The position numbers and the translations under genes are program-made. The notes beneath the pieces were generated by a model. The model had not been told where the DNA came from. It did no database searches and saw only the letters and a program-made list of their open reading frames with translations. This document shows, piece by piece, positions 1 through 64,000 of a stretch of DNA of 64,000 nucleotides. This stretch comes from Bacteroidia bacterium. Its GTDB lineage: Bacteria > Bacteroidota > Bacteroidia > Flavobacteriales_D > Cryomorphaceae. The stretch is from NCBI GenBank assembly GCA_030427905.1, contig JAUICL010000001.1, positions 558,001 through 622,000 of the forward strand, written 5' to 3'. The stretch's first letter is position 1, and each line of letters begins with the position of its first letter.

Positions 1-268
1 CACATGCATCGCCACCACAGTCAATACCTATTACATTCTGGTTGGTAGCTGTAACTGGGCTTTGCTCTCCTTGGTTTTGAATTCGGTCGTCGCAACTTGG
101 CGGACATTCCGGGCAGTTTGGCCCTCCGCAGTCTACTCTTAATTCGCCTTGATTCTTCGTTTCGTCGAAACAAGTTGGATTAATCTTATTGTCTTCGTTT
201 CTACAAGCCGTGATAGCTAGTAATACGAAGAGGGCGAGCCCTAAATGTTTGAGGATATTATCTTTCAT
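1..268 (-). CDS. Cysteine-rich lipoprotein, 3' part cut off by window edge
   Basis: Open reading frame starting at ATG 268-266 and running off the left edge (89 codons visible). The N-terminus has a basic residue, a hydrophobic stretch and a lipobox ending LLAITAC, with Cys22 as the predicted lipidated residue, so it should be exported and lipid-anchored. After that come two copies of a motif built on C-D-x(4)-NQGE followed by DCGGxxC (Cys-Gly-Gly clusters near residues 33-57 and 59-89). Similar NQGE/DCGG units are common in Bacteroidota surface lipoproteins, where function is unknown. Its ATG overlaps the stop of the small upstream frame by 11 nt, suggesting translational coupling if that frame is real. 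The full length and C-terminal domain cannot be seen. Confidence 0.75.
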   Translation of the reverse strand, partial: MKDNILKHLGLALFVLLAITACRNEDNKINPTCFDETKNQGELRVDCGGPNCPECPPSCDDRIQNQGEQSPVTATNQNVIGIDCGGDAC

Positions 269-464
269 CCGTATCGATTATTTGCGCAATTCTTTCAAAA
301 TAGGTCATCATTGACCTATACTCTTGGGCCAAGATACTATTCAGACGACCAAAAATAACAAAAGTTGTTTGTGAGCCAAGTTCTATTATCTGCCTATCTT
401 GTGGTGCAAGAAGAAGATCAGGAGTGATTCTCAAGAATGTTGGTGTAAAATGGAGTTGATACAA
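258..464 (-). CDS. Small hypothetical ORF upstream of the lipoprotein (doubtful)
   Basis: A 68-codon frame with no recognised domain. In its favour, its TAA overlaps the lipoprotein ATG by 11 nt (ATGAAAGATAA), the same arrangement seen in three other gene pairs of this window. Against it, the first ATG (464) lies inside the 5' end of divergent recJ (start 450), so that start is unlikely. A TTG at 434 or the ATG pair near 314 would be alternatives. Function unknown; it may be only the leader of the lipoprotein mRNA. Confidence 0.35.
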   Translation of the reverse strand: MYQLHFTPTFLRITPDLLLAPQDRQIIELGSQTTFVIFGRLNSILAQEYRSMMTYFERIAQIIDTDER

Positions 465-2204
465 GACAATATAGATTGGCTTTTGCCCAATTTGAGTGGA
501 GAGGAAAAGAGTAAAAGGCTGCTAGCCGAAGTGCCACAGCTTCATCCTGTTATAGCGGAAATTCTTTCGCGCCGGGGGATCTTAGATTATGATGGGATGC
601 GCGATTTTTTCAATCCAGACCTTTCAACCATCGATGATTTTGGCAAAATGCTGAACATCGAGCGTGCCGCAGATCGGGTGGTAAAAGCCATCGAGTCGAA
701 TGATCATATTCTACTCTACGGCGATTACGATGTGGATGGGACCTGTGCAGTTTCCATTTTCTACCAATTTCTAGAGTCGCTCAGCGCTGATGTTTCCTTC
801 TACATTCCCGATCGCTACTCCGAAGGCTATGGTGTGAGTGAGCAAGGGGTAGAAGCTGCCATAGAACGCAAGGCTTCGCTAATGATCACCCTCGACTGCG
901 GCATTACAGCCAACGACACGTTGAAGCTGGCACAAGATGCTGGAATCGATGTGATCATTTGCGATCACCACTTACCGGGCCCGGTTCTTCCGCCCGTTTT
1001 TGCCGTTTTGAATCCCCATCAGCACGACTGCGATTTTGATGGCTTGGAGCTCTGTGGATGCGGTGTGGGCTTGATGCTCATCAGAGAGATAAGTCAAAAA
1101 CTGGACATGCCCGATGCCTGGGAAGCCTATCTTTCTTTCACGGCCATTGCTACGGCTTGCGATATCGTTCCGATGAGAGGGATAAATCGAATTTTGGTGG
1201 CTCAGGGTATGAAACAACTCGTGGAGAGACCACCGAAAGGCGTGAGAGCGCTGGTTTGTCTGGAAGAAAACGATCCTTTTACCATTAAGTCCGTCAGTGA
1301 TGTAGTCTTTGGAATTGGCCCAAAAATTAACGCAGCAGGGAGATTGGAGCACGCTTCGCTCGCGGTCGATCTCTTCACCAAGTACGATGATGATGTGATT
1401 GCTGAGCTAGCAGCCAAGATCAATGAACTCAACACCAAGCGCAAGGATTTGGATGCTGGTGCCACCCAGGAAGCTCTCAGGCAGATTGAAGCCTGGCCCG
1501 ACGCCAAGATGAGAAATACCACCGTGGTATACGGTCAAAACTGGAACAAGGGAATAATCGGCATTGTGGCTTCGCGCTTGATTGAAGTCTACTACCGCCC
1601 CACCATTGTTTTCACCGAATCAAATGGTATGTTGACGGGTTCTGTACGCAGTGTGGATGGATTCGACGTGCACAAGTCGCTCCTATCTTGTAGCGCCTAC
1701 TTCGAAAAGTTTGGTGGGCACGCCGCGGCAGCTGGTATCACCATGAAAAAGGAGAAACTCGATGGGTTTGTCGAGGCTTTTGAACGGGTGGTTTCATCTG
1801 AATTGAAACTAGAACAGAAAAAGCCGACTATTTCGGTTGATGCCTTGGTCAATTTTAAGGATTGGAACAATGGCGACCTGAACAAATTCATGGCTCAGAT
1901 GAATCGGATGAGACCATTTGGACCGGGAAATCTGCCCATCGTTTTCGCCACTGATCACTGTCTGGCCAAAGACGTTCGAGTGCTAAAAGGTGAGCATTTG
2001 AAGTTTATGGCTTTTCAACCGGGCGACGAAGAAAGAACCCTTCCCGTTATTGCTTTTAAAATGGCCGAGTACGCCGATGCCCTTCGATCAGGTGCTCAGT
2101 TTCGCTTAGGCTACAGCGTGGAAGTGAATACGTGGAAGGGAAGATCGACCATTCAGGGACAAGCCAAGGCTATTCTTCTTCAGGCTGAGTCTTATACCGA
2201 TTAA
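450..2204 (+). CDS. recJ: Single-stranded-DNA-specific exonuclease RecJ
   Basis: RecJ is a 5'-3' exonuclease on single-stranded DNA used in recombinational repair and mismatch repair. The 584-aa product has the DHH-family motifs in order: DYDVDG near residues 92-97, the DHH triad at 172-174, and the DHHA1 signature GGHAAAAG near 422-429, followed by a C-terminal OB-like region. Length matches the family (E. coli RecJ 577 aa). The frame opens 17 codons earlier at 399, but ATG 450 begins the conserved region and was chosen. It converges on the mscS-like gene, sharing 35 bp of coding sequence at the 3' ends. No unusual residues were seen in the motifs. Confidence 0.95.
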   Translation: MELIQDNIDWLLPNLSGEEKSKRLLAEVPQLHPVIAEILSRRGILDYDGMRDFFNPDLSTIDDFGKMLNIERAADRVVKAIESNDHILLYGDYDVDGTCAVSIFYQFLESLSADVSFYIPDRYSEGYGVSEQGVEAAIERKASLMITLDCGITANDTLKLAQDAGIDVIICDHHLPGPVLPPVFAVLNPHQHDCDFDGLELCGCGVGLMLIREISQKLDMPDAWEAYLSFTAIATACDIVPMRGINRILVAQGMKQLVERPPKGVRALVCLEENDPFTIKSVSDVVFGIGPKINAAGRLEHASLAVDLFTKYDDDVIAELAAKINELNTKRKDLDAGATQEALRQIEAWPDAKMRNTTVVYGQNWNKGIIGIVASRLIEVYYRPTIVFTESNGMLTGSVRSVDGFDVHKSLLSCSAYFEKFGGHAAAAGITMKKEKLDGFVEAFERVVSSELKLEQKKPTISVDALVNFKDWNNGDLNKFMAQMNRMRPFGPGNLPIVFATDHCLAKDVRVLKGEHLKFMAFQPGDEERTLPVIAFKMAEYADALRSGAQFRLGYSVEVNTWKGRSTIQGQAKAILLQAESYTD

Positions 2205-3303
2205 AGGACTGCCCGTCTTTTTGTTTCGAGATGTGAATCACGCGTTGTGGGAATGGAACGTGGATGTCATTCTGGATAAACTCGCGCTCTATTTCAAATC
2301 GAATTTCACTTTGAAGCGTTTCCGCCACCCAGGTTTTCTTCGCCCAGAAGTAGAGTCGGAAGTCTAATCCATTTTCGCCAAAGTGCTCGAAAAGTACAAT
2401 GATTTGTTTGTTTTTGCTCACATCGGGGTGACGTAGGGCACAGTTGTAGAGCACTTCTTTGACCAACTTTGTGTCGCTACCATACCGCACACTTACATCG
2501 ATTCTAAAACGCGTAAGCGCCGAACTGTGGCTCCAGTTTACCACCTGGTCTCCCACCAGCTTTGAGTTGGGGATGATAATGTATTTCCCGTCTCGCGTGA
2601 TCACTTTTGATGTGCGGATGTCAATTTGCTGCACTTTGGCTACCAGCCCATCTTCGATTTCGATAACATCACCCACTTTTACCGGTCCTTCAAACAAAAT
2701 GATGAGCCCCGAGATCAAGTCGTAAAACAAGTACTGAAGTCCAAATCCAATACCGACCAAAAGGGCACCAGCACCCGCCAGGATCAGCTTGATATCGAGT
2801 CCAATACTCGTCAGTGCTATAAGGGTGGCGAGACCGTAGATAGTGTATTTGGTGAGCTTGTAAATGGTGTACTCCTTTCCTTCGTCTATCCAGTTTTTTC
2901 GGGAGAAATTTTGCCGAAGGATCACGCGTACCAGTCTGGAAACAATGCGCGTGAATAGCAGAATGAGTAGGAGAAGCAGAATTTTCCCAGGGGTGATGGA
3001 CACCTTGTCGATCTTGACCAGCTCATACCCCACTACAAGACTAAGCAGATCGTAGAGCCCCATACTCACAACAGCTACAATGGTGGCGAGACCAATAATG
3101 ATCCACTTTCCGATCTTGAGGAGAATTTGCTCCCGTTCGTGATCGAACACATCTAGGGCTCTGATTTTCTTATGGACGAAAATCTTGAACACGCGCAATA
3201 CGAACCGCGTGACAAAAATGATCAGCAGGAGCAGCAGGATATTCCCAATGGTCAAATTGAAGACATCGTTCTGGTATAGACTGAAATTGAAAAAGCCGCT
3301 CAT
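2170..3303 (-). CDS. MscS-family mechanosensitive ion channel
   Basis: 377-aa inner-membrane protein. Hydrophobic helices lie near residues 18-37, 66-90, 105-128 and 152-172. The pore-lining TM3 is recognisable at about 174-190 as LAGAGALLVGIGFGLQ, with the Gly/Ala packing pattern of MscS. A cytoplasmic beta/vestibule domain follows (GDVIEIEDG, then a conserved IPNSKL). MscS channels open under membrane tension and release solutes after hypo-osmotic shock. It has an extra pair of N-terminal helices compared with E. coli MscS (286 aa). It lies 3 nt downstream of dnaG and is probably cotranscribed. The 3' end overlaps that of recJ by 35 bp. Confidence 0.92.
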   Translation of the reverse strand: MSGFFNFSLYQNDVFNLTIGNILLLLLIIFVTRFVLRVFKIFVHKKIRALDVFDHEREQILLKIGKWIIIGLATIVAVVSMGLYDLLSLVVGYELVKIDKVSITPGKILLLLLILLFTRIVSRLVRVILRQNFSRKNWIDEGKEYTIYKLTKYTIYGLATLIALTSIGLDIKLILAGAGALLVGIGFGLQYLFYDLISGLIILFEGPVKVGDVIEIEDGLVAKVQQIDIRTSKVITRDGKYIIIPNSKLVGDQVVNWSHSSALTRFRIDVSVRYGSDTKLVKEVLYNCALRHPDVSKNKQIIVLFEHFGENGLDFRLYFWAKKTWVAETLQSEIRFEIEREFIQNDIHVPFPQRVIHISKQKDGQSFNRYKTQPEEE

Positions 3304-3306
3304 AGT

Positions 3307-5250
3307 TTAAATGATGGTCGAACCGAAGAATTTTGTGACTTCAATCTTCATCAGGTTCAATTTCATTTTTTCTTTTAACAGTTCATTAATCCGCTCTTCA
3401 TTCTGCTCTTCTTTGAGCTCTACTTCCACATTTTTCATCATGCGCTTTATGCGATTGAGCTTTAAGCGCATTAGTGGGTCAAAAACGGCCCGCTTCAAAT
3501 TTTGATCTTCCGTATCGGTGTAGATCTTGTGCTGATCGGCCCAGTTTTCGCTCAGCTCGTACGGAGATGTCACCATGCTCGCGATGGCTTCAGAGAATTC
3601 TGGGTTCGAATTATTGACAAAATAGGAAGTATCGGGAAATTCACCAGATTCTTCAAAGTTCGTTTTGAAAGAATCTATAATCTGACCGTACAAAGTTGAG
3701 TCGAAAACGACCTCGTCTTGAATCAGGTCGTGCAATATATACTCGGCTACCGAAACGGTGATAATCTCTTCTTCGTGCTCTTCATTCTCTACTTCCACTT
3801 CCATTTCATGGGTTCCATAGCTGATCAGAATTCGAGCTATTTCTTTCTCGTGAAGCAAAGGGTCGGCTGTGAAAGCAGGTTTTGGCTTGGCTTGCTCTAG
3901 CGGAAAAGCGGGCGGAATATCTTCTTCCTTCACCCCCGACTTTTTGTACCGCTTTTTGCGGAGAATCTTATTCAGCTCATTGACCAGGGCCTGCTCGGGC
4001 ACACCCAGTACTTTACTGCAGCGCTCGATGTAAATACTGCGAGCGATCTGATCTGAGATCAACGACAGACTCTCAACGATGCGTCGGGTTACTTCTGCGC
4101 GCTTCACCGGGTCGTCGCTCTGCCCATCTAGAAGGGCTTTCAGCATAAAGTCGGTGAAGTCTACCGCTTCTTCTTTCAAAAACCGCTGAAGCTCAGTAGA
4201 AGAGACCGATCGAGCAAAGGAGTCGGGATCGTGGCCATCGGGAAACATGATCACTTTCACGTTCATCCCTTCTTCCAGAAGAAGGTCTATCCCGCGAATG
4301 GCTGCTTTGATTCCGGCTTGGTCGCCGTCGTAGAGCAGCGATACATTGTTGGTGTATCGTTTAATGAGTTTTACCTGACCGCTAGTCAGAGACGTTCCCG
4401 ATGAAGAAACCGCAAACTCGACACCGGCTTGATGAAGCGAGATAACATCGGTATACCCTTCTACCAAAAAGCAGTGATCGGCCTGGAGTATCCCGCGCTT
4501 GGCTTCATACATACCGTAGAGCGTGCGACTCTTATCGTAAAGTTCGCTCTCAGGCGAGTTGAGGTATTTGGCTTTTGCTTCGCTCTTGAGCGCTCTAGCT
4601 CCAAAGCCCAGACACCTTCCGCTGATATTCCGAATTGGAAAAATGACACGGCCTCTGAAGAAGTCGTATTTGCCATACTGCCCTTCTTTGATAAGCCCCA
4701 AACTCAGAAGGTGCTCTTCGTTGTGGCCCGCTTCCTGCGAAGCTTTGTAAAAAGCGTCGTTTTGATCGGGTGAGAAGCCTAGCCCAAATTTCTTGATGGT
4801 CTGATCTGAAAAACCCCGCTCGCGGAAATAGCTCAGACCTATTTGCTTTCCTTCATCAGTCTCCCAAAGGGTTTTCTCAAAATAATCGAGAGCAAACTGA
4901 TTGACCAAGGCCAGGCTTTCTCGAAGGCTCAACTCTTCTTGCTGCTCTGGAGTGGTCTCGGTTTCTTCAATTTCGATTTGGTACTTGTTGGCCAAGTAGC
5001 GCAGGGCTTCCGGATAGGTCATGTGCTCGAGCTCCATCAAGAAACTCACAGCATTTCCACCTTTTCCAGAACTAAAATCTTTGAATATTCCTTTGGCCGG
5101 CGACACGAAGAAAGAAGGTGTCTTCTCATTAGACCAAGGGCTCAAGCCTTTCATGTTTGAGCCAGCTTTTTTGAGCTGCACAAAATCTGACACCACTTCT
5201 TCTATTCGAGTGGCATCAAAAATTCGATCTATGGTATCCCGAGTTATCAA
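3307..5250 (-). CDS. dnaG: DNA primase DnaG, zinc-ligand-less variant
   Basis: Makes RNA primers for the replication fork. The 647-aa protein has an N-terminal CHC2-type fold, a catalytic core with TOPRIM acidic motifs EGYTDV (264-269) and DGDQAG (308-313), and a long C-terminal helicase-interaction region. The CHC2 zinc ligands are all replaced: the CPFH position reads SPWS (37-40) and the second CxxC position reads DFSS (58-61). The surrounding NEKTPSF and SGKGGNAVSFLM segments are intact, so this is substitution rather than deletion. I recall the same substitution in other Flavobacteriia, so it is probably a lineage trait. It lies between the MORN lipoprotein (3-nt gap) and the mscS-like gene (3-nt gap), indicating an operon. 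Confidence 0.95.
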   Translation of the reverse strand: MITRDTIDRIFDATRIEEVVSDFVQLKKAGSNMKGLSPWSNEKTPSFFVSPAKGIFKDFSSGKGGNAVSFLMELEHMTYPEALRYLANKYQIEIEETETTPEQQEELSLRESLALVNQFALDYFEKTLWETDEGKQIGLSYFRERGFSDQTIKKFGLGFSPDQNDAFYKASQEAGHNEEHLLSLGLIKEGQYGKYDFFRGRVIFPIRNISGRCLGFGARALKSEAKAKYLNSPESELYDKSRTLYGMYEAKRGILQADHCFLVEGYTDVISLHQAGVEFAVSSSGTSLTSGQVKLIKRYTNNVSLLYDGDQAGIKAAIRGIDLLLEEGMNVKVIMFPDGHDPDSFARSVSSTELQRFLKEEAVDFTDFMLKALLDGQSDDPVKRAEVTRRIVESLSLISDQIARSIYIERCSKVLGVPEQALVNELNKILRKKRYKKSGVKEEDIPPAFPLEQAKPKPAFTADPLLHEKEIARILISYGTHEMEVEVENEEHEEEIITVSVAEYILHDLIQDEVVFDSTLYGQIIDSFKTNFEESGEFPDTSYFVNNSNPEFSEAIASMVTSPYELSENWADQHKIYTDTEDQNLKRAVFDPLMRLKLNRIKRMMKNVEVELKEEQNEERINELLKEKMKLNLMKIEVTKFFGSTII

Positions 5251-5253
5251 GGC

Positions 5254-5694
5254 TTAAAGTTCGGGAATGGAATCTGTTTCAATAGAAGCCTTATCCATGT
5301 CTACTTTCTTCAATACGATGCCCGTGGTATCGTAGAAAGTCCATAGCCCGGCCCGTTCGTCGTTGTAGTATCGACCTTGATAGCGCATCATGCCGTTTTG
5401 ATAATAAACTACCACAGGGCCTTTCTTTACACCGTTTACATACTCCACTTCGCTCCACTTGTAGCCATTTTCGAAAAAGGACTCCCAAAGCCCTACGCGT
5501 TTTCCATCCACGCTTTTTCCTTTCACTTTTACCACGCCATTCTTGTAGTGTTCTACCACATCCGTTATTTCTTTTGGGCTCTGATTTTGCTCCCCAGCAG
5601 GTTCCACTCTCTCTTCGGTGATTGTGGGTTGCGATTGATCACAGGCATAGAAAACGACTCCAAATAGGAGGTAAACGATAAGTATTCGGGTCAT
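5254..5694 (-). CDS. MORN-repeat lipoprotein
   Basis: 146 aa with a lipoprotein signal peptide (lipobox FYAC, Cys at about residue 18). It then has tandem MORN/YwqK-like units of the form ExYxNGxxxxxGxxxxGxxxGxWxxYyxnG between about residues 48 and 130. Such proteins are common in Bacteroidota, often labelled YwqK-family antitoxin by sequence similarity although they lack a toxin partner; there is none here. Likely periplasmic or outer-membrane anchored; function unknown. It lies 3 nt upstream of dnaG and 9 nt downstream of the polyprenyl synthase gene, so it sits in one transcription unit with both. Confidence 0.8.
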   Translation of the reverse strand: MTRILIVYLLFGVVFYACDQSQPTITEERVEPAGEQNQSPKEITDVVEHYKNGVVKVKGKSVDGKRVGLWESFFENGYKWSEVEYVNGVKKGPVVVYYQNGMMRYQGRYYNDERAGLWTFYDTTGIVLKKVDMDKASIETDSIPEL

Positions 5695-5703
5695 AAGTTT
5701 GTA

Positions 5704-6684
5704 CTACTTTTTTCTTTCGATAGTATAATTCACCAAGCTTTCAAGGGAGAGCCTGGCTTCATTACTTTCAAAGCTATGAAGAATTTCAATCGCCGCATTT
5801 CGATACTCGAGCATTTTCTTATGTGCGTAGTCAATTCCTCCGGACTGGGTCACATACTCAATGACCTTGGCGACTTTTTTCTTATTGGTATTGTGGTTTT
5901 TGACCGTGTTGATGATCCACTTTCTGTCTTTATCCGAAGCTTTTTGAAGGCTGTGGATCAGCGGCAGGGTCATCTTCTTTTCTTTGATGTCAATACCAGT
6001 GGGCTTACCGATAATGTTCGATGAGTTGTAGTCGAAAAGATCGTCTTTGATTTGGAAGGCGATTCCCACATTTTCGCCAAAGGCGCGCATTTTCTCCTGA
6101 TCTTCTGCCGATGCATCTACTGAGTGAGCACCACTGCTACAACAGGCGGCTATGAGCGAAGCTGTTTTTTGACGAATGATCTCAAAATAGATCGACTCGG
6201 TGATGTTCAACTTGCGCGTTTTTTCCATTTGGAGCAACTCTCCTTCGCTCATTTCCTGAACGGCATTACTCACTATTTTCAAGAGGGTGAACTCGTTTCG
6301 CTCCACACTCATCAAAAGGCCACGCGAGAGCAAGAAATCACCTACCAAAACAGCTACTTTATTCTTCCAAAGCGCATTGATGGAGAAAAATCCCCGTCTC
6401 AAGTGTGCGTCGTCTACCACATCGTCGTGCACGAGTGTAGCTGTGTGGAGAAGTTCGATGAGCGATGCTGCCGTGTAAGTCGAGTCGTTGACCTGACCAC
6501 AGAGCTTTGCCGTCAGAAAAACGAACATGGGCCGCATCTGTTTCCCTTTTCGCTTGATGATATAATGAGTGATCTTGTCGAGTAGAGGCGCTTTGCTCTT
6601 CATCGATTCTTTGAATCTACCCTCAAATTCAGTCATCTCTGACTGAATCGACGCTTTTATTTCCTTAACACTCATTGTGGCCAT
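5704..6684 (-). CDS. Long-chain polyprenyl diphosphate synthase
   Basis: 326-aa trans-prenyltransferase that extends allylic diphosphates with IPP, probably to make the menaquinone side chain (IspB/octaprenyl type; E. coli IspB is 323 aa). The first aspartate-rich motif is DDVVDD (87-92), with GxxRRG following, and the second is DDLFD (214-218). KPTGIDIKEKKMTLP is the typical region after it. The residue pattern before the first motif (LLHTATLVH) lacks bulky residues just upstream, which fits a long-chain product, but the chain length cannot be read reliably. It heads a run with the MORN lipoprotein, dnaG and the mscS-like gene. ATG 6684 was chosen; an internal ATG three codons in is also possible. 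Confidence 0.93.
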   Translation of the reverse strand: MATMSVKEIKASIQSEMTEFEGRFKESMKSKAPLLDKITHYIIKRKGKQMRPMFVFLTAKLCGQVNDSTYTAASLIELLHTATLVHDDVVDDAHLRRGFFSINALWKNKVAVLVGDFLLSRGLLMSVERNEFTLLKIVSNAVQEMSEGELLQMEKTRKLNITESIYFEIIRQKTASLIAACCSSGAHSVDASAEDQEKMRAFGENVGIAFQIKDDLFDYNSSNIIGKPTGIDIKEKKMTLPLIHSLQKASDKDRKWIINTVKNHNTNKKKVAKVIEYVTQSGGIDYAHKKMLEYRNAAIEILHSFESNEARLSLESLVNYTIERKK

Positions 6685-6726
6685 AAGCGGGGCAAATATC
6701 TTAAATCGTGCGAAACATCCCTGCCA

Positions 6727-8280
6727 TCATTCCAGTCTTATTTTGAAGAACTGGAGGTGATACCCACTTCTCGACAAAAGGATAAGACTATTGCTGGTGG
6801 CATAGGCGTAGTTGGGGACAAAGGTGGCACGTTTGTCGGAAGAGAGAAAAAGCGGATACTTTCTGGCTTTGCCGTCGGGTAGTATTTCGAGCATGACGCA
6901 TTGCGCTGAAGACTCAGAAGTGAGCTGCCGGTAGCCCTTTTCGCTTCCTAGACCCAGATCGGCATTTCGGAAGTGGTCGTTGTAAAAAACGTATGTGCGA
7001 TCCTTGTGGTCGTGGGCATAGTATGACACGTACGAGCTATTCTCAGAGGAAGAAGATTGAAATTTCGGAATTACCAGGCTATACTTTATTTGCCCGGTCT
7101 TACCTAAGGAAGTCATCAGTACTTCGTCGTAGTTGTAAATTTTCACCGTGGTATAGGTCCCCATCGATGGATTGAATGTTTGATTGATCTCTGTGTAAGT
7201 CTTCTCGCTTAGGAGTTGAACATTGCCCTTCTTGTTCGCAAAGGTGTAATTGAGCTCGTATGCATCGATTTCGCGACCGCTCTTGCTCTTGGGTCTCAAG
7301 TTTGATTTAAAGTCGCGATCAAATGGCCAAAGCCCAGTTTGGAGTACATCGCCTGTGCTCGGTTGTATCTCGACCGAAAACGTTCCCGCTATGATCAGAT
7401 CTACCATATTGCTGTAGTAGCCGCAGATCTGGATGTTCTTATCAGCGTTTATCATCAATCGGGCATCGTACATCCACTTAGAGCCTAGAGAAAGAGATTT
7501 TTCAGTCAAAGATTCGGTGGCCCAGCTGTAGTGCAAGAGCGAAAAGTTCTTGGCCAGGTTCCTGCCTTCCCCATACTCGTGTACTTCGAGATCTCTGATG
7601 CTGGCTAGAACATACACGTCGCCGGTGCTATCGATCAGGGCGTCCACATAGTTCAGATCTTCGGCTGAGTGTGGCACTTCGAGATTCTTTGCCCGCATAA
7701 GTTGAAACTCGCTGTCAAACAACCGTACTTCAAACTTTTCATTCTTTCCTCCAAAGGGCTCCGTGGGAATGATAGCCGTAATCGTTTGGCCCCGATCACC
7801 GACAAAAATTCTAAAATTCCCACCCGCTTCTATGGCCTTCAAGGAACCCGTGGCTACTTTGATAGGAGCCTTTCCGATTGTTTTGTCAGAAGTTATTGGG
7901 TAGGCCAGAATGGTGATCCGGTCTTCGTTTACATCTTGGGTGCTGGCAATGATAAAGTGATTTTTCTCTGTACTGATGGGGTATAGCAATCGTGGTACAC
8001 CTCCATTGGGATCGTCTAGCTGAAAGACCTTCTTGTCTTGAAGGTACATACTGTCGGTATCAAATTTTAAAAGTTGATATCCGTCTCTTTTCTTCCTGCT
8101 GCGAAACAAGGCATAAAACTCATCACTGTTTTCATTCCCAAACACTTCAATGAGAGCCGTGCCTTTTTGATCATCTATTTCCTGACCCCATTTCAGCTGC
8201 AGGGTTTGAGCCTGAGCCGTTCCAAAAATCAAAACAAAGACTGTGAATAAGGAGAACTTGGAATAGAGATTAACGATCAT
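6727..8280 (-). CDS. Secreted protein of unknown function
   Basis: 517 aa with a clear Sec signal peptide (hydrophobic core and cleavage after AQA near residue 24). The mature part has no family I can name. It is rich in beta-prone segments and repeated patterns of the type D(S/A)xGDVYVLAS, which could indicate a propeller-like fold, but this is a guess. There is no lipobox and no T9SS C-terminal sorting domain, so it is probably periplasmic. It is divergently transcribed from the outer-membrane-like gene starting at 8325, with only 44 bp between the two starts, so the two may share a control region. Confidence 0.75.
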   Translation of the reverse strand: MIVNLYSKFSLFTVFVLIFGTAQAQTLQLKWGQEIDDQKGTALIEVFGNENSDEFYALFRSRKKRDGYQLLKFDTDSMYLQDKKVFQLDDPNGGVPRLLYPISTEKNHFIIASTQDVNEDRITILAYPITSDKTIGKAPIKVATGSLKAIEAGGNFRIFVGDRGQTITAIIPTEPFGGKNEKFEVRLFDSEFQLMRAKNLEVPHSAEDLNYVDALIDSTGDVYVLASIRDLEVHEYGEGRNLAKNFSLLHYSWATESLTEKSLSLGSKWMYDARLMINADKNIQICGYYSNMVDLIIAGTFSVEIQPSTGDVLQTGLWPFDRDFKSNLRPKSKSGREIDAYELNYTFANKKGNVQLLSEKTYTEINQTFNPSMGTYTTVKIYNYDEVLMTSLGKTGQIKYSLVIPKFQSSSSENSSYVSYYAHDHKDRTYVFYNDHFRNADLGLGSEKGYRQLTSESSAQCVMLEILPDGKARKYPLFLSSDKRATFVPNYAYATSNSLILLSRSGYHLQFFKIRLE

Positions 8281-8324
8281 ATTTCTGTTTAACTTCGTCG
8301 CAAATAGCCGAAAAGGACTTTGTT

Positions 8325-9011
8325 TTGCGAAAGCGATTACACAAATATATTCTCTTCTTCACACTTTGTTTTGGTTCAGCGAGTGGATTTTCCCAAACTG
8401 GGGGCATAGATTTCGAAGATGCTTATGAAGCTGATTCGCTTTACGCGGTGCGAAATGCTGTCAAGTTTGATGTGGCACACATCGTTTTTGGCGATCTCCA
8501 ACTGTACTATGAGCGAATTCTAAAATCGGGGTGGAGCGTGGAGTTGGGTGCGGGCATTACCCGACGAAATTATGCGGTAGGTGCCAACAGTTACTCCCTC
8601 GATAACTTGGGGCGCAATGTTGATATCCAAACGGGTTACGCCGCGTCGCTATCCATCCGCAAGTATCTGATTCCAACCGACGAATTGAGTGGCCTTTACA
8701 TATCGCTGACTGGTTCCATCAAAGATTACAAAACAGATTATCAAGTTATAGATTCGGCTGGAAGCCTAACTGATTTCACATACAGAGATCAACGAAAGTA
8801 CATTTCGGGAAGTTTGAACCTGGGCTATCAGCTCCTTCCGGTCAATAGCAACTTTTTTCTAGATGGATACCTCGGGCTGGCCTACCGACGCGAAGATTTT
8901 GACGTGGTGCGTACGGAAGATGAAGAAGACCCGAATGCTTATTTCATCACCCACGATGTAGATAATGTCTTCGCCTTGAGTTTTGGGCTGCGGATCGGTT
9001 ACGGATTCTAA
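8325..9011 (+). CDS. Predicted outer-membrane beta-barrel protein (TTG start)
   Basis: 228 aa with a signal peptide ending near GFSQ (residue 24), then alternating amphipathic strands. The C-terminus ends FGLRIGYGF, with the terminal Phe typical of outer-membrane barrels. It resembles small Bacteroidota porin-like/DUF3575-type proteins; the exact family is uncertain. The start must be TTG 8325: there is no ATG in the signal-peptide part of this frame, and the adjacent divergent gene begins at 8280. Its stop overlaps that of rlmN by 4 bp. Confidence 0.78.
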   Translation: MRKRLHKYILFFTLCFGSASGFSQTGGIDFEDAYEADSLYAVRNAVKFDVAHIVFGDLQLYYERILKSGWSVELGAGITRRNYAVGANSYSLDNLGRNVDIQTGYAASLSIRKYLIPTDELSGLYISLTGSIKDYKTDYQVIDSAGSLTDFTYRDQRKYISGSLNLGYQLLPVNSNFFLDGYLGLAYRREDFDVVRTEDEEDPNAYFITHDVDNVFALSFGLRIGYGF

Positions 9012-10066
9012 GCCTTGGTAACCGCTTCGTTTTTATTGGCTAGCTGACCGCAAGCTGCATCTATATCTTTCCCCCTGCTTCTTCTGATATTCACAATGAT
9101 ATTCCGGTCTTCCAAATACTTGGCAAAGGCATCTACTTTCTCGGGATCAGCTTGCTGAAACTCACCATCGTCTATCGGGTTATATTCGATAATGTTGACC
9201 TTGCAGGGAATGTTTCGGCAAAAATCGGCCAACTCCTGTGCATCTTCCAGCTCGTCATTGAAATTCTTGAAAATGATGTACTCAAAGGTCACCCTCGTCT
9301 TGGTCTGTGCGTAGAAATACTTGAGCGCATCGGCGAGTGCGTCGAGCGAGTTGCTTTCGTTGATCGGCATGATCTTGTTTCGCTTCTCGTCGTTGGCAGC
9401 GTGCAGCGAAAGAGCCAGATTAAACTTCACCTCGTCGTCGCCAAGCTTCTTGATCATCTTGGCGATTCCAGCAGTAGAGATGGTAATGCGCTTTGGCGAC
9501 ATTCCCAAGCCCACATCTGCTGAAATATGCCCCGTAGAACTGAGAACGTTTTTGTAGTTGAGCAATGGTTCACCCATACCCATGTACACAATGTTCGAAA
9601 GGGGCTTTTGCTTGAGAATCTCGGCGTCTTTGTAAATCTCAGAAACTTGGTCGTATATCTCATACGGTTCCAGGTTTTTCATCAGCTTCAACCTTCCAGT
9701 AGCACAAAACTTACATGCCAGACTACAGCCTACCTGCGATGAGATACAAGCCGTCGTTCTGTTTTCTGTGGGAATCAAAACCCCTTCAACCACATGTCCT
9801 TCGTGAAGCTTAAACGCATACTTGATTGTGCCATCGCTACTGATCTGCTTATCGGCTATGGTGATGGATCTGATCTCAAACTTCTCGTCGAGCTTTTCTC
9901 TCAAACCAGTCGATAAGTTCGTCATCGCATCAAAGCTCCGTGCGCGTTTTGCCCACAGCCACTCGTAGACTTGCTTCCCGCGAAACTTCTTTTCACCCAT
10001 CGATTCGAGGGTTTCAATCAGCTCGGCTTCTGACAGTTTGCGAATGTCGATCTTCTTGGAAGTCAT
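9008..10066 (-). CDS. rlmN: 23S rRNA (A2503-C2)/tRNA methyltransferase RlmN
   Basis: Radical-SAM enzyme that methylates C2 of A2503 in 23S rRNA (and A37 of some tRNAs), tuning the peptidyl transferase centre. The 352-aa product carries the CxxxCxxC cluster motif C114-S-L-A-C118-K-F-C121, with VYMGMGEPLLNY and the SAM-binding ISTAG region following. The C-terminal catalytic cysteine sits in IDAACGQL near residue 342, and the N-terminal basic accessory domain is present. Length is normal for Bacteroidota. A TAnnTTTG element lies just before the start codon, so it probably has its own promoter. It converges with the gene at 8325-9011. Confidence 0.96.
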   Translation of the reverse strand: MTSKKIDIRKLSEAELIETLESMGEKKFRGKQVYEWLWAKRARSFDAMTNLSTGLREKLDEKFEIRSITIADKQISSDGTIKYAFKLHEGHVVEGVLIPTENRTTACISSQVGCSLACKFCATGRLKLMKNLEPYEIYDQVSEIYKDAEILKQKPLSNIVYMGMGEPLLNYKNVLSSTGHISADVGLGMSPKRITISTAGIAKMIKKLGDDEVKFNLALSLHAANDEKRNKIMPINESNSLDALADALKYFYAQTKTRVTFEYIIFKNFNDELEDAQELADFCRNIPCKVNIIEYNPIDDGEFQQADPEKVDAFAKYLEDRNIIVNIRRSRGKDIDAACGQLANKNEAVTKA

Positions 10067-10071
10067 AGGTG

Positions 10072-10079
10072 CAAAGGTA
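10072..10079 (-). promoter_or_regulatory. Promoter -7 element before rlmN
   Basis: The minus strand reads TACCTTTG, matching the Bacteroidota -7 consensus TAnnTTTG, six bases from the rlmN ATG. That would give a very short or absent leader. No TTG lies at the expected 17-23 nt upstream, so the -33 half is missing or weak. Confidence 0.4.
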
Positions 10080-10099
10080 AGAGATTCAGTTGGCTCGAA

Positions 10100-10783
10100 T
10101 TAAGCTTTCAAGGCTCCTGAGAAAAACGCTTCGGCGATGTAGAGGTCTTCTGGCGTTGTAATTTTGATATTCGTTCGGTTTCCTTGAGCGAGTATCACCT
10201 CGTGACCCATGTGTTCAACCACTGATGCGTCATCGGTAAAACCGGGTTCGAAAGGAGTTTCATAGGCTTTCTTCAGCAAGTCCAGGGCAAAACATTGGGG
10301 AGTCTGAACAGCACGGAGTTGAGATCGAAGCAAAGTTTTGCTTCCACTTCCTTCCAATTGGCGGATAGTATCGGTAACAGGTGTAACGGGAATAGCCGCT
10401 CCATGCTCCGCCGCTTTTGAAAAGCATCGCTCTATTGTCTCTCGACTAACCAACGGACGAACGGCATCGTGTACACCTACGATCGAAACATCGGAGTCTA
10501 ATGCGTCAAGGCCATTTTTTACGGAGTGAAACCGCTCGGCACCACCTTCTACCAATTGGTGTGGGACATCTATCTGGTACTCTTGGCAGATAGCCTTCCA
10601 GGTATCGAATAGCGAATGGTGAAGCACCACAACAATCTGAGCTTCGCGGTCAAAGTCGCGGAACACTTCGAGTGTATGGGCCATAATGGGCTTTCCGGCC
10701 ACGAGCATAAACTGCTTGGCCAGTGAAGAATTCATTCGCGTACCTGTACCACCAGCTACGACAACGACACCTCTACGCGACAT
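10100..10783 (-). CDS. ispD: 2-C-methyl-D-erythritol 4-phosphate cytidylyltransferase
   Basis: Third enzyme of the MEP isoprenoid pathway: transfers CMP from CTP to MEP. The 227-aa product (E. coli 236 aa) has the N-terminal nucleotide-binding loop AGGTGTRM (about residues 10-17) with the downstream Lys of KQFM. It also has the HDAVRPLVS segment near 104-112 and the late motif TDDASVVEHMG with KIT(T)PEDL. It starts one base after the queA stop, so queA-ispD are cotranscribed. With ispG at 25.3-27.3 kb it shows the non-mevalonate route. Confidence 0.95.
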   Translation of the reverse strand: MSRRGVVVVAGGTGTRMNSSLAKQFMLVAGKPIMAHTLEVFRDFDREAQIVVVLHHSLFDTWKAICQEYQIDVPHQLVEGGAERFHSVKNGLDALDSDVSIVGVHDAVRPLVSRETIERCFSKAAEHGAAIPVTPVTDTIRQLEGSGSKTLLRSQLRAVQTPQCFALDLLKKAYETPFEPGFTDDASVVEHMGHEVILAQGNRTNIKITTPEDLYIAEAFFSGALKA

Positions 10784-11833
10784 TTAGATGATGAGCATCG
10801 CATCACCATAAGCGAGGAAGCGATACTTTTCTTTGATGGCTTCTTTGTAGGCAGCCATTACGTTTTCGTACCCGCCAAAAGCAGCTACCTGCATAAGCAA
10901 TGTACTCTCAGGGCTGTGCAAGTTGGTGATCATCGCATTGGCGATTTGAAACTCGTAAGGAGGGAAGATAAACTTGTTGGTCCACCCGTCGAATGGCTTC
11001 AAAAGACCTTCTGTCGAAACAGAAGTTTCTGCGGCGCGCATGGCTGTTGTACCTACCACACACACTTTACCTTTGGCTTGCTTTGTAGCATTCACAATGT
11101 CAGCGGCTTTCTGAGAGATCATCATCTGCTCGCTGTCCATTTTGTGCTTTGTCAAATCTTCTACTTCTACCGGGCGGAAAGTCCCAAGACCAACATGAAG
11201 CGTGATATCGGCGAAGTTGATCCCCTTCAACTCGAGTCTTTTCAATAGCTCACGGCTAAAGTGAAGACCCGCTGTAGGAACCGCTACGGCACCTTCTTCT
11301 TTCGCGAAGATGGTTTGGAATCGCTCGTTGTCAAGCTCTTCTACCGGACGGTCGATGTATTTTGGGATCGGAGTCTCTCCGAGTTTAGTGATGGTATCCT
11401 TAAACTCTTCATAAGTCCCGTCAAACAAGAATCTCAGGGTTCTACCGCGAGATGTTGTATTGTCGATTACTTCAGCTACGAGCTCGTCGTTTTCGCCAAA
11501 GTATAGTTTGTTTCCGATTCGAATCTTACGCGCTGGATCTACCAAAACATCCCAGAGAAGACTCTCTCTGTTGAGTTCGCGTAGCAAGAACACCTCTATC
11601 TGCGCCCCAGTTTTTTCCTTGTTTCCATAGAGTCTAGCTGGGAAAACCTTGGTGTTGTTCATGATGAACGTGTCCTGGTCTTCGAAGTAGTCAATAACGT
11701 CCTTAAACGTTTTGTGCTCGATGGAACCATCTTGGCGATTTAGTACGAGAAGTCGGCTCTCGTCTCTGTTTTCTGCTGGGTATTGAGCGATTAGCTCAGA
11801 AGGGAGGTTGAACTTGAACTTTGAAAGTTTCAT
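10784..11833 (-). CDS. queA: S-adenosylmethionine:tRNA ribosyltransferase-isomerase
   Basis: Transfers and isomerises the ribosyl moiety of SAM onto 7-aminomethyl-7-deazaguanine in tRNA, giving epoxyqueuosine at wobble position 34. The 349-aa product (E. coli 356 aa) starts [26 protein letters not shown], typical of the family. It contains VPTAGLHFS near residue 186, [11 protein letters not shown] near 214 and [11 protein letters not shown] near 302. It heads a unit with ispD directly downstream. A TAnnTTTG element sits 36 nt before the start. In related genomes I recall queA next to truB and uppP; here a 492-nt non-coding gap with an 11-bp repeat separates them. Confidence 0.96.
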
Positions 11834-11868
11834 TCAGGGCGTAATTTTTAAGACAAAAAATGCGGGTG

Positions 11869-11876
11869 CAAATGTA
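11869..11876 (-). promoter_or_regulatory. Promoter -7 element before queA-ispD
   Basis: The minus strand reads TACATTTG, an exact TAnnTTTG match 36 nt upstream of the queA ATG. No TTG was found at 17-23 nt further upstream, so only the -7 half is supported. Confidence 0.45.
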
Positions 11877-12105
11877 AAGAAAAGGAATGAGAATATCTTT
11901 TGACCGTTCTGATTTCAGAACAAGGAACACCGATTGGCGATTTTAGAAGTGATCACCAAGTTAAAAACTTCGCAAATCGCAAATCGATGTTCGATATTCA
12001 ATTATCCTAAACGACGACTTCAAGGAGAGAAGCAGACCTATATCATCACCCAGCGCGGCCCATAATTTAGGTGAATCGACAGCTTTAGGCTACTCAAATC
12101 AACTC

Positions 12106-12204
12106 ACGGTCTCCAGACGGTCTAGTTACGGTCTTCGGACGGTCATAATACGGTCATAATACGGTCTGAATACGGTGAAATTGCGGTCATATTACGGTTT
12201 GACT
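12106..12204. repeat. Nine-unit repeat with exact 11-bp period (ACGGTC + 5 variable bases)
   Basis: ACGGT begins at 12106, 12117, 12128, 12139, 12150, 12161, 12172 and 12194, and GCGGT at 12183: nine units spaced exactly 11 bp. Seven of the nine continue with C as position 6 (ACGGTC or GCGGTC). Positions 7-11 vary between units, often as ATAAT or similar, except that units 4 and 5 are identical (ACGGTCATAAT). A conserved core with a drifting spacer at constant phase puts every core on nearly the same DNA face. The flanks at 12095 and 12205 do not match. Function unknown. Confidence 0.85.
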
Positions 12205-12325
12205 TCATAGAAAGAATAGAAATGAGCTGTGTGTTCCAGGGAGATACTATTTCCTTGACTTTGTCACTCAACCAAAAGCCGGTATAGCTCGAACCCAAAA
12301 TTGAAAACTACCCACTACACAGGAC

Positions 12326-13066
12326 TCAATACTCAATACCAGTATTTCCCAACCGATCAACAAACTCTAGCGGCTCAATGGCATTTTCAACGCGGTGATC
12401 GCCGATAGCTGTGCGGCGAAGGGATGAAAGGTAGGCTCCAACCCCAAGGCTTTGGCCAAAATCGTGAGCGATAGAGCGAATATAAGTCCCCTTCGAGCAG
12501 GTAATTTCAAATCCCACTTCGGGGAGATCGATCGAGGTAACCTTAAACTCAATAATCTCGATGGTTTGCTTCTTCATCTCCACTTCGATTCCCTTTCGCG
12601 CCGACTCGTAGGCGCGCTTTCCATCCACCCATTTAGCCGAAAATACGGGTGGAGTTTGGAGTTGCTCTCCCGTCATCGCTTCGGCCGTTTTCTCAATATC
12701 TTCTCTGGTTATTGCCGAATAGTCCTTTTGGTTTTCGGGTTCTGTTTCCAGATCAAAAGATGGGGTGGTAGCTCCTAGAGTGAAAGTCCCGGTATAGGTT
12801 TTCGCCTGCCCGGTGAGCTCCTGGATTTTCTTAGTGAATTTGCCCGTGCAGATCAGAAGCAAACCCGTAGCGAGTGGATCGAGCGTTCCTGCGTGGCCAA
12901 CCTTTAGCTTCTTAAATCCAAACTTCTTGCGAAGGTTGTAGCGGAGCTTTTTAACTACATCAAATGATGTCCATTCGAGTGGTTTGTCTATATACAGGAG
13001 CTGACCGTTGAGAACGTCTTCGGCGGTAAAATCTTTTGGATCCTTCATCTTAAACAAGTCCGGCAA
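12326..13066 (-). CDS. truB: tRNA pseudouridine-55 synthase TruB
   Basis: Converts U55 to pseudouridine in the T-loop of tRNAs. The 246-aa product has the start region LLYIDKPLEWTSFDVV, the catalytic aspartate D63 in GTLDPLATG, and the KxYxGxFxLGxxT strand near 113. It also has SKGTYIRSIAHDFG near residue 199. It is shorter than E. coli TruB (314 aa), lacking most of the C-terminal PUA-like domain, as is common in Bacteroidota. Its start overlaps the end of uppP by 17 bp, so it is the last gene of ftsX-DUF3098-uppP-truB. Confidence 0.96.
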   Translation of the reverse strand: MPDLFKMKDPKDFTAEDVLNGQLLYIDKPLEWTSFDVVKKLRYNLRKKFGFKKLKVGHAGTLDPLATGLLLICTGKFTKKIQELTGQAKTYTGTFTLGATTPSFDLETEPENQKDYSAITREDIEKTAEAMTGEQLQTPPVFSAKWVDGKRAYESARKGIEVEMKKQTIEIIEFKVTSIDLPEVGFEITCSKGTYIRSIAHDFGQSLGVGAYLSSLRRTAIGDHRVENAIEPLEFVDRLGNTGIEY

Positions 13067-13847
13067 TTATGGCAATCAGACCAACCGCTGCGCAGTAATA
13101 GGCGAAGTAATCGAGCTTGCTATTCTTCACAATACGAATCATCCACCGACAAGCCAAAACGCCTGCCACAAAGGCGGCAAGTACGCCAAGGCTCATGGCG
13201 AGCACGTCTATTTTCAGCTCATCTCCATGCTCGAGGTATTCTTTTCCTTCGAGTAGCATGGCTCCGATAATGACTGGAAGAACCATTAAGAATGAAAAAC
13301 GCGCGGCACGCTCACGACTTACACCAGTCAGAAGTGCAACTGATATGGTAGACCCAGACCGAGAAACTCCTGGTAGGACTGCTACCGCTTGAGCTATCCC
13401 AACGATGAGTGCTCGCTTGAAGGTCAACTTTCCATCATGCTCTTTGATACGCGTGGTGGCGTAGAGCAAAATGGCCGTAAAAATGAGCGAACATCCAACG
13501 AGAACGATCTGCCCATCGAAAAGGGCTTCGATTTCATCTTTCAGCAGAACTCCAACAAAGAAAACGGGTATCATGCTGACTACGATCAAGCTAGAAAACT
13601 TGGTGGCTTCATTCCACTTGAATTCCAAGAGACCTTTGAAGATTTCGACAATTTCCTTGCGAAAGACCACTATGGTGCTGAGGGCAGTAGCTCCGTGGAG
13701 CAGGAGTGTAAATAGCAGGCTTTCTTCTCCAGCCAGCGATTTTCCAAAGAGTACTTTGGCGATTTCGAGATGGCCACTGCTACTAACGGGCAAAAACTCG
13801 GTGAGTCCCTGGATGATTCCTAAGACAATGGCTTCAATAATTCCCAT
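13050..13847 (-). CDS. uppP: Undecaprenyl-diphosphatase UppP (BacA family)
   Basis: Integral membrane phosphatase that recycles undecaprenyl diphosphate to the monophosphate lipid carrier for peptidoglycan and other envelope polymers; overproduction gives bacitracin resistance in the family. The 265-aa product carries both signature motifs: GLTEFLPVSSSGHLE (about 14-28) and PGVSRSGSTIS (about 158-168). About seven to eight membrane segments are visible. Length matches the family (E. coli 273 aa). It overlaps truB by 17 bp and follows DUF3098 by 15 nt. Confidence 0.96.
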   Translation of the reverse strand: MGIIEAIVLGIIQGLTEFLPVSSSGHLEIAKVLFGKSLAGEESLLFTLLLHGATALSTIVVFRKEIVEIFKGLLEFKWNEATKFSSLIVVSMIPVFFVGVLLKDEIEALFDGQIVLVGCSLIFTAILLYATTRIKEHDGKLTFKRALIVGIAQAVAVLPGVSRSGSTISVALLTGVSRERAARFSFLMVLPVIIGAMLLEGKEYLEHGDELKIDVLAMSLGVLAAFVAGVLACRWMIRIVKNSKLDYFAYYCAAVGLIAIIAGLV

Positions 13848-13862
13848 GGAGCGCGAAGCGGT

Positions 13863-14120
13863 TTACTTCTTCTTTTTCAGAATGGCGTAGAAAATCACTG
13901 CGTATCCAGCCAACACCGTGATGGGTGCCAGGGTAATTCTCCTAAAGCTGAAAACTTCTTCGTTGAAGACGTTGGGGTCTTCGCTTCCACCACCGATCAT
14001 CAGTAGAAATCCGACTACGACAACACCAATACCAATTAGCATCAACTTGTAGTTGTGGCTCTGTAGGGCAAAGACTTGCTCGGTGTTTTGCTCTGGGCTG
14101 TGTTCCTTTTGAGTGGACAT
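13863..14120 (-). CDS. DUF3098 small membrane protein
   Basis: 85 aa with a polar N-terminus and two predicted membrane helices (about 27-45 and 63-80), ending in a Lys-rich tail. The motif GIGVVVVGFLLMIGGGSEDPNVFNEEVFSFRRIT is abbreviated here as GGGSEDP then FNEEVFSFRRIT, which is typical of DUF3098 proteins. The family is found in Bacteroidota, usually between ftsX and uppP as here. Function is unknown; the context suggests an envelope or division role. Spacing is 9 nt from ftsX and 15 nt to uppP. Confidence 0.88.
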   Translation of the reverse strand: MSTQKEHSPEQNTEQVFALQSHNYKLMLIGIGVVVVGFLLMIGGGSEDPNVFNEEVFSFRRITLAPITVLAGYAVIFYAILKKKK

Positions 14121-14129
14121 AATGGGCGG

Positions 14130-15005
14130 TTAATAAATTTTATTCGGATCGGCCCTAAGGTACCGTCTTACTGCAAATAACGTAGAAAAACCTGAAATAA
14201 TCACCCCCAAGAGCGAAACGAGCCCAAAGAGTTTAACAAACATTATCAGGTCATTAAACTCAAAAAAGTCTGGAATTTCCTGGCGTACAGTATAAAGAAT
14301 ACCCAAAATTAGCAGGATGGCGATAAAGCTGGCGAGCAGTCCTTGCATGATTCCTGTCATGATAAATGGGCGCTGTATAAAGCCCGAGGTAGCCCCAACC
14401 AACTGCATGGTTTTAATGATAAATCGCTTGGAGTAAATGGTTAGCCTGATGGTGTTATTGATCAAAGCAATGGCTACCAGCAGAAGCAACGCACTAAACC
14501 CGAGGAGCACCACCCCAATTTTATTGACGTTTTCATTTATCTGGCGCACCAGATTTGGGCTGTAGGCCACTTCTGAGACTTGTGATCGGTCTTCCAAATT
14601 GGCAGCGATTTGCTCAAGGCTATCGGGGTGAGTATAGGCCGGAGCGATTCTTAAGTCGATCGATGCTTCGAGCGGATTGAAGCCCAAAAAATCAACAAAA
14701 TCTTCACCTAAATCTTCAGAGAGTTGCTTGGCACTTTCTTCTTTGCTCACAAAGTTTGTGCTCAAGGTGAAAGGCTCGGCATCTATTTCCTTTCGCAAAC
14801 GCTGTAGATCGGCATCTTTCAGGTCGGCTTTTAAGAAGACTTGTACATGGATGTTTTCCATCACATACCGCGAAAGTTTTTGGGCGTTGAGCACCAAAAC
14901 ACTAAAGATTCCGAGCATAAACAGCACCAAGGCCATCCCGATTACGGTAGTGATAGCGCTCGACCGCGCCCGCTTCTTTGCGTACTTTTCTGGATTTGCC
15001 GCCAT
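14130..15005 (-). CDS. ftsX: Cell-division protein FtsX (permease-like)
   Basis: 291-aa membrane protein with the FtsX layout: a cytoplasmic N-terminus, TM1 near 20-42, an extracytoplasmic domain (about 45-165), then three TM helices near 168-192, 215-240 and 258-282. FtsX with the ATPase FtsE transmits signals across the membrane to activate peptidoglycan hydrolases during division. FtsE is not in this window. The M23 lipoprotein at 19 kb could be a hydrolase of the activated kind, but this is inference. It is the first gene of ftsX-DUF3098-uppP-truB, divergent from leuS. Confidence 0.9.
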   Translation of the reverse strand: MAANPEKYAKKRARSSAITTVIGMALVLFMLGIFSVLVLNAQKLSRYVMENIHVQVFLKADLKDADLQRLRKEIDAEPFTLSTNFVSKEESAKQLSEDLGEDFVDFLGFNPLEASIDLRIAPAYTHPDSLEQIAANLEDRSQVSEVAYSPNLVRQINENVNKIGVVLLGFSALLLLVAIALINNTIRLTIYSKRFIIKTMQLVGATSGFIQRPFIMTGIMQGLLASFIAILLILGILYTVRQEIPDFFEFNDLIMFVKLFGLVSLLGVIISGFSTLFAVRRYLRADPNKIY

Positions 15006-15077
15006 AAGGAGGTGCTAAAGTAGAAATATTTCACGATCAGAAATCCCTATTTTTCTTTGATTTCAACAGATCAATTC

Positions 15078-15111
15078 TTGATTAAATACCCCAATGAAAT
15101 CAATAACTTTG
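15078..15111 (+). promoter_or_regulatory. Promoter of leuS
   Basis: TTG at 15078-15080 and TAACTTTG at 15104-15111, separated by 23 nt, fit TTG-N17-23-TAnnTTTG. The -7 element ends 18 nt before the leuS ATG, giving a leader of about a dozen bases. Confidence 0.6.
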
Positions 15112-15129
15112 GCCCCCAAATAACCCAAG

Positions 15130-18129
15130 ATGAATTACGATTTTAAATCCATCGAAGCCAAGTGGCAAAAAAACTGGCAAGAGAATAAGACTTACCAGGT
15201 AACAGAAGACCCATCGAAGGAAAAGTTCTACGTGCTCGACATGTTTCCTTACCCATCAGGTGCCGGCCTACACGTGGGGCACCCTCTGGGCTACATCGCT
15301 TCGGATGTGATAGCGCGTTACAAAAAGCATCAGGGTTATAATGTGCTTCACCCCATGGGATACGACTCTTTCGGATTGCCGGCCGAGCAGTACGCCATCC
15401 AAACGGGGCAGCACCCAGCCATCACGACTGAAAACAACATCAATAGATACCGCGGGCAGCTTGAGCGCATTGGTTTCAACTACGACTGGTCGCGCGAAGT
15501 GCGCACTTCCGATCCGAGCTATTACCGCTGGACTCAGTGGATATTCAAAGAGATCTACAAGAGTTGGTATAACAAAGACACCGACAAGGCTGAGCCAATT
15601 CAAACGCTCATAGCCAAGTTTGAAGAGAACGGTACATACGGGGTCAATGCGGCCGTAGAAGAAGACTGGTACAAAGAGTTAAAAGAAGAGGGCTATCCGT
15701 TTGGACAACATTTTGCTGGAGACTTTACCGCTACCGATTGGGGTGTTCTCAATGATGACCAAAAAAGCGAAGTGCTGAGCCATTTTAGACTGGCTTTTAT
15801 CTCAGATACTTGGGTGAACTGGTGTGCTGCACTAGGAACCGTTTTGGCCAACGACGAGATTAAAGATGGATTGAGCGAGCGCGGTGGACATCCCGTTGAG
15901 CAGCGCCTGATGAAGCAGTGGAGTCTGCGCATTTCGGCCTATGCCGATCGTTTGCTCTCTGACCTAGACCAATTGGACTGGAGCGATTCCATCAAGGAAA
16001 TACAACGCAACTGGATTGGAAAATCTCAGGGAGCTTCTGTAAGCTTTCAATTAGTTGGGTCGGCTGAAAAAATTGATGTTTTCACCACCCGTCCCGATAC
16101 CATTTTTGGGGTGAGCTTTATGGTGATTGCGCCAGAACACAGCTTGGTAGACAAGATTACAACACCAGATCGGAAGGAGGCTATTGACATCTATGTCAAA
16201 CACGCCAAGTCGCGGTCTGAGAGAGATAGACAAAGTGATGTGAAGCACGTTACCGGTGAGTTTACGGGAGCCTATGCCATCCACCCATTCACCGGAGAAG
16301 AGATTCCCGTGTGGATCGCCGACTACGTATTAGCTGGCTATGGTACCGGGGCCATCATGGCTGTTCCCGCTGGAGATCAGCGCGATTTGGACTTTGCCAA
16401 GCACTTTGAGATCAAAGTCCCACAGATTTTTAATGGTGTCGAGATCGAAGATGAAGCTTTTGCTGAAAAGACAGCTACCCTTCAGAACTCGGACTTTCTC
16501 GATGGATTGACTTATGCAGAAGCGGTGCCAAAGATCATCACAGAGATGGAGGCCAAAGGAATTGGAACGGGTAAGACCAACTACCGCCTACGCGATGCGA
16601 TCTTTTCGCGTCAGCGCTACTGGGGTGAACCATTTCCAGTGTTCTACAAAGACGGAAAGCCGGGCTTGGTCGAAGATGAAAAGCTACCGGTCACGCTTCC
16701 AAAAGTTGACAAATACCTGCCAACCGAATCGGGTGAGCCGCCATTGGCGCGATCAAAAGCCGAAGACTGGAATGTATTTGAAGGCGATGAGATGGAATAC
16801 AACACCATGCCCGGTTGGGCCGGGTCTTCTTGGTACTTTATCCGGTACATGGATCCGAAGAATGCTGAAGCAATTGCATCTCCAGAGAAACTAAAATACT
16901 GGGGCGCAGTAGATCTCTACATGGGTGGTGCCGAGCACGCAACAGGGCACTTGCTCTACGCACGTTTCTGGACCAAAATACTTTTTGATTTGGGTCACAT
17001 TCCTTTCAATGAGCCATTCAAGAAAATGGTGAACCAGGGAATGATATTGGGGAGATCGAGTCTCGTGTATCGATTAGAGCTGAGTAGCTACTTTATCCCA
17101 GAAGTGGATCCAGGCCAGCTTCCTTCACCGAGAAAATTCCCAGAGATATTTGTAACCAAAGAGATCTTCGACGATTGGGAAGACAACCAAAAATTGAACA
17201 AGCACGCTTTTGAAGTAGATCACAAGCTCAATACCCTACTTCAAGAATTGATGGGTAAAGATCACGGAATGGATCTATCGAACGTTCAGTGGGAATACGA
17301 TTTTACGACGCTTCACGTGGATGTGAATATTGTACACAACGATGAGCTTGATCTCGATGCTTTCAGAAAATGGCGGAGAGATTATGCCGATGCCGTTTTT
17401 GTACTCAACCCACAAGACAAGTATGTCTGTGGTCACGAAGTGGAGAAAATGTCGAAGCGATGGTACAATGTGGTGACGCCAGATGACCTTTGCGAACAGT
17501 ATGGTGCCGACACCTTGCGACTCTATGAGATGTTCCTAGGTCCTGTGGAGCAGTCAAAACCTTGGGATACGCAGGGAATTAGCGGGGTGCACAATTTCCT
17601 ACGCAAGTTTTGGAGACTCTTCCACGATAGTGATGGAAACTTCAATGTGAGTAAAGAAGCCCCATCTAAAGCCGAGTTAAAAATTCTTCACAAGACCATT
17701 AAGAAGGTCACTGAAGAATTAGATCGACTCTCGTGGAATACGGTGGTGAGCACCATGATGATTGCGGTGAATGAGCTACAGGCTGAGAAATCAAACAATG
17801 CGGAAGTCTTGTCAAAGCTCCTCGTTTTGATTTCTCCTTACGCTCCACACTTTGCGGAAGAACTGTGGGAGAAATTAGGCAACACGGGAACAATTACCGC
17901 CGAACCTTGGCCTGCCTTCGACGAAAAGCACATGGTTGATGATTCGGTTTCGTATCCTGTTTCATTCAATGGAAAAATGCGTTTCAAAATCGATTTGCCT
18001 ACTGGTATGTCGAAAGAAGACATCGAAGCGGCCGTTTTGGCAGCTGAAGAAGCGCAGAAGTACTTAGATGGTGGTGCACCAAAGAAAGTAATCGTTGTAC
18101 CTGGACGTATTGTAAACATTGTGATTTAG
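15130..18129 (+). CDS. leuS: Leucyl-tRNA synthetase
   Basis: Class I synthetase that charges tRNA-Leu. The 999-aa product has the HIGH-type motif HVGH (48-51) within PYPSGAGLHVGHP and the KMSKR loop at 773-777. An editing (CP1) domain lies between, with TRPDTIFG near residue 318 and a GTGAIM(A)VP segment near 402. An anticodon-binding domain follows, with a C-terminal tRNA-binding end. It is longer than E. coli LeuS (860 aa) because of insertions after the first catalytic half and before KMSKR (about 645-760), a pattern common in Bacteroidota. It is divergent from ftsX and has a good promoter. Confidence 0.97.
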   Translation: MNYDFKSIEAKWQKNWQENKTYQVTEDPSKEKFYVLDMFPYPSGAGLHVGHPLGYIASDVIARYKKHQGYNVLHPMGYDSFGLPAEQYAIQTGQHPAITTENNINRYRGQLERIGFNYDWSREVRTSDPSYYRWTQWIFKEIYKSWYNKDTDKAEPIQTLIAKFEENGTYGVNAAVEEDWYKELKEEGYPFGQHFAGDFTATDWGVLNDDQKSEVLSHFRLAFISDTWVNWCAALGTVLANDEIKDGLSERGGHPVEQRLMKQWSLRISAYADRLLSDLDQLDWSDSIKEIQRNWIGKSQGASVSFQLVGSAEKIDVFTTRPDTIFGVSFMVIAPEHSLVDKITTPDRKEAIDIYVKHAKSRSERDRQSDVKHVTGEFTGAYAIHPFTGEEIPVWIADYVLAGYGTGAIMAVPAGDQRDLDFAKHFEIKVPQIFNGVEIEDEAFAEKTATLQNSDFLDGLTYAEAVPKIITEMEAKGIGTGKTNYRLRDAIFSRQRYWGEPFPVFYKDGKPGLVEDEKLPVTLPKVDKYLPTESGEPPLARSKAEDWNVFEGDEMEYNTMPGWAGSSWYFIRYMDPKNAEAIASPEKLKYWGAVDLYMGGAEHATGHLLYARFWTKILFDLGHIPFNEPFKKMVNQGMILGRSSLVYRLELSSYFIPEVDPGQLPSPRKFPEIFVTKEIFDDWEDNQKLNKHAFEVDHKLNTLLQELMGKDHGMDLSNVQWEYDFTTLHVDVNIVHNDELDLDAFRKWRRDYADAVFVLNPQDKYVCGHEVEKMSKRWYNVVTPDDLCEQYGADTLRLYEMFLGPVEQSKPWDTQGISGVHNFLRKFWRLFHDSDGNFNVSKEAPSKAELKILHKTIKKVTEELDRLSWNTVVSTMMIAVNELQAEKSNNAEVLSKLLVLISPYAPHFAEELWEKLGNTGTITAEPWPAFDEKHMVDDSVSYPVSFNGKMRFKIDLPTGMSKEDIEAAVLAAEEAQKYLDGGAPKKVIVVPGRIVNIVI

Positions 18130-18185
18130 TACATCTCGCGCAGAGAATCCTTAAATTTGGAATAGTTCTTGAACTTGCACTGAAC

Positions 18186-19004
18186 ATGAAGGCATTCAAA
18201 CTATTCTTTTTGGCTATGATCTGCGGATTGACGGCGATTGGACAAACCAAACCACCCAAGGCGAGTCTCGATACTTTGCCCGAAGTGGAAATGCCACCGA
18301 TCAACCATTCCGTATTTTCTGAGGGAGAATACCTCAAGTTCGTGCTCCATTATGGGATCATTGATGCCGGTGAAGCGGAACTGGTCGTAAAGAAATCTCC
18401 GAAGAAATTTGAAGGTAGAGAAGCTTACCACATTGTTGGTACAGGGCGATCTGTTGGCGCGTTCAATTGGTTTTTTAAGGTGAGAGACCGCTATGAGACT
18501 TACCTCGATAAGGATGGCGTATTTCCGTGGGAATTCGTTCGCGATATCAGAGAAGGTGGCTATGAGAAAAAGGAGAACTACCAGTTTTTTCAGCACAAGG
18601 CAGCTGTAAAAACGCACAAGGGCGATACTTTCGCCATCCCGAAGTATTCGCAAGACATGCTGTCTTCCTTTTACTATGCGCGAACGCTTGATTTTACCGG
18701 GATCCAGAAGGATCAGATTTTCACTATCCCCACTTTTGTGGATGAAGAAGTGTACCCGCTCAAAATCAGATATCTCGGAAAAGAGACCATTGAGCTAAGA
18801 AATGGAACTTACCGATGCTTGAAGTTTGTACCCGTAGTTCAAGAGGGTAGGATTTTTGAAGACGACGAGGACATGACGGTTTGGATTACTGATGACGGAA
18901 ACCGAATCCCAGTCTTAGCGAAGGCTAAAGTGCTGGTGGGGTCGATCAAAATGGAACTTGTGGAATACGACAATTTGGCGAATCCGATTGCCAAAGTGGA
19001 TTAA
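18186..19004 (+). CDS. DUF3108 family exported protein
   Basis: 272 aa with a signal peptide cleaved near IGQ (residue 20). The mature part contains the DUF3108 pattern: GEYLKFVLHYGIIDAGEAEL near 43-62, then W-F-x-V-R-D-R-Y-E-T and a strand-rich C-terminal half. These proteins are predicted to be periplasmic beta-sandwich proteins and have no established function. It lies between leuS and the M23 lipoprotein on the same strand, with a 31-nt gap downstream. A TAAATTTG -7-like element sits at about 18151 but has no suitably spaced TTG. Confidence 0.85.
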   Translation: MKAFKLFFLAMICGLTAIGQTKPPKASLDTLPEVEMPPINHSVFSEGEYLKFVLHYGIIDAGEAELVVKKSPKKFEGREAYHIVGTGRSVGAFNWFFKVRDRYETYLDKDGVFPWEFVRDIREGGYEKKENYQFFQHKAAVKTHKGDTFAIPKYSQDMLSSFYYARTLDFTGIQKDQIFTIPTFVDEEVYPLKIRYLGKETIELRNGTYRCLKFVPVVQEGRIFEDDEDMTVWITDDGNRIPVLAKAKVLVGSIKMELVEYDNLANPIAKVD

Positions 19005-19035
19005 AGAAGCCGCCGTTTTTCTATATTCGCCAACC

Positions 19036-20283
19036 ATGCGATTCCCCTTTTTTCTCGACCGAAAGTTCATCTTTCTTATTCCCCTCATGATATGGAGTTG
19101 TGGGCAGAACCAAGATACTGTAATTCCCGATGCGCCAGATGAAACGACGCTCGAAGAAATCATCATAGAAGAGCGGTACGGCATTGAGATCGACAATTAC
19201 GACATTCACGAAGGGATTATTCACAAGAATGAATTCTTGGCTGATATTCTCTTAAAGTACGGCGTGTCATACGCTACCATCGCCGAGCTCGAAAAAGCCA
19301 GCAAGGACGTTTTTGATGTGCGACGGCTCAAGGCCGAAGACGAGTACGCCGTTTTCACCCAAAAGGACTCAGCTGCAACCGCGACCTACTTTGTAGTTGA
19401 AACCAATTCGGTCGATTACGTGATTTATCACCTGGCCGATTCTGTTTTTGCTACCAAGGGACAAAAGCCCGTGGAGTACCGAATCAGAGAAGCAGGTGGG
19501 GTGATTCAAAGTTCGCTTTACCAGACCATAGCCGATCAAGATCTACGCACGGAGCTTGCTCACCGCCTGAGCGACATTTACGCCTGGACAGTCGATTTCT
19601 ACCGCATCCAAAAGGGCGACTATTTTCGGGTTGTTTTCGAAGAAAAATACGTCGATGATCAACTAGTTGGTGTGGGCCACATTTACGCCGCTGAGTTCAA
19701 ACACCGCGATGTGTCATTTTTCAGCTATCGGTTTGAGCAGGATAGCGTGGCCAACTACTACGATGAGAAAGGAGAGAGTCTTAGAAAAGCATTTCTTCAA
19801 GCGCCACTTCAATTCTCCAGAATATCTTCAAAATACTCGCTCAAGCGCTACCACCCCGTACAAAAGCGTTGGAAGGCCCACCTTGGTACCGACTACGCAG
19901 CACCGACAGGAACGCCGATTATGGCAACAGGAGACGGGACGGTCATCGCTTCGGCATACGGAAAATACAACGGGCACTACGTGAAGATCAAGCACAATTC
20001 TACCTATACAACCCAATACCTTCACATGAGCAAGCGCGCAGCCAAGCAAGGCGACTTTGTTCGTCAGGGTGAAGTCATTGGCTATGTCGGTTCCACAGGT
20101 CTAGCCACTGGTCCGCATGTGTGCTACCGGTTTTGGAAAAACGGAAAGCAGGTAGACCCTTACAAACAAGACTTGCCACCGAGCGAGCCAGTCGATCCGA
20201 AATACCTAGACGCCTACAATGCCGTGAAGGACAGCCTCCAGCCTATTTTGATGGACATCCACCTCGACATAGAAGAGATTTAA
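19036..20283 (+). CDS. M23 metallopeptidase lipoprotein
   Basis: 415 aa from ATG 19036; the frame is open from 18958, but the lipoprotein signal (IPLMIWSCGQ, lipobox WSC near residue 21) fixes this start. The C-terminal part is a LytM/M23 domain: HLGTDYAAPTGTP near 283-295 supplies the His and Asp zinc ligands, the HxH-type segment is YLHMS, and GPHVCYRFW supplies the last His. The N-terminal 200 residues form a LysM-like/opacity-like region seen in large M23 lipoproteins. These enzymes cut peptidoglycan cross-bridges or regulate amidases. It is anchored by lipid, probably facing the periplasm. Confidence 0.9.
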   Translation: MRFPFFLDRKFIFLIPLMIWSCGQNQDTVIPDAPDETTLEEIIIEERYGIEIDNYDIHEGIIHKNEFLADILLKYGVSYATIAELEKASKDVFDVRRLKAEDEYAVFTQKDSAATATYFVVETNSVDYVIYHLADSVFATKGQKPVEYRIREAGGVIQSSLYQTIADQDLRTELAHRLSDIYAWTVDFYRIQKGDYFRVVFEEKYVDDQLVGVGHIYAAEFKHRDVSFFSYRFEQDSVANYYDEKGESLRKAFLQAPLQFSRISSKYSLKRYHPVQKRWKAHLGTDYAAPTGTPIMATGDGTVIASAYGKYNGHYVKIKHNSTYTTQYLHMSKRAAKQGDFVRQGEVIGYVGSTGLATGPHVCYRFWKNGKQVDPYKQDLPPSEPVDPKYLDAYNAVKDSLQPILMDIHLDIEEI

Positions 20284-20374
20284 CGGACTTTGGAATCCGT
20301 ACACCCCCTGATTCGAGCCGAATACGCGGGAAAATGTTTTCTTTGGGGGTTCGATTTTCCTTAACACCACCACT

Positions 20375-21853
20375 ATGATGATTCGAAAAAGCCTTTTGGT
20401 CCTTTTTGTTCTGGGCTCGCTAACCAGCTTTGCGCAGAAAGACAAGAAACTCGTTGAAGAGACGGTAACCAAAGAAAGCATTCAGGCCAAGATTGAATTT
20501 CTTGCATCAGACGAGATGCGTGGACGCAATACGCCATCGCCAGAGCTAGACCTGGCAGCCCGTTATTTGGCTTCGCACTTGAAAGAAAATGGTGTTCAGA
20601 TCATTCCCGGGATGGATACGTACTACCAACCCGTTCAGATGGTTGAGTCCTTTCCCCCGTCGGACGGTGGGTTGACGGTGGGCGATACAATCTATGGATT
20701 TGATACTGCTTTGCTGATGATGTCTGGAGAATCGGCTGATTTAGAAGGAGAAATAATCTATCTGAATTACGGCTCAGAAGCCGACTTTGCAGGAGCTGAT
20801 GTGGAAGGGAAAATCGTTGTTGTGCGCACGGGATCTTCTGCCAAGTCAACGGCCTACGAAGCGTTCGAAGAAGGTAGAAAAAAGAAAGAACGAGCCATGA
20901 AAGCGGGAGCAGTTTCACTTGTAGAGCTCTACGGTTCGCCACAGCCTACCTGGAAAATATTGCGATATTACATGGGCTCTGCCAAGGTAGGACTCGCCGA
21001 AGAAATGCCTGAAGAAAAGAGCATGCCGCACGTATGGCTCGACGATGCATCAGGAGAAAGCCGAAGCTTTTTTGAAGAATTCGAAGGGACTGGCTCGCTG
21101 AGCGTGAAGGGTGCACGCGAAGACTACTTCACCACCTACAATGTGATGGGCGTGGTAGAGGGAACGGACAAAGAGCTCAAAGACGAGTACGTCATTTTCT
21201 CCGCTCACTACGACCACGTTGGAGTGGGTGAGCTGAACGCCGAAGGAGACAGTATTTTCAATGGAACACGCGATAATGCTGTAGGTACGGTAACGGTGAT
21301 GGAGGCAGTCAAAAACATCGGGAAGTACCCCTTGAAGCGCAGTTCGGTTTTTATCTTCTTCACGGGAGAAGAGAAGGGATTGTTAGGAAGCGAGTGGTAT
21401 GTAAACCATCCGGTGGTTCCGCTTAAGGAGACCAAGCTTTGCTACAACGCCGATAACGGGGGCTACAACGACACGACATTCGCGATGATCGTCGGGCTAG
21501 AGCGTGTTACATCTGCCGATGATATGGTTAGCGCCTGTGAAGCTTTTGGCCTTGAAGGAAAACCTGATCAGGTTTTAGATCAGAATCTCTACATGCGCTC
21601 AGATCACTACAGCTTCGCCGACAAAGGCGTGCCGGGAGTAATGTTCGGCATGGCAGCTACAGCATTTGATGAAGGCATTTTTAAGTACCTACATCAACAA
21701 ACCGACAACCCAGATTCCATCGACTTCGATTATATGCTCAAGTACTCGCGAGCCTACGTCCTAGGTGGTCGTTTGATCGGAAACGGAAAGGAAACCCCAG
21801 CCTGGAACAAAAAAGATGAATTCTACAAGAAGGGAGAGGAGTTGTATAATTGA
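20375..21853 (+). CDS. M28-family zinc aminopeptidase, secreted
   Basis: 492 aa with a signal peptide (cleavage near SFAQ, residue 21). The catalytic core follows M28 order: the AHYDH His ligand near residue 277, a bridging Asp in GTRDNAVG near 298, Glu pair GEEKG near 331, Asp in NADNGG near 361, and His in RSDHYSFAD near 410. The segment between residues 120 and 250 interrupts the core and resembles a PA-like insert. The usual DNASG motif reads DNAVG. Probably degrades peptides in the periplasm or outside. No sorting domain is seen at the C-terminus. Confidence 0.9.
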   Translation: MMIRKSLLVLFVLGSLTSFAQKDKKLVEETVTKESIQAKIEFLASDEMRGRNTPSPELDLAARYLASHLKENGVQIIPGMDTYYQPVQMVESFPPSDGGLTVGDTIYGFDTALLMMSGESADLEGEIIYLNYGSEADFAGADVEGKIVVVRTGSSAKSTAYEAFEEGRKKKERAMKAGAVSLVELYGSPQPTWKILRYYMGSAKVGLAEEMPEEKSMPHVWLDDASGESRSFFEEFEGTGSLSVKGAREDYFTTYNVMGVVEGTDKELKDEYVIFSAHYDHVGVGELNAEGDSIFNGTRDNAVGTVTVMEAVKNIGKYPLKRSSVFIFFTGEEKGLLGSEWYVNHPVVPLKETKLCYNADNGGYNDTTFAMIVGLERVTSADDMVSACEAFGLEGKPDQVLDQNLYMRSDHYSFADKGVPGVMFGMAATAFDEGIFKYLHQQTDNPDSIDFDYMLKYSRAYVLGGRLIGNGKETPAWNKKDEFYKKGEELYN

Positions 21854-21880
21854 TGTTGCTGCAGGTAGTTAACATTTCAG

Positions 21881-22981
21881 CTAAGCTTTCGTGCTTTGCT
21901 GTTTTTCGAGAATGCGCATTAATTTCGGGTTCAGATATAACTTTTCTTTTCCGACTCTTACCGATTTAAGAATTCCTTCTCCTTCTAGTGCCATAAGATA
22001 GTTTCCTACAGTTTTTGCAGTACCTAGCTCAATATCAATCAGATTTTGTCTTTTAGTGTACGGAAGTTTAAAGATTACTTCGACTAAGTCCTTAGAATAA
22101 ATCTTTGGAAGCCTTTCTTTTATTTCTTGTCCAGTAGCTTCCATGAGCTGAATGATTGACTCTAATCTGTCTAATCCTTTGATGGCGGTTGTTTCAACCA
22201 TATCAAGCATAAAAAGTATGAATTTAGACCAATCGTTTTTTTCCGTAATCTGCCTAAACCCTTTGTAATATTTGGCTTTATGATGAATAATGTATTCACT
22301 TAAGTATAGGGCTGGTAGGTCAAGAAGTTTTTCAAGTTTCAATTGGAGTAATAAAAGAATACGACCAGTTCTGCCATTACCATCTGAAAAAGGGTGTATT
22401 GCCTCAAATTGGTAATGAGAAATTGCCATTTTTATTAAAGGATCTAACGAGTCATTTTTATTGATGAATGTTTCAAGATTAGCCATTTTCTCTCGAATAA
22501 TTTGTTCACCTGAAGGTGGAGTGTAGATTACTTCACCTTTTGTGTTCGACAAGGTAGTACCCGGAGTTGCTCTAATTCCAGCAGTATTCTGTTTTATGCA
22601 TTGAACAAGTTCAATACATAGGTTAGTTGTTATCAATGGCTTTTTCTCAAGATGCTTAAAACCAAGCCATATAGCTTTTTTGTAGCTAATGACTTCTTTT
22701 GTAGCCGAATTGTCGAGTTTTTTATCAGCAACAACAGCTTGGTATAAGTCGTCATTGGTTGTTATAATATTCTCAATTTCAGAACTCGCCTTTGCTTCTT
22801 GTAGATGAATTGTGTCAAGAAATAGTCCTGGGTTTGGAAGGTTTCTGATGGCTCCATTGAGTTGAGCCAGGGCTCTACTTGCTGCAATGGTCCTATTTAG
22901 AATTTCTTTCGTTTCCAATTCTGCTTTAGGTGGAAGTAGAGGTAAGTCATTATATGGTTTGGTTTTATCGAAGAAGCTCAT
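21881..22981 (-). CDS. Fic-domain AMP-transferase with N-terminal inhibitory helix and C-terminal HTH
   Basis: 366 aa. Fic proteins usually move AMP from ATP onto a hydroxyl of a target protein. The catalytic loop HPFSDGNGRTGR is complete, with His196, Asn202 and Arg204 in place. The autoinhibitory motif (S/T)xxxE(N/G) is present upstream as S66-S-E-I-E70-N71, so this is an intramolecularly inhibited (class II) protein without a separate antitoxin. The C-terminal 75 residues look like a winged helix. A symmetric four-site array precedes the gene, so autoregulation is plausible. Neighbours are unrelated, which fits a mobile or accessory gene. The target is unknown. Confidence 0.93.
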   Translation of the reverse strand: MSFFDKTKPYNDLPLLPPKAELETKEILNRTIAASRALAQLNGAIRNLPNPGLFLDTIHLQEAKASSEIENIITTNDDLYQAVVADKKLDNSATKEVISYKKAIWLGFKHLEKKPLITTNLCIELVQCIKQNTAGIRATPGTTLSNTKGEVIYTPPSGEQIIREKMANLETFINKNDSLDPLIKMAISHYQFEAIHPFSDGNGRTGRILLLLQLKLEKLLDLPALYLSEYIIHHKAKYYKGFRQITEKNDWSKFILFMLDMVETTAIKGLDRLESIIQLMEATGQEIKERLPKIYSKDLVEVIFKLPYTKRQNLIDIELGTAKTVGNYLMALEGEGILKSVRVGKEKLYLNPKLMRILEKQQSTKA

Positions 22982-22985
22982 AACG

Positions 22986-23072
22986 AGAGTAAATTCTACA
23001 CTTGGCTGTAATACAAGAGTAAAAACAACAATTATTTACTCTTGTTCAATGCGGAAAGGTAGTTATTACTCT
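22986..23072. promoter_or_regulatory. Symmetric four-site operator-like array upstream of the Fic gene
   Basis: AGAGTAAA occurs at 22986-22993 and 23016-23023, and its complement TTTACTCT at 23035-23042, with a 7/8 match ATTACTCT at 23065-23072. The inner two form a 10-bp perfect dyad (CAAGAGTAAA at 23014-23023, TTTACTCTTG at 23035-23044, spacer 11 nt). The direct spacing within each half is 30 bp, and the outer pair lies symmetrically about the same centre (23029). This is strong evidence for a dimeric or higher-order DNA-binding protein. The Fic C-terminal HTH is the obvious candidate. Confidence 0.7.
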
Positions 23073-23195
23073 AGTTTCTTTAATTCTAAAGTCTTTTTTC
23101 CTGTTCCAAGAAATACATTCCGTAACTCCAATCAAGGCATCCTGCGACAACCGCCAACATTTCAGTATATTAGGAGAGATTAATCTTTTAAATCA

Positions 23196-25307
23196 ATGAA
23201 GAGACTTTACTTTCTGGTAGGTGCATTGCTTGCATTTACCGCGGGCTATGCCCAAACTGCTCGTCAAATTGGAGCTCGTGTAATCGACGCACCAAAACAA
23301 GGCGATGTAATCCGCAAACCATCTGCTCGAGACAGAGCAAAAGGCGGCGATGAAGAACTGACCGTTTTCTGGTCTGAAGACTTCTCCAATGGACTGGATG
23401 GACAAGCTGGCAACGGCGCTTGGACCGTTGGTGGAGATCAGGGGGATCTCTGGTTTCATACCTATCCTGCTGGACTTGAAGATGGCTATGACCCCTATGT
23501 TGCACTGCCTGAAGAGTATCAAGACGTTTATGGCCTTCACATCCCCAACTGGGCTTTTGGGTACGAAATCACCCTGGATTCTGAAACGGCAGATAATGGC
23601 TATATGATGATAGACGTAGACAGGTGGAACTCTACTGCTGTAGAAGGTGATGAACCCGGAAACCCAACAACCTTATCTAATGCGGCTCATGCAAGTTTAA
23701 CTTCTCCTTCATTTAGTCTTGAAGGGGTTGAATACGCTAACTTATCTTTCTATCAGGATTGGCGTATGTGCTGTAATAACTACAACCTTACAGCCGAGCT
23801 TTCGGTCGATGGTGGTGATACTTGGGTTATATACGACCTTTTTGAGTACTTCGAAGCCGAAGGAAATTTGCGGATTACTGGAAATGCGGCTATCGATATT
23901 TCAGATGTTCTGGCCGGGGCTGCCACCCTCGATGATTGTCGGGTTCGGTTTCAGTGGGATCCAGGACTATTGGGCTCCATGTCGCACTACTATCTCATCC
24001 TCGATGATATTTCGATTGTAGAGATTCCAGAGAATGACCTCGTGATCGGAAAAACGTGGTACAACGAGTGGTTTGAGCAAGTAGATGATGTGGATTTAGT
24101 CGATGCTGACTACCTCGGTGACTTACAGTATTCTGATCATCCTTACTACGTGAAGGAGCCATTCAACTTTGCTTGCGAGGTGACCAATATGGGTACAGAG
24201 ATCCAAACCGACGTGCGGCTTGTGGTCACCATCAACGGTCCGTCAGAAGAAGGGCTATCAGAAACCTATTACAGTGAAGCTATTACTCTGGAGTCGGGGG
24301 CCAGTGACACCATTAGGATATACGGAATAGAGCCAGAAATGTGGGTGATGCCAGAAGTAGGAGAGTATTCAATTGACTACGAAGTGACACAAGCCGAAAC
24401 GGAGCAAAGACCTTCAGATAACATCGGAGCGAGCTCATTCTTTGAAGTCAATGGAGATGAAGGTTTTGGAATTATGGGTAATGACCGAAACAATATTTCA
24501 CACTACCCCTTTGCTGGAGATGACTTTATTTGGGCAAACCGATTCGTATTTGAAGACATAACGGGGATTACCAATTTGGCAATCACCCATGTCGAATTTG
24601 TTTTGCAAACCGGTGGAAGTGTTGATACCGAAGTGGGTGAAATTTGCTTTCCTAACGTACGCCGAGGGTCTGTGCTTGAAGAAGAATCCGTCGACAATGA
24701 GCTCTTTCGGTATTTTGGGGACGATGAATTAGAATTTACCATTGAAGAAGAGAGCCTCACTCAATCAGGTGGTGATCTGAATTGGGTTTCTTACCTACTT
24801 CCTGAGCCGATTCTCGTCGAGCCGAACACTATTTACCAAGCCGAGCTAGAGCTTCCTGCTATTGGCGATGATGTGGTGTTTATTGGACTTTCAGATAGAC
24901 AAGAAACGTATGCCGGGGTATTCTATGACTTCAGTAATGTCTCATCCGGACCAAATGGTTGGTGGTACGATGGCGGAAACCTCGTTCCACTGCTCCGTTT
25001 TAGGCTTAGTCTGATTAGCTCGGTTGACAAAATCACCTACGAGTCTGGGATAAAGCTCACGCAGAATTACCCGAACCCATTCGCAGAAACCACTTCGATT
25101 CAATTCCAGCTAGATGCTACCAGTGAAGTATTCCTTGAAGTTTATGACATGAATGGAAAGCTTGTACGCGACGAAAGGTTGGGTATGATTCCAGCAAATT
25201 CGGCACAGGTATACGAGTTCGATGCTCAAGGGTTGGCCCCTGGTACTTATACGTATTCAATCAGATCGAACGACCACCGCGTCACAAGAAAAATGACAAT
25301 TGAATAA
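23196..25307 (+). CDS. T9SS type A cargo protein
   Basis: 703 aa with a signal peptide (cleavage after AGYAQ, about residue 20) and a C-terminal T9SS type A sorting domain of about 80 residues. The latter includes the typical QNYPNPF (near 628), VYDMNGK and LAPGTYTYSI segments and ends in a beta strand. It should cross the outer membrane through T9SS and be processed and attached or released. The middle holds a concanavalin/jelly-roll-like segment (WSEDFSNGLDGW type, near 55-80) and an Ig-like region (about 280-420). Substrate or function unknown. A terminator follows at 25328-25351. Confidence 0.88.
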   Translation: MKRLYFLVGALLAFTAGYAQTARQIGARVIDAPKQGDVIRKPSARDRAKGGDEELTVFWSEDFSNGLDGQAGNGAWTVGGDQGDLWFHTYPAGLEDGYDPYVALPEEYQDVYGLHIPNWAFGYEITLDSETADNGYMMIDVDRWNSTAVEGDEPGNPTTLSNAAHASLTSPSFSLEGVEYANLSFYQDWRMCCNNYNLTAELSVDGGDTWVIYDLFEYFEAEGNLRITGNAAIDISDVLAGAATLDDCRVRFQWDPGLLGSMSHYYLILDDISIVEIPENDLVIGKTWYNEWFEQVDDVDLVDADYLGDLQYSDHPYYVKEPFNFACEVTNMGTEIQTDVRLVVTINGPSEEGLSETYYSEAITLESGASDTIRIYGIEPEMWVMPEVGEYSIDYEVTQAETEQRPSDNIGASSFFEVNGDEGFGIMGNDRNNISHYPFAGDDFIWANRFVFEDITGITNLAITHVEFVLQTGGSVDTEVGEICFPNVRRGSVLEEESVDNELFRYFGDDELEFTIEEESLTQSGGDLNWVSYLLPEPILVEPNTIYQAELELPAIGDDVVFIGLSDRQETYAGVFYDFSNVSSGPNGWWYDGGNLVPLLRFRLSLISSVDKITYESGIKLTQNYPNPFAETTSIQFQLDATSEVFLEVYDMNGKLVRDERLGMIPANSAQVYEFDAQGLAPGTYTYSIRSNDHRVTRKMTIE

Positions 25308-25327
25308 AAGTTTAACAAGAGATTGAG

Positions 25328-25351
25328 AAAGGGCCTTCGGGCCCTTTTTTT
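25328..25351. terminator. Bidirectional terminator between T9SS cargo gene and ispG
   Basis: AAAGGGCC-TTCG-GGCCCTTT at 25328-25347: an 8-bp stem closed by C-G over a UUCG tetraloop, followed by T's to 25351 on the plus strand; the A-run gives the T-tract for the minus strand too. It lies between the stops of two convergent genes (25307 and 25350). Confidence 0.9.
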
Positions 25352-27287
25352 ACTCCACTTCCACCCAATCGCCATGCGACTTGATCAGCTCAATAAGCTC
25401 GTCAACGGCGTTTTCAGAAGGAACATTTCGCTTCACCACTTCTTTCTCCTTGTAGAGGGTGATTTTGCCCACACCCGTTCCTACGTAGCCGTAGTCGGCG
25501 TCGGCCATTTCGCCCGGGCCATTTACGATGCAGCCCATAATCCCAATTTTTACCCCTTTCAGGTGATTGGTTCGCGAGCGTATTTTGGCGGTGGTTTCCT
25601 GAAGGTCAAATAGTGTTCTTCCGCAAGAAGGACATGAGATATACTCCGTTTTGCTGATCCGCGTTCTGGTGGCTTGGAGAATACCAAATACCAGAGCGTT
25701 CAGGCTCTTGTCGCCCGTCTTTTCTGATGTCAACCACACCCCATCACCCAGACCGTCGAGCATCAGGGCTCCAACGTCTGTGGAAGCATAAAGCTGCACT
25801 TCTTCGGTCGATTCGGTAGGGTAATCGCGCTTGATCACCACGGGTAGCTTGATGCCTCTATTGATGATTTCGACAAACCCACGGCGCAGCATCGGTACGG
25901 CATTCGGGTGATTGGTTTCCAGAATTAAAATTGTTCTGGACGCATCTGCAAGTTTCGCTTGAATGCTAGCTTCGAATAGCTCCTGCGCATCAAGTTTCAG
26001 AAAATTGAGTTCAGACGAAACTTCACCATCCGCTAAAAAGGACTTGGAATCGAGTAGGGGATAAGTCCGCGGTTGGTCAGATACTTCTTTCCAAGCATCC
26101 AAATCGGCAATGACTCCAAGTGTCCCCGGCGTCTCAAAGTCGATCGATTTCTCACCGACATAGACGTAGTCAACGGCCTGATCGCTCAGATTCCACTTGT
26201 CGAGGGGCACGCTGTAGTTGTAGCCAAAGGCGAAAAGCGATGCTGGCGTAATCTCATTCCGATTCGATAAATCGGCGATGACCCGAGGGACTTCGCCATG
26301 ACCAAAATTGCCTATGTGGGCGCTATCGCGTTTGGTGTAAGAAAATGGGTCGATGGGGTAGTCAAGAATCGGTGGAATGTCTTCACCCGTTTTTCGAGTA
26401 CCGTAGCGATCCACCAACATTCGCGCTACCGGTATTTCCGCTTCGGGCTCTTCGGTGAGCGATACCCGCACGGTATCACCCAGTCCATCTTCCAGCAGCG
26501 TTCCTATTCCCACCGCCGATTTAATTCGGCCATCTTCTCCTTCGCCTGCTTCCGTCACACCGAGGTGAAGCGGATAGTTCATCCCTTCTTCCATCATGTG
26601 ATTCACAAGCAAGCGATAGGCCTGCACCATCACCTGCGGGTTAGAAGCTTTCATGCTCAGCACTATCTCGTGATAGTCGTGGTCTCGGCAAATGCGAAGA
26701 AATTCCATAGCCGATTCAACCATCCCGAGTGGCGTATCTCCGTAGCGGCTCAAAATCCGGTCGGAGAGCGATCCGTGATTAGTACCAATCCGCATGGCGG
26801 TACCTTCTTCCTTGCAGATCTCAACGAGTGGCGCAAATCGCTCTCGAATCCGATCTAGCTCAGCTTGGTAGCTCTTGTCGGTATAATCATGTTCTTCAAA
26901 TTTTTTCTTGTCGGCGTAATTGCCCGGGTTCACGCGTACTTTCTCGACAATTCGTGCGGCTATCTCAGCGGCATTTGGGGTGAAGTGGATATCGGCAACC
27001 AAGGGAGCTTCGTGTCCTTTGCTTCGAATACCTTCGCGGATTGGGCCAAGATTCAGAGCGTCTTTTTTGGAAGGGGCAGTCAAGCGAACTAGCTCACATC
27101 CCGCTTCAATCATTCGGATACTCTGGGAGATTGACCCTTCGGTGTCCATTGTGTCGGTGGTGGTCATCGACTGTACCCGGATCGGATTATCTCCACCAAT
27201 TCCGATCGAACCCACCTTAACGGCTCGGGTTTTAAATCGATGAAACTCCGTGAGACTTTCTGAGTATGCTATTGTCTTCGTATCCAT
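25350..27287 (-). CDS. ispG: 4-hydroxy-3-methylbut-2-enyl diphosphate synthase, long form
   Basis: IspG (GcpE) reduces MEcPP to HMBPP in the MEP pathway using a [4Fe-4S] cluster. The 645-aa product is far longer than the E. coli enzyme (372 aa). The N-terminal TIM-barrel (IRVQSMTTTDT, VADIHF, NPGNYA, IGTNHGSL) is followed by a large insert of about 250 residues (roughly 310-545) and then the cluster-binding domain with CPSCGRTLFD (Cys near 552 and 555) and CIVNGPGE (Cys near 586). This three-domain form is the one known from Bacteroidota, some other bacteria and plants. It is last in the hemW-to-ispG minus-strand run, 9 nt after the EamA gene. Confidence 0.95.
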   Translation of the reverse strand: MDTKTIAYSESLTEFHRFKTRAVKVGSIGIGGDNPIRVQSMTTTDTMDTEGSISQSIRMIEAGCELVRLTAPSKKDALNLGPIREGIRSKGHEAPLVADIHFTPNAAEIAARIVEKVRVNPGNYADKKKFEEHDYTDKSYQAELDRIRERFAPLVEICKEEGTAMRIGTNHGSLSDRILSRYGDTPLGMVESAMEFLRICRDHDYHEIVLSMKASNPQVMVQAYRLLVNHMMEEGMNYPLHLGVTEAGEGEDGRIKSAVGIGTLLEDGLGDTVRVSLTEEPEAEIPVARMLVDRYGTRKTGEDIPPILDYPIDPFSYTKRDSAHIGNFGHGEVPRVIADLSNRNEITPASLFAFGYNYSVPLDKWNLSDQAVDYVYVGEKSIDFETPGTLGVIADLDAWKEVSDQPRTYPLLDSKSFLADGEVSSELNFLKLDAQELFEASIQAKLADASRTILILETNHPNAVPMLRRGFVEIINRGIKLPVVIKRDYPTESTEEVQLYASTDVGALMLDGLGDGVWLTSEKTGDKSLNALVFGILQATRTRISKTEYISCPSCGRTLFDLQETTAKIRSRTNHLKGVKIGIMGCIVNGPGEMADADYGYVGTGVGKITLYKEKEVVKRNVPSENAVDELIELIKSHGDWVEVE

Positions 27288-27296
27288 TTTCTTGAT

Positions 27297-28211
27297 TTAG
27301 CCGAGAGTGGAACGCTTTCGTAGTGGGTTAAGTTTTTGCAATCGCCCTTTTTTGTGCAATGCATTGAGAAACAGCGCTCCGAGAATGAGCACAGTCCCGC
27401 CATAAAAGCCGGGAGTCATTTTTTCGCTTGCGCCAAAGATCAGAAATGCGAGAATGATTCCATAAACGGGTTCCAGGTTGATCGTTAGCGATACGGTAAA
27501 AGGGGTGAGCTCCTTCATCACATTCACACTAGCCACAAAGGCAAAGGCGGTACAAATCACCCCCAGAACGATTAGCCACATCCAATCGGAAGTAGGCAGG
27601 TAGATCATTTCAGGGCCTATTTTCCCGTTGATTCCCACCCATATCAACATCCCCACAGCTCCAGCCATCATTTCGACCAGACTGATTCGATAAGGGTTGT
27701 CATTTTTGATAAAGCGGCCATTGATTGTAGTGAAAAGTGATGCCAAGAAGGCCGAAACAATCGCCAGCATGATTCCGAGTTTGTAGTCAGATTCGAAACT
27801 GAATATGAGTAGAAGCCCGACTACCACGAGCGAACCAGCAAATAGCTCGAATTTGTCAATCTTCCTTTTGAAAATCAATGGCTCGAGAATGGCTGTAAAC
27901 AATGCCGACGAGCTAAAGCAGGCCAATGCCACCGAGACATTCGACACTTTGATGGCTTCGAAGAAGGTGACCCAATGCAATGCGATAATCAATCCCGTCA
28001 AAGCATAGGGAACAAAATTCACCAGCAGCGACTTGTTGATCTTTCGCGTGGCGTAGGAAAAGATACCTATTGTGACCGCTGCGATGATCATCCGCCACAC
28101 GACCAAAATATCGGAGCTCGACTCAATCAAGCGACCCAGAACACCTGTAAAACCGAAGATAAAGACGATAAGGTGTAGTAAGAGAAGGGAACCCGTTCGA
28201 CTATTTTTCAT
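27297..28211 (-). CDS. EamA/DMT-family transporter
   Basis: 304 aa with ten predicted membrane helices in two homologous halves, the EamA (DUF6) arrangement of drug/metabolite transporters. The halves split near residue 145 (GLLLIFSFESDYKLG). There is a basic C-terminal tail. The substrate cannot be predicted; many members export amino acids or other small metabolites. Its ATG overlaps the DUF502 stop by 11 nt (ATGAAAAATAG), indicating coupled translation. It is followed by ispG after 9 nt. Confidence 0.88.
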   Translation of the reverse strand: MKNSRTGSLLLLHLIVFIFGFTGVLGRLIESSSDILVVWRMIIAAVTIGIFSYATRKINKSLLVNFVPYALTGLIIALHWVTFFEAIKVSNVSVALACFSSSALFTAILEPLIFKRKIDKFELFAGSLVVVGLLLIFSFESDYKLGIMLAIVSAFLASLFTTINGRFIKNDNPYRISLVEMMAGAVGMLIWVGINGKIGPEMIYLPTSDWMWLIVLGVICTAFAFVASVNVMKELTPFTVSLTINLEPVYGIILAFLIFGASEKMTPGFYGGTVLILGALFLNALHKKGRLQKLNPLRKRSTLG

Positions 28212-28791
28212 TGCTTTTCTTTCCGAGATCAGTTACACCACCCGAAACGATAAACTTCATGACTTCCGGGGTCGGTGCGTCAATCGGAGTCACGTTTTCG
28301 CGTGGCACAATAAATAGATTTCCCGAAAAATTGTAGCTATGCGGCAAGTACACAGCTATTTTTTCGCTCTTAATATTCAGGCTGGTCAGGTCTTCATTGG
28401 TGATAAAGCCGAGTTTTTCAATATCACTTTCCTTGCTTAGCTTGACCAATACGGGTTTCGAAAAACTTTTCTTTTGCCCCACAAATGCCGAGAGTAAATC
28501 GCTGATGGCGGTGTAGATCGTCTTGACGAGGGGTATGCGATCGAGTAGGCGGTTGGCCCAGTTTACGATGGGCTGGGTGATAAACAGCGAACCGAGAAAG
28601 CCCAGTGCCGTAATGCCCAAAAACAAAACGAGCACACCCAAGCCCGGAATATCCATCGGGATGAGATCGTCGAGAAAAACAAAAAGACGATATACCGTGT
28701 AGCCGATCACGGTGATTGGCACCACCAGGAGCAAGCCTTGGAAAAAGGCCCCGAGAACGCGTTTGGATAAACTCTTTTTATTCATTTCCAA
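28201..28791 (-). CDS. DUF502 membrane protein
   Basis: 196 aa. Two membrane helices near residues 15-38 and 45-70 are followed by a soluble part with the DUF502 features PLVKTIYTAISDL near residue 88, a VLVKLSKE strand, and VYLPHSYNFSGNLFIVPRENVTPID near 150. The family is widespread and has no known role in bacteria, and its plant relatives (COV1-like) act in vascular patterning. It is in the middle of the hemW-ispG run, overlapping the EamA gene by 11 nt and separated from the YjbR-like gene by 18 nt. Confidence 0.88.
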   Translation of the reverse strand: MEMNKKSLSKRVLGAFFQGLLLVVPITVIGYTVYRLFVFLDDLIPMDIPGLGVLVLFLGITALGFLGSLFITQPIVNWANRLLDRIPLVKTIYTAISDLLSAFVGQKKSFSKPVLVKLSKESDIEKLGFITNEDLTSLNIKSEKIAVYLPHSYNFSGNLFIVPRENVTPIDAPTPEVMKFIVSGGVTDLGKKSNEK

Positions 28792-28809
28792 TCGTTGAAG
28801 TACGCGAAA

Positions 28810-29169
28810 TTACTTCATTTCATTGAGTTCCGCCTTCTGCTTCTTCGTCAACTTTGAAACCACCAAATCGTAAGAGTGCTGGATCATTTTATCCATCAAG
28901 TCTTCTGGCACATTCATGTCGATTCGGATGGTGTTCCAATGCTTTTTGTTGAGGTGGTATCCGCCGTAGATTCCCTCGGGATATTCTTCCCGCAATTCGA
29001 TGGCCCACTCGGGGTCGCACTTCAGTGAAAACGATTGGAAATTATCGACAGAACAAATGGCGAACATCTTGTCCATGACTTTAAAGACAAGGGCAGTTTC
29101 ATCAAAGGGAAAGGATTCGGTTACTGCTTTTTTTGATAGGCAGATTTCTCTAAAGCGTTCGATGTTCAT
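28810..29169 (-). CDS. MmcQ/YjbR family protein
   Basis: 119 aa with the family pattern: CLSKKAVTESFPFDETALVFKVMDKMFA, abbreviated as FPFDE then VFKVxxKMFA; SLKCDPEWAIELREEYP; and GYHLNKKHWNTIRI near residues 72-86. YjbR-like proteins have a CyaY-like fold and may bind nucleic acid; the biochemical function is not settled. Its ATG overlaps the cyclase stop by 4 nt (ATGA), and it is followed by DUF502. Confidence 0.9.
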   Translation of the reverse strand: MNIERFREICLSKKAVTESFPFDETALVFKVMDKMFAICSVDNFQSFSLKCDPEWAIELREEYPEGIYGGYHLNKKHWNTIRIDMNVPEDLMDKMIQHSYDLVVSKLTKKQKAELNEMK

Positions 29170-29936
29170 ATTGATAAGGCATAAAGCACCGGCTTACTCG
29201 GGCTGGCGTCATTTTCAAATGGTGCGATCTGAAGATTGAGTAGGTAATCGCCGTCGGATACTTCGTTTTTGATGTAAACCATTTCGGTGATGGTCGACTC
29301 TCCGTCGCCTGAGCGGCCGCCATGCCAAAAGGCGCGGTGAGCGAGCAGTTTTCCGCCGTCGTTTTCCCGATCTACCGAAGGCAGGTCAGTGAGCAAGTGC
29401 TTGATTCCCAGGTCTCGCATCCAGGCTAAGGCTTCGGGTTCGAAATAGGCCGGATTGGTATTGGAATAATTCTGTGAGAGCTTTGAGTCGGAGTTAGGCA
29501 TAGTGCGAATCACCAAGGCTTCGATATCGGCACTTTTCACCTGTGCTTCAATCGCCTCTCGCGTGATGATTAAATCGCCGTGCTTTACGAATTCTGACTC
29601 CTTGCCAGCAAATGGCTTTGGCTCAATTGTGATCAACTCAGCTTTGAAGAAGAACCGGGTCAGTGTTTTGTTAATCGATAGAACCTCCTCATCGATATGC
29701 CCCACCGTTTCGGTGTGGGTACCGTGCCCATGCGGATTGAAATGAATATGCCGAAAGTTGACACTGCCACCAAGGGCTACACTTCCCGTAAATTGGTCGT
29801 TTACCACTGGCTCGATGCTGATTGGATCAACATACCAAGCTCGCGGGCCATTTGGGGAGAGCGGTATCGAGATGTCGATTCCTTTCGAAAGGTCTGCCTT
29901 GTAGGTCTGACCAGCGATTTTTAATTCAATCTTCAT
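29166..29936 (-). CDS. Cyclase-family protein (kynurenine-formamidase-like)
   Basis: 256 aa of the metal-dependent cyclase/formamidase family. The family signature HxGTHxDxPxH reads HGHGTHTETVGH near residues 72-83, so the usual Asp is Glu and the Pro is lost, while the histidines are kept. Downstream there are a conserved EALVIRT strand (VIRTMPN) and the late DLPSVDRENDGG region. Members hydrolyse formamides or cyclise small molecules; the substrate here is unknown. Overlaps: 11 nt with the hemW stop (ATGAAGATTGA) and 4 nt with the YjbR-like gene. Confidence 0.88.
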   Translation of the reverse strand: MKIELKIAGQTYKADLSKGIDISIPLSPNGPRAWYVDPISIEPVVNDQFTGSVALGGSVNFRHIHFNPHGHGTHTETVGHIDEEVLSINKTLTRFFFKAELITIEPKPFAGKESEFVKHGDLIITREAIEAQVKSADIEALVIRTMPNSDSKLSQNYSNTNPAYFEPEALAWMRDLGIKHLLTDLPSVDRENDGGKLLAHRAFWHGGRSGDGESTITEMVYIKNEVSDGDYLLNLQIAPFENDASPSKPVLYALSI

Positions 29937-31065
29937 GGTTCAAAATAAAGAAATCAGACGCGATTCCGTCAGCTCGAAATAGGCCTTTTCGCGTTAGCAC
30001 CAGATTTCCATCGGTCAGGCTCGCCCAGCCTTTCTCGATAATGCGGTCAATCACGTCGCGATACTGGTCTTCAAAATCAAAGTCAAACCTTTCCCGCATC
30101 ACCTGAAAATCGATACCCCATTTGGTTCGCAGTCCTGTCATGATGTACTCATTCAACCTGTCGGTCGTGCTGAGTGTTTCTGTAGTGAAGGGCGTTTCTC
30201 CAGCTTCGATGGCTTTGATATAGGCTGGGTTGTTTGCTAAATTCCACCCGCGGTTTTTTCCATCGAAACTATGCGCCGAAGGGCCCAAGCCGAGGTAGGG
30301 CACACCTTTCCAGTAAGACGTATTGTGTTGGGAATAGAATTCAGTCCTTCCAAAATTACTGACTTCGTATTGCTCGAGACCGTTTTGGCTGAACACATCT
30401 ACCATGTTCAAGAACTGGGCATTGGCAGCGTCTTCGTCTATGGGCTTTTCCTTGCCCTTGGCTACCCAGTGGCCCAGTGCAGTGCCCGATTCTACCGTCA
30501 GGCAATATGCCGAGACGTGTGGGACGTTCATTTCCAAAACCCGAGCCAGCTCATTTTCCCATTCATCTATGCTCAAGCCGGGTAGTCCGTAGATCAGGTC
30601 AATGGTGATGTTGCTGATCCCCGCTTCCTGTGCCGATTTTACCGAACTCAGGGCTTCTTCGGCGTTGTGCGCCCGATTCATCCACTTGAGCTGCTCATCG
30701 AGAAAACTTTGTATCCCGATGCTCAGGCGGTTTATTCCGAGAGACTTCCACTCCCGAAGTACATCGGCTGTAATATCGTCTGGGTTAGCTTCTAGGGTGA
30801 TTTCGGCATCGTCATCCACATCGAAATGGGAGCGCAGAGCATCCAAAATTTTTGAGATTTCATCCTTTGAGAGCAAACTGGGCGTTCCACCACCGAAGTA
30901 TATCGTTGAGATGGATTTTGTCGGCAGGTAATTGCGGCGTTGAGCGATCTCTTTTACGATGGCATCTACGAGCTGAGCTTTCAGCTTTGTATTGGTCGAA
31001 AAGTGAAAGTCGCAATAGTGGCAAGCCTGCCTGCAAAAAGGAACGTGGATGTAGATTCCAGCCAT
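29926..31065 (-). CDS. hemW: Radical SAM family heme chaperone HemW
   Basis: 379 aa (E. coli 378 aa). The N-terminus has the radical-SAM cluster motif C11-RQA-C15-HY-C18, followed by FGGGTPSLL near residue 58, ITLEANPDD, RLSIGIQSF, and the HemW C-terminal domain with RLNEYIMTGLRTKWGI. HemW is related to the oxygen-independent coproporphyrinogen oxidase HemN but acts in heme insertion into respiratory enzymes; the single extra-Cys motif and C-terminus point to HemW rather than HemN. It is the first gene of the overlapping unit running to ispG. Confidence 0.93.
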   Translation of the reverse strand: MAGIYIHVPFCRQACHYCDFHFSTNTKLKAQLVDAIVKEIAQRRNYLPTKSISTIYFGGGTPSLLSKDEISKILDALRSHFDVDDDAEITLEANPDDITADVLREWKSLGINRLSIGIQSFLDEQLKWMNRAHNAEEALSSVKSAQEAGISNITIDLIYGLPGLSIDEWENELARVLEMNVPHVSAYCLTVESGTALGHWVAKGKEKPIDEDAANAQFLNMVDVFSQNGLEQYEVSNFGRTEFYSQHNTSYWKGVPYLGLGPSAHSFDGKNRGWNLANNPAYIKAIEAGETPFTTETLSTTDRLNEYIMTGLRTKWGIDFQVMRERFDFDFEDQYRDVIDRIIEKGWASLTDGNLVLTRKGLFRADGIASDFFILNHED

Positions 31066-31095
31066 GCCGCCAAGGTAGTTAAATCGGGATTAGAC

Positions 31096-32604
31096 TTAAG
31101 CTTTGGTGCGCAGGACTATCCTGAAAGTAGTCCCAACGCCCGGTTCACTGCGCTTCACGAAAATCTTTCCGCTGTGGTAGTTTTCGATGATGCGCTTCGT
31201 CAGAGAAAGGCCCAATCCCCAGCCGCGCTTCTTGGTGGTGTAGCCCGGTTGGAAAACGGCTTTGTGATTCTTCCCCGTTATACCTTTCCCCGTGTCGGTG
31301 ATATCGATATAGACATTTTGGATTTCGTGGCTAACCACAATGGTGATATCGCCTTTTCCTTCCATAGCGTCCACGGCGTTCTTGAGGATGTTTTCGATCA
31401 CCCAGCTAAATAGCGGACGGTTGATCATAGCCTTGATATGGCTCTCTCCATCTACTTGTATCGAGAATTTCACGCGTGTGGAAAGACGCGGGCGGAGGTA
31501 CGACATGGTTTTGTCGATCACTTCTACCACCGACTCCAATTTGAGTTCTGGGTTAGATCCAATTTTCGAGAATCGATCGGTGATCATTTCCAATCGCTCG
31601 ATGTCTTTGTTTAGCTCGGTGATCACTTCCTCTTCGGTGCCTTTGCTCTCCAAGAGCTGTATCCAGGCCATCAGGCTTGAAAGCGGAGTACCGAGCTGGT
31701 GAGCGGTTTCTTTCGCCATACCGATCCACACTTGGTTTTGCTCTGCTCGTCGGAAAGTGCTGAAAATCAGGTAGGAGATAAGTAGGAATAAACCGATGAT
31801 AATAAACTGGACAATCGGGAAATACTGGAGTTGGGTGATGATGACCGAATCGGTGTAGAACACGTAGGCCACAACCTTTTGGCCGAATTTCACTTGGATC
31901 GGGTCATTTGCGGCACCCATTACCGCCAGTTGTTTTGAGAGACTGGTGGAATCTGCCACGAGGGTGGAATCGACATTTCCAAAATTGATGACCTCGGTTT
32001 GAGTTGAATCCATTACCAGAACCGGAACCGATCCCGAGTTCATCACCGTTTCGCTGATAAAGGAATTGATCAGGTCGTCGAGGGTTTTTTCCAGCTCAGT
32101 AATGATTCTGGAATCCTGGTAGTACACGCGTTGATCGATACCCGAAATGCTCAGTCTGATCGGATCGTATTTAGACGCCATGGCATTGAGCAAACTATCA
32201 GTGCGGGCCTTGGTGGCCAGGTATTTCTTGTCGATGTTTCGGTCGAAGACCACTTGGTTTGACTTATCGACCACGAGGACGGGAATGGTCTTGTTGGCGG
32301 CCAGAATGTCCTGAAGAAATTTGAGTTCTCGATCACTTGCCGTCGTAACTCGACCCGTTGCTTGCGACCAGATATTGATCTTGCTCCGCTCTTCTCTTCT
32401 CATTTCAGAGAAAAGCTCCTGGGTATAGTTGATCAGGGTAAGTCTTTTCTTAACGGCTTCAGACCAGAGCTGTACTTTCTGCCGCTCTTCCGACCTTATT
32501 TTATTGACGATGTGGTTGGAGTACCAAAGCGATAGACCCACAATAACCGTAGCAAGCACCAGCAGCACGGCCTTCCATTGCTGCTTTCTGGAGTATAAAT
32601 TCAT
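31096..32604 (-). CDS. Orphan sensor histidine kinase with duplicated extracytoplasmic segment
   Basis: 502 aa with TM1 near 11-28 and TM2 near 264-283, leaving about 235 residues outside the cytoplasm. That part holds two similar segments (about 105-178 and 193-262), each with PVLV(V/M)D, then DPI, then a Y(Q/T)DS(R/V)IIT(E/Q)L ending. A short element EERxKxxxWSxA also occurs twice (about 39-50 and 71-82). The kinase core has a non-classical H box with His302 in ETAHQLGTP, an N box ENILKNAVDAME, and G boxes DTGKGI and GWGLGLSL. No response regulator is adjacent, so the partner is unknown. Confidence 0.92.
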   Translation of the reverse strand: MNLYSRKQQWKAVLLVLATVIVGLSLWYSNHIVNKIRSEERQKVQLWSEAVKKRLTLINYTQELFSEMRREERSKINIWSQATGRVTTASDRELKFLQDILAANKTIPVLVVDKSNQVVFDRNIDKKYLATKARTDSLLNAMASKYDPIRLSISGIDQRVYYQDSRIITELEKTLDDLINSFISETVMNSGSVPVLVMDSTQTEVINFGNVDSTLVADSTSLSKQLAVMGAANDPIQVKFGQKVVAYVFYTDSVIITQLQYFPIVQFIIIGLFLLISYLIFSTFRRAEQNQVWIGMAKETAHQLGTPLSSLMAWIQLLESKGTEEEVITELNKDIERLEMITDRFSKIGSNPELKLESVVEVIDKTMSYLRPRLSTRVKFSIQVDGESHIKAMINRPLFSWVIENILKNAVDAMEGKGDITIVVSHEIQNVYIDITDTGKGITGKNHKAVFQPGYTTKKRGWGLGLSLTKRIIENYHSGKIFVKRSEPGVGTTFRIVLRTKA

Positions 32605-32689
32605 TCAGCTAATTACGTTTCTGAGTAGAGCTTTCGTCTATAAAGTAGAATTTGACTTAAAAGTAAAAATCTTTTGGGCCAGATTCCAA

Positions 32690-35335
32690 TTATAAGTCAT
32701 CATCTCCGCGAAATAAATCTTCATCGTCTTCATCATCTGATTTTGCTGGGGCTGGCTTCTTCTTTTTATCCTTTTGCCCCGACTGACTCGTGTCGGACTT
32801 GGTGCTTCCATCCCAGGTCACTTCAAATTGAGTTTCTCCTTTCGGCTTAGGCTCTGGCGGAGCTTGAAGGGTGGTATCTTTTTTAAAGAGTCCGAACTCT
32901 TCTTTGAGTATGGATTTAAACGTTTGCTTTTCTTCCTGAAACTGGTTGTTGCGCTTAGCCCGAGCGGCGTCTTTGTCCATGCTAAACTGTGGGTTGGACG
33001 TGGTGCCGTACATTTTTAAGAAAATGTTTAATCCGGTTCCGTCATCGACTACATGGCCAAACTCATCGCTATTTCCCTTGCCTTTTCTCAGCACTTCACT
33101 TAGCTTAAAATTGAAGGCGTAGTCTATTTCATTGTTGAACGAATGTGTCCCAGAACCTTGAAGATTCATCGCCGAAGATGAGATATCCATTCGCGGTATG
33201 GTCACCATTTGATTCTTGATTTTAATCTGATTGGCCAACGTATCAAACTCGATGTGCTTCAATTCTCTCTCGAGTTCATCAATTCGCAAGAACGACTTGT
33301 AGATCCCCGATTGACGCAGGTAGGCACCTATTTCCTGAAAGGCTTCCAGTTCGAGAAGCTTCCCATCCATCACCACCAAATCTACTTCCGAAATGATGGA
33401 TGCTGGGTCGACTTTTAAGTCGGATGAAATCTGACACTCAAACCGAATGTCGGCATTGGTTCTCCCTTCGATGTTTTCTGATCGGATCAAGCTTTGTCCA
33501 AAGTTTTCGAAGGAATAGAAGACCTCGTTCAGCCGCATGTCCTTTAAGATGGAGTTGGACTGAATCGCAAAGGCATCGCCTTCTTCGGTAATCGCGATGT
33601 TGGTTTTGACCAAACCATTGCAAGACTTAAACTCAAAAGGATTTAGTGTGAGCACTCCATTCGAAAGTCTGGCTCTTCCAGACACATCCTTGGCTTCGAA
33701 TCGGCGGAAGTTCAGTTCTTGAACGAGTATGTCGAGATCGAAATCGAGGTCTCGGGGCAATTCGAGTTTATAGGTAGTATCTGCCTTGGACTCTTCCTGG
33801 GTAAGAATGGAATTAAAATCAAGTGCATCAGCTCTAAATTCGGCATCCACTTTCAAAGTCTGCCCTCGTTGGGTGAGATAGGGAAGGGCGTTTACAATCT
33901 CGCCCGACAGGGTGAAAGGGCTTTCATTGACTCTAGCCGATAAGGATTTTGTCGTGATCGCGTTGTTCTCGAGACTCAGGTTTCCGTTGATTTCATCGTA
34001 GAGCTGCGACTGGTTTTTCATGCGTATCAACCCGTCGCTTAGGGTGATCACCCCGTTGAAGTCAATACCACGCAGCATATCGAGTTTGGCTTCCGTGCTC
34101 TGTGCAGCGAGCTTTCCGCTGAGCGTTCCGTTTAGCGCTATACTTCCATCCAGTTCATCAGCCAGTGAGATGTTGATCAGGTTTTTGAGTTCTGAGAGAT
34201 CTATTTTCCCCTTTAGCTCCAGATCGAAAGCGGGGCTTTTGAAGTCGACGATTTTTCCCTTGGCTTCCAGTTTTCCACCACCAATAGATGCTTGAAGCTC
34301 ATCAAGCGATAGGGTCGATACGTCGTTTTTTAGCGAGTAAATCCCTTTTGCATCGGCAATATTGGCCTTTCCAAGTGCCGTGTGGTGCTGGAAAGTTCCA
34401 TCTACTTCATCAAATCCGACCAGGATATCAAGCGTCTTCCCGTATTTGAGCTTTAGATCGACATCTGCTTCTCCCTTGGCCTGATACTTTTGGAAAGTCC
34501 AGCGATTGGTGCGCGGAATCAGCCGAACCATTTTCTCTAAATCCCCACCGGTGGTTTTGATATCCACCACCCATTGATCGGCTTCTTTGGGGGCGTAGGC
34601 TCCTTCTACGTGGTATTGCTGATCGGAAATATTTAGCCCCTTACTGCTGAATTTGTACAGGCTGTTTTGGTGGTCGATCTCACAAACAAAATCGCCAGAG
34701 AGTTCTTGATCCAAATAGAGAATGTCTGCACCTTGACCAATGCTGTGCACCAGCAAATCGCAATCGGCATCGATGGTGTAAGCCTGCTTTCCAAAATCGC
34801 CATTGGCTCTTCCGTTAACAATCTCGACATCCAAGTTCAGCTTACCGGCATTCTCCAGGCTGTATCGAAAATCTTGGATGTCGACATTGGTGAGTGAAAT
34901 GGCTGCTTTGCCAGAACTGTCAGAACGGGATTTCCAGAAACGAAAATTATCCGTTCCATCCGGGTACATGGCCATTTTGAAGAATCCGCCATTGATCTCT
35001 GCTTCGGTGATGGTGTAGTTTTGTTTGAAGAAATCAATCAGCGCAATCTGGAGGTAGAGGTCATCAGCATATAGCAAAGTGTCAGATTCGGTTTTGCCAG
35101 GACCAACTTCGGGGATAACGACGTGGCTAAAGCGCAGGCTCGCGTAGGGAAATCGCTGGATCAGGCTCAGGTTGATATCGTCCACATCTACCGGTACCAG
35201 AAGGTGGTTGTTTAGCTCGGCCACGACAATCTCCTTGACTTCAGGCTCAAACTTTTTGGCGAGAAAATAGGCCGCTACAAGTCCGATGCAAGCAAGGGAG
35301 ACTAAGACAAAAAGGTATTTGAGAAGGCGCTTCAA
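32690..35335 (-). CDS. AsmA-like protein
   Basis: 881 aa. An N-terminal membrane anchor (about 5-28) precedes a long beta-rich region with an AsmA N-terminal domain and an AsmA_2-like C-terminal region. The tail (about 800-881) is charged, Lys/Asp/Glu-rich and predicted to be disordered. AsmA-like proteins are bridge-like repeating-beta-groove proteins proposed to move phospholipids between membranes. It is followed 85 nt later by the histidine kinase gene on the same strand and preceded by the pseudouridine synthase gene. No evidence links it to a partner. Confidence 0.87.
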   Translation of the reverse strand: MKRLLKYLFVLVSLACIGLVAAYFLAKKFEPEVKEIVVAELNNHLLVPVDVDDINLSLIQRFPYASLRFSHVVIPEVGPGKTESDTLLYADDLYLQIALIDFFKQNYTITEAEINGGFFKMAMYPDGTDNFRFWKSRSDSSGKAAISLTNVDIQDFRYSLENAGKLNLDVEIVNGRANGDFGKQAYTIDADCDLLVHSIGQGADILYLDQELSGDFVCEIDHQNSLYKFSSKGLNISDQQYHVEGAYAPKEADQWVVDIKTTGGDLEKMVRLIPRTNRWTFQKYQAKGEADVDLKLKYGKTLDILVGFDEVDGTFQHHTALGKANIADAKGIYSLKNDVSTLSLDELQASIGGGKLEAKGKIVDFKSPAFDLELKGKIDLSELKNLINISLADELDGSIALNGTLSGKLAAQSTEAKLDMLRGIDFNGVITLSDGLIRMKNQSQLYDEINGNLSLENNAITTKSLSARVNESPFTLSGEIVNALPYLTQRGQTLKVDAEFRADALDFNSILTQEESKADTTYKLELPRDLDFDLDILVQELNFRRFEAKDVSGRARLSNGVLTLNPFEFKSCNGLVKTNIAITEEGDAFAIQSNSILKDMRLNEVFYSFENFGQSLIRSENIEGRTNADIRFECQISSDLKVDPASIISEVDLVVMDGKLLELEAFQEIGAYLRQSGIYKSFLRIDELERELKHIEFDTLANQIKIKNQMVTIPRMDISSSAMNLQGSGTHSFNNEIDYAFNFKLSEVLRKGKGNSDEFGHVVDDGTGLNIFLKMYGTTSNPQFSMDKDAARAKRNNQFQEEKQTFKSILKEEFGLFKKDTTLQAPPEPKPKGETQFEVTWDGSTKSDTSQSGQKDKKKKPAPAKSDDEDDEDLFRGDDDL

Positions 35336-35386
35336 TGAATATCAAATCTCTTGACAATATCCATTCAAACGTAGGTAAGGCCTCGT

Positions 35387-36301
35387 TTATTTCAACATCT
35401 TGAGTGTCGTAAGTTCGGCTGGAGTAATGTGTCGCCACTTGCCACGAGGCAAGTCTTTCTTGGTCAAGCCTGCATAGACTACACGGTCGAGTCGCAGAAT
35501 CTTATAGCCAAAGTGGCCCACCACATCGCGCACGAGCTGATTCTTTCCGCCCCTTATTTCGATTCCAAGCTGCTTTCGATCTTTTCCATCGCCTACATAG
35601 CTGGCTTCCGTGATATTGATTTCCTTACCATCTATTTCAAAGCCTTCGTTCATGGCTTTGATATGCTCCGCCTTCACGGGCTTATCGGTATGGATGTGGT
35701 AAATCTTTTGGGTGCTTGACTTCGAAAGGCTGAGTCGTTTTGCCAACTCCCCGTCGTTGGTGAAAATCACCAATCCAGAAGTGTCTCGGTTCATTCTTCC
35801 CACAGGACCGATACGATTCGTGCCAACCCCTTTGAGAAGACCAAAAGCCGTCCTTCGGGTAGGAGTTTCCACACCAGTCAGAGCAAAATCTTTGGGTTTG
35901 TTCAGCAGGACGTAAATCGGCTTTTCACGTGAGATCCGCTCTCCAGCGTATTTGACTTCATCGGTGGGCTGCACGCGGTAACCCATTTCGGTGATGGTTT
36001 TTCCGTTAACTTCTACGAGGCCACTTTTTATAAACTCATCAGCTTCTCTTCTGGAGCAAATACCCGAGTTGGCAATAAACTTGTTGAGACGTAAGGTGCC
36101 ATCATCTGGGCGTTGCTTCGAGTAGGACTTGTTTCGAAATTTAGGTGCAGGGCGCCATTTTTTATCGCCGTCTTTTTTTTCCCGATTCTCTGATCTTTGC
36201 TCTGGCCCTTTTTCCGGTCCTTTCTTTTGGCTGAATCGGCCTGAAAGACCCTTGCCTTTCTTCTCTCCTTTATTTCTGTCCTGTCTTCTTCGATCTGCCA
36301 T
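35387..36301 (-). CDS. rRNA pseudouridine synthase of the RsuA/RluB/RluF type
   Basis: 304 aa. The first 65 residues are low-complexity, Lys/Arg/Glu/Gly-rich and probably bind RNA non-specifically. Then come an S4 domain (LNKFIANSGICSRREADEFI near 73-92) and the catalytic domain with GRMNRDTSGLVIFTNDG near 163-179, whose Asp is the catalytic residue, and IEIRGGKNQLVRDVV near 240. It should modify 23S or 16S rRNA; RluB-like from layout, though the exact target is unclear. It runs in the same direction as YraN, 14 nt away. Confidence 0.92.
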   Translation of the reverse strand: MADRRRQDRNKGEKKGKGLSGRFSQKKGPEKGPEQRSENREKKDGDKKWRPAPKFRNKSYSKQRPDDGTLRLNKFIANSGICSRREADEFIKSGLVEVNGKTITEMGYRVQPTDEVKYAGERISREKPIYVLLNKPKDFALTGVETPTRRTAFGLLKGVGTNRIGPVGRMNRDTSGLVIFTNDGELAKRLSLSKSSTQKIYHIHTDKPVKAEHIKAMNEGFEIDGKEINITEASYVGDGKDRKQLGIEIRGGKNQLVRDVVGHFGYKILRLDRVVYAGLTKKDLPRGKWRHITPAELTTLKMLK

Positions 36302-36315
36302 AAGTCTTGTATTTG

Positions 36316-36681
36316 CTAGAGGGTGGGATAAAACGCGTCTGGGATGTGGTCGATTTTTAGCGGACCTTCGCCATACACTATAGAAACGAGGTCAAATCTA
36401 GCCTCTTTCTCCAGATTATTGCTCACCAAATATTCATTGGCAGCCAAAATAATTCGCTTTTGTTTCTTTCGAGTTACAGCCTGTTCCGGATTTCCCATCA
36501 CCGTATCCTTTCTCATTTTTACTTCCACGAAAACGATAAATTGCTCATTTTCAGCAATTATATCTATTTCTGCACGTCGAAAACGCCAGTTTCTTTCAAG
36601 AATTTTGAAACCTAAGCCAACCAAATGCGTAATAGCATGTGACTCGCCCGATTTTCCTAGAGAGTTGGTCGAAACAGACAT
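36316..36681 (-). CDS. YraN family (UPF0102) predicted nuclease
   Basis: 121 aa. The restriction-endonuclease-like core is visible: ILERNWRFRRAEIDIIA near 29-45, then FVVFVEVKxR as FIVFVEVKMR near 49-58, with the Asp and Glu-x-Lys that form the usual nuclease active site. Further on, AVTRKKQKRIILAANEYL. The family has no agreed biological role. It is divergent from the DUF4412 gene (49 bp between starts) and 14 nt upstream of the pseudouridine synthase gene. Confidence 0.92.
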   Translation of the reverse strand: MSVSTNSLGKSGESHAITHLVGLGFKILERNWRFRRAEIDIIAENEQFIVFVEVKMRKDTVMGNPEQAVTRKKQKRIILAANEYLVSNNLEKEARFDLVSIVYGEGPLKIDHIPDAFYPTL

Positions 36682-36730
36682 GTTAATTTAAACTGCGAAT
36701 CATACTGGTTCCTTAAACTGTTACATTCTT

Positions 36731-37375
36731 ATGAAACAAATGATGAAAAAAGTTGCTGCCCTCATGCTTGGTATTACCTTGAGCGCCGGGGCCTTTGCAT
36801 CTGGACCTTTTCAAGGTACAATCAAATTTACCAAAACGATTGGTCCTGTGACTGCTAACTACACTTACTTTGTAAAAGGTGACAAAATTCGTGTAGAGGA
36901 AATGAGCGAAAATGGTGAAATCCAGGGTATCATGATCATTGATACAAAGGCCAACACTGTTAAAGCCCTAAGCCCTGAGCGTAAAATGTATATCGATGTG
37001 CCAAACAAGCGCCCAGCGAGAGATACAGAAGTGTACGTTCAGAAAACGAACAACACCAAAGAAATCAACGGTTACAATTGTACGGAAGTAAAGGTAACAG
37101 GAAAGACTGATGGTCGTGAAGTAACTTTTTGGGTTGCAAATGACGATTTCGACTTCATGATGCCGATGCTCGAAACATTGAATCGTAAAGATAAACTAGC
37201 CGTGTACTTTATGAACGTACCAAACCTGGATGGATTCTTCCCAATGGTTGGTGTGGAGCGTAAAACAGATGGTGTGGAATTGACTAAGCTACATGTTAAC
37301 ACAGTAGATAAGTCGGAGTTGAGCGCTGAGCTTTTCGAAATTCCAGCTGACTACACGAAGTTTGAGAGAGATTAA
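36731..37375 (+). CDS. DUF4412 exported protein
   Basis: 214 aa with a signal peptide (cleavage near AFAS, residue 24). The mature protein is a beta-rich lipid-binding-like fold of the DUF4412 type: FQGTIKFTKTI, KIRVEEMSENGEIQGIMIID, and TVKALSPERKMYIDVP, then a KV(T)GKTDGREVTFWV strand. Function unknown; the related LolA/LolB-like proteins bind lipids. Start ATG 36731 was chosen; ATGs four and five codons later are possible. Its stop overlaps the convergent LD-carboxypeptidase stop by 4 bp, and a strong hairpin terminates it. Confidence 0.85.
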   Translation: MKQMMKKVAALMLGITLSAGAFASGPFQGTIKFTKTIGPVTANYTYFVKGDKIRVEEMSENGEIQGIMIIDTKANTVKALSPERKMYIDVPNKRPARDTEVYVQKTNNTKEINGYNCTEVKVTGKTDGREVTFWVANDDFDFMMPMLETLNRKDKLAVYFMNVPNLDGFFPMVGVERKTDGVELTKLHVNTVDKSELSAELFEIPADYTKFERD

Positions 37376-38286
37376 TTTTCGGTAAACTCTACAAGACAAG
37401 GCTGGCCGTCATTGACGGTCAGCCTTATTTTTTTGCCGTGCACCCAAGCGCGGTTGTCGTCGATATGGCCAGAAGGAAATCCAAAGGCTACCGGAACTCC
37501 CAAATCTCGCACATGAGAGTCGATGATCTCGTAAGCATCCTTGCCAAAAGGAACGGTGTTGTCGTTCATTTCCGACATGCTTCCAATTACCACCCCTTGT
37601 AATTTCGCAAGCATCCCCGATCGCTTGAGAGCGAGCATCATCCGATCGATGTGGTAGAGGTATTCATCCAGGTCTTCCAAGAACAAAATTTGATCGTTCC
37701 CATCAAGTGCTGAATTGGAACCGAGCTGGCTGTAGATCACGCTTAGGTTTCCACCTACCAGTTGCCCTTCCGCTATCCCTGCGCGATTGAATGGATGTTC
37801 GTCAAACCGGTATTCAACCGATTCACCAAAGAGCAAACGCTTCATTGTGTCGAGTGCTTCGGGCGTATTGGTGCTGAAATTGACTGGCATAGTAGCGTGC
37901 AAACTCACAAGCCCAACTGTATTGAAAACGGCATTGTGCAATGCCGTGACATCGCTATAGCCCACGATCCATTTCGGTTCATCTTGCAAACTTTTGTAGT
38001 CAAGACTTTCGAGTAGACGGGCGGTGCCATATCCACCTCTGGCACAGAATATAGCCCGACAGTCTTTATTGCGAATGGCGCTGTTCAAATCTGAAGCGCG
38101 TTCCTGGTCGTTGCCAGCAAACTGATTGTCAACGGCCCAAAGATTTTCACCCAACTCCACCCGAAGCCCCCAGGACTGAAGTACTTCCACAGCATGATCG
38201 ATAAAATCGCGATCTACCTTGCGTGCTGTGGAGATAATTTGAACGAGATCACCCTGCTTTAAAGCTCGTGGTTTAAGGGACTTCAT
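37372..38286 (-). CDS. LD-carboxypeptidase (peptidase family S66)
   Basis: 304 aa. S66 enzymes cut the L,D-bond between diaminopimelate and D-Ala in the tetrapeptides of recycled peptidoglycan; some (MccF) act on peptide-nucleotide antibiotics. The family pattern is complete: FCARGGYGTARLL near 80-92, nucleophile Ser111 in WIVGYSDVTALHNAV, a Glu in VVIGSMSEMND near 233, and His in PSGHIDDNRAWVHG near 281. Length matches the family. Its final codons hold the terminator of the convergent DUF4412 gene. Confidence 0.93.
   Translation of the reverse strand: MKSLKPRALKQGDLVQIISTARKVDRDFIDHAVEVLQSWGLRVELGENLWAVDNQFAGNDQERASDLNSAIRNKDCRAIFCARGGYGTARLLESLDYKSLQDEPKWIVGYSDVTALHNAVFNTVGLVSLHATMPVNFSTNTPEALDTMKRLLFGESVEYRFDEHPFNRAGIAEGQLVGGNLSVIYSQLGSNSALDGNDQILFLEDLDEYLYHIDRMMLALKRSGMLAKLQGVVIGSMSEMNDNTVPFGKDAYEIIDSHVRDLGVPVAFGFPSGHIDDNRAWVHGKKIRLTVNDGQPCLVEFTEN
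37398..37434 (+). terminator. Strong terminator of the DUF4412 gene inside the convergent gene
   Basis: AAGGCTGGCCGTC-ATT-GACGGTCAGCCTT forms a 13-bp stem (one G-T pair) with a 3-nt loop at 37398-37426, followed by ATTTTTTTT. It lies in the last codons of the LD-carboxypeptidase gene on the other strand. Confidence 0.88.
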
Positions 38287-38290
38287 AAGA

Positions 38291-38322
38291 TTGATTTTGG
38301 TTTGATGAAGTAACTATCTTTG
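38291..38322 (+). promoter_or_regulatory. Promoter of metG
   Basis: TTG at 38291-38293 and TATCTTTG at 38315-38322, separated by 21 nt, match the Bacteroidota promoter pattern. The metG start is 26 nt after the -7 element, so the leader is about 20 nt. Confidence 0.6.
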
Positions 38323-38347
38323 CGCAGCACAAACAAGCACATTCCCT

Positions 38348-40423
38348 TTGAATAATCCAAAGCGATATACCATCACGGCGGCCCTTCCATACGCTAACGG
38401 CCCCCTTCACATCGGCCACATGGCCGGCGTATATATTCCCGCAGATATCTATGTCAGGTATTTGAGACTAAGAAATAGAGATGTAGCTTTTGTATGTGGA
38501 AGCGACGAGCATGGGGCGGCGATTACGCTGAAAGCGAAGAGAGAGGGGATAAGTCCGCAGGAAATTGTCGATGAGTTTCACAGCATAAACAAGGATGCGT
38601 TTAATGCATTCGGGATAGACTTCGATATCTATCATAGAACATCTGACCCGAGACATCACGAAACGGCTCAAGACTACTTCAGAACCCTTCTTGAAAAAGG
38701 GGCTTTTGACGTTCATTCTGCTGAGCAGTACTTCGATGAAGAAGCGCAGCAGTTTTTAGCGGACCGATACATCATGGGTACTTGTCCGAAATGCGGACAT
38801 GACAATGCCTACGGAGATCAATGCGAGAATTGTGGAAGCACCTTGAGCCCGCAAGAATTGATCAATCCACGCTCTACCTTGAGCGGGACCAAACCGGTAT
38901 TGAAGGAAACATCCCATTGGTACCTTCCACTTGATAAGCACGAAGATTGGCTTCGAACTTGGCTCGAATCTGGTGAAATAGATGGGGTGCAATTGCATGA
39001 TCCAAGCAAGTGGAAAAAGCAAGTGTTGGGACAGTGTAAGTCGTGGATAGACGGTGGACTTCAACCACGTGCTATGACACGTGATCTGGATTGGGGAGTT
39101 CCTGTGCCAGTAGCAGGTGCAGATGGAAAAGTGCTCTACGTTTGGCTCGATGCCCCTATTGGTTACATCACAGCTACCAAGGTGTGGGCTGAGCAAAATG
39201 GGAAGGACTGGAAAGACTACTGGCAATCAGATGATACCAAATTGGTGCACTTCCTAGCAAAGGATAATATCGTATTTCACTGCATTATTTTCCCAGTGCT
39301 TCTCAAGACGCACGGGGACTACATTCTTCCGAAGAATGTTCCGGCCAATGAGTTCTTGAACTTGGAAGGAAAGAAAATTAGCACCTCGCGAAACTGGGCC
39401 GTTTGGCTTCACGAGTATCTTGAAGATTTCCCTGGAAAGCAAGATGAACTGCGGTATGTGCTCAACGCCATTGCCCCAGAGTTTAGAGATAGCGAATTTA
39501 CCTGGGCCGATTACCAGGCTCGCGTAAACAATGAACTTGTGGCGGTGCTCGGAAACTTCGTAAACAGAACCTTGGTTCTGACGCACAAGTTTTTCGATGG
39601 AAAAGTTCCCGATACGACTGATGCAGGGCATGAGCTTACGAAGAGTTTTGGAGTGGATGAAGCCATAGCTTCGGCCAGAAGGGAAATCGAAGAGAGTATT
39701 GAAGCATACCGTTTTCGCGATGGTCAAAATGCCATGATGGGTCTTGCCAGGTTGGGCAACAAGCTCTTGACCGAAACCGAGCCGTGGAAGCACGCCAAAA
39801 CCGATCTAGAGCTAGCGGGGCACATTCTCAATGTTTGTCTTCAGATTTCAGCTAATCTCGCCATTCTAGCAAAGCCATTCTTGCCAAATACCGCTGCCAA
39901 GCTTGCTGCAATGCTCCAATTGGAAGAGCAAAGCTGGGATATGGCTGGTAGCGCTGATGTCATTGCGTCGGGTCACCAAATCGAAAAGGCTGAGTTGCTC
40001 TTCTCGCGAATTGAAGACGAGGCTATGGATGCTCAAGTTGAGAAACTTCACCAGACTATTGAAGACACGCCAAAATCAAGCCACCCACCTATGAAAGATC
40101 TTATTGCATTCGAAGACTTCACAAAAGTCGATATCCGAACAGCCACAATTATTGAAGCCGAGAGAGTTCCTAAAACAGATAAGCTACTCAAAATACAGCT
40201 AGATACAGGTCTCGATAAGCGAACGGTGGTTTCTGGAATCGCGGAGTTTTACAAGCCTGAAGATCTGCCAGGTATCAAAGTTTCTGTTTTGTTAAATCTT
40301 GCGCCTAGAAAAATTCGAGGGGTTGAGTCTCAAGGGATGATTTTGATGGCCGAAGATGCTGATGGAAAACTCGCCTTTGTGAGTCCTTCAGAAGAAGTCG
40401 GAAACGGCTCTACCGTAAGATAA
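38348..40423 (+). CDS. metG: Methionyl-tRNA synthetase with C-terminal tRNA-binding domain (TTG start)
   Basis: Charges tRNA-Met. The 691-aa product has the HIGH motif at 21-24, a zinc knuckle C146-PK-C149 ... C159-EN-C162, and the KMSKS-type loop as KISTS at 343-347. The C-terminal OB-fold tRNA-binding domain begins near 585 ([11 protein letters not shown]) with [18 protein letters not shown] near 644. The start is TTG 38348: the frame is TTG-AAT-AAT, the conserved N-terminus begins immediately, and no ATG is available before the HIGH motif. Length matches E. coli MetG (677 aa). Confidence 0.96.
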
Positions 40424-40442
40424 GTCTGCAAGGCGGTGCTAT

Positions 40443-40514
40443 GGCCCCGTAGTTCAATGGATAGAATAGAAGTTTCCTAAACTTTAGATCTAGGTTCGAT
40501 TCCTAGCGGGGCTA
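40443..40514 (+). tRNA. tRNA-Arg (anticodon CCT)
   Basis: Cloverleaf by eye: acceptor GGCCCCG pairs with CGGGGCT (one G-U at the end), D stem GTTC/GAAT, anticodon stem GAAGT/ACTTT with loop TTCCTAA giving anticodon CCT (reads AGG), and T arm CTAGG-TTCGATT-CCTAG. Discriminator A at 40514; the 3' CCA is not encoded. It is 19 nt after metG on the same strand. Confidence 0.92.
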
Positions 40515-40594
40515 CTTTCAATCTTTATCACCTGATAATTCGTGTTTTAAATGTCGTTTAGACCGCTTATTTTAGCGGCGAACTTCAAGGTTCT

Positions 40595-42043
40595 ATGGAG
40601 CAGATGACGGCTGAAGAATTATATAGTCTTTTTCAACTGAGTGTATTGTTCGTGCTTGTAGTTGTTTTGGTAGGCCTTTCGCAATTTGCCATACGTAGGC
40701 ATATTGTAGAATACCAAATCGGTAGAAAGGCCCTCCATATCGGGGCAATTGGAATTTCGGCTTGTACACTACTACTCGATATCCCATATCAGTGGATTCT
40801 CTTGCTCGTAGGAGCATGTATACCCATACTTTGGATTGCTGTATCAAAAGGCTTTTTTCAGAATCCTGAATCAGGAAAAAAGGGCTGGGGAATACCCTAT
40901 TTCGCGGTTTCCTTTTGGGTGTTGCTCTTGTTTTATCACGAACAGCCTATTCTCGTTTTTTATCCCATGATCACGATGGCTCTGGCTGATGGTTGTGCAT
41001 CTATTGTTGGTCATTTATGGGGTAGAACAAAATATCATTCTGATTATGGAGCAAAATCGTGGGAAGGAAGCCTAGCCTTCTTCTTAGTTGCTGTTTTCTG
41101 CCTGGGGATCCTTCCGGTATTCATCCCCCAGTGGCCACTGCCATTTGAGAAGATTTACGTCGTTATCGCAGTTTCGCTTGTACTCGCTCTAATCGAAGCT
41201 GTTTTTGAAGATGGCTTTGACAATATTACGGTTCCTTTTGGCTTGCTTTATTGGGTTTTGTTGAATCCGAGTTTTGAGACTGGGGGAATTCTCTTTGCTA
41301 TACTAGGTTTGGTACTCGGGGGTATTTTAGCATGGCGCATCGGTTGGTTGACAAGTTCTGGCGCCATGGCTGCTATAGCGGTTGGTGTGTATTTGGTGGT
41401 TTCGCCAGAGCCAAAGTGGGTGGCTGTATTTGCTTGTTTTTTTGTCTTTGGAAGCATCTTGTCCAAATTGCCATCTCAAAGAATTACGAAAGAGCCGGGT
41501 GGTAGAAATATGGTTCAGGTTATGGCTAACGGTGGCATTCCGCTAGCATTTGTTTGCACCTATTTTGTGAATGGTAATGTGGCTGCGCTCATGGCTGGTG
41601 TGACCGGTATAGCCTGTGCTATGAGCGATACCGCCTCGGCTGAATTGGGTACCCGACTTTCCAGAACAGCACGGTATCTGACGAGTGGTCGCAATGTTCT
41701 TCCTGGCTTGAGCGGAGGGATTTCCGTCGTGGGCACTTTTGCCGGAGTCATCTTCTCATTCGTTATTTCGGGACTAGCTTATTTTTTAACGGATGAGATT
41801 GGCATTCTTGAGTTCATCGCGATTGGTCTTATTGGGATGTTGGGCAATCTGATAGATAGTCTCGTAGGGGCCTTATGGCAAGTGAAATTCAAACCGGCCC
41901 AGAGTCGAGAGTGGCGTGATACAAAACCTCCCGAAGGGGAGTATGAAATGGCGGGAGTAGCCTGGCTTACAAACGACTACGTCAACTTAATTGCCGTAGG
42001 AATTTCTTGTATTGCTGCGATGGTTTGGTTCTCAGTGTACTAA
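40595..42043 (+). CDS. Predicted isoprenoid-alcohol kinase fusion: VTE5-like + DUF92 (VTE6-like)
   Basis: 482-aa polytopic membrane protein in two halves. Residues about 1-225 resemble the dolichol/phytol kinase and phosphatidate cytidylyltransferase family: ALADGCASIVG near 129-139, then a GAKSWEGS motif near 150. Residues about 235-482 are a DUF92 domain with AMSDTASAELGT near 348, and VLPGLSGGISVVGTFAG near 370. In plants, phytol kinase VTE5 (COG0170) and phytyl-phosphate kinase VTE6 (DUF92/COG1836) act one after the other to make phytyl diphosphate. A fused copy would carry both steps, here perhaps on farnesol, geranylgeraniol or phytol. This is inference from the domain order. A 16-bp hairpin (40563-40578) precedes the start. 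Confidence 0.82.
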   Translation: MEQMTAEELYSLFQLSVLFVLVVVLVGLSQFAIRRHIVEYQIGRKALHIGAIGISACTLLLDIPYQWILLLVGACIPILWIAVSKGFFQNPESGKKGWGIPYFAVSFWVLLLFYHEQPILVFYPMITMALADGCASIVGHLWGRTKYHSDYGAKSWEGSLAFFLVAVFCLGILPVFIPQWPLPFEKIYVVIAVSLVLALIEAVFEDGFDNITVPFGLLYWVLLNPSFETGGILFAILGLVLGGILAWRIGWLTSSGAMAAIAVGVYLVVSPEPKWVAVFACFFVFGSILSKLPSQRITKEPGGRNMVQVMANGGIPLAFVCTYFVNGNVAALMAGVTGIACAMSDTASAELGTRLSRTARYLTSGRNVLPGLSGGISVVGTFAGVIFSFVISGLAYFLTDEIGILEFIAIGLIGMLGNLIDSLVGALWQVKFKPAQSREWRDTKPPEGEYEMAGVAWLTNDYVNLIAVGISCIAAMVWFSVY

Positions 42044-42153
42044 GGCTTCAAGATCGAAGCATTCTACACACCTACCTGTGAATAACTGTGAGTCTGTGAA
42101 ACCCTAGGGGGCGCGTATTCCGTATCTTTATGTATTAAACAGAATTTCCCCTT

Positions 42154-43200
42154 ATGACTAGACTATCGCCCCTCGAGGTGGTTGTTTTGCTTTGTTTGAT
42201 TTTGAGTCAAAGTGCCTTTGGCCAAAACTGTGACGACCCACAAGGACTCTGTTCTGGGTCTGGAGCGGAGACCCTTTCTACCGCCAACGGGTTGCCAGCT
42301 GGAATCCCGTCGAACTTTTGCTTTGACACAGCTGACAACGCTGTTTTTTTCGAGTTTACAACCATAGATGTCTCGGCCTTTCCGAATCAAACCTATGAAG
42401 GAGATGCGACTGTATCGGTAACGGGTATTTCATGCGATCCTGATGCCGATTTAGGGCAATCCGTCAACATGGCGATTTTTACTGCCACGGATCCCTGCGA
42501 TCCATCCACGTTTGGTACTCCGCTTGAGTGTCAGACTGAAATTAGCGGGAATGCGAATGTGGACTTATCTGGTCTTGCTGAAGGAACTACGTATTACATC
42601 TTAATTTCAGGCGCTGAAGATGGTGGAGCCATTAACCCAGGTGAATGTGAATTATCTGTGGGTGTGGATGGACCTGCCGTGTCATTCGATTTGAATGCTG
42701 ACTTCCAACTTGAAGGTAGTCAAGGTGACCAGATTATACTTGAAGGTCAGACTGTTGAGCTTTTTGCCGATGATGCTTTTCCAAACCTTACCTGGTCGGG
42801 TGAAGGTCTGAATCAAACCGAAGGAACTCCCGTTACGGCCTTGCCGCCAGGGCCTGCACCGCAAGAGTATACCTACACGGTTACTTCCGAAATAGATGGC
42901 TGCTTATATGTTGATCAAGTGACATTTACACTTCGAAGAGCTATCCAGCCCTATTCTGGATTCACACCAAATGGCGATGGAATCAACGATACCTGGGAGA
43001 TCAGCAGAATCGAAGAATGGGAGAACGCCCAGATTATTGTCTATTCGCGTTGGGGAACTAAGGTGTTTCAAGCCACCCGCTACAACAATGATTGGGATGG
43101 GGACGACCTACCCGCCGCGACATACTACTACGTGATCGAATTGAATGATCTCCAGTTTAACCTCGAGCCTATCACTGGCTCAGTAACCATTATGCGATGA
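42154..43200 (+). CDS. T9SS type B cargo, small (gliding-motility-associated C-terminal domain)
   Basis: 348 aa with a signal peptide (cleavage near AFGQ, residue 24). The middle is a beta-rich region with Cys-rich segments near the N-terminus. The C-terminal 85 residues are a type B (CHU_C-like) sorting domain: GFTPNGDGINDTWEI, VYSRWGTKVFQA, NNDWDG, and ATYYYVIEL. It should be exported through T9SS, and type B cargos need a PorP/SprF-like partner. That partner starts in the overlapping ATGA at 43197. It is the first gene of the six-gene cargo/SprF operon. Confidence 0.88.
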   Translation: MTRLSPLEVVVLLCLILSQSAFGQNCDDPQGLCSGSGAETLSTANGLPAGIPSNFCFDTADNAVFFEFTTIDVSAFPNQTYEGDATVSVTGISCDPDADLGQSVNMAIFTATDPCDPSTFGTPLECQTEISGNANVDLSGLAEGTTYYILISGAEDGGAINPGECELSVGVDGPAVSFDLNADFQLEGSQGDQIILEGQTVELFADDAFPNLTWSGEGLNQTEGTPVTALPPGPAPQEYTYTVTSEIDGCLYVDQVTFTLRRAIQPYSGFTPNGDGINDTWEISRIEEWENAQIIVYSRWGTKVFQATRYNNDWDGDDLPAATYYYVIELNDLQFNLEPITGSVTIMR

Positions 43201-44132
43201 GGAAATTCGGATGGATCATCGTGCTCGTCTTGATTGCGCATACTGTATCTGCGCAGCAGTCTGGCCAGTACACCAACTTCATGTTTAATGCATTCGCTAT
43301 AAATCCGGCAAATGCTGGGCTTAAAGAGTGTTTTGAGTCGAGAATTGGATATCGTCATCAGTGGGTTGGCTTCGAAAACAATCCGCAAAGCCTTGTAGCC
43401 ACAGGGCACTGGAGACTTAAGAAAATTAGCAGTGAAAGAGGCGCCATTCACGGAATGGGAGCAATCGTGGAAGCTGATAATACCGGCCCTTCGAGCCGCA
43501 CGACTATCCATGCCGCGTACGCCATTCACTTGCGTATGAATCGTAATACTCGTCTTTCATTTGGTGTTGGACTTGGTATGATGCAGTACAGGTTTGATGC
43601 AGCCTTAATTCGGGTTCCCGACCCAACTGATCCAGTGGTGGCTCAATCAAAATCTGAAATTGTGTTTCCGGATATAAAAGCCGGAGTTTGGCTCTATGGA
43701 AAGGGCTGGTTTGCGGGTTTGAGTGCCGATCACCTGACAAACCCCACTCTACAAGATATTGGTGAAGACGTCAACATACAACCTCATTTTAGTATGATGG
43801 CTGGAAAGGTATTTCCAACAGGAGAAAAAATGAGTGTGATTCCTGCGGGGCTTCTAAAATTTACGGCAAACACGAAGCCTTCTTTTGACGCAAATGTGTG
43901 GTTGGATTACGATGAAAGAGTGGCGGTTGGACTTGGGTTTCGATCAGAAGATGCTGTGTCCGGAATGTTAAAGTTTAACTTTTTGGACTATTTCACCGTA
44001 GCATATGCTTACGACTATACTTATTCGAAAATAAGATTGGGTTCGTCCAATTCTCACGAGATCATCCTGGGAATAGCGGCTTGCCCGAGAAATAAAAAAG
44101 CAGGGTTCGTTCCCTGTCACGCATATGATTGA
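43197..44132 (+). CDS. PorP/SprF-family type IX secretion membrane protein (first copy)
   Basis: 311 aa with a signal peptide (cleavage near VSAQ, residue 20) and the beta-barrel PorP/SprF pattern: YTNFMFNAFAINPANAGLKE near 25-44, YRHQWVGFENNPQS, and a final strand set ending YAYDYTYSKI...SHEIILG. SprF-like proteins sit in the outer membrane and are needed for secretion and display of their matched type B cargo. It overlaps the upstream cargo stop by 4 nt and the adhesin start by 8 nt, so the pairing with the 348-aa cargo is likely. Confidence 0.92.
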   Translation: MRKFGWIIVLVLIAHTVSAQQSGQYTNFMFNAFAINPANAGLKECFESRIGYRHQWVGFENNPQSLVATGHWRLKKISSERGAIHGMGAIVEADNTGPSSRTTIHAAYAIHLRMNRNTRLSFGVGLGMMQYRFDAALIRVPDPTDPVVAQSKSEIVFPDIKAGVWLYGKGWFAGLSADHLTNPTLQDIGEDVNIQPHFSMMAGKVFPTGEKMSVIPAGLLKFTANTKPSFDANVWLDYDERVAVGLGFRSEDAVSGMLKFNFLDYFTVAYAYDYTYSKIRLGSSNSHEIILGIAACPRNKKAGFVPCHAYD

Positions 44133-47100
44133 TTGTAAGGCATTTGGGAAATTTGCGCTACTCTTGGCCGCCTTCCTGGTTATGGTTGGCGAAGTCGAGG
44201 CGGATGTTTTTAGGTGGAAGTCCGGATCGGGTGATTGGTCTGCAGCACATCACTGGATGAATGTAGATGGCTCTGCAAGGAGTATGCCTGGAGCTGGAGA
44301 TGATGTTTGGATTGAAACAAACACTGATATTCAAATCGAGCTGGAAGGAACGATCGACATTCGATCTTTAACTATCTCAGGAGAAGGCGATGTTGTATTT
44401 TCTTCTTCGGCAGATGCAGTGATTAATATTAGCCGAAGCTTTATTGCCTCCCAGAAAACATTTGCCGAGAATGGTGTGTCCTTCAATCTACTCAATACAA
44501 ACGGACAAGCTTTTAAACAGCTTTCGAATGGAGTTTCGAGTAAAGTTGTTGATAATGGAGCGCAACCGGTTGCTGCGGCTGCGGGTTCTTGCCCATTCTT
44601 CACCATTGTGGCTGATCCAACAGCTCCTACGTGTAATGGTTCTGATGACGGAATAGCCGCGGTGCTAGAACCAACCGATGGAGTAGGGCCTTACACCTAT
44701 CAGTGGATTGGTGGACCTAATACACCATCGTGGTCTAATCTTGGCGCTGGAACATACACAGTCATTGTCATCGACATAGGTCAAGGTGGACTTCCTTGTA
44801 ACGTAGACGTATTCGTGAATGAGCCTGGACCGCTAACAGTGTTTTCGATGAATGCTTCTGCTCCACTCTGCGCCGATGTTTGTAATGGTACAGCAACTCC
44901 TATTGTTATAGGTGGAAATGGTGGGTACAGTTACGATTGGTCAAGTGGTGAAAGCGGCATTTCTGCATCACAACTCTGCCCTGTCTTTACGCTCGAAGTA
45001 ACAGACCAGCTAGGCTGTCAGTTTGATACGACTTACATCTTTCCAAATACGCCGGATACCATTCAGTTTAATGCCATTCTGACTCCAGTCGATTGTTTTG
45101 GCGATGATGATGGAGCCATTGATATGACTGTAACAGGCGGAGTTTCGCCTTTTGCCTTTTCATGGACGGGACCTAATGGATTCACATCGAGCTCGGAATC
45201 GATCGGGCCGTTGGAGCCAGGAACGTACACCCTGAGCGTCGAAGACTCAAACAACTGTTTGGCTGATTCTTCATTCATTATTACCGAAAATCCACTTCTC
45301 GAAGTTTCTGAAACCCATGTCGACAATCTCTGTGGCGGTGGGTTTGAAGGAGAGATTGACCTGACCCCAACCGGGGGGCTTCCTCCTTACACATATGCTT
45401 GGAATGGCCCAAATGGCTTTACATCGACCGATGAAGATTTGATCGGCTTAGAATCGGGATTGTACCAAGTGACCGTTACGGATGCCGTGCTCTGTACTGC
45501 CGTAATGGATGTGACGATAGCAGAACCATCCGAGTTAGATATCGATTTTACACCAACCCATGTGCTTTGTTTTGGAACAAACACAGGTTCCATTGACGCC
45601 ATTGGCTCTGGTGGATTGCCAGGGTATGCTTATGATTGGACGGGCCCCGATGGATTTGTTGGGACGGGCACAACCATTTCCGACCTCTTGGCGGGGATGT
45701 ACTACCTCACGCTGACTGACCAAAATAGCTGTCAGCTTTTAGATTCAGTAGAGGTAACTGAACCCGCATTACTTGAGATTACCCTAGATCAAACACCGCT
45801 CACTTGTAATAACGGTGATGATGGGTCTATTGACCTGACTATCACAGGTGGTACTCCCGGGTATATCATTTCCTGGACTGGGCCGAATGGCTTCACTTCT
45901 TCAGGCGAGGACATTTCAAATCTCGAAGCTGGGGTGTATGATGTGGAAGTTGAAGATAATCTTGGCTGCATCGTGACGGGTTCTTTAGAATTGCTCAATC
46001 CCGATGTTATTGTTCTGAGTGCAGACGTGAGCCAAACGCTTTGTCCGAATTCTACTGACGGAGCCATTGATTTGACCATTACGGGTGGTACCGCACCTTT
46101 CGCTTTTGACTGGACTGGACCAAATGGTTTTGTCTCTTCGGATGAAGATATTTCGAATCTCGAGCCAGGTGACTATACCATCGTGCTGATCGACGCTACC
46201 AATTGTTCTGTAACCGATACCTACACCATTACTTCCCCCGATGAAATAGGAGTCGTATCTACAGTTGGTGAAGTGCTTTGCTTTGGAGAGGCCACAGGTA
46301 CAATTACTACGGCCGTTACTGGTGGAACCGCTCCTTATAGTTTCAGTTGGACAGGTCCTGACGGATTTACTTCTTCTGATCCAAATCCAGCCGGGCTGGC
46401 TGCAGGTATCTACGATTTGACCATTACTGATTTCAACAATTGTCAAGGAAACTTCAGTGTTGAAGTAACTCAACTTGACGAAATCACGTGGACTGAAACA
46501 ATTGTGGACGCATCTTGTTTCGGATTTTCAGATGGATCCATTTCTCTCGAAATTCAAGGGGGAACACCTACCTATACTTTCGGTTGGGTAGGTCCAAACG
46601 GCTTTACGAGTACTGATGAAGATATCGCCAACCTAGAAGCGGGAACCTATGATTTGACGATTACAGACAGCAATGATTGCGTGGTTTCAACTAGTTTTGA
46701 AGTTGGAGAGCCAAGCGTACTTTCAATTGACGCTACCGTGTCTGACGCGCTTTGTGCCGGAGATTCGAATGGAGCTATTTCTATTATCCCGTCTGGTGGG
46801 ACGGCAAACTATAGTTTCGATTGGGCTGGTCCCAATGGGTTTACATCTACTGATCAAGACATTTCAGGGTTGGAAGCCGGTGACTATACGTTGACACTCA
46901 CTGATGCCCAAAGCTGTGTTCTAGTCGAAACGTATACGATCTCAGAAACTTTCTTACTCACAGGTACACCCACCACTCAAGACGTGTCGTGTTTTGGTTC
47001 AGCTGATGGTAGTATTGACCTTGCTGTCAGTGGAGGGCAAGAGCCGTATGATATCGCGTGGACGGGCCCTAATGGGTTTGCTGGAGCTGGAGCAAATATT

Positions 47101-50100
47101 TCAGCTTTGGAATCGGGAGATTACGATGTAACAGTAACTGACGATAATGGCTGTGTGTTACAGGCGACCTACAGTGTTGGTTCCCCAACTGAAGTTCTTG
47201 GAAATCTGGATATCACCCACATTTCATGCTTTGGAAATACAGATGGCGGTATCGCTGCCAACCCTGCTGGAGGTACTGGCCCTTACGCGATCTCTTGGAC
47301 AGGTCCCAATGGCTTTACATCGAACTCTTTTGTGATAAATGGACTTGAAGCGGGAGTTTATTCAGCTACCATTGAAGACTCGCAAAATTGTACTGTGGTG
47401 GTTGACGGTGAAGTGCTTGAGCCTTCTGAGATCACGGTTAATGTCTTGATTACTGAACCGAGCTGTACCGCCGATGATGGCATTTTGAATGCTCAGCCAA
47501 CAGGTGGAACGATCGTATCGAACTACACCTACAGTTGGGAAGATGAAACGGGAACAGAAATTAGCACAGATGCCGAAATAACAAACTTGGCACCCGGTGA
47601 GTACACGATAACTGTTACCGACGACAATGGTTGTGTTGGGTCAGAAACCGTCGAATTGACAAGAGATTCTTTTGAAGTTTTGGTTTCAGTTTTTGATGTA
47701 TCCTGTAGTGGTGAGACTAATGGAGCCATCGAAATAGAAATTGTTGGTGGAACGGCACCATTTGCTCTCGGATGGACCGGCCCCAACGGCTTTACATCTT
47801 TGGATGAAGACATTTACAACCTCGAAGGAGGGGACTATGAGCTGTCTATTCTCGACAATACGGGATGTCAGTACTTTGAAGTGTTTACGGTGGGGTCACC
47901 TGCCCCAATTTCTTTTGTGGCTGATGTGACTCATGAATCTTGCCCCGGAAATCATGACGGAGCCATTACCCTCACAGTGGCTGGAGGAAGTCCTGGGTTC
48001 TTGTACCAATGGAGCGGGCCGAACAGCTTCTTCAGTAATGGAAATCAAATTGATAACCTGGAACCTGGAACTTATGGGGTTCACGTAGTGGATATTCAGG
48101 GCTGTAACGCCAGTAGTGTAATTGAGATAAATCCAGGAGCTGAATTTGAGATATCTGGCATTCTTGCTGATCCACTCTGTGTAGGTTCGGCTGATGGGAG
48201 CATAGATATTTCGATTACAGAAACTGTTGGTTCATCAGCGCCATTTACCTATAGCTGGATTGGTCCTGATGGTTTTGTGTCTGACATTGAAGACATAACT
48301 GGACTTGTTTCAGGAGATTATGAAGTTTTGGTGACCGGAGCCAATACATGCACGAGTTCGGCCACATTCACTTTAAGCAATCCAGATTCAATTTTTATTG
48401 ATGTTGTGGTGCAGAACGCAAACTGTCAACAAAGTGATGGAAGTGCTGAAGCTAATGCTAATGGTGGTACGGGAACTTTTACCTATGAATGGTTTGATAG
48501 CGATGGGGCAAGTATAGGAAACCAAGCTTTGTTGCCCAACATTGCTTCTGGTCAGTACACGGTCGTCGCCACAGATGTTAACGGGTGTACAATTACAGAG
48601 CTTGTGGTCGTTTCTGATCTCAATGGAGATATTCAAGGTGTGGTGGTTCACCCTACATGTTTTGGTGGAGATGATGGAAGCATAGATATTTCAATCGACG
48701 GAGCTACAGATCCATTGACATACAATTGGACCAATGGAAGTGGAAGTTTTGTTTCTGACGAAGAAGACTTGATAAACATCTCTTCGGGATCATACACCAT
48801 TCAGGTGACCGACTCGAACGGTTGTCTTTACCTAGCTACATTTGAAGTAACAGACCCAGACCAGATTGTTGTTTCACCAATTCTAGTGCCTGTGAGTTGT
48901 GCTGGAAATGATGGAAGTATCTCGTTGAACCCAAGTTTGGGAATGGCGCCATACATTATCGTCTGGAGTGGGCCTGATGGTTTTTCTGGAACAGGTAATT
49001 TTATTCAAAACCTTGTACCAGGAGATTATACCTATAGCGCGGTGGACATGAACAACTGCGATGCAACAGGAACCATCTCACTGCCGTTGGTGCCGGATAT
49101 TGTCGCTACAGAAACAATTTCAAATGTGACTTGTGGGGGAATACCAACAGGGGCGATCGACCTTGAAGTGAGTGGAGGACAAGCTCCTTACACGTTCACA
49201 TGGACTGGTCCCGATGGGTTTACAGCAGACACTGAAGACATCGAGAACCTGTCAGGTGGAACTTATGATGTTTCCATTACTGATGTTTCAGGATGTCAAA
49301 TTGCCGTCCAGTACACTGTGCTTGAAAATCCACCAATTGAATTGACTGTCAATGCCGTTAACCCTGATTGTTTGTCGAATAATGGTAGCATATCAGTGAC
49401 TGTTAGTGGTGGTGTCGTAACAAATGAGTACTACATCAATTGGACTAGCGATACAGGATCTCCCCTCCCGCAGGACTTAAACCTTGTAAATCTTGGTGTG
49501 GGATCATACAATCTTTTTGTCGCTGACGACAACACTTGTTTTATCGATACGACAATAATACTGACCAATCCGGGAGGCGATATCCAAGCTACCGCTTCAG
49601 AGCTAGCTTGTTCTTACGGATCGGATGGAACCATAGGGCTTACTATTGCTGATGTAACTGCTCCGTATACGGTAAGTTGGACTGGACCTAATGGATATGT
49701 GGGTGCAGGTGAGCTGATTGCGGGTCTCGAAGCTGGCGTGTACACATACGAAGTAGAAGGAGCTGATGGATGTATTTACATTGGTACTTCAACCATCAAT
49801 GCACCTGATATGATTATCGTGACATCCGACCATTTGGCATCCTGTTTCGGGGAGAATTCTGGTTGGATAAGCATTGAAGTATTTGGCGGAGTAGGACCTT
49901 ACCTGATTTCTTGGACTGGGCCGAATGGGTTTACTTCAGATCAGCTTGATCTTGTAGACCTCGAGCCGGGCACATATACTTTGACGGTTGAAGATGACAA
50001 CGCTTGTATTTACACCGAAGACTTCGAAATTCTTGAAAACACGGAAATGGTGTTGACAGAGTCGATCACGCAAGTGCTTTGTTACGGCGATTTGACGGGA

Positions 50101-51753
50101 GCTATTGATATTCAGTTGGCAGGCGGTACCCAGCCGTACAATATCACCTGGTCTGGGCCAGATAACTTCCATAGCGACCTACTTTCTATATCTGGAGTTG
50201 GCGCTGGTTTATACCAGATTGAAATAGTTGATGCCATCGGCTGTGCAGTTTCGGCAAGTTTTGAAATCACCGAACCTGACCCACTTCTAGTGTCAAGTTC
50301 TTTTGAGAATCCGGGTTGTTCGGGTGTCAATGATCTAGGGTCAATAGATTTGGAGCCTAGTGGAGGTGTACCAGACTATACCGTGACTTGGACAGGCCCA
50401 AATGGATTTACTTCTAGCGATTTCAATTTGATCGATCTGGAAGCGGGTACTTATGTGTACACGGTCGAAGATTTGAACGGCTGTACGGTAGATGATGCCA
50501 TAGAGCTTATCGAAGCAACTCCCCTTGATTTGACCTTGGATGTCACTGAGATTTCTTGCTTTGGAGAAGTGGATGGGTCTATTGAGACGATAGTGACTGG
50601 TGGTCAGCCAGAGTATGTCTATTCTTGGACGGGTCCAAATGGATTCACATCCGATCAGGCTGAAATTGCCGGGTTGGGAGCAGGAGAATACATTATTGAA
50701 GTAACCGATGAGAATGGGTGTTTTGCCACCGATTCTTACATCTTGGTTGAGCCTTCAGAATTAATAGTGGATATCACAGCCGTTGTAGATGCATCTTGCA
50801 ACACTGCAAATGATGGGAGCATGGAGTCTACCGTTTCTGGTGGAACATCGCCCTATGTCTATGAGTGGTCGGGTCCTGATGGGTTTACTAGTGACATGCC
50901 GGAGGTTGAGAACCTCGCTCTAGGTGAGTACACACTTTTGGTAACTGACAGTCGCGGATGCGCTGGCGACGATACAGCCATTATAGACTCACCGATCGAA
51001 GTCTTAGCTTTTGCAGGGCCTGATACAGCATTCTGTGTGGAGACTTTGCCGCAGATCCTTATTGGGTCGGGTCAAGACGCGACAGGTTTTGCCTGGACCA
51101 CCATCGATCTAGATACGTTGAGCAATGATGCGCTGCTTGAAGTAGATGAAGAGCCTGGCGTGTACGAGTACATTCTTCACGCCGACAACGGGATTTGCAG
51201 TCACATGGATACCGTGCAAGTAACCATAAACGATCAGCCAGAAGCAGATGCTGGTCCCAGTCAAGATGTTTTTGCTGAAGAAGTATTCACTTTGGGAGGA
51301 AACCCAACATCGCCTACGGGTGTAATATTTGAATGGTATCCGAACCCTACGGGGAGTCTCGATACAACACTAGCTAATCCAACCGGCTTTATCACAGAAA
51401 CCACTGAGTTTTTCGTGATTGTGACAGATGGAAATGGATGTACCCAAACCGATAGTGTGCTAATCAATCTCATCCCCGATGTATCGGTGAGCTCGGGATT
51501 CACACCAAACAGTGACGGAATAAACGATACGTGGATTATTGATAATATGGAACTATTCCCAAACAACGTCGTAAACGTTTTCGATCGTTGGGGAATATCC
51601 GTATTCGAGGCCAAGGGCTACAATAGCGGATCGGCCTGGGACGGTACCTACGAAGGAAAACCGCTTCCAATAGGAACGTATTACTTCAGTATCGAGCTGA
51701 ATGATGCGCGATTCCCAGATCCAATTACAGGACCAATAACGATCTACAGATAA
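44125..51753 (+). CDS. Giant SprB-repeat T9SS adhesin
   Basis: 2542 aa, the largest gene in the window. After an N-terminal signal-anchor-like hydrophobic stretch (about 8-26) and a beta-rich head (about 28-150), there are 27 recognisable SprB-type repeats (about 72-80 residues each, roughly residues 160-2290). Each has a W-T-G-P-(N/D)-G-F core, a conserved (L/V)xxGxYxxxxxD beta element and a closing Cys. Two further Ig-like segments follow, then a type B sorting domain (GFTPNSDGINDTWII, FDRWG, GSAWDG, GTYYFSIEL). SprB of Flavobacterium johnsoniae is the cell-surface gliding adhesin with the same repeat. Repeat cores differ in sequence and codon choice, so expansion looks old rather than recent. 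The next gene is its likely SprF partner (TAATG overlap). Confidence 0.9.
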   Translation: MIDCKAFGKFALLLAAFLVMVGEVEADVFRWKSGSGDWSAAHHWMNVDGSARSMPGAGDDVWIETNTDIQIELEGTIDIRSLTISGEGDVVFSSSADAVINISRSFIASQKTFAENGVSFNLLNTNGQAFKQLSNGVSSKVVDNGAQPVAAAAGSCPFFTIVADPTAPTCNGSDDGIAAVLEPTDGVGPYTYQWIGGPNTPSWSNLGAGTYTVIVIDIGQGGLPCNVDVFVNEPGPLTVFSMNASAPLCADVCNGTATPIVIGGNGGYSYDWSSGESGISASQLCPVFTLEVTDQLGCQFDTTYIFPNTPDTIQFNAILTPVDCFGDDDGAIDMTVTGGVSPFAFSWTGPNGFTSSSESIGPLEPGTYTLSVEDSNNCLADSSFIITENPLLEVSETHVDNLCGGGFEGEIDLTPTGGLPPYTYAWNGPNGFTSTDEDLIGLESGLYQVTVTDAVLCTAVMDVTIAEPSELDIDFTPTHVLCFGTNTGSIDAIGSGGLPGYAYDWTGPDGFVGTGTTISDLLAGMYYLTLTDQNSCQLLDSVEVTEPALLEITLDQTPLTCNNGDDGSIDLTITGGTPGYIISWTGPNGFTSSGEDISNLEAGVYDVEVEDNLGCIVTGSLELLNPDVIVLSADVSQTLCPNSTDGAIDLTITGGTAPFAFDWTGPNGFVSSDEDISNLEPGDYTIVLIDATNCSVTDTYTITSPDEIGVVSTVGEVLCFGEATGTITTAVTGGTAPYSFSWTGPDGFTSSDPNPAGLAAGIYDLTITDFNNCQGNFSVEVTQLDEITWTETIVDASCFGFSDGSISLEIQGGTPTYTFGWVGPNGFTSTDEDIANLEAGTYDLTITDSNDCVVSTSFEVGEPSVLSIDATVSDALCAGDSNGAISIIPSGGTANYSFDWAGPNGFTSTDQDISGLEAGDYTLTLTDAQSCVLVETYTISETFLLTGTPTTQDVSCFGSADGSIDLAVSGGQEPYDIAWTGPNGFAGAGANISALESGDYDVTVTDDNGCVLQATYSVGSPTEVLGNLDITHISCFGNTDGGIAANPAGGTGPYAISWTGPNGFTSNSFVINGLEAGVYSATIEDSQNCTVVVDGEVLEPSEITVNVLITEPSCTADDGILNAQPTGGTIVSNYTYSWEDETGTEISTDAEITNLAPGEYTITVTDDNGCVGSETVELTRDSFEVLVSVFDVSCSGETNGAIEIEIVGGTAPFALGWTGPNGFTSLDEDIYNLEGGDYELSILDNTGCQYFEVFTVGSPAPISFVADVTHESCPGNHDGAITLTVAGGSPGFLYQWSGPNSFFSNGNQIDNLEPGTYGVHVVDIQGCNASSVIEINPGAEFEISGILADPLCVGSADGSIDISITETVGSSAPFTYSWIGPDGFVSDIEDITGLVSGDYEVLVTGANTCTSSATFTLSNPDSIFIDVVVQNANCQQSDGSAEANANGGTGTFTYEWFDSDGASIGNQALLPNIASGQYTVVATDVNGCTITELVVVSDLNGDIQGVVVHPTCFGGDDGSIDISIDGATDPLTYNWTNGSGSFVSDEEDLINISSGSYTIQVTDSNGCLYLATFEVTDPDQIVVSPILVPVSCAGNDGSISLNPSLGMAPYIIVWSGPDGFSGTGNFIQNLVPGDYTYSAVDMNNCDATGTISLPLVPDIVATETISNVTCGGIPTGAIDLEVSGGQAPYTFTWTGPDGFTADTEDIENLSGGTYDVSITDVSGCQIAVQYTVLENPPIELTVNAVNPDCLSNNGSISVTVSGGVVTNEYYINWTSDTGSPLPQDLNLVNLGVGSYNLFVADDNTCFIDTTIILTNPGGDIQATASELACSYGSDGTIGLTIADVTAPYTVSWTGPNGYVGAGELIAGLEAGVYTYEVEGADGCIYIGTSTINAPDMIIVTSDHLASCFGENSGWISIEVFGGVGPYLISWTGPNGFTSDQLDLVDLEPGTYTLTVEDDNACIYTEDFEILENTEMVLTESITQVLCYGDLTGAIDIQLAGGTQPYNITWSGPDNFHSDLLSISGVGAGLYQIEIVDAIGCAVSASFEITEPDPLLVSSSFENPGCSGVNDLGSIDLEPSGGVPDYTVTWTGPNGFTSSDFNLIDLEAGTYVYTVEDLNGCTVDDAIELIEATPLDLTLDVTEISCFGEVDGSIETIVTGGQPEYVYSWTGPNGFTSDQAEIAGLGAGEYIIEVTDENGCFATDSYILVEPSELIVDITAVVDASCNTANDGSMESTVSGGTSPYVYEWSGPDGFTSDMPEVENLALGEYTLLVTDSRGCAGDDTAIIDSPIEVLAFAGPDTAFCVETLPQILIGSGQDATGFAWTTIDLDTLSNDALLEVDEEPGVYEYILHADNGICSHMDTVQVTINDQPEADAGPSQDVFAEEVFTLGGNPTSPTGVIFEWYPNPTGSLDTTLANPTGFITETTEFFVIVTDGNGCTQTDSVLINLIPDVSVSSGFTPNSDGINDTWIIDNMELFPNNVVNVFDRWGISVFEAKGYNSGSAWDGTYEGKPLPIGTYYFSIELNDARFPDPITGPITIYR
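44600..51000 (+). repeat. 27 SprB-type protein repeats in the adhesin gene
   Basis: The WxGPxGF-type cores number 27 when read along the protein, spaced about 72-80 codons apart, with matching closing Cys residues. Sequence drift between units is high at DNA level, although a few pairs share short stretches, for instance gatggaagcatagatatttc near 48194 and 48673. Boundaries are approximate. Confidence 0.8.
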
Positions 51754-52670
51754 TGAAAGTCAGAACAAACATATTGCTTGTACTTTTCCTTTCGTGTATG
51801 GGGACTACCGTCTTTGGTCAACAAATTCAACAGTTTACCCAGTACCAATGGTCTGGGATAAGCTTCAATCCGGCATTTACGGGAAAGGATAATTACTTCA
51901 ATGCACTCGCCGTTCACCGAACGCAATGGACGGGCATTCAAGATGCGCCGCGCACTTACTTTATGAGCCTCGATGCGCCGAGCCGTTCCAAGAAAATGGG
52001 ATTTGGTGGAATGCTCTATACCGATGTTGCTGGGCCTACGCGTCGTTTTGGAGTGCAAGGAGCCTATGCGTATCATATCCAAACGAGCGAGAAGACTAAG
52101 CTTTCTCTTGGACTAACTTTTGGAATTACGCAGTTGACCATTGATGGTTCTCAGATTACGCTTAGAGAAGATGGCGATCAAACACTGACTGATCAAGTGG
52201 CCTCGGAGACTACGCCTGATGCCAATTTTGGAGCCTTGTGGTACAGTGATAAGTTTTATGTTGGTGTATCGGCAAATCAAATTTTGAACAACCAACTAGA
52301 TATGTTTCCGGGCGATGGCGATGGAAATCTAGCCGTACACTATTTCCTAACTGGGGCCTATCGCTTCGACTTGGGTGAAAAATTCCAAGTAGAACCATCA
52401 ACCTTAGTAAAGTACGTAGATCCACTCCCTGTTCAAGTCGATCTTTCGGCCCGATTTATTTACGATGGTAACCTTTGGCTTGGAGGTACGTATCGGAGTG
52501 ATGATGCAGCAGCCGTTTTTGCTGGATATCAGATTATGAATTACTTAACCATAGGCTACTCTTATGACATTACGACGTCTAAATTGAAGAAGTACGCTGA
52601 TGGCACACATGAAATTTTTATACAGTTCAAGTTTGGCAAAGCGCAAATGTTGGACAGAAATGAAAACTAA
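51753..52670 (+). CDS. PorP/SprF-family membrane protein (second copy)
   Basis: 305 aa with a signal peptide (cleavage near VFGQ, residue 23). The PorP/SprF features are FTQYQWSGISFNPAFTGKDNYFNALAVHRTQWTGI, abbreviated here as SFNPAFTGK and HRTQWTGIQDAPRT. It ends in strands TIGYSYDITTSKLKKY and THEIFIQFKF. It is the likely outer-membrane partner for the giant adhesin; its ATG overlaps the adhesin stop by 1 nt (TAATG). Its own stop overlaps the next gene start by 11 nt (ATGAAAACTAA). Confidence 0.92.
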   Translation: MKVRTNILLVLFLSCMGTTVFGQQIQQFTQYQWSGISFNPAFTGKDNYFNALAVHRTQWTGIQDAPRTYFMSLDAPSRSKKMGFGGMLYTDVAGPTRRFGVQGAYAYHIQTSEKTKLSLGLTFGITQLTIDGSQITLREDGDQTLTDQVASETTPDANFGALWYSDKFYVGVSANQILNNQLDMFPGDGDGNLAVHYFLTGAYRFDLGEKFQVEPSTLVKYVDPLPVQVDLSARFIYDGNLWLGGTYRSDDAAAVFAGYQIMNYLTIGYSYDITTSKLKKYADGTHEIFIQFKFGKAQMLDRNEN

Positions 52671-55600
52671 AACCAAAACGATGACTCCCCTAAAGAAAAC
52701 AAAAAGTATTCTGCTGTTTGGACTCTTCACAATGCTCTTCACCGGAGCATTTGCCCAGCTCGATACCAAACACTGGATTCCCCCATTCTACGCAAAACCT
52801 GGACCTGGGTCAGGAACATCAAATTTGAGAGATCACTTTGTCAGCTTATCTACTCCTACCGAAGACACCATTCCTGTTGTGATTCGAGACGGCTTTGAAA
52901 ACCTGATCGATACCGTATGGATATCGCGTGATACGCCGCAGGAATACTATTTTTCACCAACGGGGAATGCAAACACAGATACCTATCCATTAAATGTTAT
53001 TCCCACAGATAGTCTTAATATGAAGATTCGCTCTCAAGGACTTTACTTTAGTAGTTATCAGCCATTCTTCGTGAATATGAGACACAAAGCGGGATCTCAA
53101 GGATTTTCACTTACTTCCAAAGGGCAAGTTGCTCTTGGTGACAGGTTTTATTCTGGACACATTCATACTATTTACAATAATTCGGATGTGTGGAACAATG
53201 AACGTAGATCACACTTCATATCTGTCATGGCAACAGAAGATAATACGGTGATTACATTTGATATGATCAAAGATCCAATAAATTATATTGGACACACCCA
53301 GGGTGAAGATATCGTAGTTACTCTCGATGCCTTTGAGTCATATACCATAGGTGTTGATCATTCATTGTATGACAATGCGACTATCAATAACGCCAACGGT
53401 ACTAGAATTACTTCAACAAAACCAATAGTATGTAATAGTGGATCATGGCTTTCGGGTAATGAAAGTGGTCAATGTATTGGTGCAGACCAGTTGGTTCCTG
53501 CAGAAGTTACTGGACAGGAATATATACTGGTACGTGGTTTAGGGGATGAAACCACAGAACGGCCAATGGTTGTAGCGACTGAAGATAATACGGATGTATT
53601 TATCAACGGTAGTGCCACGCCTGCGGTAACACTTGATGAAGGAGAGTTTTACTTTATCCCAACGGCAGATTTCTCTACCGACGACAATATGTACGTGCTG
53701 GCAACCGAAAAAGTGTTTATGTTTCAGACTCTTTCTGGTTCAGCTACGGAAATTGGGCCAACAGTTGGGTTAAACTTTATCCCCCCATTAAATTGTATTG
53801 GCGCAAAAGAAGTTGTTCTTCCCTTTGTTAACAGCCTTGCCGCTAATGATGGAGAAGGTCGGATTAACATTGTAACAAAAGCCGGGACTACCATTTACGT
53901 CAATGAGTCAGGAGCTCCACTGACGGGTGAATCTCCTGTGCCTGGAAATCCGGATTGGGTGACCTATTCGTTCAACCCACCTTCCGACAATGTTATTCTG
54001 GAGAGTGATTCAGTAATGAATGTTGCACTGCTAACACGTGATGGAGTTGTAGGTTCCGCAGGATACTTTAGTGGATTTACCCTTGAGCCAGTTGTTGGTT
54101 TGAGTACAGGTGTTACGGGAACCCTTCCTTGTATTCCAGGTAATGCGGTAATGCAGGTATTCGGGTTTGACGCCTACCAATGGTATTTTAACGGAGAAGA
54201 AATTGAAGGAGCAACGGGAAGCACGCTCTTCCCGGAATTCGCCGGAGACTATATGGTGGAAGGTCTTGATCTGGCCTGTGGTTTCCGATTCCCTTCAAAT
54301 AGTTTTACGATTCCTTATTGTCCTTCTACACTCGGTTCGGCTAAGGCTGCACAAAGTGTTGTTGAGACTGCACCTGGGTCGAGAATATTTGATATCACTT
54401 ACCAAATATTTGTTGAGAACCTCGCAGAGAGTGCTTCCCAAAACATACAGGTAATTGAGAGTATTAATGGTGGACTCCCAGCTGGAGCTACTGCTGAACT
54501 TATTGGATCTCCTACACTTACATTCGGTATTTTGACTGGTGGTGTAAACCCTGATTTTGATGGGGTTACCGACAGGCGTTTATTACCTGGTAATGGATCG
54601 CTTCCTGGCGGTGCAGCTGATGCCATCAACCTTGTAATCCGAATTGATATGAACGGAGCGGAGCAAGATGGCTATTTTGACCAAGTTACCGTGACGAGTA
54701 AAGATGGTGTGGTAAACAATGGTATCGATGGGCCATTTAATGGTCAAGACTTTTCGCATGCAGGAACCAACCCAGATCCAAATGGAAATGGAGAGCCAAA
54801 TGAAGATGGAGAGAACGATCCGACTTTGACATGTTTCTTCACACATGATATTACTTACGATGCTGAGTCTTTTTGTACGGCTGACGCACCGAAAGTTGTA
54901 GAAATCGATGGGGTGAATAGTGGTGTGTTTACGGTAGATGTGGAAGGATTAAATATCGACCCGATCACTGGTACTATAGACCCTTCACTCAGTGATCCGG
55001 GAACATATATTGTGACTTTCAACACAGATGGAAGATGCCCGACGGAAACCACAACAGAAGTAACGATCGTTCAGCTTCCAGATCCAGGAACAGAAGCATC
55101 TGTCCTCGAACTCTGTGTGACGGATGACGCCGTAAATCTTAGCGATTTCATTGAAGGTGAAGACGAAGGTGGTTCATGGACTGATAGCGATGGAACGCCA
55201 ATTCCAGATGGAACATTTGATCCATTCGCACCAGGAACCTTCGGTTTTATATACACTGTTGAAGCAGCGCCTTGCGACCCGCAGTCAATTGCTATTGACT
55301 TGACTGTTGTTCCAGAACCAAACCCTGGAATGTCTATTGAAAATCCGCTTGTTTGTGCGGGAGATGGTCAAGCAGACCTGGATGATTTCCTAGAAGGACA
55401 AGATGCTGGTGGAGAATGGACAGATGAAGACGGAACGGTATTACCTGATGGAATTATCACCTTGTCGGATGCAGGAATCGAGACTTACTTTTACACGGTG
55501 TCAAACGCGGCGTGTGGTGAGCGCAGTTCACAACTCGACTTAAATGTGATCGCCGTACCAGATGCTGGTGTACCTCTTGGTGATCCGATAATGATCTGTG

Positions 55601-56331
55601 CTGGTGAAGACCTGAACTTGTTCGACTTCTTAGTAGGAGCTGATGACGATGGCGTCTGGACTGATTCGGAAGGAGAAGACGTTGATCCAACCGAGCCGAT
55701 TTATGAAATTGGAACGCAGACATATACTTACACGATTGATAGAACGGTATGTGAAGTGGCTACAACTTCTATAAATGTGGAAGTGGTAGAAGGACCTAGT
55801 GCTGGAGAGCCATTAGATCCGACCCCATTGTGTTCAGAAAGTGAAGCCGTTAACTTGATCAACTTTATGCCTGGAGCTGATGCCGGTGGTATCTGGACAG
55901 ATGAAGACGACAATGAAGTACCTGGGTTCTTCAAGCCAGAAGGAGAAGGAACTTATATGTTTACCTATACCGTCACGAGTCCTGAGTGTGGGAATATCCG
56001 AAAAGACCTGAATCTAGATGTCTCAGAAGAGAACTGTTTTGATGACGGGATAGTGATACCCGAAGGTTTCTCGCCAAATGGTGATGGATATGGAGATTTC
56101 TGGATAATTGGTGGACTGGAGTATCACCCTGACCACACTGTTACCATATTTAACCGATGGGGAAGTGTAGTATTCTCTGCCAGTCCCTACAACAATAACT
56201 GGGATGGGAAGTCTGATTCTGGATTGAATTCAGGAGAACCACTTCCAGTAGGGACTTACTTCTACACCATTGAATTTGGTGGAAGTGATGAAACGAAATC
56301 AATGAGTGGGTATATATACCTCAATAGATAG
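52660..56331 (+). CDS. T9SS type B cargo with IgGFc-binding-like N-terminus
   Basis: About 1223 aa from ATG 52660; a start at 52681 is also reasonable, and the longer frame to 52600 overlaps the upstream gene. A signal peptide ends near GAFAQ. Residues about 40-490 resemble the IgGFc-binding N-terminal domain (repeated EDNT/TEDNT segments, SGNESGQCIGADQL, YFIPTADFS). A central adhesin-like region follows, then four WTD-containing repeats (about 810-1125). The C-terminus is a type B sorting domain (GFSPNGDGYGDFWII, IFNRWGSVVF, NNNWDG, GTYFYTIEF). Likely a cell-surface or extracellular adhesin. Its SprF-like partner starts 26 nt downstream. Confidence 0.86.
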   Translation: MKTKTKTMTPLKKTKSILLFGLFTMLFTGAFAQLDTKHWIPPFYAKPGPGSGTSNLRDHFVSLSTPTEDTIPVVIRDGFENLIDTVWISRDTPQEYYFSPTGNANTDTYPLNVIPTDSLNMKIRSQGLYFSSYQPFFVNMRHKAGSQGFSLTSKGQVALGDRFYSGHIHTIYNNSDVWNNERRSHFISVMATEDNTVITFDMIKDPINYIGHTQGEDIVVTLDAFESYTIGVDHSLYDNATINNANGTRITSTKPIVCNSGSWLSGNESGQCIGADQLVPAEVTGQEYILVRGLGDETTERPMVVATEDNTDVFINGSATPAVTLDEGEFYFIPTADFSTDDNMYVLATEKVFMFQTLSGSATEIGPTVGLNFIPPLNCIGAKEVVLPFVNSLAANDGEGRINIVTKAGTTIYVNESGAPLTGESPVPGNPDWVTYSFNPPSDNVILESDSVMNVALLTRDGVVGSAGYFSGFTLEPVVGLSTGVTGTLPCIPGNAVMQVFGFDAYQWYFNGEEIEGATGSTLFPEFAGDYMVEGLDLACGFRFPSNSFTIPYCPSTLGSAKAAQSVVETAPGSRIFDITYQIFVENLAESASQNIQVIESINGGLPAGATAELIGSPTLTFGILTGGVNPDFDGVTDRRLLPGNGSLPGGAADAINLVIRIDMNGAEQDGYFDQVTVTSKDGVVNNGIDGPFNGQDFSHAGTNPDPNGNGEPNEDGENDPTLTCFFTHDITYDAESFCTADAPKVVEIDGVNSGVFTVDVEGLNIDPITGTIDPSLSDPGTYIVTFNTDGRCPTETTTEVTIVQLPDPGTEASVLELCVTDDAVNLSDFIEGEDEGGSWTDSDGTPIPDGTFDPFAPGTFGFIYTVEAAPCDPQSIAIDLTVVPEPNPGMSIENPLVCAGDGQADLDDFLEGQDAGGEWTDEDGTVLPDGIITLSDAGIETYFYTVSNAACGERSSQLDLNVIAVPDAGVPLGDPIMICAGEDLNLFDFLVGADDDGVWTDSEGEDVDPTEPIYEIGTQTYTYTIDRTVCEVATTSINVEVVEGPSAGEPLDPTPLCSESEAVNLINFMPGADAGGIWTDEDDNEVPGFFKPEGEGTYMFTYTVTSPECGNIRKDLNLDVSEENCFDDGIVIPEGFSPNGDGYGDFWIIGGLEYHPDHTVTIFNRWGSVVFSASPYNNNWDGKSDSGLNSGEPLPVGTYFYTIEFGGSDETKSMSGYIYLNR
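55098..56034 (+). repeat. Four tandem WTD repeats in the IgGFc-like cargo
   Basis: Four units of about 78-83 codons, each starting with a Cys-containing strand, then (D/N)F(I/L/M)xGxDxGGxWTD, and ending before the next Cys. The core reads GGSWTD, GGEWTD, DGVWTD and GGIWTD in order. They are not SprB repeats. Boundaries are approximate. Confidence 0.7.
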
Positions 56332-56357
56332 AACCAAAACCTCTAATTGATACGATT

Positions 56358-57302
56358 ATGCGACAATCAATCATATTAAAACTGGGTGTCTTGGCCATGC
56401 TCGCTTTGACGGCATTGCCTTCCCAAGCCCAACAGCAGCCACTCTACACCATGTATATGTGGAACCAATTGATCATCAACCCAGCCTATGCCGGAAGTAG
56501 AGAAGCACTCTCTTTTACAGGTGTTTTGCGAGAGCAATGGGTTGGCCTTGATGGAGCCCCATCTACCCAAGTGTTGAGTGTACATTCACCACTTCCCAAC
56601 GATAATGTTGGACTTGGATTAACCATCCAAAACGACAATATCGGCCCGACCAATACTACTGGAGTTTGGGGTGATTTTGCCTACCGGATCAAAGTGACTG
56701 AGAAGTCTAAATTGTCACTCGGACTTCGAGCAGGGTTTGGCATTCACCAAGCCGATTTCTCGAAATTGGATAATGTCGATCCAGATGACCCAGTCTTCAA
56801 TTCGAACGTAGAAAATAACTTCATGCCTAATTTCGGATTTGGAGCCTATTACTACGGTGCGCGCGGATACGCTGGGATTAGTGTCCCGACGATTCTCGAG
56901 AATGAATTGAATAGTGGAAGTAACGTCGGCGATGCACAAGACGTGAATCAACCACACTTTTACCTACTTGGTGGATACGTTTTCAGCTTGAGTAAGGACA
57001 GCACAGGTGTGATGTTTAAACCATCTACTGTGGTACGTGTGATCAATGGCGGGCCTGTAAGTGTCGATGTGTCGGCCAACTTCCTGATCAAACAAAAACT
57101 ATGGCTCGGTGCGGCGTATAGAACGGAAGATTCTTTCGCAGCGATTATCTCCTTCAACTTCACTCCGAAGTTCCAAGCGGGATACTCGTATGACTTTGGT
57201 ACCAGTGACCTGAATAGTTATCACAACGGTAGCCATGAAGTGATGCTTCGGTATGACTTGTTCAACGACGATGTCAAAACGAAGAGTCCGCGATATTTTT
57301 AG
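56358..57302 (+). CDS. PorP/SprF-family membrane protein (third copy)
   Basis: 314 aa with a signal peptide (cleavage near SQAQ, residue 25). PorP/SprF features: YTMYMWNQLIINPAYAGSRE near 30-50, LREQWVGLDGAPSTQVLSVH, GLGLTIQNDNIGPT, and final strands AGYSYDFGTSDLNSY and SHEVMLRYDL. The closest to the classical family of the three copies. It is the last gene of the cargo/SprF operon and is followed by a strong terminator. It lies 26 nt after the IgGFc-like cargo stop. Confidence 0.94.
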   Translation: MRQSIILKLGVLAMLALTALPSQAQQQPLYTMYMWNQLIINPAYAGSREALSFTGVLREQWVGLDGAPSTQVLSVHSPLPNDNVGLGLTIQNDNIGPTNTTGVWGDFAYRIKVTEKSKLSLGLRAGFGIHQADFSKLDNVDPDDPVFNSNVENNFMPNFGFGAYYYGARGYAGISVPTILENELNSGSNVGDAQDVNQPHFYLLGGYVFSLSKDSTGVMFKPSTVVRVINGGPVSVDVSANFLIKQKLWLGAAYRTEDSFAAIISFNFTPKFQAGYSYDFGTSDLNSYHNGSHEVMLRYDLFNDDVKTKSPRYF

Positions 57303-57325
57303 AGTTAAAAAATATTTAAAAGAAG

Positions 57326-57356
57326 AATCTCCCAGTTTCATGGGAGATTTTTTTTT
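57326..57356 (+). terminator. Terminator of the cargo/SprF operon
   Basis: AATCTCCCA-GTTTCA-TGGGAGATT (9-bp stem, 6-nt loop) followed by a run of T's to about 57356. It lies between the third SprF gene and the rhodanese gene. Confidence 0.9.
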
Positions 57357-57383
57357 GCCGAACTTTGTGGAAAATCGAGAATC

Positions 57384-57818
57384 ATGCGAAATTTTGGACT
57401 AGCGATTATTAGCCTTTGCCTCATGTCATGTGGAGCTGCTTCAACAGAGCAAAATGACATTTCATCTCAAGAAGAGATCATACAAGAAAGCGGGAAAATA
57501 ACTGTTGTGGGAGTTGATGAGTTTGAAAGTATGATCGCTAAGGGCAATGTTCAGGTTGTCGATGTAAGAACGCCTGGGGAAGTCCAACAAGGCGTTGTAT
57601 CGAAAGGTGTTATTCACGCTGATATGATGAATGACAATGCCTTTGCTCAAGGAATCACATCGCTCGAGAAATCAAAGCCCGTGCTCGTATACTGCAAGAA
57701 AGGCGGACGTAGTGCCAGCGCCGCAGATATTTTGAAAGCAAAAGGATACACTGTTTATGACCTAGATGGGGGAATGGATGCTTGGATGGACGCAGGCAAA
57801 GAAACAGTAGAGCTCTGA
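57384..57818 (+). CDS. Rhodanese-domain lipoprotein
   Basis: 144 aa with a lipoprotein signal (lipobox LMSC, Cys near residue 16). A single rhodanese domain follows: VVDVRTPGEV near 57-66, and the active-site loop YCKKGGRSASAA with Cys near 98 as the sulfur-accepting residue, then DLDGGMDAW. It may move sulfur or act in redox chemistry in the periplasm. Its stop overlaps the thioredoxin start (TGATG), so the two are translationally coupled; a shared redox role is plausible but unproved. Confidence 0.9.
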   Translation: MRNFGLAIISLCLMSCGAASTEQNDISSQEEIIQESGKITVVGVDEFESMIAKGNVQVVDVRTPGEVQQGVVSKGVIHADMMNDNAFAQGITSLEKSKPVLVYCKKGGRSASAADILKAKGYTVYDLDGGMDAWMDAGKETVEL

Positions 57819-58117
57819 TGGCGAACTTCAAAGAAATAGTGAACGGCGATACACCCGTTCTTGTCGATTTCCATGCCGATTGGTGTGGGCCTTGTCAAAC
57901 GATGAATCCAATTATTGACCAGTTGGCCAAAGATGAGAAAGGGAAGATTCGAATCTTGAAAGTCAACATCGATAAGAATCCCCAAGCTGCCAATGCCTTC
58001 CAAGTTAGGGGAGTGCCTACCTTTTTGCTTTTCAAGGCAGGAAAAGTGGTTTGGCGAGCATCTGGTGCTATGCCCTTAAGCGATTTAAAAGGTCAATTAG
58101 CCTATCACCTAGGGTAA
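57818..58117 (+). CDS. Thioredoxin
   Basis: 99 aa from ATG 57818; the open frame extends to 57782 but that overlaps the rhodanese gene, whereas the TGATG junction is a typical coupled start. The active site is WCGPC (near 21-25) within DFHADWCGPCQTM, with the cis-Pro loop RGVPTFLLF near 65-73. No signal peptide, so it is cytoplasmic. It is convergent with the deacetylase gene, overlapping by 9 bp at the 3' ends. Confidence 0.93.
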   Translation: MANFKEIVNGDTPVLVDFHADWCGPCQTMNPIIDQLAKDEKGKIRILKVNIDKNPQAANAFQVRGVPTFLLFKAGKVVWRASGAMPLSDLKGQLAYHLG

Positions 58118-58723
58118 AGCTGCACATTCCCAACCTTTGCCCCGAAAGTGCTCTAAAGTAGCTGGCAATGCGCCCAAGACGTTTTCTTTTGCTTTGATAC
58201 TGTCGTGAAAGACAATAATAGAGCCTGGTTTGGTGTGCCGTTTGACGGTCGCTAAGCAATCTTCGGGACGCTTACTCGCAATCCAGTCACCGGGCAAGAC
58301 ATCCCACATGATGATTTTAAACCGCGCTTTTAAACTCTTTACCTGACTACGCTTAATACGGCCATACGGTGGACGAAAGAGGTCTGAATCGACCACTTCT
58401 GCACATTCCAGTGTATTTCTCAAATAAGAAAAGTCACTAAACTGCCACCCATTCATGTGGTTCCAGGTATGGTTTCCCACGCGATGGCCACGGGCTAGAA
58501 TGTCTTGGTAGAGTTTTGGATTTGATGACACATTTCCCCCGATACAAAAGAAGGTAGCCTTGGCTCCATACTCATCGAGAATGTCGAGTACCTTATCGGT
58601 TACCCCAGGCGTAGGTCCATCATCAAATGTTAGGTAAACCTTGTTGGATACGCCGCCAAGACTCCAAATCAGATCTCCCGCCAAAGGCTTGAGAATATCT
58701 GGAGTCTTGGCGAGGTAAACCAT
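58109..58723 (-). CDS. Polysaccharide deacetylase family protein (NodB domain)
   Basis: 204 aa. The NodB motifs are present: TFDDGPTPG near 32-40, HRVGNHTWNHMNG near 81-93, and RPPYGRIK near 117-124. These are zinc-dependent amidases that remove acetyl groups from GlcNAc-type polymers such as peptidoglycan. No signal peptide is evident, but the N-terminus could be an uncleaved membrane-proximal segment. It lies 2 nt downstream of the DUF2723 gene on the same strand. Confidence 0.92.
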   Translation of the reverse strand: MVYLAKTPDILKPLAGDLIWSLGGVSNKVYLTFDDGPTPGVTDKVLDILDEYGAKATFFCIGGNVSSNPKLYQDILARGHRVGNHTWNHMNGWQFSDFSYLRNTLECAEVVDSDLFRPPYGRIKRSQVKSLKARFKIIMWDVLPGDWIASKRPEDCLATVKRHTKPGSIIVFHDSIKAKENVLGALPATLEHFRGKGWECAALP

Positions 58724-58725
58724 GA

Positions 58726-61700
58726 CTAGAAGCTTACTCTCGGTTGAGTACGGTAGGCTTCAATTTCTTGAATCTTCAAGTCAAACGCTGCATCTAGCTC
58801 GTCGAAACGACTTTTAATCTTACTCTTCATCTCTTCGTCTTGTGGGTACATTTGATTCACAAAAAGATTCAGTCGCTGCACCACAGCAAAACTCATTTGA
58901 ATGTCTTGTTGAAGTTGAATAGCATCTTCAACATCCACAGACATGTAGTATTCAAAGTCTTCAGCGTATCGCTCAAACACTTCTTCTAAGATTTCATTAG
59001 CTTTTTCGTCATCACCAATGCGGTAGTAGTTTTGGATAATCGGAACCATCAAGCGATCATAAGGCACGTTGTGGTTTGGCATTACCTCCACGCACTTGTC
59101 CAGCACATTTTTAGCCTTATCGGTTTTCTCTTCAGCGATAAGCTGTTCAGCCAGATTCGCAAATTGTAGACGGATATTATTCGTCATGCGCAGGTTGTTC
59201 TCATCCATGTAGATCTGGTCGTCGCCTTCCATTCCACCCCATTTGAACTTCTCCATCACGTTGGTGTACATGGCCTCGGTGTTTACCGATCCGTACATAT
59301 TCGGATTAGGATTGTTCTCGCTCTTCACTGGTGTGAGCTGATATGCCAACCCAACGAGCTTGAAGTACTCATCCAAATTGATGTAACTGTCAGGACCAGT
59401 TGTAACGGCAAAGTAAATCGGACGTTCCCATTTATTAGTCGCAAATAGGTCGAGCTGCATCAAGTTATTTTTCAGTAAGTAGCTTCGGTCGATTCTCCAT
59501 TCTACACGGTCGGAAATATTCGCTGTATCCTCTACGCTAACAAGTCCGTTTCGAAGTACTTTTTCCTTATCTACAGGGATGTAGAAGTTCTTCGTCGGCA
59601 TCAAGGCGATTTTTTCACCACCACGACCTGCTCTCAGGTTTTTGTCATCGCCTATGAACGCAATAGCCTGCTCCACGTTGACGTGAATTCGATTTGGGTT
59701 GTTGGTTTCATCCAAGAATACCACATCTCTCGTTCCCTGACGGTACTTCGTTTCCTCAAGAGAAAAAGGAACCGGATCAGAGTCATAAACTTTGCGCTTC
59801 ATCTGGTTGATATACCAATCGGTGTTCAAGAGACTCAGGTTTACAACGCGCACATCCGTACGGATGCCTTCCACTTCCTGAGCATACCACAGTGGGAATG
59901 TGTCGTTGTCACCGTTGGTAAACAAGATGGCATTTGGCTCACAGCTTTCCAGATAATTGGAAGCAAAATCGCGAGCGGTATATCTACCCGAACGGTTGTG
60001 ATCGTCCCATCCTTCAGCGGCCATCAAAAGGGGCACAGGAAGTGTAATGACCGTAACGATGATTCCCAAAAGCTTCGGATTCTTCGTTTGCTTATTCAAG
60101 AATATCATCAACGCCGTAAGCCCTAAACCGATAACGCCAAGGTATGCCACGCTGTAAGAGAAGAAATGGCTCGATTCTCCTGCACCCATCATCTCCAAAA
60201 GGTAGATAGCGCCCGCAGATCCAAGCACGTACATTCCAACCTTTTGCAATTGCTTCATGCTAATCGTAAATGCCGCTTCAAACAAGGCGTAAACCCCCAG
60301 CCCAATCCAGATGGCATAGGCATAGAAGGAGCCTGCGTACGCGTAATCGCGCTCCCGCGGTTGATATGGTGTCTGGTTTAGGTAAACCACAATGGCCAGA
60401 CCTGTAAACAAGAAGAGTAAGAGCGTTACGAACCAATCGTCAGGACGTCGGTAAAGCTGGTAGAGCAAACCGATAAGACCCAGCAAAAGCGGAAGCATAA
60501 AGAACTTGTTGTAGGCAAAGTTGTCCTTCAAACTACTTGGCAAATTATCTTGTGACGCCAATCGCTCATTGTCTATAAAGTTTACACCCGATAGCCAGTT
60601 ACCGTTGAGTAGGTCACCGTGTCCTTGAATGTCGTTTTGTCTTCCGGCAAAATTCCACATAAAGTATCGCCAGTACATCCAATTCACCTGGTATCGGAAG
60701 AAGAAGCGAAGGTTTTCGGAGAATGTTGGCTTGTTTATCGTGGTTGGGGCACCATCTGGGCCTGTAGCACGAATGGGAGTTCCCTTGTACTCCGACCATA
60801 CCTTGTAGGCTCTGATGTGGTTGTCTTGAGCACTGTACATTCGCGGAAATGGATCGGTAAACTTCTTGTCGTATTTGATGATGGACTGTTTCCGATCATC
60901 TGATACCACATACTCTTGATCAATTTCATAGGGCTGGCCCGAAGCGCTAACAAAGGCTTCGGCATCGAATTTTTCTGTAAACCAATCGATGGTTCTACCA
61001 GCTGAGTTTTTAACAACCCAAGCCTTGGCGTAAACTGGTTTTCCATCTGCTCTTCCTTCCTGACCGGGAGCCTGAGGCGAATTCCAGTACTGGCCATGAG
61101 CCAATGGACGGTCTCCATACTGCTCACGGTTGAGGTAAGAAAGGAGTGTAATTACGTTTTCGGGATTGTTTTCATCCAAGGGTGGATTGGCTGAAGAACG
61201 GATAAGAATAACCGCAAAGGTGGAATAACCGAGGATGATTACGACAATCGAAAGAATGGCCGTGTTGAAACTTGGCATGTTTTTCTTGTGGGTGAAAATG
61301 AGCCCATAAGTGAGTACGGCGATGGTGAGAATCGCATAGACGATTACCCCTGAATTAAATCCAAATCCGAGATCATTAACGAAGAATCGCTCGAAGCTTC
61401 CGGCCAATGAAACGACACCTGGGATAATGATACCCTGCACGGCTCCAAGTACCACCAAGGATAGGATGAATGTAATGGCGAGACCTTTCGGGCTCGGCTT
61501 ATAGCGCTTGAAGTAGAATACAAAGCACATGGCTGGGATGGCGAGAAGGTTCAAAAGGTGAACCCCGATCGACAGTCCAATCAAGTAGGCGATTAAGACA
61601 ATCCAGCGCATTTCCGTTTTACCGTCCGAGAGGCTTTCCCAACGGAGAATGGCCCAGAATACAGCGGCGGTAAACAGCGATGACATGGCGTATACTTCAC

Positions 61701-62124
61701 CTTCTACAGCAGAGAACCAGAACGAATCTGAAAAGGTAAATGCCAATCCACCTACGGCTCCACTAGCCATGATAGCGATCAATTTACCCTGGTTCATTTC
61801 AGCGCCATCTTTTAGCGCCATTTTGCGGCCAAAGTGCGTGATGGTCCAGAATAGAAAGAGTATCGTAAAACTACTGCAGAGTGCAGAGAGTACGTTGATG
61901 GTGACCGGTACTATTTCCACAGGAACAAAAGCCGAAAATAGGCGGCCTAAAAGCATAAAGAGCGGTGCTCCAGGTGGGTGACCAACTTCCAACTTATAGG
62001 CAGTGGTGATAAACTCACCACAATCCCAAAAACTGGTTGTTGGCTCAATGGTAAGAAGATAAACGATGGTAGAGATAAGGAATACACTCCACCCAGTCAT
62101 CAAATTTGCTTTTCTGAAATTCAT
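58726..62124 (-). CDS. DUF2723 polytopic glycosyltransferase-like protein
   Basis: 1132 aa. At least ten membrane helices occur in the first 330 residues and again near 540-720, with large soluble loops between. The N-terminus has the DUF2723 signature: TTSFWDCGEFI near 29-39, then GHPPGAP near 48-54; the acidic Asp-Cys-Gly-Glu group is the expected GT-C catalytic area. The C-terminal 250 residues look like TPR-type helices (ANLAEQLIAEEKTDKAKNVLDKC). DUF2723 proteins resemble protein O-mannosyltransferases and are linked to protein O-glycosylation in Bacteroidota. The downstream NodB deacetylase follows 2 nt later. Confidence 0.9.
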   Translation of the reverse strand: MNFRKANLMTGWSVFLISTIVYLLTIEPTTSFWDCGEFITTAYKLEVGHPPGAPLFMLLGRLFSAFVPVEIVPVTINVLSALCSSFTILFLFWTITHFGRKMALKDGAEMNQGKLIAIMASGAVGGLAFTFSDSFWFSAVEGEVYAMSSLFTAAVFWAILRWESLSDGKTEMRWIVLIAYLIGLSIGVHLLNLLAIPAMCFVFYFKRYKPSPKGLAITFILSLVVLGAVQGIIIPGVVSLAGSFERFFVNDLGFGFNSGVIVYAILTIAVLTYGLIFTHKKNMPSFNTAILSIVVIILGYSTFAVILIRSSANPPLDENNPENVITLLSYLNREQYGDRPLAHGQYWNSPQAPGQEGRADGKPVYAKAWVVKNSAGRTIDWFTEKFDAEAFVSASGQPYEIDQEYVVSDDRKQSIIKYDKKFTDPFPRMYSAQDNHIRAYKVWSEYKGTPIRATGPDGAPTTINKPTFSENLRFFFRYQVNWMYWRYFMWNFAGRQNDIQGHGDLLNGNWLSGVNFIDNERLASQDNLPSSLKDNFAYNKFFMLPLLLGLIGLLYQLYRRPDDWFVTLLLFLFTGLAIVVYLNQTPYQPRERDYAYAGSFYAYAIWIGLGVYALFEAAFTISMKQLQKVGMYVLGSAGAIYLLEMMGAGESSHFFSYSVAYLGVIGLGLTALMIFLNKQTKNPKLLGIIVTVITLPVPLLMAAEGWDDHNRSGRYTARDFASNYLESCEPNAILFTNGDNDTFPLWYAQEVEGIRTDVRVVNLSLLNTDWYINQMKRKVYDSDPVPFSLEETKYRQGTRDVVFLDETNNPNRIHVNVEQAIAFIGDDKNLRAGRGGEKIALMPTKNFYIPVDKEKVLRNGLVSVEDTANISDRVEWRIDRSYLLKNNLMQLDLFATNKWERPIYFAVTTGPDSYINLDEYFKLVGLAYQLTPVKSENNPNPNMYGSVNTEAMYTNVMEKFKWGGMEGDDQIYMDENNLRMTNNIRLQFANLAEQLIAEEKTDKAKNVLDKCVEVMPNHNVPYDRLMVPIIQNYYRIGDDEKANEILEEVFERYAEDFEYYMSVDVEDAIQLQQDIQMSFAVVQRLNLFVNQMYPQDEEMKSKIKSRFDELDAAFDLKIQEIEAYRTQPRVSF

Positions 62125-62231
62125 CCGTACGTGGTTATGCGTGCGAATTTAACAAAATAACCACCCGCGTAGTGCCTTGGTACATGAGAGTTGGTATAAG
62201 TTCGGGAGAATTGTGATTTTTTTGAGATTTC

Positions 62232-62261
62232 TTGAAGAGAATAAAAAAATATTTACTTTTG
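62232..62261 (+). promoter_or_regulatory. Consensus promoter of tRNA-Gln
   Basis: TTG at 62232-62234 and TACTTTTG at 62254-62261 with a 19-nt spacer, the best match to the Bacteroidota promoter in this window. The tRNA starts 20 nt after the -7 element. Confidence 0.8.
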
Positions 62262-62281
62262 CACTCCGATTTATCGGACAC

Positions 62282-62354
62282 TGTCCCATGGTGTAACTGG
62301 CAACACGTCTGATTTTGGTTCAGAAGAGTCTAGGTTCGAGCCCTAGTGGGACAA
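62282..62354 (+). tRNA. tRNA-Gln (anticodon TTG)
   Basis: Acceptor TGTCCCA/TGGGACA, D arm with GTGT..ACAC, anticodon stem TCTGA/TCAGA with loop TTTTGGT giving anticodon TTG (reads CAA), and T arm CTAGG-TTCGAGC-CCTAG. Discriminator A at 62354. The CCA is not encoded. A good promoter is upstream and a terminator hairpin lies at 62369-62401. Confidence 0.95.
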
Positions 62355-63415
62355 CAAGAAGAATCACTAAACCCCTTAGAAGACAATCTTTTAAGGGGTT
62401 TGTTTTTTGGTGTTGTCAGGGCTTTTGTCGGGGAATGGGTGTTGAAACGTGTCTTTTTGGCTTCTTTTTCCACCGGTTGAGGTTTGGCCGGAACGTCTTC
62501 TTGACGGAATTTGAAATACTCAGAATTGATACGGGCAAGAATCCTTTGTTTCAATACCTCAACCGTAGCACAACCGAATTTAGGTATTTTTTCCAAAGCT
62601 TCCCGTCTTCGGTTTGATCTTCCTTCAAATCCTTGGTAAAAGTCTCTATTTTCTAATTGCTCCCTTTGTAAGTCCGCCTTCGGTGTTAAGGGTCCGGTCG
62701 AAGCCTTATAGAAGACCAATTTCGAGAAATACTCTACGAACTGATTGTGCAAGTTCTCCTGTACTTCTGGTTTGTGAAGGTCAGACAAGAAAACAACTCC
62801 AAGCTTTTTCAATATACGTGGGTCTTCAAACCGAGCTTCGAACCTAATCAGGTCGGATGGCGTGTTGAACTGGTTCTTGTATTGACACCCTTTTGCGTAC
62901 ACCTTAAAACTTACCTGTGAACGGTTAAAAAGGACTTGTTTCCCCCCGTTCGAATAGGATTGAAGGCTGAAGGTCCTGCTTCTGCCAAACTCGAAGGACT
63001 TTATTAGGTCGATGATTGTATTAGCATTTTGACCAACTCGAATGTTATAGCCAATTTCTAGCTTCTTAATCTCGATTTCCGAAGCCGGTAGTCCTAACCA
63101 CGTTTCAGAACTGTTTACGACCTTTTCAAAGCGGTCTTTGGTGAATGTGTCGTAATTGTGAAGATCGTTGTTACTTGCCTTATGAAAGCTCCCAAATAGC
63201 GTGTTATACGTTTGAAATGATTGGGCGGACTCTGTACTGATTTCGACCCTCCGATATGTTAAGCCGAGATGCTTGGCAAAGGCCGTTCTTTTAATTCGGC
63301 CGTCGTCAAGCTGCTTTTGGCTTACTTCACCAAGACGATTAACCCCGAACTGAAGATTATCTTCGAGTTCGGGGCTATTCACCTTTTTAATATTTGCTTT
63401 GAATCCGTCGAACAA
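62330..63415 (-). CDS. Phage/plasmid-type replication protein, reading into tRNA-Gln
   Basis: 361 aa with the layout of replication proteins of small Bacteroidota plasmids and filamentous (inovirus-like) phages as I recall them: NTLFGSFHKASNNDLHNYDTF near residues 71-91, LEIGYNIR near 122-129, a QVSFKVYAKGCQY strand near 166, and LIRFEARFEDPRILKKLGV near 189. I cannot place it in a named family with certainty. Its final eight codons and TAG stop are read from the tRNA-Gln 3' half, and the residues before that from the terminator stem, so the C-terminal tail is supplied by the chromosomal attachment region. This suggests integration at the tRNA. It follows the small HTH gene by 2 nt. Confidence 0.8.
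   Translation of the reverse strand: MFDGFKANIKKVNSPELEDNLQFGVNRLGEVSQKQLDDGRIKRTAFAKHLGLTYRRVEISTESAQSFQTYNTLFGSFHKASNNDLHNYDTFTKDRFEKVVNSSETWLGLPASEIEIKKLEIGYNIRVGQNANTIIDLIKSFEFGRSRTFSLQSYSNGGKQVLFNRSQVSFKVYAKGCQYKNQFNTPSDLIRFEARFEDPRILKKLGVVFLSDLHKPEVQENLHNQFVEYFSKLVFYKASTGPLTPKADLQREQLENRDFYQGFEGRSNRRREALEKIPKFGCATVEVLKQRILARINSEYFKFRQEDVPAKPQPVEKEAKKTRFNTHSPTKALTTPKNKPLKRLSSKGFSDSSCCPTRART
62369..62408 (+). terminator. Terminator downstream of tRNA-Gln, inside the replication gene
   Basis: AAACCCCTTA at 62369-62378 pairs perfectly with TAAGGGGTTT at 62392-62401; inner AAGA/TCTT pairing lengthens the hairpin, and GTTTTTT follows. It would stop the tRNA-Gln transcript. The same bases encode part of the C-terminal tail of the opposed replication gene. 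Confidence 0.82.
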
Positions 63416-63417
63416 GG

Positions 63418-63807
63418 CTATTCAACGACCTTTACGTTTACGTTAATGTCCGTAAGTTGAACTTCTTGCTTTTCAGTATAGCCTCGGTGTTTTCCTTTCG
63501 TCTTCAGGTAGAATATGATAGCCGAAACGTCCGGGGGCTTAACGTAAACCTTCTGGCCGTTTATTGGTGAGTTTTCAGATTCGACTCCGTCGATTAGCTC
63601 CATAAGCTTTGATTCGACACGGTCAGTTCTGAAGTCTAAAACTTCCGAAATTCTTCGTTTGAATTCGGGGTCTTTCTTCAGCCAATCGTAGTACGTTGTT
63701 CGTGAAATGTCGAGAAGATCACAAGTCATTGAGACATTGCCGTAATTCTTCCTTATTTCTTCAATGAGTTCAGGTTTTAGTTTGTCCTGATCTTTTGCTT
63801 GGGCCAT
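63418..63807 (-). CDS. Small HTH protein, phage terminase small-subunit-like
   Basis: 129 aa with an N-terminal helix-turn-helix (about 12-50: EEIRKNYGNVSMTCDLLDISRTTYYDWLKKDPEF, abbreviated as NVSMTCDLLDISRTTYYDWL) and a second half with KGKHRGYTEKQEV. Similar HTH proteins are found in phage genomes, where some are terminase small subunits (phBC6A51-like). Here it may regulate the element or replication. It lies 2 nt upstream of the replication gene and 24 nt after the end of the partial gene. Confidence 0.75.
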   Translation of the reverse strand: MAQAKDQDKLKPELIEEIRKNYGNVSMTCDLLDISRTTYYDWLKKDPEFKRRISEVLDFRTDRVESKLMELIDGVESENSPINGQKVYVKPPDVSAIIFYLKTKGKHRGYTEKQEVQLTDINVNVKVVE

Positions 63808-63831
63808 TTTCTTTTTTTAAGTGTCCAATTG

Positions 63832-64000
63832 TTAGGATGATAACCGGCTTCTAAGGTTCGGGCCATCTAGTAGCCTATGGTAATGTTTAGCCATTCTAGC
63901 TTCATCGGTTGCCGATCTAGGTCGGTAATGGGGGAAATGAACTATTTGCAGGGCTTCACCGTTCTTTGATACCCGTAAAAGGAAGAAGGTCCCTTTTTCT
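63832..64000 (-). CDS. Partial gene of the element, 5' part outside the window
   Basis: On the minus strand an open frame enters from the right edge and ends with TAA at 63834-63832 (55 sense codons visible). The visible part reads as a folded polar peptide containing GTFFLLRVSKNGEALQIV and PRSATDEARMAKHYHRLL. No family recognised. It is the third gene in the minus-strand cluster of the putative element, 24 nt before the HTH gene. Confidence 0.5.
   Translation of the reverse strand, partial: EKGTFFLLRVSKNGEALQIVHFPHYRPRSATDEARMAKHYHRLLDGPNLRSRLSS

Follow-up and report, generated by a model that had tools for sequence, protein, structure and literature searches.

At this locus, six genes on the forward strand form a single row in a 64,000-nt stretch of Cryomorphaceae DNA (hereafter, the window), with the unit of cargo and then porter repeated 3 times. 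Their reading frames are open at the following coordinates:

42044..42153, + strand: 110-nt gap 5' of cargo 1, presumed promoter region
42154..43200, + strand: cargo 1, small protein of 348 aa with a C-terminal type B sorting domain (TIGR04131, 58.8 bits; PF13585, 81 bits)
43197..44132, + strand: porter 1, PorP/SprF family barrel of 311 aa (TIGR03519, 223 bits)
44125..51753, + strand: cargo 2, SprB-like giant adhesin of 2542 aa with a type B sorting domain (TIGR04131, 68.2 bits; PF13585, 75 bits)
51753..52670, + strand: porter 2, PorP/SprF family barrel of 305 aa (TIGR03519, 282 bits)
52660..56331, + strand: cargo 3, 1223 aa with a type B sorting domain (TIGR04131, 58.6 bits; PF13585, 87 bits)
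56358..57302, + strand: porter 3, PorP/SprF family barrel of 314 aa (TIGR03519, 291 bits)
about 57319..57356, + strand: intrinsic terminator, a hairpin running into a T tract (-20.5 kcal/mol, z -5.1)

The alternating order of cargo and SprF-type genes and their coordinates in the first-pass annotation are exact to the base, and recomputation of the junctions returned the same values, namely overlaps of 4, 8, 1, and 11 nt followed by a 26-nt gap (-4, -8, -1, -11, and +26 nt in order). An alternative start for cargo 3, an ATG at 52600 upstream of 52660, would give a longer overlap with porter 2. The description of the products as type B T9SS cargos with PorP/SprF partners also stands, since all 6 proteins exceed the curated cut-offs: 35 bits for the C-terminal sorting domain (TIGR04131), exceeded by all 3 cargos, and 90.55 bits for TIGR03519, exceeded with full-length matches by all 3 porters, which belong to the TIGR03519/PF11751 carrier family. 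As type B substrates, the 3 cargos would be secreted by the T9SS independently of PorV. Beyond the sorting domain, cargo 2 carries 23 SprB repeats (PF13573, 627 bits), and cargo 3 has an IgGFc_binding-type domain (PF17517, 111 bits). By sequence, no PDB relatives were found for porter 1, cargo 1, or cargo 3. A structure model of cargo 1 (pLDDT 68) gave weak, low-TM matches to tandem Ig-type adhesins, which we discounted as evidence, and the model of a cargo 3 fragment was poor (pLDDT 49).

All 6 genes are probably carried on one transcript; the tight junctions are consistent with this, as is the single terminator, a strong hairpin found 3' of porter 3, where one had been placed at the operon end. 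Our pattern scan of the + strand found no exact Bacteroidota -7 element (TANNTTTG) at any operon junction and none in the 110-nt gap 5' of cargo 1, where TATCTTTA near 42124 has one mismatch. Promoter-like matches across the region numbered 39 vs 29.8 in shuffles (sd 5.2), slightly above, and internal promoters in the operon were set aside, the consensus matches being weak throughout. On the same strand, the operon is preceded by a DUF92 gene and methionyl-tRNA synthetase, and a rhodanese-like gene lies 3' of it. No further cargo, porter, or PorE genes were found elsewhere in the window. Of additional note, a TMEM260-like O-mannosyltransferase-type gene and a polysaccharide deacetylase gene lie just downstream on the opposite strand (58109-62124); surface components might be the targets of their modifications. 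At 63418-63807, the sequence resembles a transposase-type helix-turn-helix domain (PF13022, 31 bits).

We read 85 porter 1 loci from the GTDB order of the window, 7 of them from Cryomorphaceae. Every one of these loci has cargo 1 immediately 5' of porter 1, and cargo 2 and porter 2, when present, come after pair 1. The carrier lies directly 3' of its cargo in 85/85 cases for pair 1, 35/35 for pair 2, and 7/8 for pair 3. Within-pair junctions remain tight at the order loci, with a median of -1 nt for both pair 1 and pair 2, whereas porter 1 and cargo 2 stand further apart elsewhere than here (median 111 nt), which points to the pair as the unit. Between genera, orthologous porters share 55-72% identity, and the 3 paralogues about 25-36%. 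The complete triad occurs on one contig in 4 Cryomorphaceae genomes (the window, L001, L002, and L003), and 4 more genomes of the family hold part of it. Three of these (L004, L005, and L007) have cargo 2 to porter 3 together and porter 1 on a separate contig. In the fourth (L006, genome G001, 3250-3640), cargo 3 is gone, about 205 nt separate porters 2 and 3, and porter 3 is intact; it may therefore have a client elsewhere. The third porter was found at 5/5 contiguous Cryomorphaceae loci vs 0/20 well-covered loci outside the family, and full-length cargo 3 orthologues were found only in Cryomorphaceae, a family whose members include Cryomorpha ignava. Pairs 1 and 2 are thus an order-wide unit and pair 3 a Cryomorphaceae addition. 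As for a separate origin of pair 3, the IgGFc-type domain occurs outside the family in other proteins, and no clear porter stands beside those that we read.

The genome, of 3.81 Mb in 13 contigs, encodes 15 PorP/SprF proteins and about 43 type B sorting domains, as counted from searches. Eleven cargos lie directly 5' of a porter, and 32 sorting-domain places, a few of them weak or partial, have no adjacent porter. Three porters have no cargo nearby; they lie upstream of GldK, upstream of GldJ, and on contig C3. The fourth non-adjacent porter follows its own cargo after about 1.5 kb. The T9SS core row of this genome reads PorP-GldK-GldL-GldM-GldN. More than one porter within 15 kb is found solely at the triad. 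Two other places deserve mention. At about 540-555 kb of contig C3 (L100 1-15462), 3 consecutive type B cargos stand on the same strand, uninterrupted by any porter; the last two share a near-identical sorting-domain end (KREITGFITLVR). From about 282 kb of contig C5 (L095 4969-19901), an open frame of 6195 residues, exceeding the window's cargos in size, carries a type B sorting domain and is paired with a porter of its own.

Trees of the sorting domains and of the porters were compared across the same 85 loci. Each separates cleanly into position-specific classes (85/85, 35/35, and 7/7 for cargos 1 to 3, and likewise for porters 1 to 3), with only moderate support for the split between sorting-domain classes 1 and 2 (0.79, 0.55), and the two sets of classes co-segregate with zero exceptions. 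Among the 11 adjacent pairs of the window's own genome, sorting-domain similarity follows porter similarity (Mantel r 0.55, p < 0.001), also when the window's pairs are left out (r 0.56, p 0.0025). Within the 6 most similar pairs, the test was not significant (p 0.12), owing to the unusual likeness of sorting domains 1 and 2 (53% identity) beside only 26% for porters 1 and 2. Taking the co-segregation together with the tight packing, the claim of the first-pass annotation that 3 matched cargo-porter pairs are kept in one transcript is probably right, and an operon of dedicated cargo-porter pairs is very likely. Carriers are reported to be cognate, and the sorting domain and carrier to determine static or mobile behaviour (PMC12618676). 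According to the same study, type B sorting domains show crosstalk when 68% identical but not when 43% or 26% identical. The 53% identity of sorting domains 1 and 2 falls between the first two levels, and crosstalk of these pairs is therefore possible; on sequence, a single SprF-type porter might serve all 3 cargos. Sorting domains 2 and 3 (42%) and 1 and 3 (38%) are at or below the level without crosstalk, which makes it unlikely for them. The closest match of the 32 sorting domains without an adjacent porter is never domain 1 or 2, and 2 of them weakly prefer domain 3.

The three porters differ most plainly in their C-terminal tails. The porter 1 tail is ACPRNKKAGFVPCHAYD, in which the cysteine pair is conserved, and a C-x(8-12)-C tail with 3 or 4 residues past the last cysteine is present at 85/85 porter 1 loci; outside the order, the nearest porter 1 matches usually have a two-cysteine tail, with exceptions. 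A tail cysteine is found in 0/35 porter 2 orthologues (last 24 residues) and in 0/8 of porter 3. Among the three, only porter 3 has the PR[YF]F tail, which we single out from an association found in the present analysis and not from an established criterion: it ends here in ...KSPRYF, and 8/8 Cryomorphaceae members end in PR[YF]F. The first-pass annotation suggested that several adhesins may be displayed together; the differing tails argue for different attachment sites, and 3 anchors with 3 distinct tails may take the 3 proteins to different places on the cell. A porter directly upstream of GldJ in the same genome (contig C5, about 931-934 kb; L091 4843-5820, 3063-4808) has a two-cysteine tail (NCRPKSKKFRAINCPQF), like porter 1, and from the listed positions a porter adjoins GldJ in several other genomes of the order as well.

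The association concerns PorE-like genes, defined here as encoding PD40 and OmpA domains. Among 46 porters, of which Flavobacteriaceae contributed 32 and the window's own genome 14, a PorE-like gene lies directly 3' of 23/26 porters with a PR[YF]F-type tail vs 2/14 with a cysteine tail (Fisher p 6e-6; p 2e-6 in Flavobacteriaceae alone), and these p-values are optimistic because the set includes paralogues. Tails played no part in picking the loci, for which family score or position was used, and the tail classes were set after inspecting the sequences. Among the Flavobacteriaceae loci (L267-L295), nearly all PR[YF]F porters have a PorE-like gene directly 3', and the cysteine-tailed porters are without one. 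There is no PorE gene in the window and none beside porter 3 in the relatives; a candidate PorE elsewhere adjoins a PRYF-tailed porter (L088). We found no statement of the tail-PorE association in the searched literature, an absence that is not in itself proof. The CxC tail of SprF forms a disulfide with GldK; this tail is required for gliding and dispensable for export (PMC12635249). Carriers linked to PorE are regarded as static (PMC9143113, PMC12618676). From these two points, porter 1 would be track-bound, porter 3 wall-bound, and porter 2 neither. That the C-tail of a porter decides where it docks is a proposal to which we give slightly less than an even chance. The wider proposal that carrier C-tails are a destination code for type B T9SS substrates is tentative and less probable than its contrary: a cysteine pair would lead to the moving GldK track, PR[YF]F to the PorE wall anchor, and a tail with neither would leave the carrier loosely held, the operon having one of each and hence 3 fates. 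Linking porter 1 to gliding through the presence or absence of GldJ was abandoned, since GldJ-model matches occur in 146/150 genomes and leave no variation to test.

Based on these findings, we propose that the locus is a surface-display operon for 3 T9SS type B substrates, each with a dedicated carrier, directed by the carrier tails to different sites (probability about 0.7). Each cargo would be exported through the SprA translocon, collected by the outer-membrane porter made together with it, and retained at the surface, after which the porter would dock by its periplasmic C-tail to track or wall. Like SprF, porter 1 with its two tail cysteines would attach to the GldK track, and porter 3 with its PR[YF]F end to a PorE wall anchor encoded elsewhere, with porter 2 being free or weakly coupled. 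Three adhesins could in this way be produced together yet sent to different places. Several observations count against the proposal: crosstalk is possible between pairs 1 and 2, porter 3 outlives cargo 3 in L006, and no PorE gene lies near porter 3; the cysteines of porter 1 are spaced C-x(8-12)-C vs CxC in SprF, which lies in another porter clade, and the SprB-like giant is paired with a Cys-less tail in the window, the reverse of Flavobacterium. We read the gene order, the families, the class-wise match of sorting domains and porters, and the position-specific tails directly from the sequences, and from them we infer co-transcription, one carrier per cargo, and a docking choice made by the C-tail. 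The parts and the principle of such a system are known, including a carrier-GldK disulfide, demonstrated for the carrier SprF (PMC12635249); the three-pair form, an order-wide carrier 1 with 2 cysteines, and the tail-PorE association are new as far as we have checked. How type B cargos are routed to moving or static sites of the cell is a question raised in PMC12618676. The position-specific tails turn it into a prediction for the whole order, in which porters with a cysteine pair would be track-bound, those with PR[YF]F wall-bound, and the rest neither, and this one operon offers all three tail classes together.

Dedicated carriers are not the only way to account for the pairing. The 3 porters could form a pool for the 3 cargos with overlapping specificity, the arrangement being kept by history. 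Sorting domains 1 and 2 share 53% identity and crosstalk occurs at 68%, one carrier can serve 3 orphan cargos in F. johnsoniae (PMC12618676), 32 sorting domains here have no directly adjacent porter, and porter 3 outlasts cargo 3 in one genome. We nevertheless consider a shared pool unlikely: the match of sorting-domain and porter classes is perfect over 85 loci, sorting domains and porters diverge together, and the identities of domains 2 and 3 and of domains 1 and 3 lie at or below the level at which crosstalk was absent. It is also conceivable that the row is a neutral cluster of tandem duplicates with no joint function, since the porters are all of one family and tandem orphan cargos occur in the genome too. 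This we regard as very improbable. The porters are only 26-32% identical to one another, the order and tight junctions are kept between genera whose porters differ by 30-45%, and the third porter is present at every contiguous Cryomorphaceae locus.

Flavobacteriaceae genomes were located by identity to a solved GldM sequence, which we take to be that of F. johnsoniae, and their operons were then read. In Flavobacterium-like genomes, the cargos are SprC, which is of type B, and the giant SprB; of the porters, SprD is a PorP/SprF barrel bearing a long extension, and SprF ends in a CxC tail. The characterised F. johnsoniae operon is sprC-sprD-sprB-sprF (PMC5879114, citing Rhodes 2011). As SprC-SprD and SprB-SprF are both cargo and porter, two pairs per operon is the textbook state. 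The first-pass annotation had held 3 pairs to be more than a usual single SprB/SprF pair; this baseline has to be corrected, two pairs being normal in an sprB-type operon and 3 a lineage-specific extension. The window shares with sprCDBF the order of small type B cargo, porter, giant SprB-repeat cargo, and porter on one strand, and differs in its third pair. The operon could also be the orthologue of Flavobacterium sprCDBF with one pair added, all 3 cargos being propelled gliding adhesins, and it agrees with this that the SprB sorting domain is closest to that of cargo 2 in 3/4 genomes and that GldJ and GldK are present. We hold this to be unlikely as well. The SprD extension of 400-860 aa (in open frames of about 700-1165 aa) is missing from the 311-aa porter 1, and the SprF CxC tail has no counterpart in porter 2, or in any tail here, porters 2 and 3 being without tail cysteines. 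The porter tree places the window's porters in clades separate from SprD and SprF, porter 1 apart from the former and porter 2 from the latter, with no specific best match. Given the SprF CxC, the SprD extension, and the porter tree, we rejected classing the operon as sprCDBF with an added pair, and we claim a shared layout, not orthology. In 2 of the loci read (L297 4178-7672 and L299 11848-14901), Flavobacterium SprD combines a PorP/SprF barrel with a long TolA-like extension that is without cysteines and probably coiled-coil.

The proposed operon of three dedicated pairs can also be set beside better-known cargo-porter systems. Cognate pairs of the Fjoh_3952/Fjoh_3951 type (PMC12618676) have the same sorting-domain and porter families, and the porter is likewise directly 3' of the cargo; most of those loci hold one pair, and in five of them the operon includes a PorE homologue, whereas the window has 3 pairs and no PorE. 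The PorE-PorP-PG1035 system of Porphyromonas gingivalis (PMC9143113) holds a type B cargo on the surface via a PorP-type barrel, as is proposed here, but it consists of one cargo and one porter with PorE as the wall link, and the operon in the window is without a nearby PorE. The SprF-GldK disulfide (PMC12635249) recalls porter 1 only, the two carriers having 2 tail cysteines in common, spaced C-x-C in SprF and C-x(8-12)-C in porter 1; for porter 1, the linkage itself is a prediction.
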